Assembly: GCA_963920765.1 (NCBI GenBank)
Contig: OY987245.1
Location: 25,498,727-25,562,726 of the forward strand
Origin: Ulota crispa
Taxonomy: Eukaryota > Streptophyta > Bryopsida > Orthotrichales > Orthotrichaceae
Length of the DNA: 64,000 nucleotides
Reading direction: 5' to 3'
Positions 1 to 64,000 of the stretch are shown here, piece after piece; the stretch's first letter is position 1; each line of letters begins with the position of its first letter. The position numbers were made by a program, and so were the translations under genes. The notes under the pieces are model-generated. The model ran no database searches. It was given only the letters and a program-made list of their open reading frames with translations, and had not been told where the DNA came from.

Positions 1-1999
1 AATTCTTGCAGGCTTTGGAGTTTTTTAATGTCCCTCTAGAAAATCAACTCATCTAGTCTTAACAATGACAATTTCCCTTTTGAAAACCATGGTAATTGAC
101 TCTTCACCCTTGGTAAAGTGGAAGCACCCATTGCCAACAATGCCTCACACCCAACATGTAGGGTGTGCTATTTCTACCATGAGCAAGAGTAGGTGCTTTG
201 GAATGCGTTCTTTTGTCCTTTGCAAAGTTGGGACTACTTAAGTCATGCCATGTGTCCCAAAGTGAAGTAACAAGTAATGAGTTGAAAATGGTTTGGCTAT
301 TGGTGGAATTGCATGCATCTTGACATTGGCCATGAGTCTGGAACACTTTTTGACTCCCATAATTCACAATAATTTTAGTTTTGCACATAAAATTATGAAA
401 GTTTTGCAATCTCAACATTTCTTATCTTCCTACATGGAAAAAATATTTGTCACCTCAAACTTTTTGCAAGTTGTTGCAGAACCTCTTTAGTTATTGGGTA
501 TGGGTGCTTCCACCTTATCTCTGCTAATTTTGCAAAAGTCTATTCATCTAGAAACATGAAAATTTGACAAACACAAAAAACTCATGAAAAATGGGAGTCA
601 ACAAAATTTGGTTTATAAAATAAAGTGCAATTCTTTTTTTGCAAATACAATATCTTCTTACTTTTGCAGAGTGTCTATGATGAATATAGAATACAACATT
701 TACATAATGTGGACTTGATTTTCTTTAACATCAAAATTTCAAATTCCATTTTTCATGAAATAGTCATTACATAGTCATACTCATTATCTTGGAAAAAACA
801 ATTTCCCAAAATGGATTTTGGGATACTAACTTTTGCATTTGTGAGAATATTTTGGTGACTTGAAGTGAGTTTTTTGGATAATTCTTTCAAGATATTTTGT
901 CATTGATGTAAAGTCGTGAAGAAATCATCATAAAATAAACTCAAAATCTCCTAAAAACTCTTAAAATTGAAAAATTCAAATTTCCCCAAAATTGGGGTTC
1001 TTCTTCAAATTTATTAATATTGCACTTCAATTTATTAATGGAAATTCATGTTCAAGAGCATTTTCAAATCCAAGGATGCGTGGATAATGTCACCCTTTGT
1101 AAGAGAAATATTTAGATAGTGTCAAGGTCCCAATTTCTTTTTTGTGTTCTAGACCTAATTAATTGGAGTGTGTGCTTATGGTCAATGCTTAGATATGGTC
1201 AACAATATTTTCTAGCATGATGCATTGACTTCATCCAAGCCTCAATTTATTAGTGCCCGCTTTCCTGTTTCTTCATGTTTGTTTGCTAAAACATGCAAGG
1301 GGTTGGTGGTAAATGCTTGGGTTATAACAACATTAGTCCACTGGCACAAACAAAGACAAGAATGGACTAGCCTTCAATAGCCTCAACCTCAACAATTGAG
1401 AGAACTTGTTTTGAGGTACCTGATTTTTTTTGCCCACATGCCTAAAAAAGCCTCACACTTCTTAATAATATTATTATCAAAATTAGTATACCCATGTGTC
1501 CTATGGACACATTTGGAGAAAATGGCATTTGTGTTTGTCATCCACATAAAATCTTATACAAAGCTTAGGATGCTTACTTCAAGTGGTATACTCAAATTTA
1601 ATGTTAGATTCAAATCAATTTTACTCTTAATCTCCCTCCCCACCCATTTTGTATCTAAATTAAAAATTCAAGTTAGAAAAAGATTCATTTGGTTCCACCA
1701 AAGATGTCCTTTCACACCCAACGCCCATGTTCATCACTTTGCCCCTTGGCCCTTGGCTAATCACAAATTTTTTAATTTGCCCCTTGAACACCATATTCAC
1801 TAAAATAGGACATTGGTAACCTCTCAAAATAATTCCATGTATTTCTGCACCCCTAAAACCAAAAATCAAGTTAAAGATTTTGAAGCTTATATTTTAATGT
1901 CATTGACCATGACTTGCAATTTTCATTAAAATGAGAGTTAAAAAAAGTTTGAGTGCTTGTACAAGCTATTGGCTGATGTGTCAATATTGAATTTTATGT
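1..1999. other. AT-rich region without a recognisable gene
   Basis: Several short open frames occur here, on both strands around 104-490 and on the plus strand at 1396-1803. None shows a motif, a compositional bias or a partner exon that would make it convincing. The stretch is AT-rich with many homopolymer runs, as in old plant intergenic DNA. Confidence 0.5.
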
Positions 2000-2018
2000 A
2001 AATGAATATTTTATGTAT

Positions 2019-2115
2019 TGTTGGTCGCCAAGTTATGAGCTTGGTAGTTGGTTAGAAGAAGTTGTTTATGTCATTTTGGTGGTCTGGGTTCAATTCCCAT
2101 TGAACTTGTATGAGT
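2019..2115 (+). mobile_element. tRNA-derived SINE-like head (candidate)
   Basis: A good RNA polymerase III B box, GGTTCAATTCC, lies at 2087-2097. A loose A-box-like stretch (TGAGCTTGGTAGTTGG) lies about 50 bases upstream, the spacing found in tRNA-related promoters. No clean acceptor stem can be folded by eye, so this is not called as a functional tRNA gene. The body and 3' tail are not resolved. The call rests on the two boxes only. Confidence 0.4.
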
Positions 2116-2560
2116 GTCTATGTAATATACATAACTTGGTGCCGCTCAATGAGCTATGTTGGCAAAAAAGTTGTGACAATCAATCAGCCCTATTCCCAAA
2201 ATTGTGACAAGTGCTTTTTGCACTAACAAAATAAAATGTGGTCTTATCTAGTACAAGTTTTTACTTCCTTGTGATTAATTTAGAAGTCACATTTGTACAA
2301 TCAATGAAGTTAAAAGTAACATAAACAGTTGTAATAAATAAATATAAGATATAATAAACATATGTATTATTAGCATACGTCAAACCATTTGCTTTCCAAA
2401 ACAAACATAAATTGGATTGGTATTTCTTTTATAAATCTATAAAACCAAATCATGGCACACCAATCTATGCCATTTATAACATGACGTGCTATACAAAATT
2501 TCTTGAACCTTTGCTAAAACATTTCTATGAAAAACACATAGAATACAAACTATATAGAGA
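2116..2560. other. AT-rich spacer
   Basis: AT-rich sequence between the SINE candidate and the end of the DUF7869-type pseudogene. Nothing recognisable was seen. Confidence 0.5.
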
Positions 2561-2564
2561 AACT

Positions 2565-5030
2565 TCTAACGTTCCAAGGAGACCTCTTTGATCCTTGCAT
2601 CTCAATCACAATTATATGAAGCCAAACTATCATTTGTAACATAAATTTGTGCAAATGGAATGTTGAGGAAACATTCAATAGTGCCTTTTTAACTTTAGAG
2701 TTCCACATAGCCATGAGAGTGCTTGTTTCTTCCCAAATTGGTTCTAGAGTCTCATCCACTCTCCAATGCAATCCTTTGACAAAGTCCCATTGAGTATAGC
2801 ACTCTTAAAAAATGACATCATGTGTGGTTGGACAAAAGTATTGAATGAATACAAAATTAGGGGGCTCTACGTAATTGAGAGGATTTGACAGAGCTTGGAC
2901 AATCCAAACTGGTTTTCTATCACTCTCCATTGGGCAAATTGCAAGAAAGTAGCTTTCATAAACAGCATGTGCCACTTGAAATGATTGTTGTAGGCAATTA
3001 CACATTGTATCCACAAAGGTTTCATCTTCAACAACCTCTTCATGAATCTCACCCTCTTCAACAAACAGGTCTTCAATTGACGCTTCTAGTCAAGTAAAGG
3101 GCCAAAATTCATCACTTGACAAAGTAGACACTTCAATTGGCTCTTGCAAGGTAGCTTCTACAGCATGCCAATAAAAAAAATAGATGCTTGTGCCAGCACC
3201 AATACTCCCTGCTATTGTCTTCATTGCACAATGCTTCCCAATAATTGATGAACCCCAACAACTTTTTCAAAATTTCTTCCACACTGCACATTTGAAGGTG
3301 GGCAACGGGCATTAGCACCTCGCGGGGCCATAGGTTTTGTCTTTTAGATTCCTCTTGCCACAACTTTATTCCTATTCTTTCTTGTGGTAGCCAATGTTTG
3401 TCAATGCAATACTTCTTGTATTTCATGACTAGACATCTTGAGTAATCTAAGAAAAATATGAATTGTTGTGCCTTGATATGGCCTACAAGTGCATTATTCC
3501 CTCCCAATAGATGACCATCAATGAATGTTTTGAAATTTGGCACTTCTTCAATGAGATGCAAAATTGTTGGCATAGAATTGTCATCCATGAATGACTTCAT
3601 GAGAGATGGGATATTTAAGAAATTGTCATTTTTTAATTGCTTGCTCCATTTCCCAAACAAAGCATCCATGTTGCCATGTGTGTGACCAACCAACATAAAA
3701 TTGGCATATATTTCTCAAAAGATTCTCTTAGCAACATGAAAGGACCAAATTACAAACACAAATCTATTTATATTGTCAGCAGTACCGTTGTCCATTTGAA
3801 CATTTAAAACTGGAGGTAAAGGTGTGGCAAGAACTAGAGTTGCTGGAGTTAGGCATAGTGAAGATTTGCACATGTCATTGCCTTCTAATACAGCTTGGAA
3901 TAGAGTAGCAGAGCTAGATCCTACAAACAACTTTTTGAAAGAATACTTTGGAGCCATTTCAAGATCTTGCAAAAGTTTTGCAAACGATCCCACAGTATAA
4001 TTTGAGTTGTGAGTGAAGATGTCAAGACCGTTATGTGCATAGCGCACATTGCCGCGTCCATGCGCAATCATATCTGTCATAGACATTGGCAACATAAAGG
4101 GCCCATCAAGTTGCTTGTTCTTGTGGAGGAATACTAAGAGAAGTCGTTTTTGCATGATCCATTTTGTCATGCATGATTGTCAACGCCTCGTGTGGAAAAA
4201 CAATAGATCAGTATCTTTTTGAATAATATTGGTTACAATGTGATTGAGTTATAGCCAAATGCATCTCTAATGCCCTTGTCCATTTTGGTTTGTGTGGAGC
4301 ATTGGCGGTCCTTTGAAGAGATTGCAAATTATCGCACTTTGAGCACCGCAAAAAATTATCCCCTACTTTCTTTGCACTAAGTTTCGAGAAGTGTTTCTTC
4401 ATAATCTTGCTAATATTAGAAGCAAAAACTTTTTCCAATCCAAACACAGTGTTTACTTTGTTAATCTCAATGATGGTCTCATTCCATCTGAATATTGACA
4501 GCACAGCCTTCAATACCACTTTGTCACCAAAAAATGGTGTACAAGTTTTATGTGGCTATGGTCTGCGGGCTTGTTGAGCATGCACTTTAGTGGTGCAGTG
4601 GCTTGCAAGATATGCTTTTTAATCTTGTGCAATCACATATTGCTATTGGCTGAGGAAGTTTCTATTTTTAGCATATGCTTGGAACTAGTGAAATGTTGAC
4701 TAAGACCCATGAAATGAACATCCATGTTGATAGGCAATCATCAATGCCTTGAACAAAAACCACCCTCTTTCCTTAAGAATTGTAGTGGACCTAGCGGTGC
4801 ACATCTAATTTCATGTAATACTGAAACTTGAAACTTGTCTTGGTTGGCATTTGCTCTTGGAATGCCCGGATCTTCTCCCTTGAAAATAATTGAATACAAT
4901 TGTTGGAGCCACAAACTTTGCTAGAAACAAGATTGATTGATTCCGAGGAGAGTAGTGTTGTGGCTTTCACACAAAACAGTGCAGCCAGAATTGTCCCTGT
5001 CACGTCATGTCCAAACGTCAAGATGTCCAA
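2565..5030 (-). pseudogene. Broken DUF7869-type transposase-like gene
   Basis: The translation is spread over several frames, reading from about 5030 down to 2565. At the start it has a degenerate block followed by KRVVFVQGIDDCLSTW. A Cys-x-x-Cys pair lies near 4335 (RCSKCDN), then KWTRALEMHLAITQSHCNQY and MHDKMDHAKT. A segment reading QMDNGTADNINRFVF and then FMLVGHTHGNMDALFGKWS covers about 3800-3640. This D-N-x-T ... VGHTH ... D-A-L-F signature is the hallmark of the DUF7869 family, often taken to be an RNase H-like transposase core. The tail (about 3060-2600) keeps a WIVQALSNP ... FIQYF ... W-x-V-D-E-T-L-E block that I recall from intact relatives. At least four frame changes and several stops make it non-functional. 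A GACGG-rich block begins immediately upstream. Family membership is from memory of these motifs, and the exact function of DUF7869 proteins is unproven. Confidence 0.75.
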
Positions 5031-5039
5031 CTAGATGTC

Positions 5040-5560
5040 AAGATTCACACTCGGTGTCCGTCATGATGAAATCCGTCAACAAAACTGGCAGTGACAGATG
5101 AAAATAGCCACTAGAAGGATGAAAACAGCCACTAGAAAGATGAATGGATTGACAAAAATGTCAATAGCGCATAGAAATACCACTGGACGGATGTTGCATT
5201 GCCACAATGGATGTTTTTGGTCGACAAAATACCTAGATGGACGGACGGGTCGATGGTCCTTGACTCCATGTTGATGGTCGGGATGAACGGCCATATGGAT
5301 GGATAGGTCAGACAGCTTGATCAAATGGCGCAATAAAAGCCCTGGTCGAACGGCCTCGTTGGGCGACCAAATGGACAGCCTGGTCAGACCATCCAATGGA
5401 CTATTTTGTTGAATAGTTTGATAGACGGCTTGGTTGATGGTTCGACGGACGGCCTGGTTGACGGCTCAATGGACGGCCTGGTTGACAGCTCAATGGACAG
5501 CTTGGTTGGATGACCACATGGACAATTTGGTTGGACAGCCAGATGGACAGTTTTGTAGGA
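5040..5560. repeat. GACGG-rich block 1 with a 24-bp tandem repeat
   Basis: The plus strand is enriched in GACGG and GGACGGCC words. Its right part is a clear tandem array: units of 24-25 bases start at 5432, 5456, 5480, 5504 and 5529, each beginning GGTTG and ending in a variant of TGGACGGCCT. The block touches the 5' end of the minus-strand DUF7869-type gene. It resembles subterminal repeat regions of plant DNA transposons, but no terminal inverted repeat was found beside it. Confidence 0.7.
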
Positions 5561-5690
5561 TTTAGGATTGGTTCAACAACCTTAAATGTTCATGCATAAC
5601 TTCTTTGAATGAAGTAAGAATTAGATGCCCACACAAATCTTTGAATTCTCTCATTTTCCATGAAAGTGTAAAATAACTAGACAAAATAGT

Positions 5691-6253
5691 TTAGTTGTAA
5701 GTAGATGTCCAAAACCCCATATGTCCATCCCAATTTCTGAATGGGTCAATGGTCTTATGGTCAATTAGAGCATCTGTGCAATACATAAAAATAGCCCCGC
5801 ACTCTCCAGTTGTAACTACTTTGCTCATTTCCAATTTCCAACAGCATTCAACACGTTTGTATGTAGGTTGCAAGGCTTTTAGATTGAGTTGCATACACGT
5901 CACATTTGAGGTTTCTCCAAGCCCCCTGCACAGTCCTTGGCAAACATTGTTTAGGCATTGTTCACGCACAACTCCACTCCATAGCCAAGTGTAGCTGTGC
6001 AATTTGTTGTACCACATGTGTGAGCATTGAAGGTTTTAAGGCTGCAGGAGAACTTCAAGCCTTGCCGTGAAGGTTTGCCTCGTTCACCCAGTGAAACCTC
6101 ATTTTTCCAGGGCTTGGAAAGTGTGTTGCAAGAGATGCCCTTCAGGGTTAAGAGTTGCTTTGCACTTGAGGCCGTGAAAGCCAAGAAAATGCAAAAGAAA
6201 ATGAATTGCAGCTGTGTTGGCTGGTGCTGATGTGTGGGCTTTGGCAGCTGCAA
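5691..6253 (-). pseudogene. Possible cysteine-rich secreted-protein relic
   Basis: A frame starting with ATG at 6253 begins with a short polar stretch, then a hydrophobic run (FIFFCIFLAFTASSA) that looks like a signal peptide with an AxA-like cleavage site. It then becomes cysteine-containing (FSCSL, HTCGTTNC). A second frame overlapping at 6017-5951 continues with many more cysteines (EQCLNNVCQGLCRGLG, NVTCMQ, ECCWKLE, TGECGAIF). Joining them needs one frameshift. The cysteine density over about 180 residues suggests a small secreted plant protein or a relic of one. No family is recognised. Local GC is higher than in the flanks. It could also be chance open frames in GC-richer DNA. Confidence 0.35.
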
Positions 6254-6423
6254 TCAATGGATGGTTTTACGGTAAAAGGCAGGATTGCGCCGACATATGT
6301 AGAATGCAAGTATTAGTTCTTGTATTGTTGATACCAATGACTTGCGTATGTTGGCACAATCTTGCCCACAATTGTGATTGTTTGTTGCTTGGCAGCTAGA
6401 GTTGTCAGGATTCACTTCAGAAC

Positions 6424-6530
6424 CTCCTTCAAGTTGCAAGGAATTGCAAGGGCTAGGAACTGAATCCAAGACCTCATGAGTATGACCCCATGGGCCTTTA
6501 GTGACACACCACGTGCTAGGCTAGATGTCC
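6424..6530 (-). mobile_element. tRNA-derived SINE-like head (candidate)
   Basis: On the minus strand an A-box-like sequence (TAGCCTAGCACGTGG, 6523-6509) is followed about 45 bases later by a B-box-like sequence (GGATTCAGTTCC, 6467-6456). The order and spacing fit an RNA polymerase III promoter derived from a tRNA. It does not fold as a good tRNA by eye. Its 3' end is undefined. Confidence 0.4.
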
Positions 6531-7960
6531 AAAAGATAATTATTATTGTACTTGTATTGTAACTCATAGTAGTGTCATGTTTTGCAAGGTTGGAGGCTAC
6601 TTTAGCATATTGAAGCTCTTGTTCTAAAGAAACAATCAACCAAGAAAGGTTGGCTACTATAGATATGATTCCCCTCCAACTATTTCTTTCACATTACAAC
6701 TCATTATTTAGAAGTTGTGAGCAAAAATCATAGAAGGTTTTCATAGAATCCAAGGGAAAATATAAAAAACTGACTTTGATTTATGTATACAAATTTTTAT
6801 CAGAATATACAAATCATATAAGAATTGTTGGAACTAAAGTTTAGCTTCATTTGTAAAGTACTTTTAGTTCTCACTTCTTCTTCTTCTTTGAAACTCTTAT
6901 TAGGCTTTAGTAGCCTTCTTCCTTGCTACCTATAAAACATATAAAGATGTGGACATTTATTGAAATAAAATCTAATTAGCAAAAAATATACTATTATGTT
7001 TTATCTGTTCTAAATGGTTTAGTTGTTCAGGGAGTTTATGAATAGTGCCTATTGTGATTAGTATTGAAAGCATTTCCATGCACCAAGACATTTTATTTGG
7101 ATCTTATGTTATAGTTGTTCAATCCTTCAAGTTTGAAGTGCTATGTAATTTGCAATTTAATTTTGAATATCAAGGTTTTCTCATTTGAGCTAAATAAACT
7201 ATGGTATTTGCACATGTACGTCAATATGAAACCAAAATTTCAAAATTTTGGCCCATATTTTATAAATATATTTATCATATGATAAGTTTGTGGGAAAGTA
7301 GAAAAAATGTGACTTTCACCATATTGTATTAGTTGCCTTTGCAAAATAATAGTAAAAGACCTGTGGTTCACCATGCTACATTTTGTTGAGTTTGGAAGAA
7401 AGTAGTAAAAATGGGTTATTTACCATGTTGGTAAAATACATCAAATACATGTAGTAATTCCAAATCACTTCATGTGGTAGTTTTACAAGGTGCTAATTTC
7501 CATTCTTCTACTACATTGATATGTCGTAAAGTGAAATAATCTCCTTGTTTTATACAAGCAACAAGAATTTGAATGTATAATAAAGTATGTGGAGAAGATA
7601 TAGAAAAATGTAAATACTTCATTTCATTTAAAAAAATACAAGTGCTATAAAATCCGATAGGCCTTCTTGATTCTTTGTTTTGTACTAATTGCAATATTTA
7701 ATTACATGCATCTATAGTGTTGAACTACTTGCACACATTTCCAATAGAAACTATTTACTCATTCTGTCGTATTACAATGCCTTGTGCTATGGTATTTCTC
7801 AAAAACATTCAAAAAACAAACAAAATCTAGATACCTCCTAGATCTACAATGTCATATACTATTTCTATGCCTTCTCTCAAAAACCTTTGCAACTTGTTGT
7901 TTGATTGCAAACTGGTCAACAGTGCAACTATTTGTTCTTCATATTGATTGTAGATGTAGG
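6531..7960. other. AT-rich spacer
   Basis: Low-GC sequence with simple T and A runs. A 74-codon minus frame at 7694-7470 has no recognisable motif. Nothing further supportable was seen. Confidence 0.5.
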
Positions 7961-7970
7961 TATATGCGGC

Positions 7971-10323
7971 CTATACTAATTGAGCCTCATGGAATGTACT
8001 TGCTTCAATGAGGGCTAGTTCTTCTTCAAAATCCAAGTCACCAGCATATCCCATACAATTACCTTGGTTGTCAAATAGTAGGCCAATTGGGTGGTGTTTG
8101 TGTGAAAAAACCTCTTGAAGTTTGTCCCAATGTCCACCTGGAAGTTGAGTTGCATATAATTGACATTGACAATTGCCATCTCTGATCACCCCCTTGATGA
8201 TGTCTGTGACGTTAGCCTCACTTTGCCATCGGAAAGTAGCCTACAAGGTTTGTGGTGGTAGATGTCAAAGGTCCAAGGACCACTTCCAGAGCCATGTCAA
8301 GTCTTTCCCCCAATATCATGCATTTGAGGCCCCCGGTAAATTATCTTTGTCATGCTTGTAATGAATTGGCATGTGGCCTTTGAGGCCAAACATTTTGCAG
8401 AGCCGTCAATGAAAGGGGGCTTTGCAACTCAAGCATCCCTTTCTTGTCACCATATTAGGAATGAAACCCCCAAGATGGTACATATGCGAACACGTTCCGA
8501 GGCTCCATCCACCCTTGGGGCCAAAAGGTTCTTGACACATAATGCATATTGTATTGTCTTTTATAAAGTCTTAGATGTCAAGCTACAATAATGAGGGTTT
8601 GCCTACTTGGCTTGCATGCAAGTACCTACAACATGTAGTGTTATATTGGAACTCCAAAGTTGGGTATGAATTCCAACCAATGCTTTGATTGGTGCGGTTT
8701 GTTGGCAATGTATTGAGGAACATCTCTTCAAGCTGAGGCCATGATGTCAAGCCAAAATAATGATGACCACCATCGTTGAATTTTGCAACTACTTTTCTCA
8801 CTTCATGCTGTCTTTGCGTGGCTTTGTTCTTTGCTATGTTGCAAGCCAACTTCATGTTCCACATGGAGAGCAGCATTCCCTTCCTTTTAGGACTTTGGAC
8901 CAATCTTGCATTAAGAGTTTTTTATTGGTCCAATCTCCATTGCAGCTCTATATTTGATGCGGTTTTAACCTCCACCTTTTCCTCAGCTGCTTTGGAACAA
9001 AGTTTTAGAGCACGCATGGAGATCGTTAATTGCTCCATGATTGCCTTTATACTTGCAACCTATGCCTCTGCATGCTCACACGTGCACACATGGCATCAAA
9101 TGTGGGCCCCCTAAGTCTTGCACACCTTGGATTGCATTCTCTTGTGCTGCACTAAAACTTTCCCCTGGGAAAATTGGAGGCAAGAAGGGTTGTCTAGGCC
9201 GTACCACAATTTTAGTAGTATTACTAGTGCCTACTATTCTATCATCCGTAGCATACATTGCACTTGCCATGACGTCATTGAGTGATGGAACATCTTCATT
9301 GCTGATTTGCCCTCCACAAGATACAAGGTCAGCATTGAGGGCAGCAAGTTTGTCATTGTCTTCCATGATGATCCTCACTTTTGCTCTCTACACTTCTAGA
9401 TCTGCGGCATGTACCCTTGATGCTTCCTCCTTCTCCAATTGCAGCGTTAACACTAGTTCACGCAATGACTAGAGTTCCCTATCAATAGATCCTTGATCAC
9501 CAATTAAATTCAAAGCCACATCTAGTTGCTGCGGCCAAACAATTTCATGCAAATTCACAGGAGGTGCTGTTGGAACCACAACTTCATTTCCTACATTGAT
9601 TCCTTCAACCACACGTTCTTCCAGTGGTTCCACATCCGCGTCTAGACATTTTGATTGATGTAGATCTTCTACATCTTGGACCCCTACATTTGCCAGAATC
9701 TCTTGCACCATTGGCTAGATATCTTCCATGTCATGCACCACCTCCTCCAATATCACGTTGGGATTTTTAGGAATGTGGCAAGGTTTGTTTGGAAACCGAT
9801 TCTTTCGATTCTTTGCTTGGTAGGTTCTCCAATCTACATCTTTCCCTAGAAAAACCTCCACATAGACCATTTGACATTGTGAGAGTGTTGCATCCTTCTT
9901 TGTGACCTCCTCCCAAAGTGCCAATGTCACTTCAGTCAACCTCTTCTTGAATGCAAAGTGCTGGTAGAGTTTGATGTTTGCCGTGCCCAACTTCACGTGC
10001 ATTTTGTACCTAGTAAAATCCCAATGGCAATTAATGTAGGTCCAATCAAAGTAAATTTGACTTGTCATTCTGCTCCAAGGTTCCACTTCTTATTCCCAAC
10101 TATGTTTTGTCAAAACTAGGACATTCCAAAATGTGTTCCAATCCACCTCCGACTTGTTCCCCCCCTTCTTTCTAATTAGGGGTTTATCTTTGTGTTTTGA
10201 ACTTACTGGGGAGTTTGCAGTCACCATTTTTTTACTTGCACAGTACAAAACACAATGTGTAGGAGGATACAATTGGACATTTGCTTTGCCTTCTATTGCG
10301 TGATGGCAATTGAAATGTGGCAA
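7971..10323 (-). pseudogene. Broken gene of unknown function
   Basis: One minus-strand reading frame runs from 10323 to 9076, interrupted only by three or four stops (near 10088, 9714 and 9470-9380), giving about 415 codons with protein-like composition. The N-terminal part is basic (KKGGNKSEVDWNTFWNV). The middle is rich in aromatic and charged residues (IYFDWTYINCHWDFTRYK). The latter part is acidic with a possible coiled coil (LRELVLTLQLEKEEASR) and a proline-rich block (RPRQPFLPPIFPG). Further coding-like pieces in other frames follow at 8903-8583 and 8189-7971 (GGHWDKLQEVF, ACDLDFEEELAL-like acidic stretch). I do not recognise the family. It lies head to head with another unknown gene across two GACGG-rich blocks and is probably part of a transposon. 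Confidence 0.5.
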
Positions 10324-10499
10324 GACAAATGCCTAGTGTATAACACTTCCTTGCAAATTGCAAAGCAAAGTTTTTTCAAGCAAAGACAAAGCAACTCAAA
10401 AGAGGAAGCACAATAATGAAAAAAGTTACCTAATTATATGCCCTACTTACCCAACATAATTGAGTCAGTAATTAAGGTGAAATTGCGCTACAAATTCCA

Positions 10500-11045
10500 A
10501 TTTTGGACAATTGTTGTTGACGATTGCCTCCTGTATCGACGATTAGGGCATTGACGAGGCATCGATGAAATTTAGCAGTCCATCCACAGGTTTGGGGCGC
10601 TGTCTCCAGCCTCGTTTGGTCATCATGGAAAATCACACGCCGTCCCTAGTAGTCAATGGCTTTGATGGACGGTACCGGCGGTCAACTTTGACAGTTGAGA
10701 TTGCATCTAGACGGCCTCAAAGGCCTCAACAGTCTTGACGGCCCCCGTGCTCTTGAACGGCCTAAGTGGACGGACAGTCTGTCCATTTAGACGATTGTCA
10801 TTGCCCCAAACAAACTCATCGGACGGCTTCAAGAGACCCTGTTGCTCCTCAACGTATTGAATGGACGGGCTGTCCGTCCATTTCAAGGGCTATGATTTGG
10901 CCTAGACAGACTCATCGGACGGCCATGACGGCTTGTGCCGCTACTCGACTGCCCAAACGGCCACAATGGCTCTAGCCGCTCCTTGACGTCCTCAGCAGAT
11001 GCATGGTCTATCCACTTGGACGGCTATCATTGTCCTTAGACGGAA
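10500..11045. repeat. GACGG-rich block 2
   Basis: GC-richer than its surroundings and dense in GACGG and GGACGGCC on the plus strand. It contains local inverted pairs such as GGACAGTCTGTCC near 10775 and GGACGGGCTGTCCGTCC near 10862. It lies just upstream of the minus-strand unknown gene that starts at 10323. Confidence 0.6.
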
Positions 11046-11689
11046 AGTTTTCAACATTTGCATAGATACACCTATTTTTTTACCCATAACCTCAGGGCAA
11101 ATTGCTCAAGGGTGGATTAACAAGGATTTTGTTCAAAATACCTAGCAAAAACATTGGGAATGAGCTAAAATTTAGACCACAAGTGCCAATGAGGGTGGCG
11201 CACGTGTGTTATTATTTGTGGAATTAATTGATACAAACTTCTATGGGACCCTTACTGAAGTCCCAAATAACAAATGTGGCCAAATGGGTGGACAATTATG
11301 TTTCTATAGCACACTTGCTTGGATGGGGCTTAAATTTGTACTAGGGATATGTGCAAGGATAAAATCCCTTCTACTAATTTTTAAAAGGCATTGGAGTCGT
11401 TATGAGTGGTGACCCCTTTGGGAGTCACTTTTTGGCATACATGAGTTAGGAAGGATGAAAGGGGTTCAATTAAATTCATTAGCAAAAGCACTAGGATTGG
11501 GCTGAATTTTGCAGCACTGGATCTAGGGAGGATGAGGATTATGTAGTCTTTTTTGGAGCTGTCATTGATCCAGTGTCAGTGTCTATACCATTTGGAGGCA
11601 GTGTTGTTGCCAGCGCGATGTTTTTATGGAGTCAATTGGAGTTGCAAGGTGGAGGGATTTTCCAAGGATACACTATCAACTGGCTGGTC

Positions 11690-12165
11690 CAACCATCCGT
11701 GCAAGGTATTTGATGGACGGCCTTCTCATTCATGGGATGGTTTCCATGACCTTTTGCTATAGAGGCTAACATTCTCCTTGATGGATGTCCCAAAAATTGC
11801 TAGACAGACTAACCGTCCCCACTAATATTGCTTGTGCAACCTGCAGATCCATCTCCCAATTCCCATTGACGTACTTGTCGTTGCTTAAACGGACGATCCA
11901 TTGTCTAGATAAACTTGCCATCCTCTTCACAGATTGGATGTGTCCTAGACGGATTGCCCATCTCCAAGTCGCAATGGTCGTCACTTAGACGGAGCGGTTG
12001 TCCGCTTGACGGTTGGTCGTTGCCTTGACGCACCGCTCATCGCCTTTGCATATTGCCTGTCCCCTCAACGGACTAGCGGTTGCCTTTGCGTATTGCCCAT
12101 CTTCTCAACGGATTGGCCGTTGTCTGGACGAACCGCTCGTTGCCTTGATTGACTGGGCATCAATG
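11690..12165. repeat. GACGG-rich block 3
   Basis: A degenerate array of ACGGA/GACGG words spaced roughly 20-35 bases apart (for example AGACGGATTGCCCATC, CAACGGATTGGCCGTTG). It resembles block 2 but is separated from it by about 650 bases of AT-rich sequence, and it precedes the plus-strand unknown gene. Confidence 0.6.
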
Positions 12166-12579
12166 GCAACCACGTACATATGGCTCAGTGACGTTCTATT
12201 TTCCATGAGTCTTGCCTGCTCTGACGAAGCTTCCTTGTCCTGGAATTGTTCCATTCCTTGCTTGGAAGCGCGAGTGCTTGGGTAGGAGCTCAAGTGAAGG
12301 AGAGGTGTAGGGGAGAAGTTTTGCACGTTGTGCAACACTAAACCCTAATTCCTCCCTTGTAACGCCTGATTTTTATTACTTTGGAGGGGCGTGATTTCTC
12401 AAAAGCAAAGGTTGATGCGTGGATGATGGGCATAGGAGATCTAGTAGTGCAAAAGTCTCCAAAATCTTCAAATTGTGTATCTAAGGCTGTGGCTCTAGGA
12501 CTTGAAGGGGTCTATGCTGTGGGTGCTGGGGAATCTTTGAAGGGCAAAAATTGAAAGCAATGGAAGAAGCACAAAGCTA

Positions 12580-13672
12580 CAAATTTGGAAAAGTGGCCAA
12601 GGAAGATTGCAACAAAGATGTTGCATGAAGAGGCATTGAATATTTATGACCAATATTTGATCTTGCAGTTGGACAAGACATACATTTCACATGGAACACA
12701 AGGAATGGAGACCATTAAGAGGAAATTCCACCACATGTTCCATACAACGATGAATAGGGACAAGTGGTAGGAAGACTATACAAAGAAGGGTTTGATTGTT
12801 GGCTTGACAAATAAGTGACGACATGCGTTTTCAACCTTGTCCAAGTTGCTAAGACCATAAAAAACTTCAAACGGCTTGTATTCCCAACTTAGCAAGCGTT
12901 GTTCTCACTACACAAGAAGGTGTATTGGTGGCATGATGCTGTGCGTGGATTCTCTTCACACAATATTCATAACACTCCATGGCTTCAATAGAGTCAAAAT
13001 TTGGCCATAGGTCAAGGGGTAGCTAGAGGAGTGGTGGTGGTTGCCTTATCTGGCCACAGCTTAAAGGAAGGGCATGAAAGGGTGCGTAAAATTAGGCTCC
13101 AAAATTCAAAGCATATTCTTGAGACAATGGAATTGGTGGAGAAGACATCCTTGCATGTTGGAGACTTGAAGAAAACTAGGGAGAAGTTGTCCATTGAAGC
13201 ATTGGTTTGCCCATGCAATCATCTAGGAGTCATTAAATTCTTTGTTGTAAACGTTGCTACTATGGAGTGTTATTCTCAATGGTGGAATGGAGGTACTTTG
13301 GGTGCCATGTTTCATTTGGATCATAAAAACAAAGATCATGAAGAATTGGAGAGCTTGCTTATTACACAACACTAGAAGGGATGGAAGAAGCCAAACAAAT
13401 TATGGCATATAGATGCAACCGCACCAAACTTGCATGGGCGTTGATTGCCATTGTGGATGCTAAGCAGCAATCTTCAGTACTCTACAACAAAATCACTCTT
13501 GAGAACATCATGCTGCACTTTTCTAATGATGATGGGAGAATTGTGTGGATTGCGCTATGTAATTGGGGAATGGGCAGTCGCCTTAATGAAGAAACACCTT
13601 TTTTGTACCATTTCCAAAGTCCTAAACTTTTGCAAGAGACAATAGACGTTGGTGGGTGGCACCAAAGTTGAT
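12580..13672 (+). pseudogene. Broken gene of unknown function, repeat-associated
   Basis: Coding-like pieces on the plus strand include 12585-12770 (KWPRKIATKMLHEEALNIYD), 12900-13000 in another frame (SLHKKVYWWHDAVRGFSSHN), 13001-13375 (basic, with RKIRLQNSKHILETMELVEK, then NVATMECYSQWWNGGTLGAM), and 13381-13671 (KQIMAYRCNRTKLAWALIAI, LCNWGMGSRLNEETPF). Adjacent pieces join smoothly if single frameshifts and stops near 12770, 12990 and 13376 are allowed. The last piece ends cleanly at a TGA. I recall similar proteins being repeated in seedless-plant genomes but know no domain or function. It is divergent from the minus-strand unknown gene at 10323. Confidence 0.5.
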
Positions 13673-13839
13673 GTACTTGATTGGGGAGGCAAGGCCTTCA
13701 ATATCTTCAACTTGCACGGTGAAGCCACCATGTGTTGGTATACACACTGATGGATATGGCATAGGGGAAATTGCGACAAAGGTATGAAAAAAAGACCGCG
13801 GAAATGTAGAGATGATTCCTGATAATATGGCATTTTCTA

Positions 13840-15715
13840 TATTCTAGGCATCATTGGGTAAATTGATCAAGGAGGATCCACAGCAATGACGCTTGGTGAC
13901 ACATGTCGTTCAACATCTTAGTGGTGCTACAACATTTTGGACACCACCTATAAGTTGCTACCGCAAGGCCCCGCAAAGAAAAAGAATTGAAGGACAAACA
14001 AGCTAGGAAGGAAGATTAGATACTTGTGTATCACAATTATAGTGCAAACTTAGAAATGTACTCCGTAGCACTTGCATGTATTACAGGAAAAGAACACATG
14101 TAGCAATGATTGTATTTTGTCTTCAATGTATGGTTCACTAGTTTCCTTTTCATATAAATAGATATGAAATTTTTTGTTCCATTTTTTCCTTTTTGTAATG
14201 AATGATTTTGTTGTATATTATTTTGGTTGTAAATTACAGCTCCAATTTTGTATTAAAATTTACAATGATGAACGGAAATACTAGAAGTACAATATGTGCT
14301 TTGAACTTTACAAATTGAAGCTTTAACCCCTTTGAGGAAAACTTGGACCTCAACCTAAACCCTCTGGCTAAACCTTTTGGTGTGATCTTCCCATACTTTT
14401 ATGAAAGGCGCGGAATAGAAAAATGTACGTGGGCATCTTGATTTTCCATCATTTTGGAATTTGATGAAAAAGTTATGCATGAATTTATGAGAAGTAGGAG
14501 AGGACTACTTGTCCAGGGCTTCAGAAGCCCTAAAACTTTGTTACAGTTAAATTTTCCTTGAAACAAGTTCTAAAATGTAATCTTTGTGATTTTGTGTGTG
14601 TGGGAAGCTTTGAATTAGTTCGTTTCAATGAATAAGACAAAAGTTATGAGGATTGTTGGGTGCAAGCAATTTTGGATTTTGTATTGTATAATTAAACATT
14701 GAACTCTTTTATTTTACTCAATTTTCAAAATTTCAGTGAAAATACTAAACCGTAGGAAGTATGTTGTTCATCACAGCATTGTAAGTTTATAGCCATTGGG
14801 ATTTTCTAGTTTGCTTTCAATATTAGATTTCTAAATAATCTGGTGATTCCAATCACTATGTAGTTCCTTTCCTTTTATTTCCACCAGGTGTGGTGCACTT
14901 CCAAGCGTATTGAGATTTCTCACAAGCATACCTAATTTCATGTCCTGCATGGATAACATGAAGTGCAACTTCAGGTAGAGGAATTTTGTGGTTTTAAGAG
15001 TGGTCAAAGACTATTACCAAATGCTACAAAACTTATTAGGGTCCACAAAAATCAATTGTTTTTCCTCTTCAAATGTACATATGTCACTCCTCTCCATCAA
15101 TAATGAGATGATTTTTTTCCCACAAATACCATGACTACTTTTGGTTCAAGCAAGATTGTAGAATTGCTTTTCCTAACAACAAATCAAAAAATCCCTTTTT
15201 ACAATACCTCCTAGAAGTGGCAGTTACTAGTGATTTGCATAGGAAAAAGGGCTTGGTCTTTTAGGGGTTACATTTCTAAACCCTTATATTGATTACAATT
15301 TAGTAAACCCCAAACTTTCAAGACACCCTAAAGCACTAGAAATTTGTGACTACCATGTACTTTGCAAGGAACAAAATAAGTCAAAAGCAATCTTTTATTA
15401 AATATTTAATAACTAAAATTGTGTATTACAGTAGTATATAAAAAGATGAACATATTGTTCAAAATGGATAGTAATTGTACTTATGCAAGTTCTTAATCAA
15501 TTCATGGAAGTGAAAAGGAGCAAGAGGGGTATTTCATATTAATGCCAAAATTGGCATGGACGGTAGTGAGCCTAATAACTCATTGCATATTAGAATGTGA
15601 AGAGATTGTTCTCTTTCACATGGACGCACTCAACGTTTTCCATGCCTGAGAGTGCGTACATGATTAATGGCATTAACATCTTTTACAGCTATGTTATTCT
15701 TGCCAAATCTTGCTG
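13840..15715. other. AT-rich spacer between two broken genes
   Basis: No frame of useful length, no motif and no clear repeat array was seen. It may be non-coding sequence of the elements on either side. Confidence 0.5.
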
Positions 15716-15722
15716 CTAGACC

Positions 15723-18700
15723 TTATCGCGGCGCTCTATAATCACTATCTCTTGGAACCTCACCGGATGTGCCTACATTACCACCAATGGATCCGTCATT
15801 GTCGTTGGATGTAGCACTACCACTTTGACTTGAAGAACTAGAACAGGAATTAGGAGCATGACCGCCAAGATGATGGCAAACAATAGAGGACATTGTCCAA
15901 ATAGGTCTTTGCCCAATTGCATCCATAACACCATCTGTATTGGGCATCCCTACAATATCAAATGGTTGGGCTGCCCCTTGCTCTCTTCTCAACCTTTGGC
16001 GTGTTCTTTTACTCAAGTATTCACTAGTAGTACCCTATTGATGTGGCCATTTGGATTGAGTATTGGGACGTAGAACTGGGCGTGACAAAGTCTAGTTTGC
16101 AGTCATATGCTTTGTCATACTCAAAGGTGGAAAGAGACTAGTCAATTGTGTGCCTATTGATGAAGTTGGTCCACAAGGATAAACTTTGGAAGTAAAAGGC
16201 CTTGATGGTGGATTATCCAATAATGGCACTTGGCGTTGCACTCCAATTGAGTCTTGATGTGGAGGGGGCATGTCAATATCTAGGGTAAGAGGGCGCCCTT
16301 TTGTACGAGTGGTTTGAACAAGCAATGATGGTGAAACAATTGCATCATGGTTGCGTCTTCTTTGAACATCAATGCCATTTGGATTTGTTACAATGGCCAC
16401 ATGTTCATCAATAAGGCTTGGACTTGGCGGAGTTTGTGCCGTCATGTCCTCTCCCATATGTACCTCACTTGGACCAGCAGCCCATGTCTTTGGCATCTAT
16501 GGTGGAAACTCATTGTGTCCCTTGTGGCCATAGCCATTATTATCCCCCTCATTGTAGTCAAATACAAACTTATCAATTAGATTACACCTTTCATGCCTCC
16601 CACTACTTCTAAGAAATGGGTCACTGCCTTCATCGAAGTTGTCATTGTCAGGGTTAGAGAGAACTGACCCAAGGTCCAAACCATCAAATTCTTCTATCAT
16701 GGAGTCTTCTGATATCATGTTTTCAATATACCATTGTGTTGGATTTGCTACTTCCCTTTCTCTGAGAGTCTTGGGACTAGTGTAAATGTAACCCAATTGC
16801 TTTGCACACTCTGATATCAATCTATTGCGAGACTTGTTGTGAACAAATGAGCACATGCTCTAGTTATGTTCACATGATGATGCAAAACACACTTGTACAA
16901 GGATTGTTTTTGCAATCAATGCAAATGTACGAGTAGGGGCCCCAAAAAGAACTCACCACTCATGGGGCTCCAAATTTATAGCGTATACGTTTGGGGATTC
17001 ACTGAAAATCACTCTTCCCTCTCAAAAAGCTTGGTACTCAAACAAAGCAGATGCAAATGCTTGGTCTCCAACCAATAGTTTGCGTAGTACTCTCAAGATG
17101 GCCACCTTTGCTTAGTTGTTGTCCATAATTAGAGTAATTTAATCAAGTAAAAAGGGATTCAATAGAGCACCTGCATAATGAAGATCTATTCTCATCATAT
17201 CCCACCGTGTGTAAAAATCGTATTTAGCCCAACTTGCATACTCTGTTGGTAATAAGAATGGTGGATCTTTGAAAGATAAAACACTCTTCTCCATGTTCTT
17301 CATCAAAAACCATTCCTTCCCCATACATTAGCGTTTACCATCAAACTCTCAAAGAGCAATCAAGACAAGCTCCACCATGCGCACAAAGTTCAAACAAGAC
17401 TTCCAAAATGAATTTGATTGCACATGTTGTTGTACACTTTCTGCCTTTTTCTGCATTTCATTTGTTGTTAATTTCCTCAAGTACTCATTCCATTGCGGAT
17501 CATAGATAGTCAATTCCACGGCTTCTCTTACTTCCACCAAACACTTGATCATGAGAAACGTGGTTCCAAAGCGCGTGCCATTTGGATTTTTTAGCATGTG
17601 ATTAGAAGAATGTTGACGAAAGATTGAAAGTTGCATGTGATGCCTGCAAATGTATTTTACAATGACCTCTGTTTTCACCACAATTGTTGATATCCAATCT
17701 TGTTTTCTCCAATCTTCAAGTAAAAGGTCAAGCACATGCGTTGGACAACCTTGAAAGTAAATGTATGGAAACCAACAAATTATTTATGTTGTGGCTGCAC
17801 GCATGCTCCCTGCATTGTCTGTGCAAACCTGTACTACATTTTGTCCCCCACCTCTTCAATTAAAGACATTATACAATTAGCCACATAGGAAGCATCTTTG
17901 CTTTCACCTATTGTATCTACGGATCTAAGAAAAACCTCTCCACTTGTACATGCCAACATGATATTGATCAATGGTCGGTGTGACACATTGTCCCATCCAT
18001 CGAAGCATATTGTCACGCCATACTTGTGGATTGGTCCCTTTATCTTTTTTGTTACCAGTTTGACCACTTTGTCCTTTGCAAAGTCCATAAGCTTTGTACA
18101 AATTGCATGGTAAGCTGGAGGTTTGTACAATACCCTTGCATCCAATGTAGATCTCATTGCATCTATAATAGCATGATGCTTTGCTACATTGAATGGTATA
18201 TTAGCTTCATAAAAAAACTTAGCCCATTTCTTGTCTAGCATTTGATACTTTGAGGAGTTCATTCCTTCTTGTAAAGATAATTGCCTCAAAGGTGGACTGG
18301 CGAGTAAGTAGGGCCGGACGCCTCCAACAATTGTACTTGGGAGCATTATCCCTCATAGTTTTCTCGACCTTCATTTGCTAAGACTAAAGCATTAGATTGT
18401 TGCTCACCGTATATAGCACTCGTTGGAATTATTAACGACAATGTCACTTCCACATTATTTTCATTCTCACCCACTGACACTGCAGGTACATGTCCTCTAC
18501 AATTGATAAACATTTTTTTCACAACTGCATTGGCTTTGTTACACGATCTCACTACAAGGAGGTTATTAGTTCCCTTGTACCTCAAATGGAAAAAAAGAAC
18601 AACTTTTTTGATAACTTAGGATAGTTCCACAATACTTGCATGCACTTTTTCCATTTGATCGTTGCGTGCACCATGGGTTCCATTGAGTCTTGCCCCCACC

Positions 18701-18845
18701 CATTATCATTGCTTGTTCTTCTTTCTGACCCTAAAAAAGAAATAACAAGATTAGTATTCTGTATGAAATGTGGTGTAGAAACAACACTTGCTACTCTCAC
18801 AACAAGTGCTCCCACACACACTCTTCTTGGACTTCCCTGCAATGC
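15723..18845 (-). pseudogene. hAT-family transposase, decayed
   Basis: Reading right to left, the BED-finger region (18660-18520) is degenerate: it has a W-x-x-C start, a central FFHLR-type block and a later C-x-K-A-N-A-V-V-K-K-M. A DUF659 region follows at 18346-17834, with PPAYHAICTKLM and YGVTICFDGWDN, whose Asp is the likely first catalytic residue. After one frame change comes VCTDNAGSMRAAT with the second Asp, then GCPTHVLDLLLEDW, the usual hAT C-x-x-H motif. The C-terminal dimerisation domain (17050-16770) keeps LFGAPTRTFALIAKTIL and SFVHNKSRNRL. The Trp of the conserved CERNWS motif is replaced by TAG near 16858. A proline- and serine-rich tail with stops runs to 15723. Frame changes and stops make this a dead copy. 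No terminal repeats or 8-bp target duplication were found by eye. Confidence 0.85.
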
Positions 18846-18979
18846 AATGGTTGTACACCAACCAAGTCATAGGAGCAAAGATCAACAAGGAAATGCGACC
18901 TTGAATAGTCGGGAGTCCTTCTTATGGTTTTGAAACCCTAAAGCTTTTGTGAATGGCTAAACTTGCACAACATACTAGA

Positions 18980-19250
18980 AACGTCGGGGAGCCGTCTAGT
19001 GGACAAACTGTGCATTTGGTGGACGCTCTTGTTGACTGCTAGACGGATTTGTTGTTTGGTTGACAGACTTGCTGTCTAGTCAACGGACTCACTGTCTAAT
19101 CAACAAATTAGATGACAAACTAATTGACATACATCATCCACGGCCTAGACGGTCCATTAGCATTTTGGATAGATCTTGCCGCGTCCTGGCACATCATGAC
19201 AGACGCGTCATGACATTTGGACATAAAAAGCCAACGTCACGTTGGTTTAG
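18980..19250. repeat. GACGG-rich block 4
   Basis: A short block with AGACGG, CAACGGAC and TTGACAGAC words repeated every 20-30 bases. It lies immediately upstream of the minus-strand hAT transposase and is similar in composition to blocks 1-3. Confidence 0.5.
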
Positions 19251-20090
19251 ACAACCTTGCCTCCATCTAATTGAGGTATTTGCCCCTATTTGCAATAAAA
19301 AAAAATTCTTCATTAGCAACACACTGATGAGAATTTCCAAGAAAACATAAAAGGTAAACAAACTATGCTTATTCACTCCAATCTCTAAAAACCATATAAT
19401 GTTAGAAGTCTCTCACTAAAAACCATAACCCTTGAATATTATGATTTAAATGTAGCCGCCACCATGACCTAGATTTCATAACAACAACAGCAATGAAGTA
19501 GCAGTGATCAAATTCTCATTATAGGTGCTATACACCAATAAGCATATCCACAAGAGCAAGATAGGTATGTCCCCTTTTTAATATTGAAAAATGCTTCTCT
19601 AAAGATTTATTCATAGACATAATCTAATTTCAAATCAAAATACCAATTAAGATGAAATGACAATAGAGTCCTTGGCTAGAATTAAAGACATATTATCAAA
19701 TTTAATTATAGCCTCTAAACCAATGGATCTCTGGATTCTTACAACAATAAGAAAAGTTGTTGATAAGAAGATAAGTTTCTTTACCTTAGCTTTCAAGTCT
19801 TTGTGTGGAGTTTGCTTCCAAAGTCTAGGTAGGTCAGTGTTTTCATGAAACACATAAATGAGCCAGCAGTGCGAGTACTTTGAGTATTGTGAAAGACCAT
19901 CAAGCGCTTTAGTTGCTATATTTTTACTTCACAAATCACAATACAAGGCTTGCTCTTGCTAAAGTGAGTATCACTAGTTGTTGTGATGTTCCATTCTTGT
20001 AGAATTACCAAATACAAACAATCATCAAAAAATCTACTATTGAAACTTAAGAAGCGCAAGAACACAATGACAATTGTTTTTCAAACTTAG
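19251..20090. other. AT-rich spacer
   Basis: Two overlapping opposite frames near 19647-19853 are open but carry no recognisable motif. Nothing else supportable was seen. Confidence 0.4.
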
Positions 20091-20099
20091 CAAGATTGA

Positions 20100-21300
20100 C
20101 AATGGGAGCTACAAAAACAAAAACATCAATAGCATGGACTTTTGCAAGTCCACCATTTGGCGAAACAGGACCGGATAAGCCCAATGGGAGTCATGGAATA
20201 GGGTATGTACTCCCAGCTTCTTCATCTTTGCTGCTTAAAACTATAGTCATCCTTTGGTACTGATATTGGTAATGCTATTGCTTGATTATATCATCTTGAA
20301 AGTCACGTTGATGTCAATTGAGACCACATCAAAAATATTGAGAAGAGTTTTAAAGAATCTTATATAAAAAAAATGGGATTTTTGACTGAAGATAAATTGC
20401 TGTGAATGTATGATGAAAGATTCTCAACAAAATGCTACGCACCTATTTGATACTTTTCAATGTGTATCATAGAGAATGCTTAATAGTTCCATCTAATATT
20501 ATCATTGCACAATTTCTTGTCAAATTGCAAATTGATGCCATCATTTTTGAACTATTTGAGCATTTTAGCTTTTTTTGAAGTGTTGCCTAATCCAATTCAA
20601 TGCAATATTTAAAAGAAGGCAATGGTTATTTGGGCACTTTCAAGAAGTGGCTAGTGATTTTTATTTGCCTACAAAAAAAACGCATGGTACTACAAAAATC
20701 TACAAAAATCCATGCATAGGGGCCACTTCCAATCCAACAAATAATAAGATGGAGCTTGCTAGACTACAAACCATTCTCAAAAAATGCCCCTCTGCACCAG
20801 ATAGAAAACCAAAATACAAATCCCTGCTACAACAACACTATGAAAGTGTAGCATAAGAGCTGGTTCTAAAATGTCAAATAAGAAATCTTGCTAGTTGTGG
20901 ATTGCATATATCAAATTTCTCCATGATTATTATCTCCATTCTACAAAAAAAATCTAGCAACGTAAATATTGATCATCCAAGGGATGTAGTAGTTGGAAAG
21001 ATACTGAAATTGGTAGACGGTTTTAAGCCTATAAGGAAGAAACTTGCAAGGTATTGAGCAAACAAATTTCAACAAGGCTAAAATCATTGATGAAGACAGC
21101 CGTTGAGTGATGCAAATTTGTATGAGCACAAAAGCATGAAATTGTGATCAACTAATCACAAGTGAAGCTGACCTACAAAGATTGGATGAAAAAATTGCAT
21201 TGCTTAAAAGAACATTTTCTTCTCACGATGTACTTCTATACAAATATGAAACTAGGGTGAGAATGAAGGAAAATTATATACCGCATTAAACACAATAAGT
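20100..21300 (+). pseudogene. Broken coding relic of unknown function
   Basis: A protein-like stretch at 20101-20200 (TKTSIAWTFASPPFGETG) is followed after AT-rich sequence by an open frame at 20575-20856 (LARLQTILKKCPSAPDRKPK). Past one TAA the same frame continues to about 21055 (ELVLKCQIRNLASCGLHISN, DHPRDVVVGKILKLVDGFKP). Another frame around 21165-21290 gives a charged, helix-like segment (SEADLQRLDEKIALLKRTF). Composition argues for a decayed gene, but I do not recognise the family. Confidence 0.35.
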
Positions 21301-21366
21301 ACAAAGCATCTTACATTGTTAGGAAAAGATCAAAATACACATTGAATTATTGGTACTAGCACTTAC

Positions 21367-22150
21367 CAAAACTTCAATTTCTCCTCTTTTTCAAAATGCA
21401 TTCCATCATTGGTTTTTTTCTTTGAGTAGAAGTACCCCAATCATCTGTAACTATTGTTAATGGATCCAAAGGATGTAAATGTGTATCTTTCAATGGCTTT
21501 GATAATTGTAATAAATAGCATTGAGCCTTGACAGTGATTGCAGTCGCATGATCTTAAAGGGCAGGGTTGGCCAAAACTATTTCTTGAAGTCTTAAAATCT
21601 CATCATGTAGTGTCTTCTTGCTTAACTTTGCCAGGTTTGAGGATGGTGAATTCTCTCTCAAATTTGATGTGGAATCATTATTTTCTTCATTTTCCGTAGT
21701 AATATCCTCTATAGGTGGAAAAGCAAGAAGGTCTTCTCCATGATCTAATGTTGTAGGAATTATCCATGTTCCACCTTCTAAAGAATTGTAAAAACACTTA
21801 CATACTTTAAGGAGGTGATCATCATCAATTTTTGTTAAGAAGTGTGGAACTCATATTATATGTTTACACATATTTCCTAAACAAATACAAGCACATGTAC
21901 AAAAAGTCCATTTTGTATGTAGATAATAAAAATGATACTACACATTTGGACCATGACTATGATTAAGAACAATAATAAGGTCCATCTTTGAAGATGGAAA
22001 TATAATATCTTCTTTATTTATAACTTTGCTTTTCAGCACCATGTCTTTGATTAGGTCATCTCTAAGGTTGTCTTCCGGGACATTGCAACAACTCAACAAA
22101 CTTGACATCATAGATGGATATGAGCCCCTTTGTTCGTCTAGTAGGATCAA
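21367..22150 (-). pseudogene. Coding relic of unknown function, at least two exons
   Basis: The frame at 22150-21938 (LLDEQRGSYPSMMSSLLSCC) has protein-like composition. After a gap, a second coding stretch runs from about 21838 to 21368 (KIDDDHLLKVCKCFYNSLEG, DHGEDLLAFPPIEDITTENE, LAKLSKKTLHDEILRLQEIV) with one TAA in frame. It ends at a good splice donor, TTTTG/GTAAGT. The acidic, coiled-coil-like character suggests a regulatory or transposon accessory protein. No domain is recognised. It converges with the plus-strand relic at 20.1-21.3 kb. Confidence 0.4.
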
Positions 22151-22189
22151 CTTTTACACTTGACTTTTTGAAAACTACCCCTCTAATTT

Positions 22190-22690
22190 ATTAGCCCAGT
22201 TGGACGCCATGTGGCATCCGAGTGGCATAGTTGGGGGCGCATGTAGGTTTAGGGCGATTTTGGTACTTGAGAGATTGTAGAAGGGGCACTTAGAGGTGTT
22301 GGGGCGACTTCACCTATAGGACAACTGTGGGAGAGGTCAACTCCTAAATCTAGGCTACTTTAGGTTGCAGTTGCTTGTCAACCCTTAGTTTAAGGGTGTA
22401 GGGTAGGCATGTGCCCAGGCTCATGGTCGCAAGGCACAAACTTGCACGCACCCTTTCTAAACTGTGGTTGCCCCTTCAAGCCTGCATGCGCCTTGCTTGA
22501 CCTCCATGTGACCTGTCAAACCCGTATGTGCCCCATGGACCTCCATGTACAGGCGCCCTCGGACCTTGGCACCCGTAATTGCCACTTTGGACCAGTGGTT
22601 GCTTCTTTGGACACGCAGTTGCCCCACCTCATCCGCATGCATGTAGGAGCAATCCCCTAGCTGCAGTTGCTCCTTATAAGTCCATTGCCA
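22190..22690. repeat. GC-richer low-complexity patch
   Basis: A degenerate array of words such as GCATGCGCC, GACCTCCATGTG and TTGGACCAGTGG recurs every 20-30 bases. Open frames exist on both strands because stops are rare in this composition, but neither looks like a real protein. Confidence 0.4.
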
Positions 22691-22837
22691 TGTCTAATTT
22701 GGTATCTTTCTTCCTCACTTAGGCTAAACAACTTATAACCATTTGTAACTACATGTGATATCCTTTAGTGAGGAAATTTTTTATACTATCTACGATCACT
22801 TTATCAAATTTTGGGGGATCTTTGTTGGGCTTTTGCT

Positions 22838-23392
22838 AATGGCTAGCACAGGGAACAACGGTGGATTTCTTCCTGTTCCAACACTTGCACATACTGCTGA
22901 AGCTGAACGGAAGTCTCTTCTAGAAAAAAATCAGAAGCATAGAGGAAATGTACAACGATAATGATGGCATGTGCTGAATAGCCCCAATCACCTTGCGTTC
23001 AAAGGTAAGGTTGAGGAGCCGGAGCCATAGACAATACAAATTTGCAAAGAGTATAGTGACTAGTGCCACATTGACAAGTTATTTCTAGCAACGCGCCACC
23101 ATTTCAACCGGCATTCAAACAAAGCAAACTTGAAGTATAGTGAAAGTGTTTAGAGATACATCAAGGTGGTGCAGGTTCTTTACAAAACCCCCTTTGTTGA
23201 TAGAAACAAAGTCAACTTCTTTATTGCAAGAAGAGTTTACGCTCAAGTGTCATTGAAAAAGGAGGTTGATTAGAGCTCAATGAAGCCAACTAAGTATGTC
23301 ATCCGCCCAGAGAATGGGTGGAAAGCTATTTTGGGAGCCAAGAGCTGGGAGCCCAAAAGAAGGAGCCAGAATTTTGATCTAGAAATTTGAAA
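22838..23392 (+). pseudogene. Short coding relic of unknown function
   Basis: The frame opens with ATGGCTAGCACAGGG at 22839 and reads FLPVPTLAHTAEAERKSLLE to a stop at 22961. Beyond one or two frame changes a coding-like stretch at 23040-23390 follows (SNKANLKYSES, RYIKVVQVLYKTPFVDRNK, FFIARRVYAQVSLKKEVD, RPENGWKAILGAKSWEPKRR) with three internal stops. It could be about 185 residues of a transposon-encoded or gag-like small protein. No family is assigned. Confidence 0.35.
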
Positions 23393-23399
23393 AATCCTA

Positions 23400-24320
23400 T
23401 TACCATGGGTTTAAGTACCTATAGCCTTGGCAATTTCCTATGACCGTGAAAAATCTAAAAAGAGAGATTTATGAAAAATCTAAACCAATATAGAAAGAAA
23501 GGGCATATTTAAAAAAGCAAAGTATAGGGATTAAAACATTAGAGGGTTTAGGGAAATTCAAAGATGTGAGCAACCTAAAGATGTACAAAGATAACATTAA
23601 GACAAACAAAATTAAAGGAATAATCATGAACAAAATACTTGCAAATTTTCAAATAGCAATGAACATCAAAAGTTTTAATAGTAACAATAAGAACAACATG
23701 TAGACATGACAATAAAAAGAAATAAGGTTTTGTGAAGGAGTGGTAATGATAACATGACAATCAAATCCAAATATATAAAGTCATATGCGACAAAACATCA
23801 ATAATATGTAGTGTCTCAAGTATAGAAACTCTAAAAAGCTAGAGACATCTATGATGCAACATCCGGTGTCTTTGCACTACTCTGCAAATGAGTCTATCAA
23901 AGAAATAATACGACCTAAAGATACTCCAAACTCATGATCAATCTCACACATAGATGGTATGAAATCATCTCCATCTAACTCAACAACAAAGACTTGCAAG
24001 AACTACTCCACCCTCTCATCTCCACAAATGGCTGTGATTCCTAATAAACAATATCACCAATAGCATAAAGATTTGCAGTCTTTTTAGCGTAAGATAGCAA
24101 ACAAAAAGACAAATCATAATTGCCTTGTACAAAAGAGTGGTGGTCAAGATAAACTGTTGGTGGAGGACTTAGGCTTGAGCTACATAGATAAACAAATGCA
24201 TCAGAAATAATGAACCATTGAAATCACCAAAAAATCAGAAATTGAAGATAGAAAGTTAAATATAACTAAAGGTACAAAACACAATCATATCGGATCTACT
24301 ACAAACAATAGGAAGGAGTA
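23400..24320. other. AT-rich spacer downstream of methyltransferase-like copy A
   Basis: Low-GC sequence with no convincing frame. By comparison with copy B, the 3' untranslated part or a last exon of copy A may lie here, but I cannot place it. Confidence 0.4.
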
Positions 24321-24329
24321 AAGAAGAGA

Positions 24330-27300
24330 TAGGCAATGCTGCCTCTTCATCTTTCTCTGCTTCTGACTCAACCGGGACATCAACGTGTTGCTTTTTTGAA
24401 GTACTCGCTCTTGCTTTACTGGTCAGCGGCAAAAGTACTTTTGTCTATAGCAACAAGTTGTCCTCCATAGCAACTAAGCTCCTTCCAGCAGAGCAGCATG
24501 CATGGATGGAAGCACTTGCACAAATTGCAACTAATTGTAAACAAAACACCAATTTTATAATTAAAATGGAACAAAGCAAACAACAAATTTTCAAAAAAAT
24601 GAGAAAGAAAAACTTACCAATGCCAACCGTATAATCAATGACTATATTGCTCACTTGAATCGTTGACTCAATCAACATTTGGATCAGGCCATGGTCCTTC
24701 TTGCGAGATCCTTGCAAAAGAAGACCATGTAGATGAAATTGGTTCTTGTGCAATATGCAATTTTGCACTAAGTCATCCCTCTCCAAATAAATACCCATGT
24801 CTGTAAGAGCTGGAACCTGAAATATCTTGAAATTGGAAATCCACCTTTTTGCAACGCCACAAACCAGTAGTGTAATATAAAAAAGAAGTATCTGCAAAAC
24901 AAAAAGCAAGGTAATTAAATACAATAAACCATATTCAAATAAAATGAAGTATTACAAAATATAGTAAAAAGATTTGAGATGTACAATACTAGAGGGATTG
25001 GTGGCACATGCAAGATGCATCCGATTAGCGCAATTGTACTTTTTCTTCACAACAAACTCATAGGCTATGAAAAATGTAGTCAACAACTCATCAAATTTGG
25101 TTGATTTGGCATGGAACATGATAATTGCACCATCATCTTGCAAACAGGTTTTTGTAAAATCAAAGAAGCAATCAAAAAATCCATGTTGATGGGCATTCCA
25201 ATGTGGAATGGCATTTGGAGGATTTGAGATATCGGGAACAAGCAAGCCTTCACATATGTTGGCAAAAATGAAGTCCGCATCGCAAGATTGGCCTCCAATC
25301 ACGCCCTTAAATGACCTAGGCCAATCACTTACATGTTGCACAACATAATGAGATGGTGATGATGAAAGAGAATGCAAAAAATGTCAGATATGTTACAAAA
25401 ATCAAAGAAAAAATAGAAATCATACTAATTTGATCAAAATACGCATGTTGTTCCACTCTTTAGGAAAGCTACCATGGTCAAGAAAATATTGATCCATTGT
25501 AAGCAGTGAATCATGGAATAGGTACACATACAATGAGGACGTTGACTCTAAATTTGCCAAAATAGGACTAATACTTTTTGCTCAAGTGTTGAAGATATAA
25601 GCCTTGCATAAGATGCTTGACGCTTGGGCGTGCCAATAGAAAGAGAGTTGCTAATAGAGACAAGAGGAGAAACAAGAATTGCAGTAGTCAATGCTATTGC
25701 ACTTACATTCCTTGCAGATCATCTTGAACCTTGCACGGAGGATTTTGTAACTTTCTCAATAGCCTTCTCAGTCACCTTCTGTGCCTTAGCTTGAGCTGCA
25801 GCCTCCTTTTCTAGAAGTAACTCAGCCTCCTCAGCCTCTCTTGCTTTTGCCTTTTCTACAATCTTGGTCTTCTTTGCTAAAACCTTCTTCAACTCCTTAG
25901 CATCCAATTGCAACAAGTCTTCTTCCACTTTTGCATTCTCTTTTCCATTAACATTAGAAGGCTGCGTCTTATGAAGGTCCAAACCATGACAAACAGCCTT
26001 CATTGCCTTCTCTTCTTCATGGCAACCACTAGGACTGCAATCAAGATACCACCCTCCATGCTTGAGGTGTGTAGTAGACAACTCACGCTGTTGAGCTAGA
26101 GTATAAATGCAATTTGCAGATGCTTTCTCCACTTAAGTGGTGAAGAAGAAATGCAGATCTTTAATTTTCAAAGCCCCTTTAGGAACAAGCTCTAAGGCAA
26201 AGTACCTAGAAAGCAAACATAGATGTAAGAGAAAATAGATTTAATGAAATGGACTTCACATAATTGAATAAGCATAAAAGTGAATGAAAAAGTTTAAAGA
26301 ACTAACTTATAAATGATTCTCTTCACCACAAGATCCACATTGCCGTGTTTGTCAAAGTTCTTCTTTTTGGAATAAGCAGATTTGCTTCTAAAAAATGCCA
26401 TGAAACCCGAATCCCATAAACAAGTTTGCCAAACCTCAACATACTCATGAATAGAAAGAGGCTTTGGATCCACAAACATATTCACTAGCACCTTGTCCTC
26501 TCAAATAACCTTCAAATATGCTTCCAATGAAGCATCACTCAATTTCAATAGAAACACAAAATTTAATTAATATAAAGCATCATTACATTACCACTAAATC
26601 ATACAATATTAAACACATTATTATGCAATAAAGTGAAGTAGACTAAATGTTGCATAAAATGCACCTTTGTTTAGCCAGCTTTCAAGATCCCTCTCTGATG
26701 CAGGTTTAGCAAGAAATCAAAGGGAACATCTTCCAAGTTCACTCGCATTCCACCACCTTAGCCAAGTGGTCTTGTGCGGGGCAGAGACATGAGCAATTGC
26801 AATTAGTTGCAACTTCTCTAATGACATCTCTACATACAAATTGTCATTGTAATGTTTGGTAATCTAAAAACAAAATGAATAACTCATTAATGAAAAAATT
26901 CCAATATAACGGAACACCTATGATGAAAGACATCCAAATCAATCCATGACCTTATATTCAAAACCACTCATGAGGTAAGTTTTACATGACACCTAATATG
27001 ATAGCATTAGAACTAATAAATCATCATTGCAAATAGATCAACAATAGAAAGAGAAGATTGACTAGCAAACCTCCTGAAGAAAGTTGTCACCAAGCTCAGG
27101 ATTGGTTATAGCCAAGTATTTCCCAAATGTGTTACGCATTGCTATAGTCTTGGCCTTGGCAGCACTTTGCATTGCTGCGGTGATGCCAATAGCTATCCTC
27201 TCTTTCACCAAGGTCTTGGCCAAATAAATTTTCTTTCCTTCTTTGGAGGTTGTAGAAATATCATGCTGTAAGATTGTAGTTAGAGTTGAAATCAAATAAA

Positions 27301-28281
27301 ATGAAAGAATAAATCAATTCAATGTTCAAATCAAAATCTTATCCAAAAGATGACGCTTACAAGCACATTTGTGTTAAGAGAATACCATGTCTTTTCCCTT
27401 GCTTGGTGGCCCACACACTTGAAATATTGGGCTTTAGTCAGTGTGTTCTTAAAGACCTCCAAAGGTTGCAAACCAATAGTTTTTACATGATGAAGTGTGT
27501 GAACCAAACTGGACTTGACATGGAAAGTTTCTATCATACTAAACAAAATAGCAAGTTAGTCTACAATCAAATAGACATTAAATAGAAGATATGAGATAGA
27601 ATTATTAATATAAATGCAAAGATAAGAACAGAACTCACTTGTTGATTTCATGCATGGCACTTATTAGAGTCCCCATCTTTCCACAAGTATCAAGGACAAT
27701 GCAATCAACATACATGTGCCACTCACAATCTTGAGGATGAATACAATTGATGTACAAGGTCCAAGCCTTGTATCGGTGAATACTGTCACAAATAAAGAAC
27801 ATACAACCTTTGTAAGGAATGAGTTCAAGCCGTGCACTTAGGAACCTCTCAAAAATATTGTTTTCCTCCCTCCAAAATGCACCCCCCTCCATTAGCATCA
27901 ATCTCATTGTAATGTACAATGTCTTGGGTCTCATTGGTGACAGAAACGTAGAAAAGAGTGGAGCCAAAGTTGTAACCATGTCCACAAGTCACCTTTAATT
28001 GATCAATGTCTTGTTGCAAGGTGGGCCAAATAATTGGCATACACACCATCCTACAAAGAGGTATCATAAACCTAGATGAGGTCCAAGGTATAATGCGCAA
28101 GTCTTCAATCAATTGTATGGTATTATTGTTCTGTCGCAGGCAAAGGTCTTCCTTCCCAAGATTGACATCCTCAGTATCTTTTGTGTTTGCTATAGTGTAG
28201 GCCATTGTAGTGCCTACAATTTCAATGTCATCATCTTCTTTGACAGATGCAGATGAAGTAGCTATGTTGCTCTTCAGGCTC
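24330..28281 (-). pseudogene. ParB-like/DNA methyltransferase-like gene, copy A
   Basis: A multi-exon gene read right to left. The first recognisable exon (28281-27639, after an acceptor TGAGCAG) corresponds to the DGNHR domain. Here the motif is degraded to FFICDSIHRYKAWT, and the frame shifts at a G run near 27885. The donor after HEINK is AA/GTGAGT. Later exons are 27546-27331 (VHTLHHVKTI), 27295-27062 (KERIAIGITAAMQSAAKAK), about 26870-26680 (VEMSLEKLQLIA), 26520-26290 (YVEVWQTCLWDSGFMAFF) and 26210-25719 (a lysine/alanine/glutamate-rich coiled-coil linker). The methyltransferase half follows at 25377-24952 (ICEGLLVPDISNPPNAIPHW then LQDDGAIIMF), 24865-24618 (GSRKKDHGLIQMLIES, NIVIDYTVGIG) and 24535-24450 (SIHACCSAGRSLVAMEDN). 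Catalytic-type SNPP is kept, and motif I reads VIDYTVGIG rather than the usual V-L-D-P-F-x-G-x-G. No transposase partner or terminal repeats are seen next to it, so it is an orphan copy. Confidence 0.65.
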
Positions 28282-28780
28282 TGCTCAATAACATTAGATC
28301 AGATTCAACATTCTCAAGCATTCATACTAAAACAGTGAAACACACCTATTTCAACCCTAGAACAATATTTTTTGGTTGTAAATTTCAAAAATCAGAGTTG
28401 ACAAAAGCAATGTATTTGAAAATATGAAGCAAACCATTGTAATGTTGTGGTGAAAAGGTTATGTTGCTCTTTGTTTTGTCAAAGCAAATAAGCTTGGTTT
28501 CAACAAAATATTAACATTAAAAGCCAACCAATATGCTAAATCATAAAGACAAAATGTTAGGATTACATGGTTGAATACTCATATGAAAACTCTAAGAAGC
28601 CAAGAGTTGTATACAACAACTACATTTTACTAGGTACCACTAACATCAACTCTTGTACATAGCACCATAAATATACCGTAACCAACATCAAGATAGTATC
28701 AAGTAGAGCTATTGACCAGGTTGAAACAAGCATATAGTACAAAACCATAGATTCAACTTAAAGCCCCACTTGACGCAAGC
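28282..28780. other. AT-rich DNA upstream of copy A
   Basis: This is where first exons of copy A would be expected from copies B and C. No matching basic N-terminal exon could be found. Confidence 0.4.
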
Positions 28781-30480
28781 AAAGTCGTCGGTACCAAAAG
28801 GGGGTTCATAACACAGTGGAGCATCCGGATGATTGTTGAAAATCTTGTAATTTAGAACTACTAATAATCCCATGAGCTTGAAAGTTATGTCCGGAGACCA
28901 GTCCAACGCGCATCATGATCTAAAACGGCACTCATTTATTACAAGCACTCGCAAGCTTGCAGCTAAAAATTGCAGAAAGACACAAATCTGCCCAATGCCC
29001 CACTATGATTAGTGTAGCTCGACGGTGTCCAAAGCAAGTACCCTCCACAAGGGGGCATTGACAATGAAATATTATAGCCGTAGCTTGAAGAAGTACTTAG
29101 TAGCTTGTTTTAAGAATTTCCTTGGCTTATGAGCCGAAAACAAGCAAGATTCTCTTTCCAAACATAGCATTCATCAGTTGATATTCTACTTGCAAACACA
29201 AAATGAGCACAAATGGCGCTCAGTCACTAGTGTCTTCTTTGAGCTCACAACAAGTTTTAATGAAAACCATCAAACTAGCCAATGCCTTGATGCTATAAAA
29301 GCAGCGCGTTGGCGTCCAAGGCCTGCCCTTCACAAAGTGGAGCATTGAAATAAATATATGAGAACTACAGCTTAAAGACTTTCCTAGCCGTTTGCACGCA
29401 AAATTTTCCATCCCTTCCACCTAGTTGCATACATGATTCCCTTTGCTATCATTGCTATAGCAATTGAAGCCCTACTTGTAGAACTTAAGACTTTCAACAT
29501 GGACCTAATTGTAACCCAACTGTGACCTTGAAAATCTCAAACAAAGTGGTTTCAAAGTAAAATTGCCAATGCCTCTGATGCTTGGCAGTACCTCGTCAGT
29601 GCCGGTGGCCAATTCAAGGGGGCGCAAGGTATAGCAAGAAATACATGCATGAACTAAATCAAAGACAACCTCAATTGCAACTCGCCCATTTGTACTTGCC
29701 TTTGCAGCGTGCAGCTCTACCTTGTGCACGATTTGCAAAAGTCAAAAAAAATAAGACAAAGCTTATCAACGGCATGCTCTCAATGCAGTGCTTGTTAAAA
29801 AACTAGTTGTTGGCACTAGAAGGTTGCTCAAAACACAACGCGGTATTGAGAGAAAATCAAAATAAGAGATGGATGAGGCTTTTTTTACCTCCAAGACCTT
29901 GCCTTTGCAATCTTTGCCGCTGCGGTGCACTCTTGTCTGCAAATCTTTGTCATTCTTAGGCTTGGAGCATATGAACAGGCTTGAAACTACAAATAATTCA
30001 ATGCCCTGCCCACCCAAAAGCACATCGTCGGCGCCAATGGCTGCCATTGATTGGTCGGAGCATTGACAAAAGGGACAAGAAGGTGTAATCACCTAATCTA
30101 AGTGAGCCGTTACTTGATGTGCCCTAGACTCCTTGCTATAGCTGGAAACTACCTAAGTTGCTAAGTTGCATATATAGGTAGCAATAATGCAGCTCCTGAG
30201 CAATATAAGTTGAATGCCCCGTCCTAGCTAACAAACATCGTCGGTGCCTTTGAGCAAGACTTGTTGATGTAGGGCATTGACATGATTGTAGTAATTAAAG
30301 AAATGTGACATCTTGTTGGATGCTTGCTCACAATGTCATGCTCTAATTGCGCCCTCTTAAAGCCCAATAACCCTGGCAACATATACATTTGTAACCAAAA
30401 CTTAGAGATAATGCCTAATTCTTGTCAATGCCTCGGCCCTAGTCAAACAGCTCATTGGTGCCTCTAGCTCAAAATATTGC
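28780..30480. repeat. Degenerate long-period repeat with GTCGGTGCC cores
   Basis: Similar blocks recur near 28790, 29020, 29300, 29590, 30015, 30240 and 30440. Each has a core like CGTCGGTGCCAA followed 30-50 bases later by a GGGCATTGAC or GGAGCATTGA word. Spacing is irregular (about 200-290 bases). The open frames here carry no recognised motif. It occupies the position of a 5' intron or upstream region of copy A. Confidence 0.4.
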
Positions 30481-30953
30481 ATTAAGGCATTGGGCAAAAT
30501 TTCAACAAATTGCAAGCACAAAAGCATCATTAAAGATGCTTGTAATGTGATTCTCACCTAAATCCCAAAGTCCAGCAACTTGCAAACAATTGGCAGTGGT
30601 CCAAATTACAACATTCAAATAGATTTGAAGATGATTAAAATTGTGCAACATGAGCCAACATCCAAAGCCAACTCTCCAAGACTGCCATTCTTTAATAGCA
30701 ATGAAGTACTCTAGATAGAATCTTGAAAATGCCAAAATGGTCAATATCAACGCAAACCTTGTTGTAACGTCAGAAAATTTCATTGCATCCATAGCAGAGA
30801 TGGTCACTAATTATCTAGTAAGGACAGACAAAATTTGTGACAACACTAGAAAGAAAGTACACTGTTTAGCCAAGTTGCAGGGCTCCACTCTCGGCATCGC
30901 ACCCAAATTTAACCAAAACTTGTAGCCTGGGTTAAATCATGACAATCAAGGGT

Positions 30954-31016
30954 GCTAAAGTGTGAGCGGGGAGCGGTGAGCGTTGAGCATTGAGCGGTGA
31001 GAGGTGAGCAATGAAA
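30954..31016 (+). repeat. Left terminal inverted repeat of element B
   Basis: Begins GCTAAAGTGTGAGC and continues as an array of GAGC words roughly every 7-9 bases. The first 14 bases match the right end exactly, and the following bases match as diverged GAGC repeats. The boundary is set by loss of similarity outside the GCTAAAG start. Confidence 0.75.
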
Positions 31017-31089
31017 ATTTAAAATCATACGTTTTGAGATTTTTTAAATGTAATTGAGAACATAGAAAGAATATTATGCATAGTCATGG

Positions 31090-31200
31090 GTGGGTAAATC
31101 CACATGGTTTTCAACATTCATCCATTGACATAGATGAATGAAAATAATGTTGGATGGATGAAAAAGAGAATGGATGAATGTAGATGAATGGAATCAAGGA
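31090..31200. repeat. Subterminal ATGGATGAATG repeats, element B left
   Basis: Several copies of ATGGATGAATG/ATAGATGAATG on both strands (CATTCATCCATT, GTTGGATGGATG, GAATGGATGAATG). Equivalent clusters sit near 46780-46850 at the right end and 48110-48250 in the next element. Confidence 0.6.
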
Positions 31201-31379
31201 TTTGGGTTAACATTTTGGATGAAAAGGGTTTAGGGATTCAGTATTAGAAGGTAAATTACATAGGAAATGTGTTATCACAAAGAATGGGCGTACAAACTCC
31301 AAACAATGAGAAGTTAGAATGCAATAAACATTGAGAATGAATCTGTTACCCTTCATAGGGTGACTATAAAATTTCTAGT

Positions 31380-31640
31380 ACAAGTTTATTTTGGAATTTC
31401 CATTGAACTTTGAAGTTTCAATTTCCATTTGTGTTTGACTCCACAACTTCCACATTTGACTCCACAATTTCCATGAAAAGGTAATTCCACAATTTCCATT
31501 AAAGGGTTTAGGCATTATTTTCATTCATCTTTCTCAATTTCCAAGACAGGGTAATTCTAGAATTTCCATTCAACTTTCTCAATTTCCATTTGCATTTGGT
31601 TCTAAAATTCCCTTCAAGCTTTGAAATCTCAAGTACTACT
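31380..31640. repeat. CAATTTCCATT repeat cluster
   Basis: About ten copies of AATTTCCATT or TCAATTTCCATT occur in 250 bases, irregularly spaced. It is non-coding and lies inside the left arm of element B. Confidence 0.6.
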
Positions 31641-33410
31641 TATTGTTTAAGTCCACAAATTAACTGCTGAATGCTAAATTTTCAAAAAACTTTGTAATCT
31701 AGATATTTTATGCTTTACTCCATTTTGACACTTCACTTTATTGATTAAATTAATTCTAGAATTTAAATAGTAAAGTTATCAGATAGAAAAATATAATCAG
31801 GTCAGATGGTAGAAGTTTGAAGTTGTTTGAATTATTACAAGATATTACTTACTAGAAGTTTCTATTAAACAATCTTGTTAATGCAACAAATCCTAATAAT
31901 GTGTTCGGACAATATGAAATGAAATAACACAATCTTGTAAGTGTTTGTCTTATATTAGAGGATGAAAACATAGAATAATATTAGAATAATCCATTGCAAC
32001 CAAAGGGTTGATTTTTAGGGCACCACAACAAGGGAAGCTAGCATAAATGACCAAAAGATTTCAACATGGGACACCTTCGGAATTTGTAGAGGGGTACAAG
32101 GGATTCTTGAAAACATTACAATTCTAAATAGAATATTTGCATTTCTTGACAATTACATAGATTAAAAAGTTAATTTAGAAATGAAAGTGCTACAATCCAA
32201 ATTGCAATGTCATATTGTTTATGCTTGAGATCATTGTACCCAAACATAACATTTTTGTTTGATTTAGATATGCCTCATCATATTTTAATATCTTTCTAGT
32301 CCAGATCAATAAATAATAATCATATGGTATGCTTGATCAACTATTACACTTATAATAGGCTATGATAATTTGAGGTTATGGCTATACATTACTTGAATTG
32401 AATGTTACTGGAGGTCTCATTTGAAATGATTCATAATCCCAATTACAAAATATAGAACGTACCTTAGACACTATATTTCCTTGAAAGGTTAGAAATTATG
32501 TATTTGTGAGTTTACCTTGAACAACCACTTGATAAAGGTAAAATAATTGGTAGCAAGAAAAGTATGCTTTTATTAAGTTCTAGAAGCATGCCCCAAACTG
32601 AGAAAAAAATTCATGCTAATTGCTTAACATTCATATGTGTAGACATACAGTGGAAGCTTTGGATTCTTAGTTAATGTTGTCCAAATGAATTAATATTTTG
32701 ATTTCAATGCAATTAAGAATTTATTAAGTAAAATTTAGAATTGGGCGTGATTGGAATGTTACATGCACTATTTCTGCAATTTAAGAAATGCATATTTTGC
32801 AAATTGGATAAATCTAAAAATCCACTACAATACTAGAATTTCAAACAAAAGGAGTTCATCAAGTTTTATACTTAAACACTTACTCTAGTACTTTGTTTAA
32901 CTTAGGTTGACATGAAGTAAATAATATTGGACCGTCTCATGGCTTACTTGTTCAAAAATATTTTTTACAATGTAGGGACAAGAGTTAAATTCTTTTTGCC
33001 TTGCCCGCAAATAAGGGTTTGCAACCACTAAAAGAGGTGAATATGTAGAATAGGTAATAGATAAAAACTACATAAAAGACATAAAAACAAAATAATGAAT
33101 AGGAAGTACAAGGACAGTTTATCAATATCCAACAATTGATTATAACATTTAAATAAATTTAAGGTTACAAAACAGTAACCACTTTGAGACTATGTTTTAC
33201 TGACAGAGATGGACTTACAGAATTCTGTAGAACCGTAGTTTCATGAGAAAATGTAAGAGTGCACAAGTAGTTAAATGCATCTTGATGGATGCACTGCAAC
33301 TGCAATTGGAGCAAGATAAATAATGTAAAAGTCTGCTTTTGTAACAACAAGATTCAAGCATTGGCCTCTCCTAATCATATTTGAAAATGGGTTTGCAAAA
33401 ATCAAAAATC
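31641..33410. other. AT-rich left arm of element B
   Basis: Non-coding, AT-rich sequence between the CAATTTCCATT cluster and the 3' end of copy B. One 61-codon minus frame near 33350-33165 shows no motif. Confidence 0.5.
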
Positions 33411-36400
33411 AATGACTACTGCTACATTGACTAAAGTCTGCAGTAGTTTCATTAGAGTTGTGCTCCTCCGCTTTTATGTCCATGTACCTCAAGACTCTTT
33501 AGCAATAACGACGTCCTTCCTTCAAAACCTCTGAACTATCTGTCTTTGCACCAGACTCTTGCTCATTATAGCATGGTATAGATCAGCCTAATGATGGACT
33601 TTCATGAGTGTTCAAAAGCCTTAAAATGAGTGTCAAGAGCTATTAGTAAAAAAAGAGGAATTGCTAGGAAAGTAAATCATGCATTGAAGTTTCAAAGATC
33701 AATAAAGATGATGAATTTGCAACTTACTTACCAAAAGGGTTCTCTTGTTGCTTGGACTTGGAGCTACTGCTTGATTCCGCAAATTCTGAAACTACATGCT
33801 TCCGTTTCTTGCGACCAGATTCAGCTGTGTTGTCAACATGCATCAAAGGCTTCAAGACGTGATTGTAAATCTCATAATCTTCCTCAAGCGCAACGATATG
33901 CCTTCTTGAACGGCAACAAGCATGCACACTAGCCCTTGCATATACCAACTACATCTTAGCTCAATAACACAAAGTACTCATAAAGTGTATAAGGTTACAA
34001 GAAGAGGCATGCAAACGCAATAATCTCTAAACCAACAAGCAATTTAAGGACATGAGGTGCCACTGAACAGCAAAAACTAAACTTAATGTTTATAGATATT
34101 CAAATATGCAAATTCTAAATCAATGAGGCTATCATTTCATTTTTAACAGATGGTAAAAAGTAGTAATTACTTGTAGAGGCTGTCACATCAAGTACAACGT
34201 TGTTTGGCTTGGAGCAACTTTCAATGAGTAGTTGCACCATAAGTGGATCTTTTTTGCGAGGTCCTCTCCACGGATATCCATATTGATTCTTGAGCTGAGT
34301 TGCAGCAATGGTAAAGTTTTGCACTACGCCATCACTTGCACAAGTGTTCCTCAATTTTCAAGTTATATGTAGAGTGCCTCAAAACTTGAAGTTCTTCTGA
34401 AACTATAGCATTAGAATAAGAACAACTTTATAGTAAAAAATGTAACATGAAGGAACAATTTCCATAGAAAAGATATGAACAAAATTGTACCAATTATATT
34501 GGTGGGGAGGCCACTTGCTTCTTTACTTGCTTGAATTGAAAACTTGGAGACAATCAATTTTTTCTTCAAGCTCTCTTGAACATATAATGCAACCCAAAAA
34601 CGCTTCGTCTATCAGTGAAGCTAAACCCATTAGATTGTAAATCCAATACCAATAAATCAATCACCCAAAAATTACCAAATAGAATTAACACTTATCGTGC
34701 GCTCATTGTCAGATGCATCCGTAACGTACAATTTGTTGATTCCCCACAACTCACAATCTAATTTGTACCCATTCTTGAGTGCTACCTTTTGAACTGGACG
34801 TCTCACCCCCTCTTTGTCAGGTAGAAAAAATAGAACTGCTGTATCATCTTGTAATGTGCCGTTTGCAAACTCAAAAACGCCCATAGCGTACCCAGGGTCA
34901 AACTTGTTCCAATAAGGAACTGACATGGGGGGTGAGATACATTAGGAACTCAAAGACCGTCAGCAACATCTGCAATGATGAGATCAAAGCAAGCCTCCCG
35001 TTTACAAATTCCACCAAATGAACGTTGGACGCTTCTTCTTGCTTGCATGATCAAAGATCCAATGAGTACCTTGGAAACAATAGAGAAGTTAAAAATACAA
35101 ATGCAATGACAGATGTGGGAAGGGAATTACCTTCATTGCAAAATCAACCAACTGAATTTGCTCCACGAACTGAACCTTAGTCTCTCTTGTGCTCCATTGC
35201 CTTTTTAATGGAATAGTTCAAGATAAGAGAAGTTGGAATGATGTCTTCAATCTTAGTTCAAAGAGAGGTTGCTGCTTCCCACTATGAAGACACAAACATG
35301 TGTTTGGGACTGCTTGAATGGTCAGGCAACTGAGGCAGCTCGGATAGAACCTCACCAGAATGATTTGGAGACGGCAGCTTCTGCGCAGGCAAGGACGTCC
35401 CCGCAGCTAAAGCAACTCTTGCCGTGGAAGAAGTCTTGGCAGCTAATGAAGCCTTGCGCGGAAGAGAGGCTCTCTTTGTAGGAGCGGGATTTTTCTTTGC
35501 AACACGTCTGCTCTTTTGCTTCAGCTCCGCTTCAAGGTCTTCTTTGTCGTCTGCTTCATCATCGTCAAAAGATTCTAGTGGGATCGCAGGGGGGGACAAG
35601 GTTTTTCTCTTGTTCTTCACTGGCTAGAACATAGCTTTTGCAACAATCAACATACCATGGGCATTTCACAAGCTCCCCATAGTCAATTTTCATCAGCTGG
35701 TATGGAGTGAATATGAATTCATCCAATGACTTGTTAGTCCAAGCAGAGAAAAAGAAGGGAATTTGACTGCTTGTAATGGCTCCTTTCAAATGCAATTTGC
35801 GCTGAAAGTACCTAAAGAATCAAACAAATTCCAAATCAATTCCCCATATAATCAGGCAACAAATGTAATGTAGAGATTGAACTTCTAAATGGAATTGAAC
35901 AACAAAAGTAAGTTTTGAGGTATTATCTGTAAACCAGGCGGTGCATGGCAGTAGTAGTATTTTCCTGCTCAGGGAACAGTTCTGTGCAGTTGTATCTTGG
36001 TTTCCTATTGAAAAAACTAGAGTAGGCACAATCCCATAGCAAACATTGGTTATGCTCCACGTAGTCTCCAATCCGATCCAATGTGGCAATAGAAGCATAG
36101 TCTATCCCAATGCATTGTGTGTTTGTTGTGTCATTGAAATAAAAAACCAATGCTTCTTCTAGCTGCAGCAAAGAAGATATTCTATTGTTCAATGAATGCT
36201 ACATCCTCAAATACCAATCATTGTCTTAAAACATGAAAATGAATTGACTAAGTGAAAAAGTGTCATTAGTTTTAAATTGCTAAGTACTGAAGTATGCCAA
36301 GAACTTTTGCTAGTAAAATAGTTTTACCTCATCCCAAAATGATGCCTGGATCAACCAATGCCTAAGTAGTGCTTCTATTGGTGCAGAGATAGGAAAATGT

Positions 36401-36979
36401 AGAGCTTTCTTGTTCATGTCTGAGGAGTTCCACATAGACAACCACCTCCCTTTGTATACTCCTTAGACACTTGTTCCAGAGATGATTTGGAGCTTCTCCA
36501 CTGTCATTTCAATCTTGTCTAGTGAATGATTGCTGTAATGAGTGTTAATCTGCAAGGATGTGAGATCAAGGCAATTTGCAAACTAATCAGGTTCAAATAA
36601 TCAAAAAACATTGAGGAACATTTTTTGTTTCATCTCTATCTTGACATGAAATAATCAAGCAAATTGAAGTGCCAATTGGAACATATAATTTTAGATTGTA
36701 AACTTTTTCATGGCCATTGAGTTCATTGAAGCTTCAACAGCTTCACGCAAAAGCATATTTATTAGCTTTCTGCCATCCAAAACTTAGGAGTAACTGGGCT
36801 AAGGGTGCAACCCCTGACTATCAAAACCAAAAGCAAACGAGAGACATCCAATCTTAGTTACAAAATGAATAAGCAAGCAAGTCCTGTCTTGCCCAATCCA
36901 CAACTTTCATGCTGCCAAATAGGCCCTCCTAGTAACACAAGAGGGACTCCAACCTCCCCTATTGTGCCATTCATATTCA

Positions 36980-37975
36980 TGCCTTGGAATCCAATGAGCT
37001 AAGAAGGCCTCCTCAGAACCTCAGCACAACTTGTGAGCCCCCCTTAGATTCTTCCTTGATTTAACCTTGGAATCCGAGGTGCTTGTTAGGCATATAGAAA
37101 ATCCCTCATTGGAAACTAGAGAAGCTCTACAGCGCCATCTAGTTCCTACCTTGGAATCCGAGGTGCTTGACGGCACTCAATAAATTGCTCACTAGATACT
37201 GGAGAACCCCCGCAGCACCATCTGGTTTCCTACCTTGGAATCCAAGGTGCTTGACAGGCACTCAAAAAATCCCTCATTGGAAACTAGAGAACCCCTGCAG
37301 TGCCATCTAGTTTCCTACCTCGGAATGTGAGGTGCTTGACGGCACTCAATAAATTGCTCACTAAACACTAGAGAACCCTTGCAGTGCCATCTGGTTTCCT
37401 ACCTCAAAATCCAAGGTGTTTGGCAAGCCCACCTAAAAAACCACATCAGCCTTCCAAGATCCCCATAGTGCCATCTAGTTTTTTAGCTCGGAATTTGAGG
37501 TGCCAAAAAAGCCCTCCTCTAATCTGAAGTCGGACTCCAAAGATACCTGCTGTGCCACCTAGTTCTTTACCTCGGAATCTGAGGTGCCTGGCTAGCCTTT
37601 CAAATAACAAAACTTGCTCTCATAGGATCACTTTGACACACTCTTTTTTACTACCTCAGGATCCGAGGTGCCTGGCTAGCCTTCCACAATACCAAACTTG
37701 CACTCTACAGACAACCACAACAACCTCCCATTTCATACCTTGAAATCCGAGGTGTTAGGCTAGCCTTCCATGTAATTGACCTTGCAGTCTGGATCCCTTT
37801 GGCAATCTTACTTTTACTATATTAGAATCTGAGGTGCTTTGCAGGAAGTTCATTAAGCCCCTTTGAATTATAGCTAACACATGATTCTAAGAATTAACCA
37901 TTTTAAGACCTGCAAATTGTATAGCAATTCCTTCATCTAGCCTACCTTGAAATCCAAGCTGCCAAACAGGACCTG
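36980..37975. repeat. 84-bp tandem repeat with palindromic core, in a copy B intron
   Basis: About twelve units each contain a variant of CCTTGGAATCCGAGGTGCC. Cores start near 37065, 37149, 37233, 37318, 37402, 37486, 37570, 37654, 37738 and 37820, a very even spacing of 84 bases, with flanking units near 36983 and 37947. The core is an odd-length palindrome (CCTTGGA-A-TCCRAGG). The array lies between the exons at 38740 and 36540. Confidence 0.85.
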
Positions 37976-40900
37976 TTTGCTAAACGGATCAGATTCTGAA
38001 ATGGGATATTGAAGAAACTGAACATCCAAAAATTCAACCCAATTTCCCTTCTAATTTTGAGAAGCATTCCAATGCTAATTTTTCAGAATTTGTTGTTTGG
38101 TTTGATAAGCAATTTAGACACACTTTTATAGAGAAATTTGGGTGACAATTCCAAGCTTTATTCTTATTAAAATATGAACATATAAAATTCACCAGCTTTT
38201 TCACAAAAGTTGATACTACTTTATTAAATCATACATAGTTCTAGAGAAGGATTACCGAGATTGGAAGGAGGAACAGCAAAAGAATCTCCACTATATGATC
38301 AGTTTGCATTACTCCTATAAAAAAAGAGAAAAAAGATAGTTCCTTATTCAGGTAAAAATTGGTCTTTGATTCTGAGTGGCAATTTTCAAGACCAAAGTTA
38401 AACAGAGGTTCCTAATTTTGACAGTGACACAGAAGCATTATTGTTGAATATATCAAATTGCAAGCTAAAATTACCTCAAACAAACTTGTTGAGGCCCAAA
38501 ATGACTGAAATTGGGTCAATTGAATGCAATTGTGAATATTTTGAAGATATGGGTATTGAAACCATTACTTCTAAGCATGTTAAAGTACAAATCCATCTTA
38601 ATTATAGGACTGACCATTAGAAAGAAAGCCAAAACTTGAGCATGAAAAGAGCCCCTCAGATTCTGAGGTACGTTTACTGTTGACCAATTTGGAAAAAGCG
38701 CCAGTAGAATAAAACATGAGATTATTGAAACTTGATTGTAGCATACCTCTTTCAACCATCTTTTCCCATTTATGGGTCTAGCAATGGAGCTCAGCTTCTC
38801 AAATTCCGTGCAATGCATCTTCAAGTTTCCTTTCTCAGCTGCCGTCATTGCAGTTTGAATTCCAATTGCTGTTCTTTCTTCCAATAGAACGCTCTCCTCG
38901 TAAGCATGCGCAACTGCTTTGGCTGTTGCATTCACCTCTTGCTATAAACCAGCAAATACTTAGGGTTAAAATAAATCTAGCAAAAGGAAATGCAAACTTT
39001 GATTGTAGGAACTAAAATGACATTACTTACTTGGTGTAAGAATCAAATGAAGATGTCTGCTATCATTGGATGCCAACACAAAGTCCTTGTCTGATTCTTT
39101 TAGGCTTTGTATTCTTCTTTGGTCAAAAGGTCTTTTAAATCTGTAAGCTGGAGAGACCCATAAATGTTAATCTTATGAATCCGGTGGCAAACATTTGTTG
39201 TAATGTGGGCATTTTTAGTTTGTTTGCATTATCATGATTAAAAAAAAAACAGTCAGATTCCGAGGACACTATTCAATATTATCAGAAACATGATTATTAT
39301 TTTCTAGCATGGAATTTGATAAACACAAACAATCAAAAAAAGTTCAGATTGTATATTAGAATTCATATCCAAGAATATGTTAAATGAACTTGATTACAAA
39401 TTATTACCTGTTCACCTCGTTCATGGCATGCATGACTGTAGCCGTACGATCTTTTGTATTCAACAAAATGCAATTCATAGAGAAATGCCAAGAGATGTCT
39501 TCACTTTTCATCTTCTTGATATAATTTGTCCAAGCTACCACTCTATGGTTGCCGTCCCATACAAAAAACATGTAACTAGTCAACACTCTCTTTTGAGGAT
39601 GTTTCAATAGCTGAATCTTGAACTTCTCGTTCTCAACTACCCACATCGGATCCCAGATGCTTTGCACGGCCTCAGAAACACGCTTGACCTCTCCTTTGTT
39701 GTTAGTGATTGACACGTAAATGAACCTGTGATTGTCATTGTATCCGTGTACAGACTCTGACTCTACGCAAGTCAAGTTGTTATGCAAGACCGTGCAAACA
39801 AGAGGAAGAGAAATCATTTGATAGAGTGGAATCTTAAACAAGCTACACTCCTCTTGCTGAAAACAAACTCTCTTGATAATCTTGTTCAAATCAAGCTTGG
39901 AATTCACTTGGAACTCCTCAATAACCTCGTCCTACGTCTTCTAGATTGCAAGAGGGGCCTCAACCATCTCCACATCTTGCATTGCCAAACGGCAACTAGT
40001 CAAAACAACATATTGACAAATATCACTAGCTAGCAACATCTTTCTAGCATAAGTGTAGGTTTTACCACATCAAAAGCTCAGCATGGCCGTGATTTGATTG
40101 ATATTGAGCCAGATTCATGTTTTTAAAAGATGACAAAAGGATGTATTTGACCCTAACTTGAAGCTAATCGGGCTCAACACCTCATTCTTTATTCTTGAAT
40201 TTGCTCTTCCTATACGACTAGGGGAAAATTCAAATCATAAACATTGTCATCTAGTTACAAATGTGTACTTCATTTAACCCCCAGCACAATCAAAATTGAA
40301 AGCCGGAGAAGCCAACTACTACTTCTCAGAAGCTCAATTCATTTCTATGAAAACATACGCTAACCTACAACTACATGAAATGAACCTGCACAAAATCAGA
40401 GATATCAGTTACACATTTGAGAATCAAAATTTGAAGTCAATTCCTGTCATGCCCTGGTGAATCAAAAATACCTTGGAAAGCAAACTAGAACACATTAACA
40501 AGCCTTGATCTTTGACATCACTTGCATAAACAAACTTGCAACCAAAACTCAAGATCTCAAATACTAGACAAGGAAGAAAGTTGTATGCTTGCCATTGCCT
40601 CTATTGTCAAATGCGGCGGCTGCTGGTCTTGCAATCTAGCACCATCCTTGCCCAGCCCTAAGTTGAAGCCCCCCACTTGAAGCAGCGGCTCCATGTTTGT
40701 GTTGGTGGAGTTCTCGGCCGTCATTGTAACCACTATTTTGTGGATCACAAGCACAAGGTTGTTTGCGCCCTTGTCGCGCGACTGGTCTACATTCAAGTCT
40801 AAACCTTCAAGCTCTGTGGCCCCAACGTTGCCTTGCATCTCAAGGTAATCAAAACCCTGGCCGCTCTGTAGATCTGCATCTCCTTCAATCGGGATTGCAT

Positions 40901-40994
40901 TGTGCGCCATCTTTTGATCCAAACAGAATGAATCACCAACATTGTTTAAAACTCATGAATCCAAATCATTTTTGTTGGCGTCATGATGATTGCA

Positions 40995-41003
40995 CTATTT
41001 ATA
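40995..41003 (-). promoter_or_regulatory. Internal TATA-like box
   Basis: On the minus strand this reads TATAAATAG, a close match to a plant TATA box. It lies about 73 bases above an ATG at 40922 that opens the second coding block of copy B. It could drive a shorter transcript starting within the first intron, or be chance in AT-rich DNA. Confidence 0.3.
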
Positions 41004-41552
41004 ACTAAGTTATACGACAAGCCACAAGTATACATCCCCCTAAAGAACTAACAAATTTTTTCTTGAAAATAACAAACTAATAAGCAAGGTATCAATTTGT
41101 GTAAAGTAAGGTCGGAATAATACAGCAAAGAATTTAACATGTAACACAAAACAAAAAAATGCAAGAGCATGAACAAAATGTCAAATTGTTTAGTGCGTAT
41201 TTCCAATCGAATACCAAAATCTCCCAATGCAGGTTGTGAGCTCAATAAGCTAGTCACGTCATCAATAGCACCAATTTCGTCAATGTCACATGTGCTCAAT
41301 AAACTATCAACGCTATCCTCCAAGTTATGCACTTCCCTTCTCTCATTCTCATAGGTAAGTCTTTGCACAGTGCCACTCCTCCCTGCTGCAGATCCTCTAC
41401 CCAATGGATGACTCATTTTAGCCCTTGCCAATTGCTTTCTAGTTGAATGTAGTAACTTATGCTTCCGCCTCTTCTTTTGCTCAGCTTCTAGCATGCTTGG
41501 TAATAAAAATAACTACAAATAGAAAGGTCTGTTCTTGCCCTTGCCTAGTGCA

Positions 41553-41559
41553 CCTTATA
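41553..41559 (-). promoter_or_regulatory. TATA-like box of methyltransferase-like copy B
   Basis: TATAAGG on the minus strand, about 59 bases upstream of the ATG at 41494. Copy C has a TATA-like box about 49 bases above the equivalent ATG, which supports both start assignments. The roughly 575-base gap to the plus-strand transposase gene would be a shared bidirectional promoter region. Confidence 0.4.
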
Positions 41560-42069
41560 CTAGTTCCACCTTAGTTTTAGATCAATTGACATCTGTCACT
41601 GCCAGCAGGTGATATAAAGGCATGTCTACCATATGCCGCTTCCAGACTTAATTATAAAATCCAAATAGTACAAACTAGTTCAAATTAAGATATGCCAAAT
41701 TTGCTAGATGCCACCTATATGTGTCAACATTAACTACCAGGGCCACATGTAGCTTTGAAAAAGATTACAAAAGATTTCCTTTTAATTCAAAAATGTAAAG
41801 TTAGCATGACTAATTGCTTAGAGTCATTTGCTTATGGCTCAACCACCTTAACAAAAACGCTGACATGAATATCCTTAAGCTGCATACATGTTGACTCATT
41901 GTTTAAATCTTCCTTTACCCATAGTGTATCCATTCCTTGCTTGCAAATTCTTCATGTTTCTTGAGAATTTAGTTTTGAGAGCAAGAGTTCTTTAGGTCAT
42001 GCTATAAGTGTTGTAGAATGAATTTACCAGGATTGAACATGGTTACAATTCATGCTGATGGATCAACAA

Positions 42070-45000
42070 TTCCAATTTCTTTTCCTTGTGGTGATGAAGG
42101 ATAGTTGTGGGTGCCAACAGTAGTTTTGGGCCTACATTTTGGTTTTGATTGCAGTAATATTTTGGTGGAAGAAGAGCTTTACAGTCCTGCTAGAGACAAG
42201 ATTTTATCCACTATTAATTGCTTCCAAAGTATGATAGATGGCAATAGTGGCTGGAATCTCCATACAGGAAGATACCACACTTTTGGCACCCCTATTGCTC
42301 CAACGCCACTATCTGCAATACTGTTAACTCCTACCTTTGCAATTCTACCTTTCAAATACCTTGCGTGGCTCTTGAACCAACCAATCACCTTCATCACAAA
42401 AGAATTCTTGTGACTAAATCCTTTGATGATGAAGATGTTTTGATGAGTGGTACTTTGGAGTAGCTAACACCCATTCTAGAAAACAGCATAGAGCTAGATT
42501 TTGTCTCCACCCAAACTACACCTGCTGGCCCTTTGGCTTTAGATCCCTCAAAGGAATTCCCTTTCTTGTCCATTCTTGATTGTTTGAAGTATCTCCAATC
42601 TTGTCCAAGGGCTAGGAATGTTTTGAAGTTTCTAAACTTTCATACTATACGTCAAAAGGTAGTTTGTCATCTTCCGCTTTCCTTCAACGGAGACATCATG
42701 TTTGAATTACTTCCAAAGTCATGTGTAATAAGGGGAACATCTTTCTCTTTTGGGTCAAACTCTGCTTATTTTGTAGCACAGAAGTTACAAGGTATGGATT
42801 GTAAATTTGACGGGAACAATTGGACCTATACACAAACAACAAACATTGCCAATAACTACAATTTGAAGTTTAGGTCTTTATTTTGTGTGGGTCATTTGGT
42901 TTGTTCTAATATCTTGTGCCTGAGGTTCCGGCGTTCTAATGTAAATAATGAGATGGAGTAGGAAAGATGCTCACCAAGTGTTTACCTTATAGATAAACCC
43001 CCCCTCCCAAGTCCACCATAGTATGTTGTCTTTGCAAAGAACCCCCTTATTGTAAATTTGTTTGTCCATGCAAAATGTATAAAATTCTGAACCCATACAA
43101 CTTCCCAAGAGCATGTATTCATTTAGGAGTGCACAATCACCCCATTGGAAGGGGTGTTTGTTGCAATTCTATTGAACATACCAATAATTTGATTAAAGAA
43201 CATGTCTCCATGACACCCACTGCAAAACCATTTGCAATTGCAATAGCAGCAACCAAGGATTTCCTAGATACTGTTATGTTTTGTGAGGAAGGGGATGATG
43301 CAATACGAAAGCCTTTATGTGGAGAGACCCTAGAAATTGCAATGAGCCAATTTGCTACCCTTAGTTCTCCAAATATTTGGAACAAGATTTCTACCTTCTA
43401 GAATAGTACAAGTGGATTTTACCTGGACAATATTATGCTCTTGAAGTTGAAGAGTACGTATTCATTCATTCAAGACAGTATTTTCCCAAGGCACGGGAAA
43501 GAAAAGGTTTATCTTTTTAAAATGTCAAAGGATGGTCCAGCCAATGGTGTGGACTTGGTTTGGCAGATGCAACCTGGAGGCGACTTGCAAAACTATTGGT
43601 GCATGTTTGATCACGTCAAAGATGTGAAAGGTTGGACAACCATGGCAGCTCATGTCCATGACTCCGAATATTGCAAGGTTTTGACAATTTGTGTTTGTAA
43701 TATGATGAGTGAGGATGCTTTGTCACAAACACAAATGTGGAAATCCCTTACTTTAGTCATGGCACGTCATGGTGTTTCAGCTCCAAATTTTAAGGGTTTT
43801 ATGGCAAATAATGCCATGGCAAATTGGCATGCCGTCCGCATTGTCTATGGGAGTGGCAATAAGCTTGAGCCAATGCCAAATTGAGAGCGTTCTTGTTTGC
43901 TTCATTAAACAACCTCCCTTAACAGACATATGGATAAACTCATCCGCCAAGAGTTTAGAGAAATGCACAAGCACCTATGCAAACAATACAAGGATGCTAA
44001 GACTATTAGTGAAGCCAAGAAACAATACCTTGCTATCAAGGCAAGGTGGCTTTCTTCAAGAGCTGCACCTGAAGAATCACTGCGGGAGTTGGATGACTAA
44101 TTAGGATTTTGGCATTTTAGGTATCTCAACAATGGGGCTCTTACTATGAGCTGGTAAGTGCTCCTTTGAAACTTTTATCATTTATCTTTGCAAGTATGCA
44201 GAAAATTAAGAAAGCTTTGCTACATGATATTTTAATGAAGGAAATTACTATGCATGTTATATTATTATTTGACGGTAGTTTCAGTCCCTAGGTTCCAAGG
44301 ATAAAAAGAGTTATCATTAAAAGGTTGATTAGTGTAGGTAACTTCCTTGACTAATATTCATGTTTTGTGCTTGGAATAGGAACTAGATGATGGTGAACTT
44401 GCAGAGATGCCATCTTGTAACTTGTAGGAGACTGTGCACAACAAATGGATGCAAATGTCAACAAAATGTGAGAAGTGTTTATACATTGCAACGGCTGACA
44501 AAATGACGCAATCTGTTCAACAATCTACAAACTATTGGGCTTATTTGCAAGGAGCACCTTGTGGCAAAGGTCCCCATATAGACGAATTGCGACTTTGTGT
44601 AGCTAAGCGGACCTAAGACCCTGCCAAGTTTGCGCAGATTGTTTCCAAACTTCCCAATGCATCCGAGTTCATGACTCGCAATCCGCACCTTGAAGGAGAG
44701 GAGATTTTTGGATGTGCTAAGAGGAAGCTCAATATACCACCAAGAGCAAATAATGACTCCTACCATCACAACACAGTAAGCTTCTCTATGCCCAAGGTTA
44801 CAACTAGGTCCACCAAGGCACATACGGAGGCAGGACCTTCAACAATTACTCTTTGCATAGTAGCAAAGCCTAGTGCTTCACCTTTGCATGCTACAAAGGT
44901 GATTGAAACCAATTGCAATCCATCCTTGTGGCATATTGCAAGATGTATGAAGGAAGGAAAATGTTGTTATGCAGTGCAAGCAGAAAACAAGAAGAAATGT

Positions 45001-45789
45001 GGTGCAAAGATCAACAAGTTGAAGAAGAGGGGAACTGTGGCTCCAACGTACAATGGCCATATAAGAGAGTATGTTACAAAGGCAGTAGTTAGTATGGATT
45101 TTTGGTTCTGTCCTGACAATTTACACTGCTGTGCAAGTGCACCCAAATGTAAGTGGGTTCACGACCGATCGTCAGTGCCCAAAATATGGCCTGTCATTTA
45201 TGGTACGCGCCTCACTAAAGCTGAGATATTATCCTTGGAAGAAGCTGGATTTTAGCTATAGACAATGTTGACGGATGCATCTTTGAAACATACCTTTGAG
45301 GATAGGCTTCCAAATGATGTTGTCGATTCAAGAATTCCACCATTAGACCATCACATTGTTTTACCGGCAAATGCTAAAACCCACCTGACAACGCGTAATG
45401 GCAGAACCATCAGATGTAACTCCAATGCACCAACCATTGACCATCAAAACAAGTGGGAGACTATCCATAACCTGAAGGCAATTGTTGAAAGTGTAGTTTT
45501 TATACCCTACCCTAGATATGGTAGAGTGATATTCGTACTATCTGGCATACACCCAAATCAGACTACTTATCGCATCACAGTTTTAGACTTTCCATCTTGC
45601 ACTTGTCCGAATTTCATTTCCATGAGTGTAGCTGCTTTAGGAACTAGAAGATTCTAGGTAAACTGTAAGCACTTGTACTATATCTACCAAATCTTATGCA
45701 AGGACAACCCTGAAGACAACAAGTACGTACATGCTCCTAGTTTAAATTTTGAAGAGGTCAAGCAGCTCTTATTTGGTAGCAACATCTAA
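42070..45789 (+). pseudogene. SWIM-finger transposase-like gene of element B
   Basis: Plus-strand coding in pieces: 42070-42413 (GWNLHTGRYHTFG), 42530-42960 (FNGDIMFELLPKSC, VGHLVCSNILC), and 43000-43130, where a C-x-x-C-type region and CIHLGVHNHP form a GCM/WRKY-like zinc-binding domain. The core at 43430-44100 contains MFDHVKDVKGWTTMAAHVHD, then NFKGFMANNAMANWHAVRIV and KARWLSS. After an intron (about 44150-44390) come NKWMQMSTKCEKCLYIATAD, HLEGEEIFGCAKRKLNIPP and a cysteine-rich block. A SWIM finger follows at 45595-45685: the CTCPNF pair, then the C-x-H of VNCKHLYYIYQ. It ends at TAA 45789. This layout resembles MULE-type plant transposases (RNase H core plus SWIM). The Asp expected in the ADSA motif is Asn here. 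Stops occur near 43400, 43884, 43905, 44099, 44616, 45255, 45261 and 45657, so the gene is dead. Confidence 0.7.
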
Positions 45790-46200
45790 TATAAAGATTT
45801 TATACATAGCTGCAAGTTCCACTTCTATCACACAATCCCTTCAAGTAGTTACAATTTATTTAGGCTTACTATATTTTGTAATGCATAAGATTTATGTGTA
45901 GTTGCTCATTTGCATATCTCCGTATATGATGCATATGGTAACAACTATAAGCATCTCATTCCTTGTAATGTTAGTTGTAGTGTAATTCAACTTGAGTGTG
46001 CTAAACCTTGTAATCATAAATGTTTTTCACTAATTGCATTATTTTCTATCTTTTAGATTGACGCATTATTGCACTTTGAGCTTTGAGTACATTTGGATGT
46101 TTGAATTTTTGACTTGAACATGTATGAACAATCTACTAGCAATGCCAAATTGAGGCAACTTATTTTGCAAATGACATCAAATTGCCAACTTGGATTTAAG
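45790..46200. other. Right arm of element B, non-coding
   Basis: AT-rich sequence downstream of the transposase stop with no frame of note. A 3' untranslated region would lie here. Confidence 0.45.
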
Positions 46201-46510
46201 GAGCCTAATCTACCTAGTTTTTTGAACTTTCAAATTTTGGACTTTTCTGGCTCTAATTTGCCTCAAAATCCAAGGAGCCTAATCCACCTAGTTTTTTGAA
46301 CTTTCAAATTTTGGACTCTTCTGGCCCTAACTGGCCTTGGAATCCAAGGGGCCTTCCTCAGTGTCGTGGAGCTGGTTTTGATTCAATGTATGGGACTTCT
46401 GCATACGTCTTGGTTTTGAAAAGCCCTTGCTGACCCTTGGCCAAGTGTTGTTGTGCGCCAACAATGACTGTTCTCTGATGTTCCACCGCTCTTGGGATCC
46501 GAGGGGAGTA
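46200..46510. repeat. Short tandem repeat with TTGGAATCCAAGG cores
   Basis: A unit containing GAGCCTAATCTACCTAG...TTGGACTCTTCTGG and a core like CCTTGGAATCCAAGGGGCC recurs about every 74 bases (near 46201, 46275 and 46349). A further core, CTTGGGATCCGAGGGG, lies near 46494. The core belongs to the same palindromic family as the 84-bp arrays elsewhere in these elements. Confidence 0.65.
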
Positions 46511-46779
46511 AAAAGGACACCAAATCCAAAATATGTTTAGCCTCATGAGTCTAGTTTATGTTCCCTGGATCAGATTTGTATAAGTTATTTAAATTTAATA
46601 TATGTACTTCTAGATTTACTACATAGTTGTATGAGAATCACCAAACTATCTTGCATAAGGAAGATTTATAGGACGTTCTTGAAATTGGGATCTATTGGTT
46701 AATACCTCAAATATTTTCAATTTCAAACATATTTTAATATACATTTGACCTCAAATTGAGTGCAGATTTTGTTCACGTT

Positions 46780-46860
46780 AAATGATGACTAGATGGATGA
46801 TGGATGATTTTCATTCATAGAGTAGATGGATTTCATTTGCGCATCATCTAAGTTGACTTG
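46780..46860. repeat. Subterminal ATGGATGATGG repeats, element B right
   Basis: AGATGGATGATGGATG and related words near the right end mirror the left-arm cluster at 31090-31200. Confidence 0.5.
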
Positions 46861-47046
46861 TTGATCCATTAAATTCTTTTGTTTTTCTACTACTTTATCA
46901 ACCATCTAGCTCAATATTGCCTACCTTGACACCATTGAAGTACTATCTTTAATATGTTTAAATATTAGAAAATAGTTGTTTTCTTCTTATTTCTAGATCT
47001 AAATCATCAAATTGGTTACTTTTTCCCTTACAAAGCCGTTTTAACC

Positions 47047-47130
47047 GCTCAAATTTTACTGCTCATTGCTCAATGCTCTCCATTCATTGCTCAATGCTCT
47101 CCATTCATTGCTCCTTGCTCACACTTTAGC
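47047..47130 (-). repeat. Right terminal inverted repeat of element B
   Basis: Read on the minus strand from 47130: GCTAAAGTGTGAGC, then GAGC words including two direct copies of a roughly 22-base unit (GAGCAATGAATGGAGAGCATT). The first 14 bases are identical to the left end at 30954. Confidence 0.75.
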
Positions 47131-47934
47131 TTCGTTGGGTTTATAGGCCACTTGTAAGAACCATTCTTTTTAGTTTACATGATGTTGCTATTTGTTTACA
47201 CTTTTTGTTTTGTTCTTGCTCAATTTTGTGATTTTCATTACAAGCAGCAATGTGACTAAAATATCTCAACATTAGATGCTAGTCCTTTGAAGTTCCACGT
47301 TTAATTAGGATGCGATGGATGGTGTTGGTAATCATATGATATTAAAAAAGTAAATACGTGACATTATGGAGGTTATTGTAATTTTAGTAGTATGAATGTA
47401 TTGCAATCCTGTATCTGTACTTTGTTTTGGAACTTATAGTAAGTAGGCAGAAGAGTGTAGTCAAAAGTGATAATTATGATCACCTGCAACTCATCTTGAA
47501 TCAACCGTGACACAGGAAATTATTGTGGATTTTGTATCCTTCAATGCTAAATTAGGTTATTTGTGAGTCCGGCATTAACTGATTTTCCCATTCTCAACTG
47601 TGATGCATGTCACACTAGATGTGTATATCTATGCAGCATGTTTTAAGAATGTTTGGCAATATTTTGATTCAAAGACACAGCATCTCTTGGTTTAGAGTGA
47701 GTGTTGGTTGTCTTTATTATTGGGGAGAATTCTTTTGGCCCATAATTATAAAAAGCGTTACTAGTTTCCGAATACAAGAAAATAATAATGTGACTATTCA
47801 AAGTGAATATGCGAATGACAACAGAACATGCGGTGACTTTTGCCCAACATTTTTGGACCAAGTACATGAGTGATGTCTCCTTTGACTAGGTTTCTCTCTA
47901 CGCCAAGAAGAGACACTAAATAATGCTCAAGGTT
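47131..47934. other. Spacer between the two elements
   Basis: About 800 bases of AT-rich DNA lie between the right end of element B and the left end of element C. Opposite overlapping frames at 47619-47873 have no recognised motif. It is probably pre-insertion DNA. Confidence 0.4.
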
Positions 47935-47995
47935 GCTAGTTCATGAGCGTTGAGCATTGAGTGACAAGCATTGAGCAGTAGTTGTTGAGCATTGG
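47935..47995 (+). repeat. Left terminal repeat of element C
   Basis: GAGC-word array (GAGCGTTGAGCATTGAG, AGCATTGAGCAG, TTGAGCATTGG) in the same orientation as the left end of element B. Confidence 0.6.
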
Positions 47996-48109
47996 CAAAG
48001 TATAGATTTTTTTTAGAAATGCTAAAACTTGTTTGAATGATGATATGCACCCTCTTCTGAAACTTAAATAACAGTAAATACCTATGTTTTTGTCAAATAA
48101 CGGGTTAAT

Positions 48110-48250
48110 GAACATCATCCATTTCATTCATCATTGCAGATGACTGTTAAACAGCATGGATGAATGTGACGTCATAAATGGATATAGATAGACTATGATT
48201 GAATGAGATGACATTGGAAATGAATGGAAAATATTCCAGAGATGGATGTA
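48110..48250. repeat. Subterminal ATGGATGAATG repeats, element C left
   Basis: CATCCATTTCATTCATC, GCATGGATGAATGTG and GAAATGAATGG repeats, matching the subterminal clusters of element B. Confidence 0.55.
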
Positions 48251-48679
48251 AAGTGGAGGAGATACGCATGTTCAAAAAAGAGGTTGCTTGATTGGTGTTG
48301 ATGGATAAACAATTGGTGGGATAGTGAACAATAGATGTAGTAGAACTAGGTGATAGAACAGATTGGCAATGGATTAACAATAGCAAATAATGGTTGAAAT
48401 GTTTTTCATCTTAAGCTGTGCATAGGTCTAAAGTTGAGTTGCAAATAGGAGTAGCACAAAGGTAGAGCTGTATTTGGATGACTATAGAACACATGTAAAG
48501 GAAGATCATAGTTATGAAGAGAAACTAACTAGATTAAATAATATTCATGGAGGAAATTGGTGCATGATTATCAAGTATGTTGTGATATGCGCACAAGATC
48601 AGAAAGTCACTAGCTAACATAAGAATGGTCTTTTGGATTTGCAAAGCACTTCTACATCTGGTTTAAGGTTTTGTGCTTG

Positions 48680-48855
48680 GAAAAGGCCTTGCGGATCCAA
48701 AAGGCACCTTGGACCGGATATTTGGATGTTTGTGGTATTTATCTTTGGAGTTTGGGGTGTGGTATAGGGTTTTCGGATCCAAAAGGCACCCTTGGATCCT
48801 TGGATGTTTGTGGTATTTATTTCAAGAGTTTACAATATGGTTATAGGGTTTAGGT
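48680..48855. repeat. Two-copy tandem repeat with GGATCCAAAAGGCACC core
   Basis: GCGGATCCAAAAGGCACC at 48691 and TCGGATCCAAAAGGCACC at 48773, each followed by TTGGATGTTTGTGGTATTTAT. The period is about 82 bases, close to the 84-bp arrays in the same elements. Confidence 0.75.
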
Positions 48856-48859
48856 TTAG

Positions 48860-50200
48860 AACTCTTGCTATTTAGGTCGCTTTTTGAATTATGGTACTTA
48901 GTAGAGACTATTTGTTCAATACTGGTAGTTCATTGGATTTGATGAAGAACATATTGACGGATGAATTTCATCCAAAGCATCCATTGAGAGGGGGATTGAA
49001 AATCAATATGGATGAAAGTGTTGTCTCATTTGGCTTAAGAGAGACCAGAAGTGCATGGATTTGTATAATTAATAGAGCAAAAGTGCATAACAAAAATGGT
49101 TGGAAATGGATGAAAGACACATCAAATTCATGAATAGTACACATGAAATGCACAAAATATCATTTACATGGTTATACAAGGACATAACAAATGTTCAAAA
49201 ATTACCTATCTCAAAGAAAAAGGTGATGCCATGAATTAGATTTTAAAGTTTACGATTTAGGATGAAGGGATAATATGATGGAAAGCAAATGTAGGTACAT
49301 CCACAAAATTGTGGTTTAGGGTTTATGAAAGGGCAAGATGATCATAGGATTGGCATTTCAAATTCGAAAAGCACCGTCAGACATTCTTTGACTATTGCTT
49401 TGATCTGTAAAGTAATTCATGTTAAAACGGGCATTAGTAATGACAAATTCTCATGTAAGGTTCTTGCATTCAAAATGTAGAGAACAATCCAAAATCCAAA
49501 ATGATACATCTACTTTTAGGGATTAGAATGGGATTTCTTTTTTCATACAGTATTGCCAAATGTGTAAGAGTGTTACAAATAAGATGAATGCGGATTTCAA
49601 GGTGGACAGCATCAAAAGAAATGAAGATGAGCACGTCAAACATAGGTTTCCAAGCTTAGACTGAGATTATGGTTTAGAGGTAGTATGCACGCACTCTTTT
49701 GTGTAGAGAAAAATGAAAAATGTGATTTCATTTGAAGTACATTGTAGCGTAGATGATGTTTAAAACTGAAATTGTACATTCCAATATCAAATATCACAAA
49801 GTTGTGTATGAGAATTACAAAAGACTTAAGTTCCAAGATAGAAGGGAAACTTGTAGTCTTAGGTAGTGATGCTAGAATTACCCTCATTTGCTTGTACATT
49901 GCAAAATTGTAACAAAAGTTTGTTAATGGATTGTTCTTTCCTTGTCAATGTAATAGCACTCCTACTAATTGCTTGAATGAATGGCTGCACATAACATGCT
50001 GTCATTTAGTGCTAAGTCTAACAAATGAAGAGCAACATCAACCTGCACACAAACGTCACTGTTGATTTAAATATCTGCTCAGCAGAAGTGCCTTAACAAC
50101 ACATTCAACAACAAAGGCCACAAAGCAAATACTTACCCAACTGTTCTTAGGGATTCTTGTCAGGTTGAAGTGCTTGAACTTCCTAGGCTGGCTAGATGTC
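48860..50200. other. Left arm of element C, non-coding
   Basis: AT-rich with scattered short frames on both strands (for example 48891-49133 and 49899-49636) that show no motif. Any last exon or 3' untranslated region of copy C would be here. Confidence 0.4.
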
Positions 50201-50211
50201 TTCCTCAAGCG

Positions 50212-53200
50212 AACACCAAGAATTTCTTCTTTTTGGGCTCCGGCAATTTAGTTGGTAGCGCTTTATTAAGAGATAAGAGCCAGCCCTTGTATATTGCCTT
50301 GTCGAACTCCAATCCAATGACATGACAATCACTTCTCTGACATGCCCAAATTGCTACACTTGCTCAAGTAAAAAATAATAATTAGAAATGTTTAGTCCTT
50401 TAGTTAGAAGTACAATTTGATGTGTTACATAATTGATACTATTCTTGCTCAAGAACATGGTTAACAGACATGAAGATAGGATTTATGGTATTGAAATGCT
50501 AGTTGGTTTGCACCTGTTGGCACAAAACAATCAAGACAACATCATTCACTTTAGTGAATGCCTCAATTAGAATCTGTAATAAAGTCTAGTCTTTCTTCCT
50601 AGCGCCACGCCAAGGAACGCCGTTGTTCACTGGTCAATGCAAAGTTGAGTGGCTCAATTTTGGCAAAAGTCCATATTCTCAAAGTCCCTTAAGTGGGTTT
50701 AAGGATTTTGATTCAAATGTTATTTTGTTATTGCATCAAGTGTCCGGGCGGCTAAGTGGCCTCTTCATGTCTACAACAGACTTATAAACTCAATCCAACG
50801 GTTAGATGTCTCTATATTTGTTCGTTTTGAAATTACCCACTATAGGCTGTGTTCTAGGGCTTAGACTTAAATTAATCAAAGTTATTCAAAAAGTCCTTAT
50901 TGCTAGAAGCACTTCTAGAACATAGAAAAAAATTCAAGTTGAAAAAAGAAAAATGGGGAAAAAAAAAAAACAAAGGAGAAAATGAACTTGTAAGATCCAA
51001 GGTTTTAAAAGGCATTAAAAAGTCCTTTGCAAACATTCAATACACATCTAGAAAATAAGATTATAATTTCTTAAAATTTTATCCAAATACCCACTAGAAT
51101 TTGAGTCCTTTGTAATCTTTAAATAACTATATCATCTTTACAAAGTCCTTGAAAAACTTGCTGCCAGCTGAAATGTCACACTCATGTTTTTTCAAGAGTC
51201 CTTCACACTTCCATAAAGTGCCAAAAAACAAATTGAGCAATATTATTGTAGTTATAATGAAGTTTAAATCACTACAATGGACTTTTTTTTCTTTTTTGAA
51301 AATTTCCCATGTACCTTTTAGGCATTTGATAATTGGATGTGTGCAGTTTTCTATAGTGTGACATGATTTTGAACCACTCAACCATGCATTCACCCTCATG
51401 AGCCAAGTAGTTGAACTAGTGAAGTTCATGAGGACGTCCTCCTCTACCACAACTACAAATACAATATTCTTGGCCATCAAAACAGACCCTTATATTCGAA
51501 ATAGACCACCATGTACACATATCTTCCTACACAAAACATGGAAATGCATTCAAAGAATGCTACAAATTATTGTATTGACAGCTTACCACTGACATCCTCA
51601 AGGAAACCAGCAAACTTGTCAACACCCCTAATGCAAAACTCGGAAGGCACAGGTTCCTTATTGTACTTGACCCTTGCGTAAAGAATGATCTAGAAACGTC
51701 TTGTCTGCTTCAAATACAAGAGATAATTAGTAAATTCAGCGGTTTACAAATGAATGGGTACTACACTAAGTTTAGATAGTTAATGAAAACTTTGCTGAAC
51801 AATTCGGATCAAATCCGTTAGAGTTTAAGTCCTTATGGTGCAATCAAGATCTGCGTAGGCAGTCAGAGGCTCCTTGTTGATGCCCCATCACTCCATGAAT
51901 CCTTTGAAAGCATATGTCACGGCATCTTCATCAACAACCATCCTAATCTTAGGGTTGTCTGGGAGAAAAAACAAGACAACACCATCATCTTGTAACATTG
52001 AATTTGCAAATTCAAAAATCCTTTCCGCATATGCTTCATCCACTACATTGTAGTAAGGTACAAATGTTTCTGGATTTGAAAAATCTAGAACTAGAAGGCC
52101 ATCTAGGAAATTGCCAATGAGTAAATCAAGATAGGCTTCTTCTTTTACAACGCCTCCAGTTTGCCCATGCTTCCCTCCCCGTACCTGCATCTTAAAGCCT
52201 CCAAACACAGAAACACTAATAAAGTATACCTATCATTTACCAAGAAGTACGGATAATAAGAATGCATATTAAACTAACCTTATTGGCAAATTGTATGATG
52301 GAAGTGAACTCTAGACATTTGGTGCCGGAATCAATGTCTTTGGACTATAGGTCTCTCTTCTCCTTGAACTCCAGTGCTTCCTGTATAGAAAATTTCATAA
52401 TTAGAGTGGAAGAAGTCAGCTTTGGTTTCTCTAATCAAAGTAACTCTGCGGCTTTCTACTAAAAGTACATGAATCCCAAATCAAGTTTACAGCTGACCAT
52501 ACCTATACCACAAGGAAGAATAGTTTTTGTAGGGTCATCCACAGGTGGGTCATAGTGATCATTTGATGGGTAGTCTTCACTGTCAGTTAGAGCTGGTACT
52601 CTTGCAATAGACCTCCTAGGGACTCTCCTCTTAGCTACTCTTGGAGCAAGCAAGATTGGTGCAGCCAGCGCCTTCCTTGCCCAAAGTTTTCCTATGGTAT
52701 TTGGAGCCGCCTCCACCTTGGAATTGAGGCCAAAGTCATCATGATCTTTGTCATCTCCTTCCGACAATACTTTGATAAATGCGGAAGGTGGTGCTTTTCC
52801 TTTCTCCACTAACTCATCAAAGGGTGCATACGGGTGGCAACACTCAATGTACCAAGGGCAAGATTGTAGTTCTTGTGGAGAGAAACTTTCCTTCTAAAAA
52901 TTTGTGAAAATGAATTAAGGTGAATTCTATTCTACCCAACTCTACAGCTGCTTTGGGATATCCCGTGGCTCCATTGCCCCTTTACCAAGCTAACTCTCAC
53001 TTGAAATACCTGCAGTAGCAAGCCAAAATTTTGTATCAATATGTGAACTAAAAGAATAAGTTTTACTTACAAATTATTGCGTTTGGAGATGCAACATAAA
53101 TCAAAATATGTCTGAAACAAAAGAACAATGGAAACACAAACTTGTATACACATTGTTGAATAGCACTCAAAGTGCCCTTCTGCTTAGAGAAACAAATACC

Positions 53201-56200
53201 TCATGAGTAGGGTGCATCACCTATGAAAAACTCATACAAAGCCTTCTCCCGTAGATACTTTGATTCCGCTCAATATATCCACCAATTCTATCTATCGAGG
53301 GGTGAGCATCTTAATTAATTTCAATTTTCTCTATCTCAAGCATTGAGGTAACATACTTCACGACCTCATACTCAATTTGCAATACCCAGGAACCCAACCC
53401 TATTTATTATCCAAAACTTCAGAAAATCACACAATTTATAACAATTATAGAAACATGAAAACATAGCCTACAGCGAATACAAGAATGAAAGAATATAATC
53501 ACAAATGGATACAAACATGTTAGAATTGGTTTAGCAACAACACTTTGATAAAAGTGTGAAGTGAGAATTGCAGTACCTCAGCCCAAAAAGTTGCTTTATG
53601 CAACCAAGCTTTCAAAATATCCCTTGTCGCTTTTGGCACTAGAAACTTAGCACTTTCTAGTTCAAATTGTTGGAGTTCCACCAACAAGCCACCTGCTTTT
53701 AAGTTCCGGTTGCAGAAAGCATACCAACATATGTTGAAGCTTATCAACTGTCATGTCAATTCTATCATTGACACTGTAGTGTTGGATTATTTGTTAAGTG
53801 CAAAGCACATGCTTCATTGTTAGAACATGGAACAATCAAGACATTCTTCAAAGTCTCTCTACCCAATCCTTCCACAGTATGTACCTATTGAATGAATATA
53901 GAAAATGCACATGAAAAAAACTATTATATTGCAAAATTAATAGTACAACCATCACTTCACTAAGACTAATTAACTTTGAGCAGCCATAGAACAATGTACA
54001 AACAATGTTTCCCACAATATTCTACAAATCAATAATTCAACAGCACTTAATGTGATAATGTTGAGACTCGCACAAAGTGATCATAATCATTTTCACGGTA
54101 CCTCAAATTTGCAATAACCTATGAATAATTGTGCATACCAAGATGGTATTGCAAGAACAAATCTAACATGAACTTAGCACATACACATTTTGCATTTGAA
54201 ATTTGTTCTCTAACTTGCAGCACCATTCATAATTTATTTTCACTCAGCAATATATCAACGCCGTTACTCACTGGTGAATCAAAAACAATAATAGAGAAAT
54301 TTAGACTTTTTCTTGTTAGAATTGATAGCATGCCAAAGAACCATATAATTTTACTTTGTGGGATTTGTTAACCTCAACTAGGATGTCACACTATAGTTTT
54401 TAATATCAAATCATTGGGCTGCATAGCTGTGCTCCAAGGCTTGTCGGACCTAAGAAGCCAATAGCCCTATTTACTAGGAGTTGTTTCAAGTGCAAGTAAT
54501 TAGACTAGAACAATTGCAAGGAGGCTTCTTGGATCCAAAAAGCCTCTCGACAATCTAGGCAATGTCAACTCTTGCACTAAAACAATTCCTTCTAACCACG
54601 GCTATTGGCTTGTTGGGTCTAAGAAGGCTATTGGTTCTAGTCATGAGGAATTGTTTGATACCAGCAACTTAGACTACATAAACTACCGACAAGCTTTTTT
54701 GTTCCCAAAAGCCTCTTTGCAGTGGATGCTATCCCATTCCTTGTACTCTCAAGTATACCCTAACCACAACTATTAGTCTTGCCGGCTCCAAGTTGGCTTA
54801 TAGCACACTGTGGCGTTGATATTGTTATTGTAAGAAATGAAAACACCAAAAAAACCAAATGGCTCTCGAAACCAAAAAGCCCATTGCAAGTCAACAATTG
54901 CAAATTTTAGGCCAAAGGATGGATCTCCTCCCAAAATGCTACTATGGATTTGACATCCGTCAAGCATGATAGGGTTGTTTGTTAACAGCATTTTCTCCAC
55001 ACAACTTATGTCTTCTCAAAGCTCCATTGCTTTTTATACAAGCATTTTGATTCCAAAAGGCTTAATGACGGTTCTTGTGGTATAGACTTGGTCAGTCTTG
55101 AAGTAATGGTGCACTATTATGGATAGACAAGGTTATAAGTGAAGATAAACATGGTCATGACCATCATGATTTGTGACAAAACAACCAAGATTTATAATAT
55201 TACATCTATACAAGTACAACGGAGTTCAACGCAGTGGTTAGTACTTGATTTAGATTGATTTGAGTGGCTATGAAAAACCTGCAGCTAGGCTTCTTGAACT
55301 TGAGAAGCCTCTTGGTGCTGTTTGATACAAGGTTATGTATTTTGGAAACTTATGAAGTAAATGCTGCTAATTGGCTTCTCAAAATCAAGAAGGGTATTCT
55401 GACAGTCTCTAGTGATTACACACTCAACCTTACCCAACAAATTATGGATAGCTAGTAGGGCTCTTGGACTTGAGAAACTCAATGGTGTTGTTTAGTTCAA
55501 GTTTTTTTTTTCTCCAAAAACTTATCAACTTAAGGCTGCTATTAGCCTTTTTGGAACCAAAAGGGTGTTGCCACAATCTTGTGTGATTACATATTTAGCC
55601 TTAATCAATATTGTAAGGACATCCAATAGGGTTTTTGGACCCAAAAAGCCTACTAGTGTTGTTTGGTACAAGGTTTTATTTTTTGGAAACTTATCTAGTG
55701 GAATTGCTAGTTGGCTTCTTGGAATCAAGAAGGGTTTTCCCACTGACTCTAGTAATTACATATTTAGGCTTACCTAATAAATCATGGATACCTAATACGG
55801 TCCTCAGACCTGAGAACCTTACTAGTGCTATTTGGTATACAGTTTCTTTTCCCAAAAACTCAGCACATGAAGGCTGTTGTTAGCCTCCTAGGAACCAAAA
55901 AGGGTGTTGCCACAGGTTTGTGTGATAACATATTTAGCCTTGCCCAATATTTTAAGGATAGCCACTAGCGTTCTCAGACCAATAAGGCTACGAGTAGTTA
56001 GAGGAATGTATGTTTTTCAATTTTAAATCATACATTACAAGATGACTTTAAACCTCTCAGGTTTGAAAAGCTTCAAGTTATCCTTTATTGTCAAATATGA
56101 TAATTCCATAAAATGGATTTGCATGACTACATGTTGGCTTCTGGGACCCTAGAAGCACTACAAAAGATAGACTATCCAAGATAGACAAATATTGCATTTA

Positions 56201-59200
56201 ACATCAACACATAAGTTCTAGACTAAAAATACAAATGCTGTTGTATAAATCACCTCTTGCAACCACTTAGAGCCGTTCCTGGGGTGTACAATTGCACTCA
56301 ATTTGTCAAACTCTATCTTGTATGATTTCATGGTTACTTTTGTCGCTTTGGCCATAGCTTCATTCAATCCTTCTGCCATGCGATCCGTGATGGGCGTCTT
56401 GTCCTTGTACACTTGTGCAGCTTTATCCACTGCCAATGACATTTCTTGCTAGAAAAAGCAAACCTACCATTAAAACTCTAGGCCTATATAAAAACAATAA
56501 CCACAATTGAAACTCCACTCAGATGCCCATGTTTTATGAAATATTGAATAGGGTGTAGGAAGATAACGTACTCTATGAAGAAATTGAATGAAAATTTTGC
56601 GTGTCAAAGGATACCACGAGCGTGGTCGTGACCTAGTTTTGCATGTTTTGCATTCTTCCTCCGTGAGAAGGCCCTTAAACTCATGCAACTTCAGAGTGTT
56701 GTAAGTGTTAATCTTGTGAAGAAGATGGACCAACTTTGTCTTCACATGAGTGTGCTCTGTGGATCTACCATGAAAGAATCAAGTTTTGTTAGTTTGGAAA
56801 TAGACCTCTATGTACTTGAATTTTCTAGTTGGTATGTTAATTCAAGCATGGTCCAAAAAATTGCTTTGAATTTGACCTTGTTATGTTATGCTTTTGAATT
56901 ATAAAGATCAAGAGAAGCTAAACTTACCGGTTGACGCTGTTCATGGCGTTCATGAGAATACCAGTCAATCTTGCACTCTCTAGAAGGTAGGAATCCACGG
57001 AGAAGTGCCATTGACACCGAGATGCCTTGAACTTTGATATGAATGGCATCCATGCTTGATGGCGGTGGTTGCCATCCCATGTAAATAACATAAACCCAGA
57101 AAGCAAGTACCGGTGTGGATGCGCCTTCAAGTTGTTCTCAAATTTTATGTTTTCCTCTTTCCATTGCAAATCCTACAAATTGATTAGATCTTCAGTCACG
57201 ATTTTTGTCTCACCTTTATCATTCTCAAGTGAAACATGGAAAACCTTATCACCTTTTCTATGTCCAAAAACAAATTCCTACTCTAGCTTAGTCACATCCT
57301 ACTTCAAAATCAGCCGGACAATACGTAGCGGCAGCATCTGGCATAGTGGGATGTTGAATTGAGTGGACTCCTTGGATTTGAACAAGTACTATTGTATGAT
57401 GGCGTTGGAGTTCAACCTCATATTCACCTTGTACTTCATCAACGTCTCCTCCTAAGTAAGTTTAATAGCATCTAGACTTTCTTCATCAATAGCCACACAA
57501 ACATGCGCTTCTTCTTGCAGTTGTTTAAGGTAATCATGAGTTTCAATTTCCACAGCCGGATATTGTGGCCCTGCTCCTCCTGCCAAAAGTTGTGTTTTGT
57601 CTTTCTGAGGTGCATCATCTAGAGCTTCTTCTTCCTCACATTTCTAATCAATATTTAGAAAAATGCTCATTAACTATTTTTTGGTGTTTTAGGTTAGAAG
57701 AAATTATGGTCATTGAATTATACTGAATTTAGAACAATCATGACCATGAGCATGCAAAAGACTTTTTTGATTCAAGAGAAGTAAAAGTTTGAATGTACAC
57801 ATGGTTGTATTCTAATTCTAATGGATTTAGGGTTTAAATATTCTTGCTTCCATTTTCAAGTATATTATAAACGGAAGGAGATAATTTTGGACAGTCTTGT
57901 ACTTAAGGGTTTGTACACAAAGGTCAATACACAATAACAAGTATGTCAATTACAAAATCCTCTAAATTGAACTCTGTCACAAAATGCAAACAGTGATAAA
58001 TACTTCTATGTAGAGTACTGTAACAAAAACTTTGACAAATGAAAACATCAATCCCTCATGACCTAATCACTCACCGGACCATCAAGAACCTGCAAAGCAT
58101 TGACATCTTATGTTTGGATTGGAATTGCTCCATTGGATTGTTTTTTCTTAGAAAGAGTCAAGCAAGATGGTTCTTTGAACACCTGAGTCTCCATTATTGT
58201 GCGTGCAGCATTTTCTGATGTTGCCCTCTTTTTGGATCGATTACTTCTCTCCATGTCCTGCAATAAAGAAGCAAATTTTTCTTAGAAATGTTGCATAACT
58301 CCCCTCAATATTTATCCTCTCAACCATTTCCTATATTGAACATCATCACAAGCTCTGTGCAACAGCTGATTTTGTGTTTTGATAGCATTGGCAACCTAAT
58401 ATGCCTCTTTGTTTGACAATGGTGAAGCCCCATACACCGCAATAGTTGTAGTGCATAAGTGGATATCTTGTAAAAACAAAATCTAAATACAACAACAATG
58501 CACCCAAGACATTCTCAAACTAGTCATGGAGGTTGGAGTCGCTTAAATAAAAGGCTTCAATGGAATAGCTATTTAGCAACAGCAATCACAAGGATGAAGA
58601 AAACACGCTGAAACAAATAACGCCTAGTTCTTTGAGATCAAATGGATGAAGGAGGAGTTACAAATCAAACAACACCAACTGCAGGTTAAAGAGCAAAAAA
58701 TTAGACTATTGCTCAAACTTCAAAGGAATAGTGCAATGGCAGTGCGACAGGGGAGGAAAGAGCAAAGAGGAAGAAGTAGATGACATTAGGTCCAAGAATG
58801 GAAACCCTAAAGCTTCCTTGGCCACTTCAAATGTCAAATTTTCTATCATGATTAATGTATATCGTAGCCTGGGAACTTAAGCATCATGACCCCTACCTTA
58901 CTCATTAATAATTCTGAAGACATTACAGAAGTCTTTCAATTTCCAATTTAAATGAAAATTGAGTTACACATGTACTGTCTCTTCATATTAATTGTGGGAT
59001 ATTGATGCCCACTAAGAAAAAAATCAATTTGTGAATTGTTGATCAAAGGCTTGATATACAATAAAGGTTCTAAGTTTTAGTCTTAGCAACACACTTAAAC
59101 TCAAATAAAAATAACTAAAGAATAATAAGACTTAAATAACTAAAAACCATAGTCCACAAAATGGTAACTTCTTTTATCAATGTAGTGGGATATCCATGTT

Positions 59201-59483
59201 CCATTTGCAATCTGTCATTGATATCACTGTCCTCAGCTCCGCTTTTGTCAATATCTTCTAGATTGGTAACAATTTGTACGGATGGCTATTGACATATATA
59301 TTCTTTGACATCCTCTTGCGCACTATGACTACTTAATCTTTGCTTAGGTTTATTAAATTTTGATGCAGCAGCTGACCTCAACTTTTGACTCATTTTCAAA
59401 CGTTCTAGCTGCTTCTGGGTAGAGAACACCAAACTCCTCTTACGCCCCTTCCTAGAGCCCCCGTCTTGCATGGTTACCTCCAC
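50212..59483 (-). pseudogene. ParB-like/DNA methyltransferase-like gene, copy C
   Basis: Start chosen at ATG 59483, matching the start of copy B. Exon 1 is basic (GRKRSLVFSTQKQLERLKMS). Exon 2 (about 58258-58075) ends in donor CCG/GTGAGT. The DGNHR exon (57643-56928) reads SGFMLFTWDGNHRHQAWMPF then CQWHFSVDSYLL, donor CCG/GTAAGT, with five TAG stops in frame. Next are 56745-56550 (LVHLLHKINTYNTLKLHEFK), 56442-56218 (MAEGLNEAMAKATK), about 53800-53580, 53400-53200 (degenerate) and 53015-52490 (CPWYIECCHPYAPFDE and a basic linker). The methyltransferase half is at 52400-52270, 52208-51840 (DLLIGNFLDGLLVLDFSNPE, LQDDGVVLFFLPD), 51720-51600, 50640-50514 (VPWRGARKKD, VNDVVLIVLCQQ) and 50370-50212 (SVAIWACQRSDCHVIGLEFD). 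SNPP has become SNPE and motif I has lost its Asp and glycines, so this copy would lack activity even apart from the stops. Confidence 0.7.
54430..56165. repeat. Long array, period about 85 bp (about 170-bp dimers), in a copy C intron
   Basis: About twenty degenerate units. Cores alternate between GGACCTAAGAAGCC-like and GGATCCAAAAAGCC-like forms. In the left part similar cores recur at 54444, 54614 and 54784, and at 54531, 54701 and 54869, i.e. every 170 bases. From 55280 to 55990 cores such as TTCTTGGAATCAAGAAGGG and TTTTTGGACCCAAAAAGCC continue at 80-92-base spacing, with same-type cores about 170-175 bases apart. Most cores are near-palindromic. The array sits in the intron between the coding blocks at 56218 and 53800, the same intron that holds the 84-bp array in copy B. 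Confidence 0.8.
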
Positions 59484-59531
59484 ACAAAAAAAACAAAAAA
59501 AACAAAATGTGGGAATGATGGAAGACTTGTT

Positions 59532-59539
59532 CTATATAT
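59532..59539 (-). promoter_or_regulatory. TATA-like box of methyltransferase-like copy C
   Basis: ATATATAG on the minus strand about 49 bases upstream of ATG 59483. The position is equivalent to the TATA-like box of copy B. Confidence 0.4.
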
Positions 59540-59559
59540 GCTACTTTGGTCATGAAGAT

Positions 59560-60425
59560 GTGCTCACATCCCTATTGACATTCATCCTCCCTAAAAAGGT
59601 GAGGGGACATACATTTTTAAATAAATGTTAACCCGCTACCCAAATGTTAGTGTAAACTACTATTATCAAAGAAGTATGTTTTTTGAATATCAGCTATTTT
59701 AAAGTAAAAATACTAGGACCACTTTTGCTTCAAGATTGTATGTGCCACAAAGGCTACTCCAAATAGTTTTTCCTACAAAAGTCTTTAGAGATTTCTTTTT
59801 TTATTAATGAAATTTGTTATAAGGGGTGCCTCTTTTTTCAACTTATAGGCCTTGACATTTCTACTTACTAACTTTGGCTATGATTTCGAATTAAAGATGT
59901 TCAGATTTCTACCTACCGCTTGCGCCATCATATCTTAAATTAATAAAGTTGACAATTGTACATACTAAAGACGCCATTTTTTGGGAATTTGAAGTGCACA
60001 TGTTAGTATTTACTAAATACATCCACAATTTCCAAATTAAAGGTGTTTACCTTTCTACTTAAATAATGTGCTTGATTTTCTTAAATTAGAAGTGTTGACA
60101 TTCCTACATTCTAAATATGTTTCCATTTTTTGAACTAAAAGTGTATAGGTCCCTACTTACTAAATGCACACCCATCTTTCAAATTGTAGTTGTTCACTTT
60201 TTTGTTTACTAGTTGCGATTCAATTTTCAAATTAAAGTTGTTATTCTTAACCATTTCTTATTTTTGAAGGGGCATTTCACTTTGTTATCGTCAAAGTCCT
60301 ACATAATACACATACATAGGAGGGGTTGAATGCTTGGATTGCACAGCTCTTCCTTCTTTTACATTCTCTACCAATATTGTTTGCATGTGAGCTTTGATTG
60401 TTGAGTTAAGATGGCAAGGGTACAT
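59560..60425. other. Divergent intergenic region of element C
   Basis: An AT-rich stretch of roughly 0.95 kb between the two head-to-head genes. Short recurring phrases (AAATTAAAG..GTT, TTTCTACTTA, TTACTAAAT) repeat loosely every 60-70 bases between about 59830 and 60250, suggesting a decayed array. A bidirectional promoter is expected here. Confidence 0.45.
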
Positions 60426-60439
60426 GGGGAAAGCAATAA

Positions 60440-63400
60440 GATGTCCATATGTTTTTGTTGTGGTCCGAATGGGTCGCTTGGGTGTCTTTTACAGTTCTAC
60501 GTGTGAAATTTAACCTAGACATCATTGCAATATGGATAGAGGAGGAGGTGTTGCAGCTAGGAGGTATAGAAGTGGTATGGACTGTTCTACAAGAGCAAGT
60601 GCATGATAATAGAATGGAAGGGTGGAACCTCATTGTTGGATATTATCATGCATTTGGCGGTTTATATGTGGTTGAGCTACCTCCAAAAAATTTCCCCACC
60701 CCGCCGTCTGTTACTTCTTTTTTTCAGAGAGATTGGGACCTAAATCTTAATTAGTCCATGCCTGCTTGCAATTGTTTTGCAAAGTCGGAACTTTTAGATG
60801 ACAATACAATTGTTTTTAGTGTAACTACCGGTAAATTGTCACCTATTCCAAAGAGTGGCACTAGTAATGGTGCAAGCATTGATGATTGTAAAAGTATGAA
60901 CAAATCCTTGAGGATCCATAGTGTGCTCTTTTCCTCATCAAGGCCTTCTAAAACTAATCAAAAACAATACTATCCTAGTATGTTTGAAAGATTGAGAGAC
61001 ATGCACACTCAATCTCATGCACACAACCATTTGAAGTCTCTTGACTTAGGAAAAATACGTGTAGAGTATGTGCGTTATGTTTTAGAGTCATTCAATGGAG
61101 ATATGTTGTTTGAGTTACCTCTGTCATGTGCGACCTCATCACCCTCTAATGCCCTAGCAAGGTCTAGTTCATTTGGGTTAGCTCGCCCCCTAGTAGAAGG
61201 TCTAGACAAGAGATATGATGCCTACAACTAGACCCGCTTGCACACAACAAACACAGCAAATGATTATGGACTCATGTTTTGTTTTGGAATGTGTGTAGGT
61301 CATCTTATATGTGAGAATGAACAATGCCCTCACATTAAGCAATTTCAAACACCCAATGAAACAAAGTGGAAGGGTCTTTGTCTTTTGTTTTCATTGTTAG
61401 TTACCAACCTCCACCTAGGTTAGACCTTTTTTTTACAGATTTGCAAGGTTCCTCCATCTTGAAAGTTTGAATGTCCATGTTGATTTTATAAAATTTTGAT
61501 TTCAAATGGTTCAACTAGAGCTTGCACCCATGTGGGCGTTCACAAACATCTTTTTAGCAAAGATGTTAGTCGAGAGTCCATTGAACACAATACTGATTTG
61601 ATAGAGCAACATATTTACAAATCCCCTTCTGCAAAGACCTCAGCCATCAGCCTTGTAGCTAGCAAATATTTTTTTGCTAGCAAGTTACTTTGTCTGGATG
61701 GATGTGAGGGTCAACAAAGTTTTTTGCAAGGACATGCTCTAGAGTCGGTCATGGATGAGTTCCGCATTTGTAGCTCACCAAGTATACAGAATAGAATCTC
61801 TAGTTTATGCAATGATACTAACAGTGGTCCCATTGACAACATTATGTTCCTAAAACTGAAGAGCACATACTTGTACATACAAAATAGTGTCTTTCTAGGT
61901 CAAGATAAAGAGAAGGTTTATTTGTTTAAAATGTCTGAAGAAGGAGCTAGTAGTGGAATTGACCTTGTAAAACGCATGCAACCATCTAGTGCTCTAGAGA
62001 ATGCTTAGTGTATGTTTGACCATGTCAAGAGAGTGAGGGGCTGGACTTCCATGGCAGCCCAAGTATATGATGCAAAATACTACTGAGTAATGACCATATG
62101 CATTTGCAACATGATAAGCAAAGACTCTACAGCTCAGGAGTAGATGTGGAGGTTGCTCAACACTCTCATGGCTCAACACGGAGTTCCAAAGCCAAATTTC
62201 AAAGGATTCATGGCTGACAGTGCCATGGCTAATTGGCATGCCGTAAGAGTTGTCTATGGGTTTGGTGACAAATTAGACGCTCTAAAAGACTGCAAGCGCT
62301 CTTGTTTGTTCCACTGAACGACGTCGTTAAACAAACACACAAAAAAACTCATTTATCCACAATTTTGGGAGTCCCACAAAAGACTGTGCAAGCAATACAA
62401 GAACTCCATATCCGTGATTGAAGCGGAGGAGCAATATCTTGGCATCAAGAGTTGGTGGTTATCATCATGCGCAGCCCCTAAGGAGAATCTGAGGGAGTTG
62501 GATGATTGGCTTGGATTTTGGCATTTTTAGTATTGTCAATGAAGAGGATTCCTTGAACTAGTATGCAAATACTTTTGACTACCTCTATTTGTTAATGTGT
62601 ATAGAATTTGTTGATTTGAACTAAAATGACATTGCAATTTTTATCATTGACCTGCTTTACAAATTTGACAAAAGTTTATCTTTGAAAGAAGTTGCATGAC
62701 AAAGTTTGAAGGGCCATTTAAACTATCAATTTAGGTCTTTTGGATATGAAAGCCTATTTCCATCATAAATTGGACTATTTTGTAAATAGTTGGTACCTTG
62801 TGACATGACCCTAAAAGGGTTTTTAGATCTAAAATGCCTAATTCCATCATGAAGTGGACTATGTCATACATGTTAGGCTGCCCTGTAACTAAACTCTAAA
62901 ATAGTTTTTGGATCCAAAACGCCTCATTACTTCATGGAATGGCCTCTTTTGTACATGTTGGCTGCCCTTTGACATGACATTAAAAGGCTTTCTAGATCCA
63001 AAATGCCTAATAGCTTCAAGGAATGGGCTATTCTTTTCATGTTGGCTGCCCTGTGACATGACCCTAAAATGCAATTTGGATCCAAATTGCCTAATCCTTT
63101 TATGAAATGGCATGTTTTCTACATGTTGGCTGCCTTCTCACATGGATCCAAAGGAAATTTGATTACAAGAGGCTTTCATAATTGAAATGTTATGCAATAT
63201 GGAAATTCTTTTTGATGAAGTGAATCCTTGAGAATTATAGTGATTGTTTTAATGAGCCATAATACTAATTCTTGCAGACAAACTACATTTACAAGAACCC
63301 ATGTAATGCAAAATTAGGTATCACCATACATATAAAAGTGCCTTGAACGGTTGTTGGTTATCTTTTTAGACTTGAAATGCCAGCGTCGGATGCTATTGTA

Positions 63401-64000
63401 GTCATATGTCTGTAGAAAATGAGGTTTTCAGCATTAGTCAGCTTCTTTGATGTTTTCTTTTTCAATACCACTAATAGATATGCAATAAAATGTTGTACAA
63501 GAATTGAGTGATATAGAGCTCCCTAAAATGCCCTTTTGCAACTTGGCAAAGATGGTTCACAACAAGTGGCAACAAATGTCAAGGAAGAGAGAGTTTTGTC
63601 TTTACAATGCAACAACTAACAACATGATGCAAGCAGTTCAACAATCGACCAACTATTGGACATTTCTAAAAGGTCATCCTTTTGGAAAGGGCCCAAAGAT
63701 GGATGTGCTCCGTCTCCGTGCAACAAGATTGTCAAAGAATCCTACAAAATTTGCTGAGGCAGTTGCAAAATTACCAAATGCAAAACATTTCAATACCCAA
63801 ATTCCACACTTGGAAGGAGAAGAGACTTTTGGCTCTTCCAAAAGAAAGCTGAACATTCCACCAGGTTTGGATGGAGACTTCCACCATCATAATACAATGA
63901 ACCACTCAATTCCTAAGTGCAGACCAAGTCTATTAAGGCACGCATTGTTGTTGAATCCTTAAGTCAACATTTAGTAGATGCAGTTGAACCAACTACAGTA
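60440..64000 (+). pseudogene. SWIM-type transposase-like gene of element C, 3' end outside window
   Basis: Collinear with the element B transposase. The N-terminal block at 60440-60750 has MEGWNLIVGYYHAFG. The block at 60758-61228 has LRDMHTQSHAHNHLKSLD and FNGDMLFELPLSC. Zinc-binding region pieces at 61235-61560 include MCVGHLICENEQCPH and ACTHVGVHKHLF. The core at 61500-62525 has MFDHVKRVRGWTSMAAQVYD, NFKGFMADSAMANWHAVRVV with the Asp of ADSA kept, SCLFH then TTSLNKHTKK, and LDDWLGFWHF. After an intron with tandem repeats, 63500-63962 reads NKWQQMSRKREFCLYNATTN and HLEGEETFGSSKRKLNIPPG, just before the window ends. The SWIM finger would lie beyond. Stops near 60752, 61229, 62008, 62086, 62141, 62317 and 62529, plus frame changes, make it a pseudogene, though the core is better kept than in element B. 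Confidence 0.7.
62735..63160. repeat. 84-bp tandem repeat in the transposase intron of element C
   Basis: Five to six units with cores near 62738, 62820, 62904, 62988, 63073 and 63148 (TTTTTGGATCCAAAACGCC, TTTCTAGATCCAAAATGCC and variants), each followed by a GGCTGCCCTGTGACATGACC-like phrase. Spacing is 82-85 bases. The equivalent intron in element B lacks the array, so it was gained or lost after the copies split. Confidence 0.8.

Follow-up and report, generated by a model that had tools for sequence, protein, structure and literature searches.

A repeated DNA transposon family in Ulota crispa pairs a MULE-like transposase candidate with a divergent ParB- and methyltransferase-like gene

In a 2025 paper on the brown alga Ectocarpus, the giant Sola1 DNA transposon Sola1-1_Ec32 is described as encoding, opposite its transposase, a 1104-aa protein that joins a ParB-like to an N4/N6 methyltransferase domain, and the same paper cites green and red algal cases (PMC12477816, citing Iyer 2011 and Petroll 2025). 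Fusions of a ParB-CTPase with an N6_N4 methyltransferase are reported from phages, where they are said to be frequent, and from prophages (PMC12704722). Transposons also encode other epigenetic helpers: VANC in Vandal MuDR elements and, in further DNA transposons, proteins of the SET and TET/JBP kinds (PMC12730594). The initial annotation of the DNA studied here had named no known plant cut-and-paste element with this pairing as described, a statement that, with the Ectocarpus case in print, is not supported as worded; among the literature searched, the pairing with the present transposase type is not in print. Thus, the accessory class was already known, and what is new is the transposase type, the scale within one genome, the tests of fold and homology, and a recurrent change in the catalytic motif.

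The window analysed is a stretch of 64,000 nucleotides of Ulota crispa (contig OY987245.1, positions 25,498,727 to 25,562,726), and the genome searched, which contains it, comprises 274.8 Mb in 157 contigs. The exact inverted 14-mer GCTAAAGTGTGAGC was found at 30954-30967 (+) and 47117-47130 (-), both places where the initial annotation had put it, and the GAGC-rich continuations that it described were seen as well. Genome-wide the 14-mer occurs 116 times (53 + 63) and its reversed control once (0 + 1), which identifies it as the terminus of a repeat family. Reading of the flanks sets the element boundaries 7 nt outside the 14-mers, and the inverted repeat extends past the 14-mer, to 68 nt at 75% identity (Table 1). 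Among 44 distinct ends (loci L001-L028 and the window), 39 start with CA, and 39 have at least two TGAGC within nt 15-100, a number that 22 of 5000 random 86-nt stretches of the window reach. The two end types differ, B beginning CAGGGGT or CAAGGGT and A beginning CAGCGCA or CAACGAA; in the three copies where both genes were matched, namely the window copy, EL16 and L022, the ParB-methyltransferase-like gene is flanked by the B end and the transposase by the A end.

Table 1. Coordinates of the features of the window copy
Feature	Position	Strand	Remarks
Whole element	30947..47137	.	CA...TG termini; 16,191 bp; 9-bp flanks not matching
Left terminal inverted repeat, type B	30947..31014	+	CAAGGGT-GCTAAAGTGTGAGC; sequence type as in L017 (B end, 15.1-kb copy)
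TGAGC-rich subterminal repeats, left end	30962-31009		
ParB-methyltransferase-like gene	33724..41512	-	exon-split, decayed; extent given by ORF pieces, 41494 to about 33.7 kb
C-terminal exon	33724..33948	-	RRHIVALEEDYEIYNHVLKPL at 33844-33906
Motif I exon	34115..34357	-	NNVVLDVTASTS at 34169-34204
Motif IV region	34672..35126	-	IIADVADGL (within 34953-34988) vs IFADPPYNL of CcrM; frameshift between ORFs in the window copy
Downstream conserved exon	38747..38938	-	EVNATAKAVAHAYEE...RWLKE
ParB-like exon	39407..39931	-	175 aa open; DGNHR motif within 39530-39559
Transposase gene	42464..45745	+	decayed; 17 stops in frame 42997-45744
Zinc-finger-like Cys/His cluster	43024..43146	+	CCLCKEPPYCKFVC...ACIHLGVHNHPI
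Catalytic-core-like stretch	43600..43827	+	MFDHVK (first D), NFKGFMANN (second D; N in the window copy)
SWIM-like CTC...CKH	45589..45681	+	interrupted by a stop at 45655
Subterminal repeats, right end	47063-47120		
Right terminal inverted repeat, type A	47070..47137	-	CAACGAA-GCTAAAGTGTGAGC; sequence type as in L016 (A end, 15.1-kb copy)

From 100 listed of the 116 places, 15 convergent end pairs less than 20 kb apart, including that of the window, were chosen by eye, and 9-bp duplications were looked for 6-8 nt outside the 14-mer. All 9 positions matched in 7 of the 15 pairs and at least 7 in 12 of them, against 2 of 210 mismatched pairs with at least 7; the pairs falling short were L013 (6), L009 (4) and the window copy, which has no target duplication, its best 9-mer match being 3 of 9. 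Repeated ends and target duplications bear out the view that this is a real transposon family. Twelve of the 15 pairs span 2.0-5.3 kb, and these 12 gave no match to any of the 20 window ORFs of the two genes. Ends that do not enclose both genes are what the initial annotation had named as counting against its proposal, and taken literally this is the case in those 12 pairs; we read these short gene-less pairs as non-autonomous derivatives. Both genes were found in a second copy, as that annotation had suggested looking for: EL16 (C3:9695764-9711509 with flanks), a 15.1-kb copy with GCTATGTTT duplicated, carries the two genes at 56-88% protein identity and in the same divergent layout as the window copy. 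A further copy with a duplicated site, L022 (9.1 kb), retains the ParB exon and its neighbors along with the C-terminal half of the transposase, its methyltransferase part having given no match. Since EL16 holds both genes within a duplicated site, the gene pairing sits in a real insertion, fully so in this one copy. The window copy is decayed: 9 of the 17 stops in the transposase frame lie outside an intron inferred at about 44101-44409, and the minus-strand gene has in-frame stops and a frameshift. Two more related copies are present in the window, at 24.4-28.1 kb and 50.5-64.0 kb.

The transposase profile recovered 269 homologous proteins from public data, a lineage for which no Pfam transposase model rises above its cut-off. 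Among the 120 of these in the matches listed, D527, D593 and H625 are conserved in at least 95% where covered, the homologues having a Cys/His cluster and, after the second D, a histidine within FHW; where the 40 aligned homologues cover the second D of the catalytic-core-like stretch, it is D in at least 90% of them. The third-acid stretch (NLAExxH) is reached in only 2 of the 120 listed homologues, and a SWIM-like CDC-x19-CKH is found in one of them (P0004). There was no SWIM match in Pfam. Of the 71 genomic places that PF10551 matches, none coincides with any of the 123 transposase loci, and 0 of 40 homologues contain it. Pfam transposase models stayed below cut-off in the 8 long homologues and in the 40 aligned ones; there were two weak matches in one member each (Transposase_mut, E 0.18; zf-Tnp_2, E 0.76), and no KDZ, Sola or other superfamily model at E up to 10 (the 8) or 1 (the 40), an absence with which membership is still compatible. 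As for the MULE-like label of the initial annotation, the long inverted ends, the motif order and a duplication length within the 8-11 bp of MULEs (in 12 of the 15 pairs, not in the window copy) agree with it, yet PF10551 does not confirm it at the 123 loci or in the 40 homologues. Because PF10551 is absent from the loci and no model passes in the homologues, we do not file the transposase as MULE. It may instead belong to another or an undescribed DDE superfamily outside the Mutator type, a reading that we regard as possible though not the expected one; the distribution of PF10551 and the single weak matches are what favor it, and it has to contend with the 9-bp duplications, the long inverted ends, the spacing of the two conserved D residues, FHW after the second of them, NLAExxH (in those 2 of 120) and the C-terminal CxC...CxH arrangement.

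The minus-strand gene, whose 5'-most conserved ORF has its first ATG at 41494, had been proposed to join a ParB/sulfiredoxin-like domain to an amino-methyltransferase-like one. For the first of these, the suggested structure prediction yielded a ParB-type fold on a homologue, P0131 (92 rows), so that the outcome of neither expected fold did not arise; the best Foldseek match of this model had E 6.7e-3 and none was below 1e-3. The predicted structure of the window's own ParB exon (29 rows) had a pLDDT of 52.8 and no fold match. The P0131 model shares its fold with ParB, Noc, PadC and KorB domains, with sulfiredoxin and with SerK/SbnI, at 6-15% identity; no HTH or dimer domain was seen in the element protein. 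DGNHR, which we take to sit where ParB has its GERR motif, would supply residues of a putative nucleotide-binding Box I/II; of the 92 rows, H is present in 92, D and N in 91 each, G in 86 and R in 76. In sequence searches, ParB-part profiles found nothing credible among PDB sequences, the ParB profile did not detect the ParB-like YbdM of E. coli, and no Pfam ParB model matched the ParB part. There were weak matches to DUF1015 (2 of 29, best 0.027; 15 of 92, best 0.057) and to DUF6551 (2 of 92), both presumably ParB-like families. The ParB exon has 145 homologues in public data, and with a median dN/dS of 0.19 it is under purifying selection.

The methyltransferase-like part was compared through copies whose exons were joined by hand. 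A profile of 11 such copies had CcrM as its top PDB match (E 4e-7), the colinear alignment covering chain residues 31-253 of PDB 6pbd, with motif IV first and the C-terminal motif last, and a six-row hand-joined profile that included the distant locus L093 matched CcrM at 1.8e-9, DpnA at 1.7e-4 and MboIIA at 0.05. Pfam N6_N4_Mtase matched three of the 11 members, with a best E of 3e-5 and with the first member under the curated threshold, and it matched no single window piece. These profile matches of hand-joined exons support homology with the beta-class N6-adenine DNA methyltransferases, in the permuted order IV...I, and so lend weight to the annotated domain. When seven control proteins were shuffled, none of the 1400 resulting sequences matched A3 or A8, and E. 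coli YhdJ scored only E 0.31 and 0.16 against the methyltransferase profiles. In other searches the open methyltransferase ORF of L093 alone found no methyltransferase, the ParB and methyltransferase parts reached only two methyltransferase families in PHROGs (E 0.14 and 0.18), none of the 7994 scored candidates from the protein database passed with the whole-gene profile A1, and the three phage methyltransferases compared have no ParB domain. A scan of viral contigs gave 128 stretches that fit a pattern, 0 of which were confirmed, and a scan of genome contigs gave one locus, L093. With E allowed up to 10, PF01555 matched 7 places in the whole genome, all of them short of its cut-off, and 2 of the 7 (C8:9968292 and C2:32943976) fall where one would expect the motif I exon of a ParB-methyltransferase-like gene.

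The motif IV of ordinary amino-methylation is DPPY. In none of the 16 copies read was (D/N/S)PP(Y/F/W) found: at the position equivalent to ADPPYNL of CcrM all 16 have lost the first P, whereas 11 retain the D and 7 the second P, giving forms such as DIPE, DVPK and DMPE. As fourth residue 10 copies have E, 3 have K and 3 have D. In motif I, too, degenerate forms are frequent (VTASTS, TVGIG). Since open exons and the divergent L093 also carry the change, decay of the window copy does not by itself explain it, and because L093 has the DVPE form again, the altered form looks conserved rather than the product of random decay. As DPPY is altered in all copies read, ordinary amino-methylation is argued against, and the idea of the initial annotation that the protein methylates the element's DNA becomes doubtful. 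That the protein is instead catalytically active as a DNA methyltransferase, through an unusual form of motif IV (e.g., D-x-P-E), and marks element DNA with 6mA, 4mC or another modification that would protect it or flag it for the transposase, is in our view unlikely, if a serious contender. Such an enzyme would agree with the beta-class order, the retained motif I region, the residues kept in motif IV and their recurrence in L093, and the Ectocarpus authors did propose modification of the element's own DNA (PMC12477816); it would have to work with E, K or D in place of the DPPY aromatic and without the first P in all 16 copies, and often with a degenerate motif I. The altered and recurring motif offers a direct test of whether the helper writes DNA methylation or only binds.

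In the window copy the two genes diverge, on the minus strand at 33.7-41.5 kb and on the plus strand at 42.5-45.7 kb, and the annotated transcription away from each other also holds in EL16 and genome-wide. Counting loci as detection-limited lower bounds, the ParB exon has at least 144 matches (128 merged loci) and the transposase exon at least 135 (123 loci). A divergent transposase lies within 20 kb of 89 of the 128 ParB loci (90 in any orientation), and a ParB partner within 20 kb of 90 of the 123 transposase loci, against means of 0.76 divergent pairs (max 4) and 3.1 in any orientation (max 7) under random placement; 38 ParB and 32 transposase loci stand alone within that distance, whichever orientation is considered, figures that are again limited by detection. 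The motif IV exon has 116 matches (111 loci), and 77 of these are preceded on their own strand, at no more than 12 kb, by a ParB exon, where random placement gives 0.4 (at most 3). All three parts are present at 66 of the 128 ParB loci, and both domains lie in one gene, on the strand opposite the transposase and within one transposon. It is improbable that this gene is captured passenger cargo with no role in the life cycle of the element: the 12 gene-less end pairs and a methyltransferase exon that seems less constrained or decayed, given its dN/dS of 0.50-0.71 in close pairs (6 pairs of 4 copies), would suit cargo, but the divergent layout persists although most ParB exon copies are only 27-48% identical to the window exon, and the selection on that exon and its many homologues are hard to reconcile with a passenger. 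That the two genes are separate elements made neighbors by nesting, for which one could cite the missing target duplication of the window copy and the two related copies that adjoin, is very improbable in view of EL16, where both genes lie inside one 9-bp-duplicated end pair, of the pairing statistics, and of the resemblance in sequence between the window's ends and the two ends of EL16.

On balance, the window copy is probably a decayed member of a MULE-like family of cut-and-paste DNA transposons of the autonomous type that carry two genes, one of them for a ParB- and methyltransferase-like accessory protein. The family has long TGAGC-rich inverted ends and 9-bp target duplications, and its transposase would be of D-D-E/SWIM-like type. 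The second, divergent gene would encode the accessory protein, in which a ParB/sulfiredoxin-type domain at the N-terminus precedes a methyltransferase-like domain of the permuted (beta-class) N6-adenine DNA type. The ParB-like part could bind an NTP and DNA and gather the protein on the repeat-rich element ends. Because E, K or D stands where the catalytic aromatic would be in all copies read, we propose that the part with the methyltransferase fold would serve mainly as a SAM- or DNA-binding platform and not as an ordinary amino-methylase. The complex may then work against silencing of the element by its host, or regulate what the transposase does at the element ends.

Compared with known systems, the element protein is colinear with CcrM, a beta-class N6-adenine DNA methyltransferase, from motif IV to the C-terminal motif; CcrM has DPPY, whereas the element protein has D-[IVM]-P-[EK] and variants, plus the ParB-like fusion. 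METTL14, a pseudo-methyltransferase of the MT-A70 family with an RNA substrate, likewise combines a methyltransferase fold with an altered catalytic motif and is kept by selection; its family and its substrate set it apart from the element protein. The phage fusions, too, unite these two domain types in a single protein and are linked to mobile elements; they are prokaryotic, and the main text of the paper describing them contains neither 'transpos' nor 'plant' (PMC12704722). VANC and the SET and TET/JBP proteins are, as here, epigenetic helpers carried by transposons, with different domains (PMC12730594). The passages of the Ectocarpus paper make no statement on motif IV (PMC12477816). By description, as opposed to sequence, Sola1-1_Ec32 is a giant DNA transposon whose helper gene lies on the strand opposite the transposase, as in the present element, and it differs in having a Sola1 transposase where ours is MULE-like with 9-bp duplications. 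Tentatively, an NTP-gated DNA clamp joined to a conserved pseudo-methyltransferase (D-x-P-E) might form a self-encoded anti-silencing or end-assembly factor that unrelated superfamilies, Sola in brown algae and the MULE-like one here, either recruited independently or have kept since very early. If the same helper does attach to different transposon superfamilies, this would point to a general strategy, plausibly of bacterial or phage origin, by which transposons handle their own DNA or chromatin.

Two further copies of the ParB-MTase gene, which joins a ParB-like exon to a methyltransferase-like part, accompany the main element in the window. The plus-strand transposase at 60755-63917 is the partner of this gene in the second of the two copies, and orientation is identical across all three window copies, including the main element; no exact 14-mer end was found within the window for either additional copy.

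Additional copies of the ParB-MTase gene
Feature	Position	Strand	Sequence
ParB-MTase gene copy	24445-28076	minus	window
ParB-MTase gene copy (copy including transposase)	50526-63917	minus	window

Tandem arrays with a period of ~84 nt occur in two element copies (37064-37422 and 62752-63134), where their placement relative to the genes differs, and an array of ~170/340-nt period lies at 55315-55972, within the ParB-MTase gene region of the third window copy. The window also holds DUF7869 fragments spread over two minus-strand ORFs (3133-4170) and a DUF659 fragment (17834-18346, E 3.5e-17), which we take to be hAT-type.

Elsewhere in the genome, copies of the exon covering catalytic motif IV, 76-87% alike to the window copy near 25 kb, were seen on four contigs (C6:61592, C2:146318, C4:323167 and C1:41294424), each ~0.33 Mb or less from a contig end. 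None had an upstream ParB exon among the genome matches listed, and these copies are perhaps subtelomeric derivatives. Outside this genome, a 4.7-kb contig (CADCWO010000058.1) carries a ParB-MTase gene split into exon-like pieces; assigned in the database to a cyanobacterial MAG, it is probably eukaryotic and misbinned.
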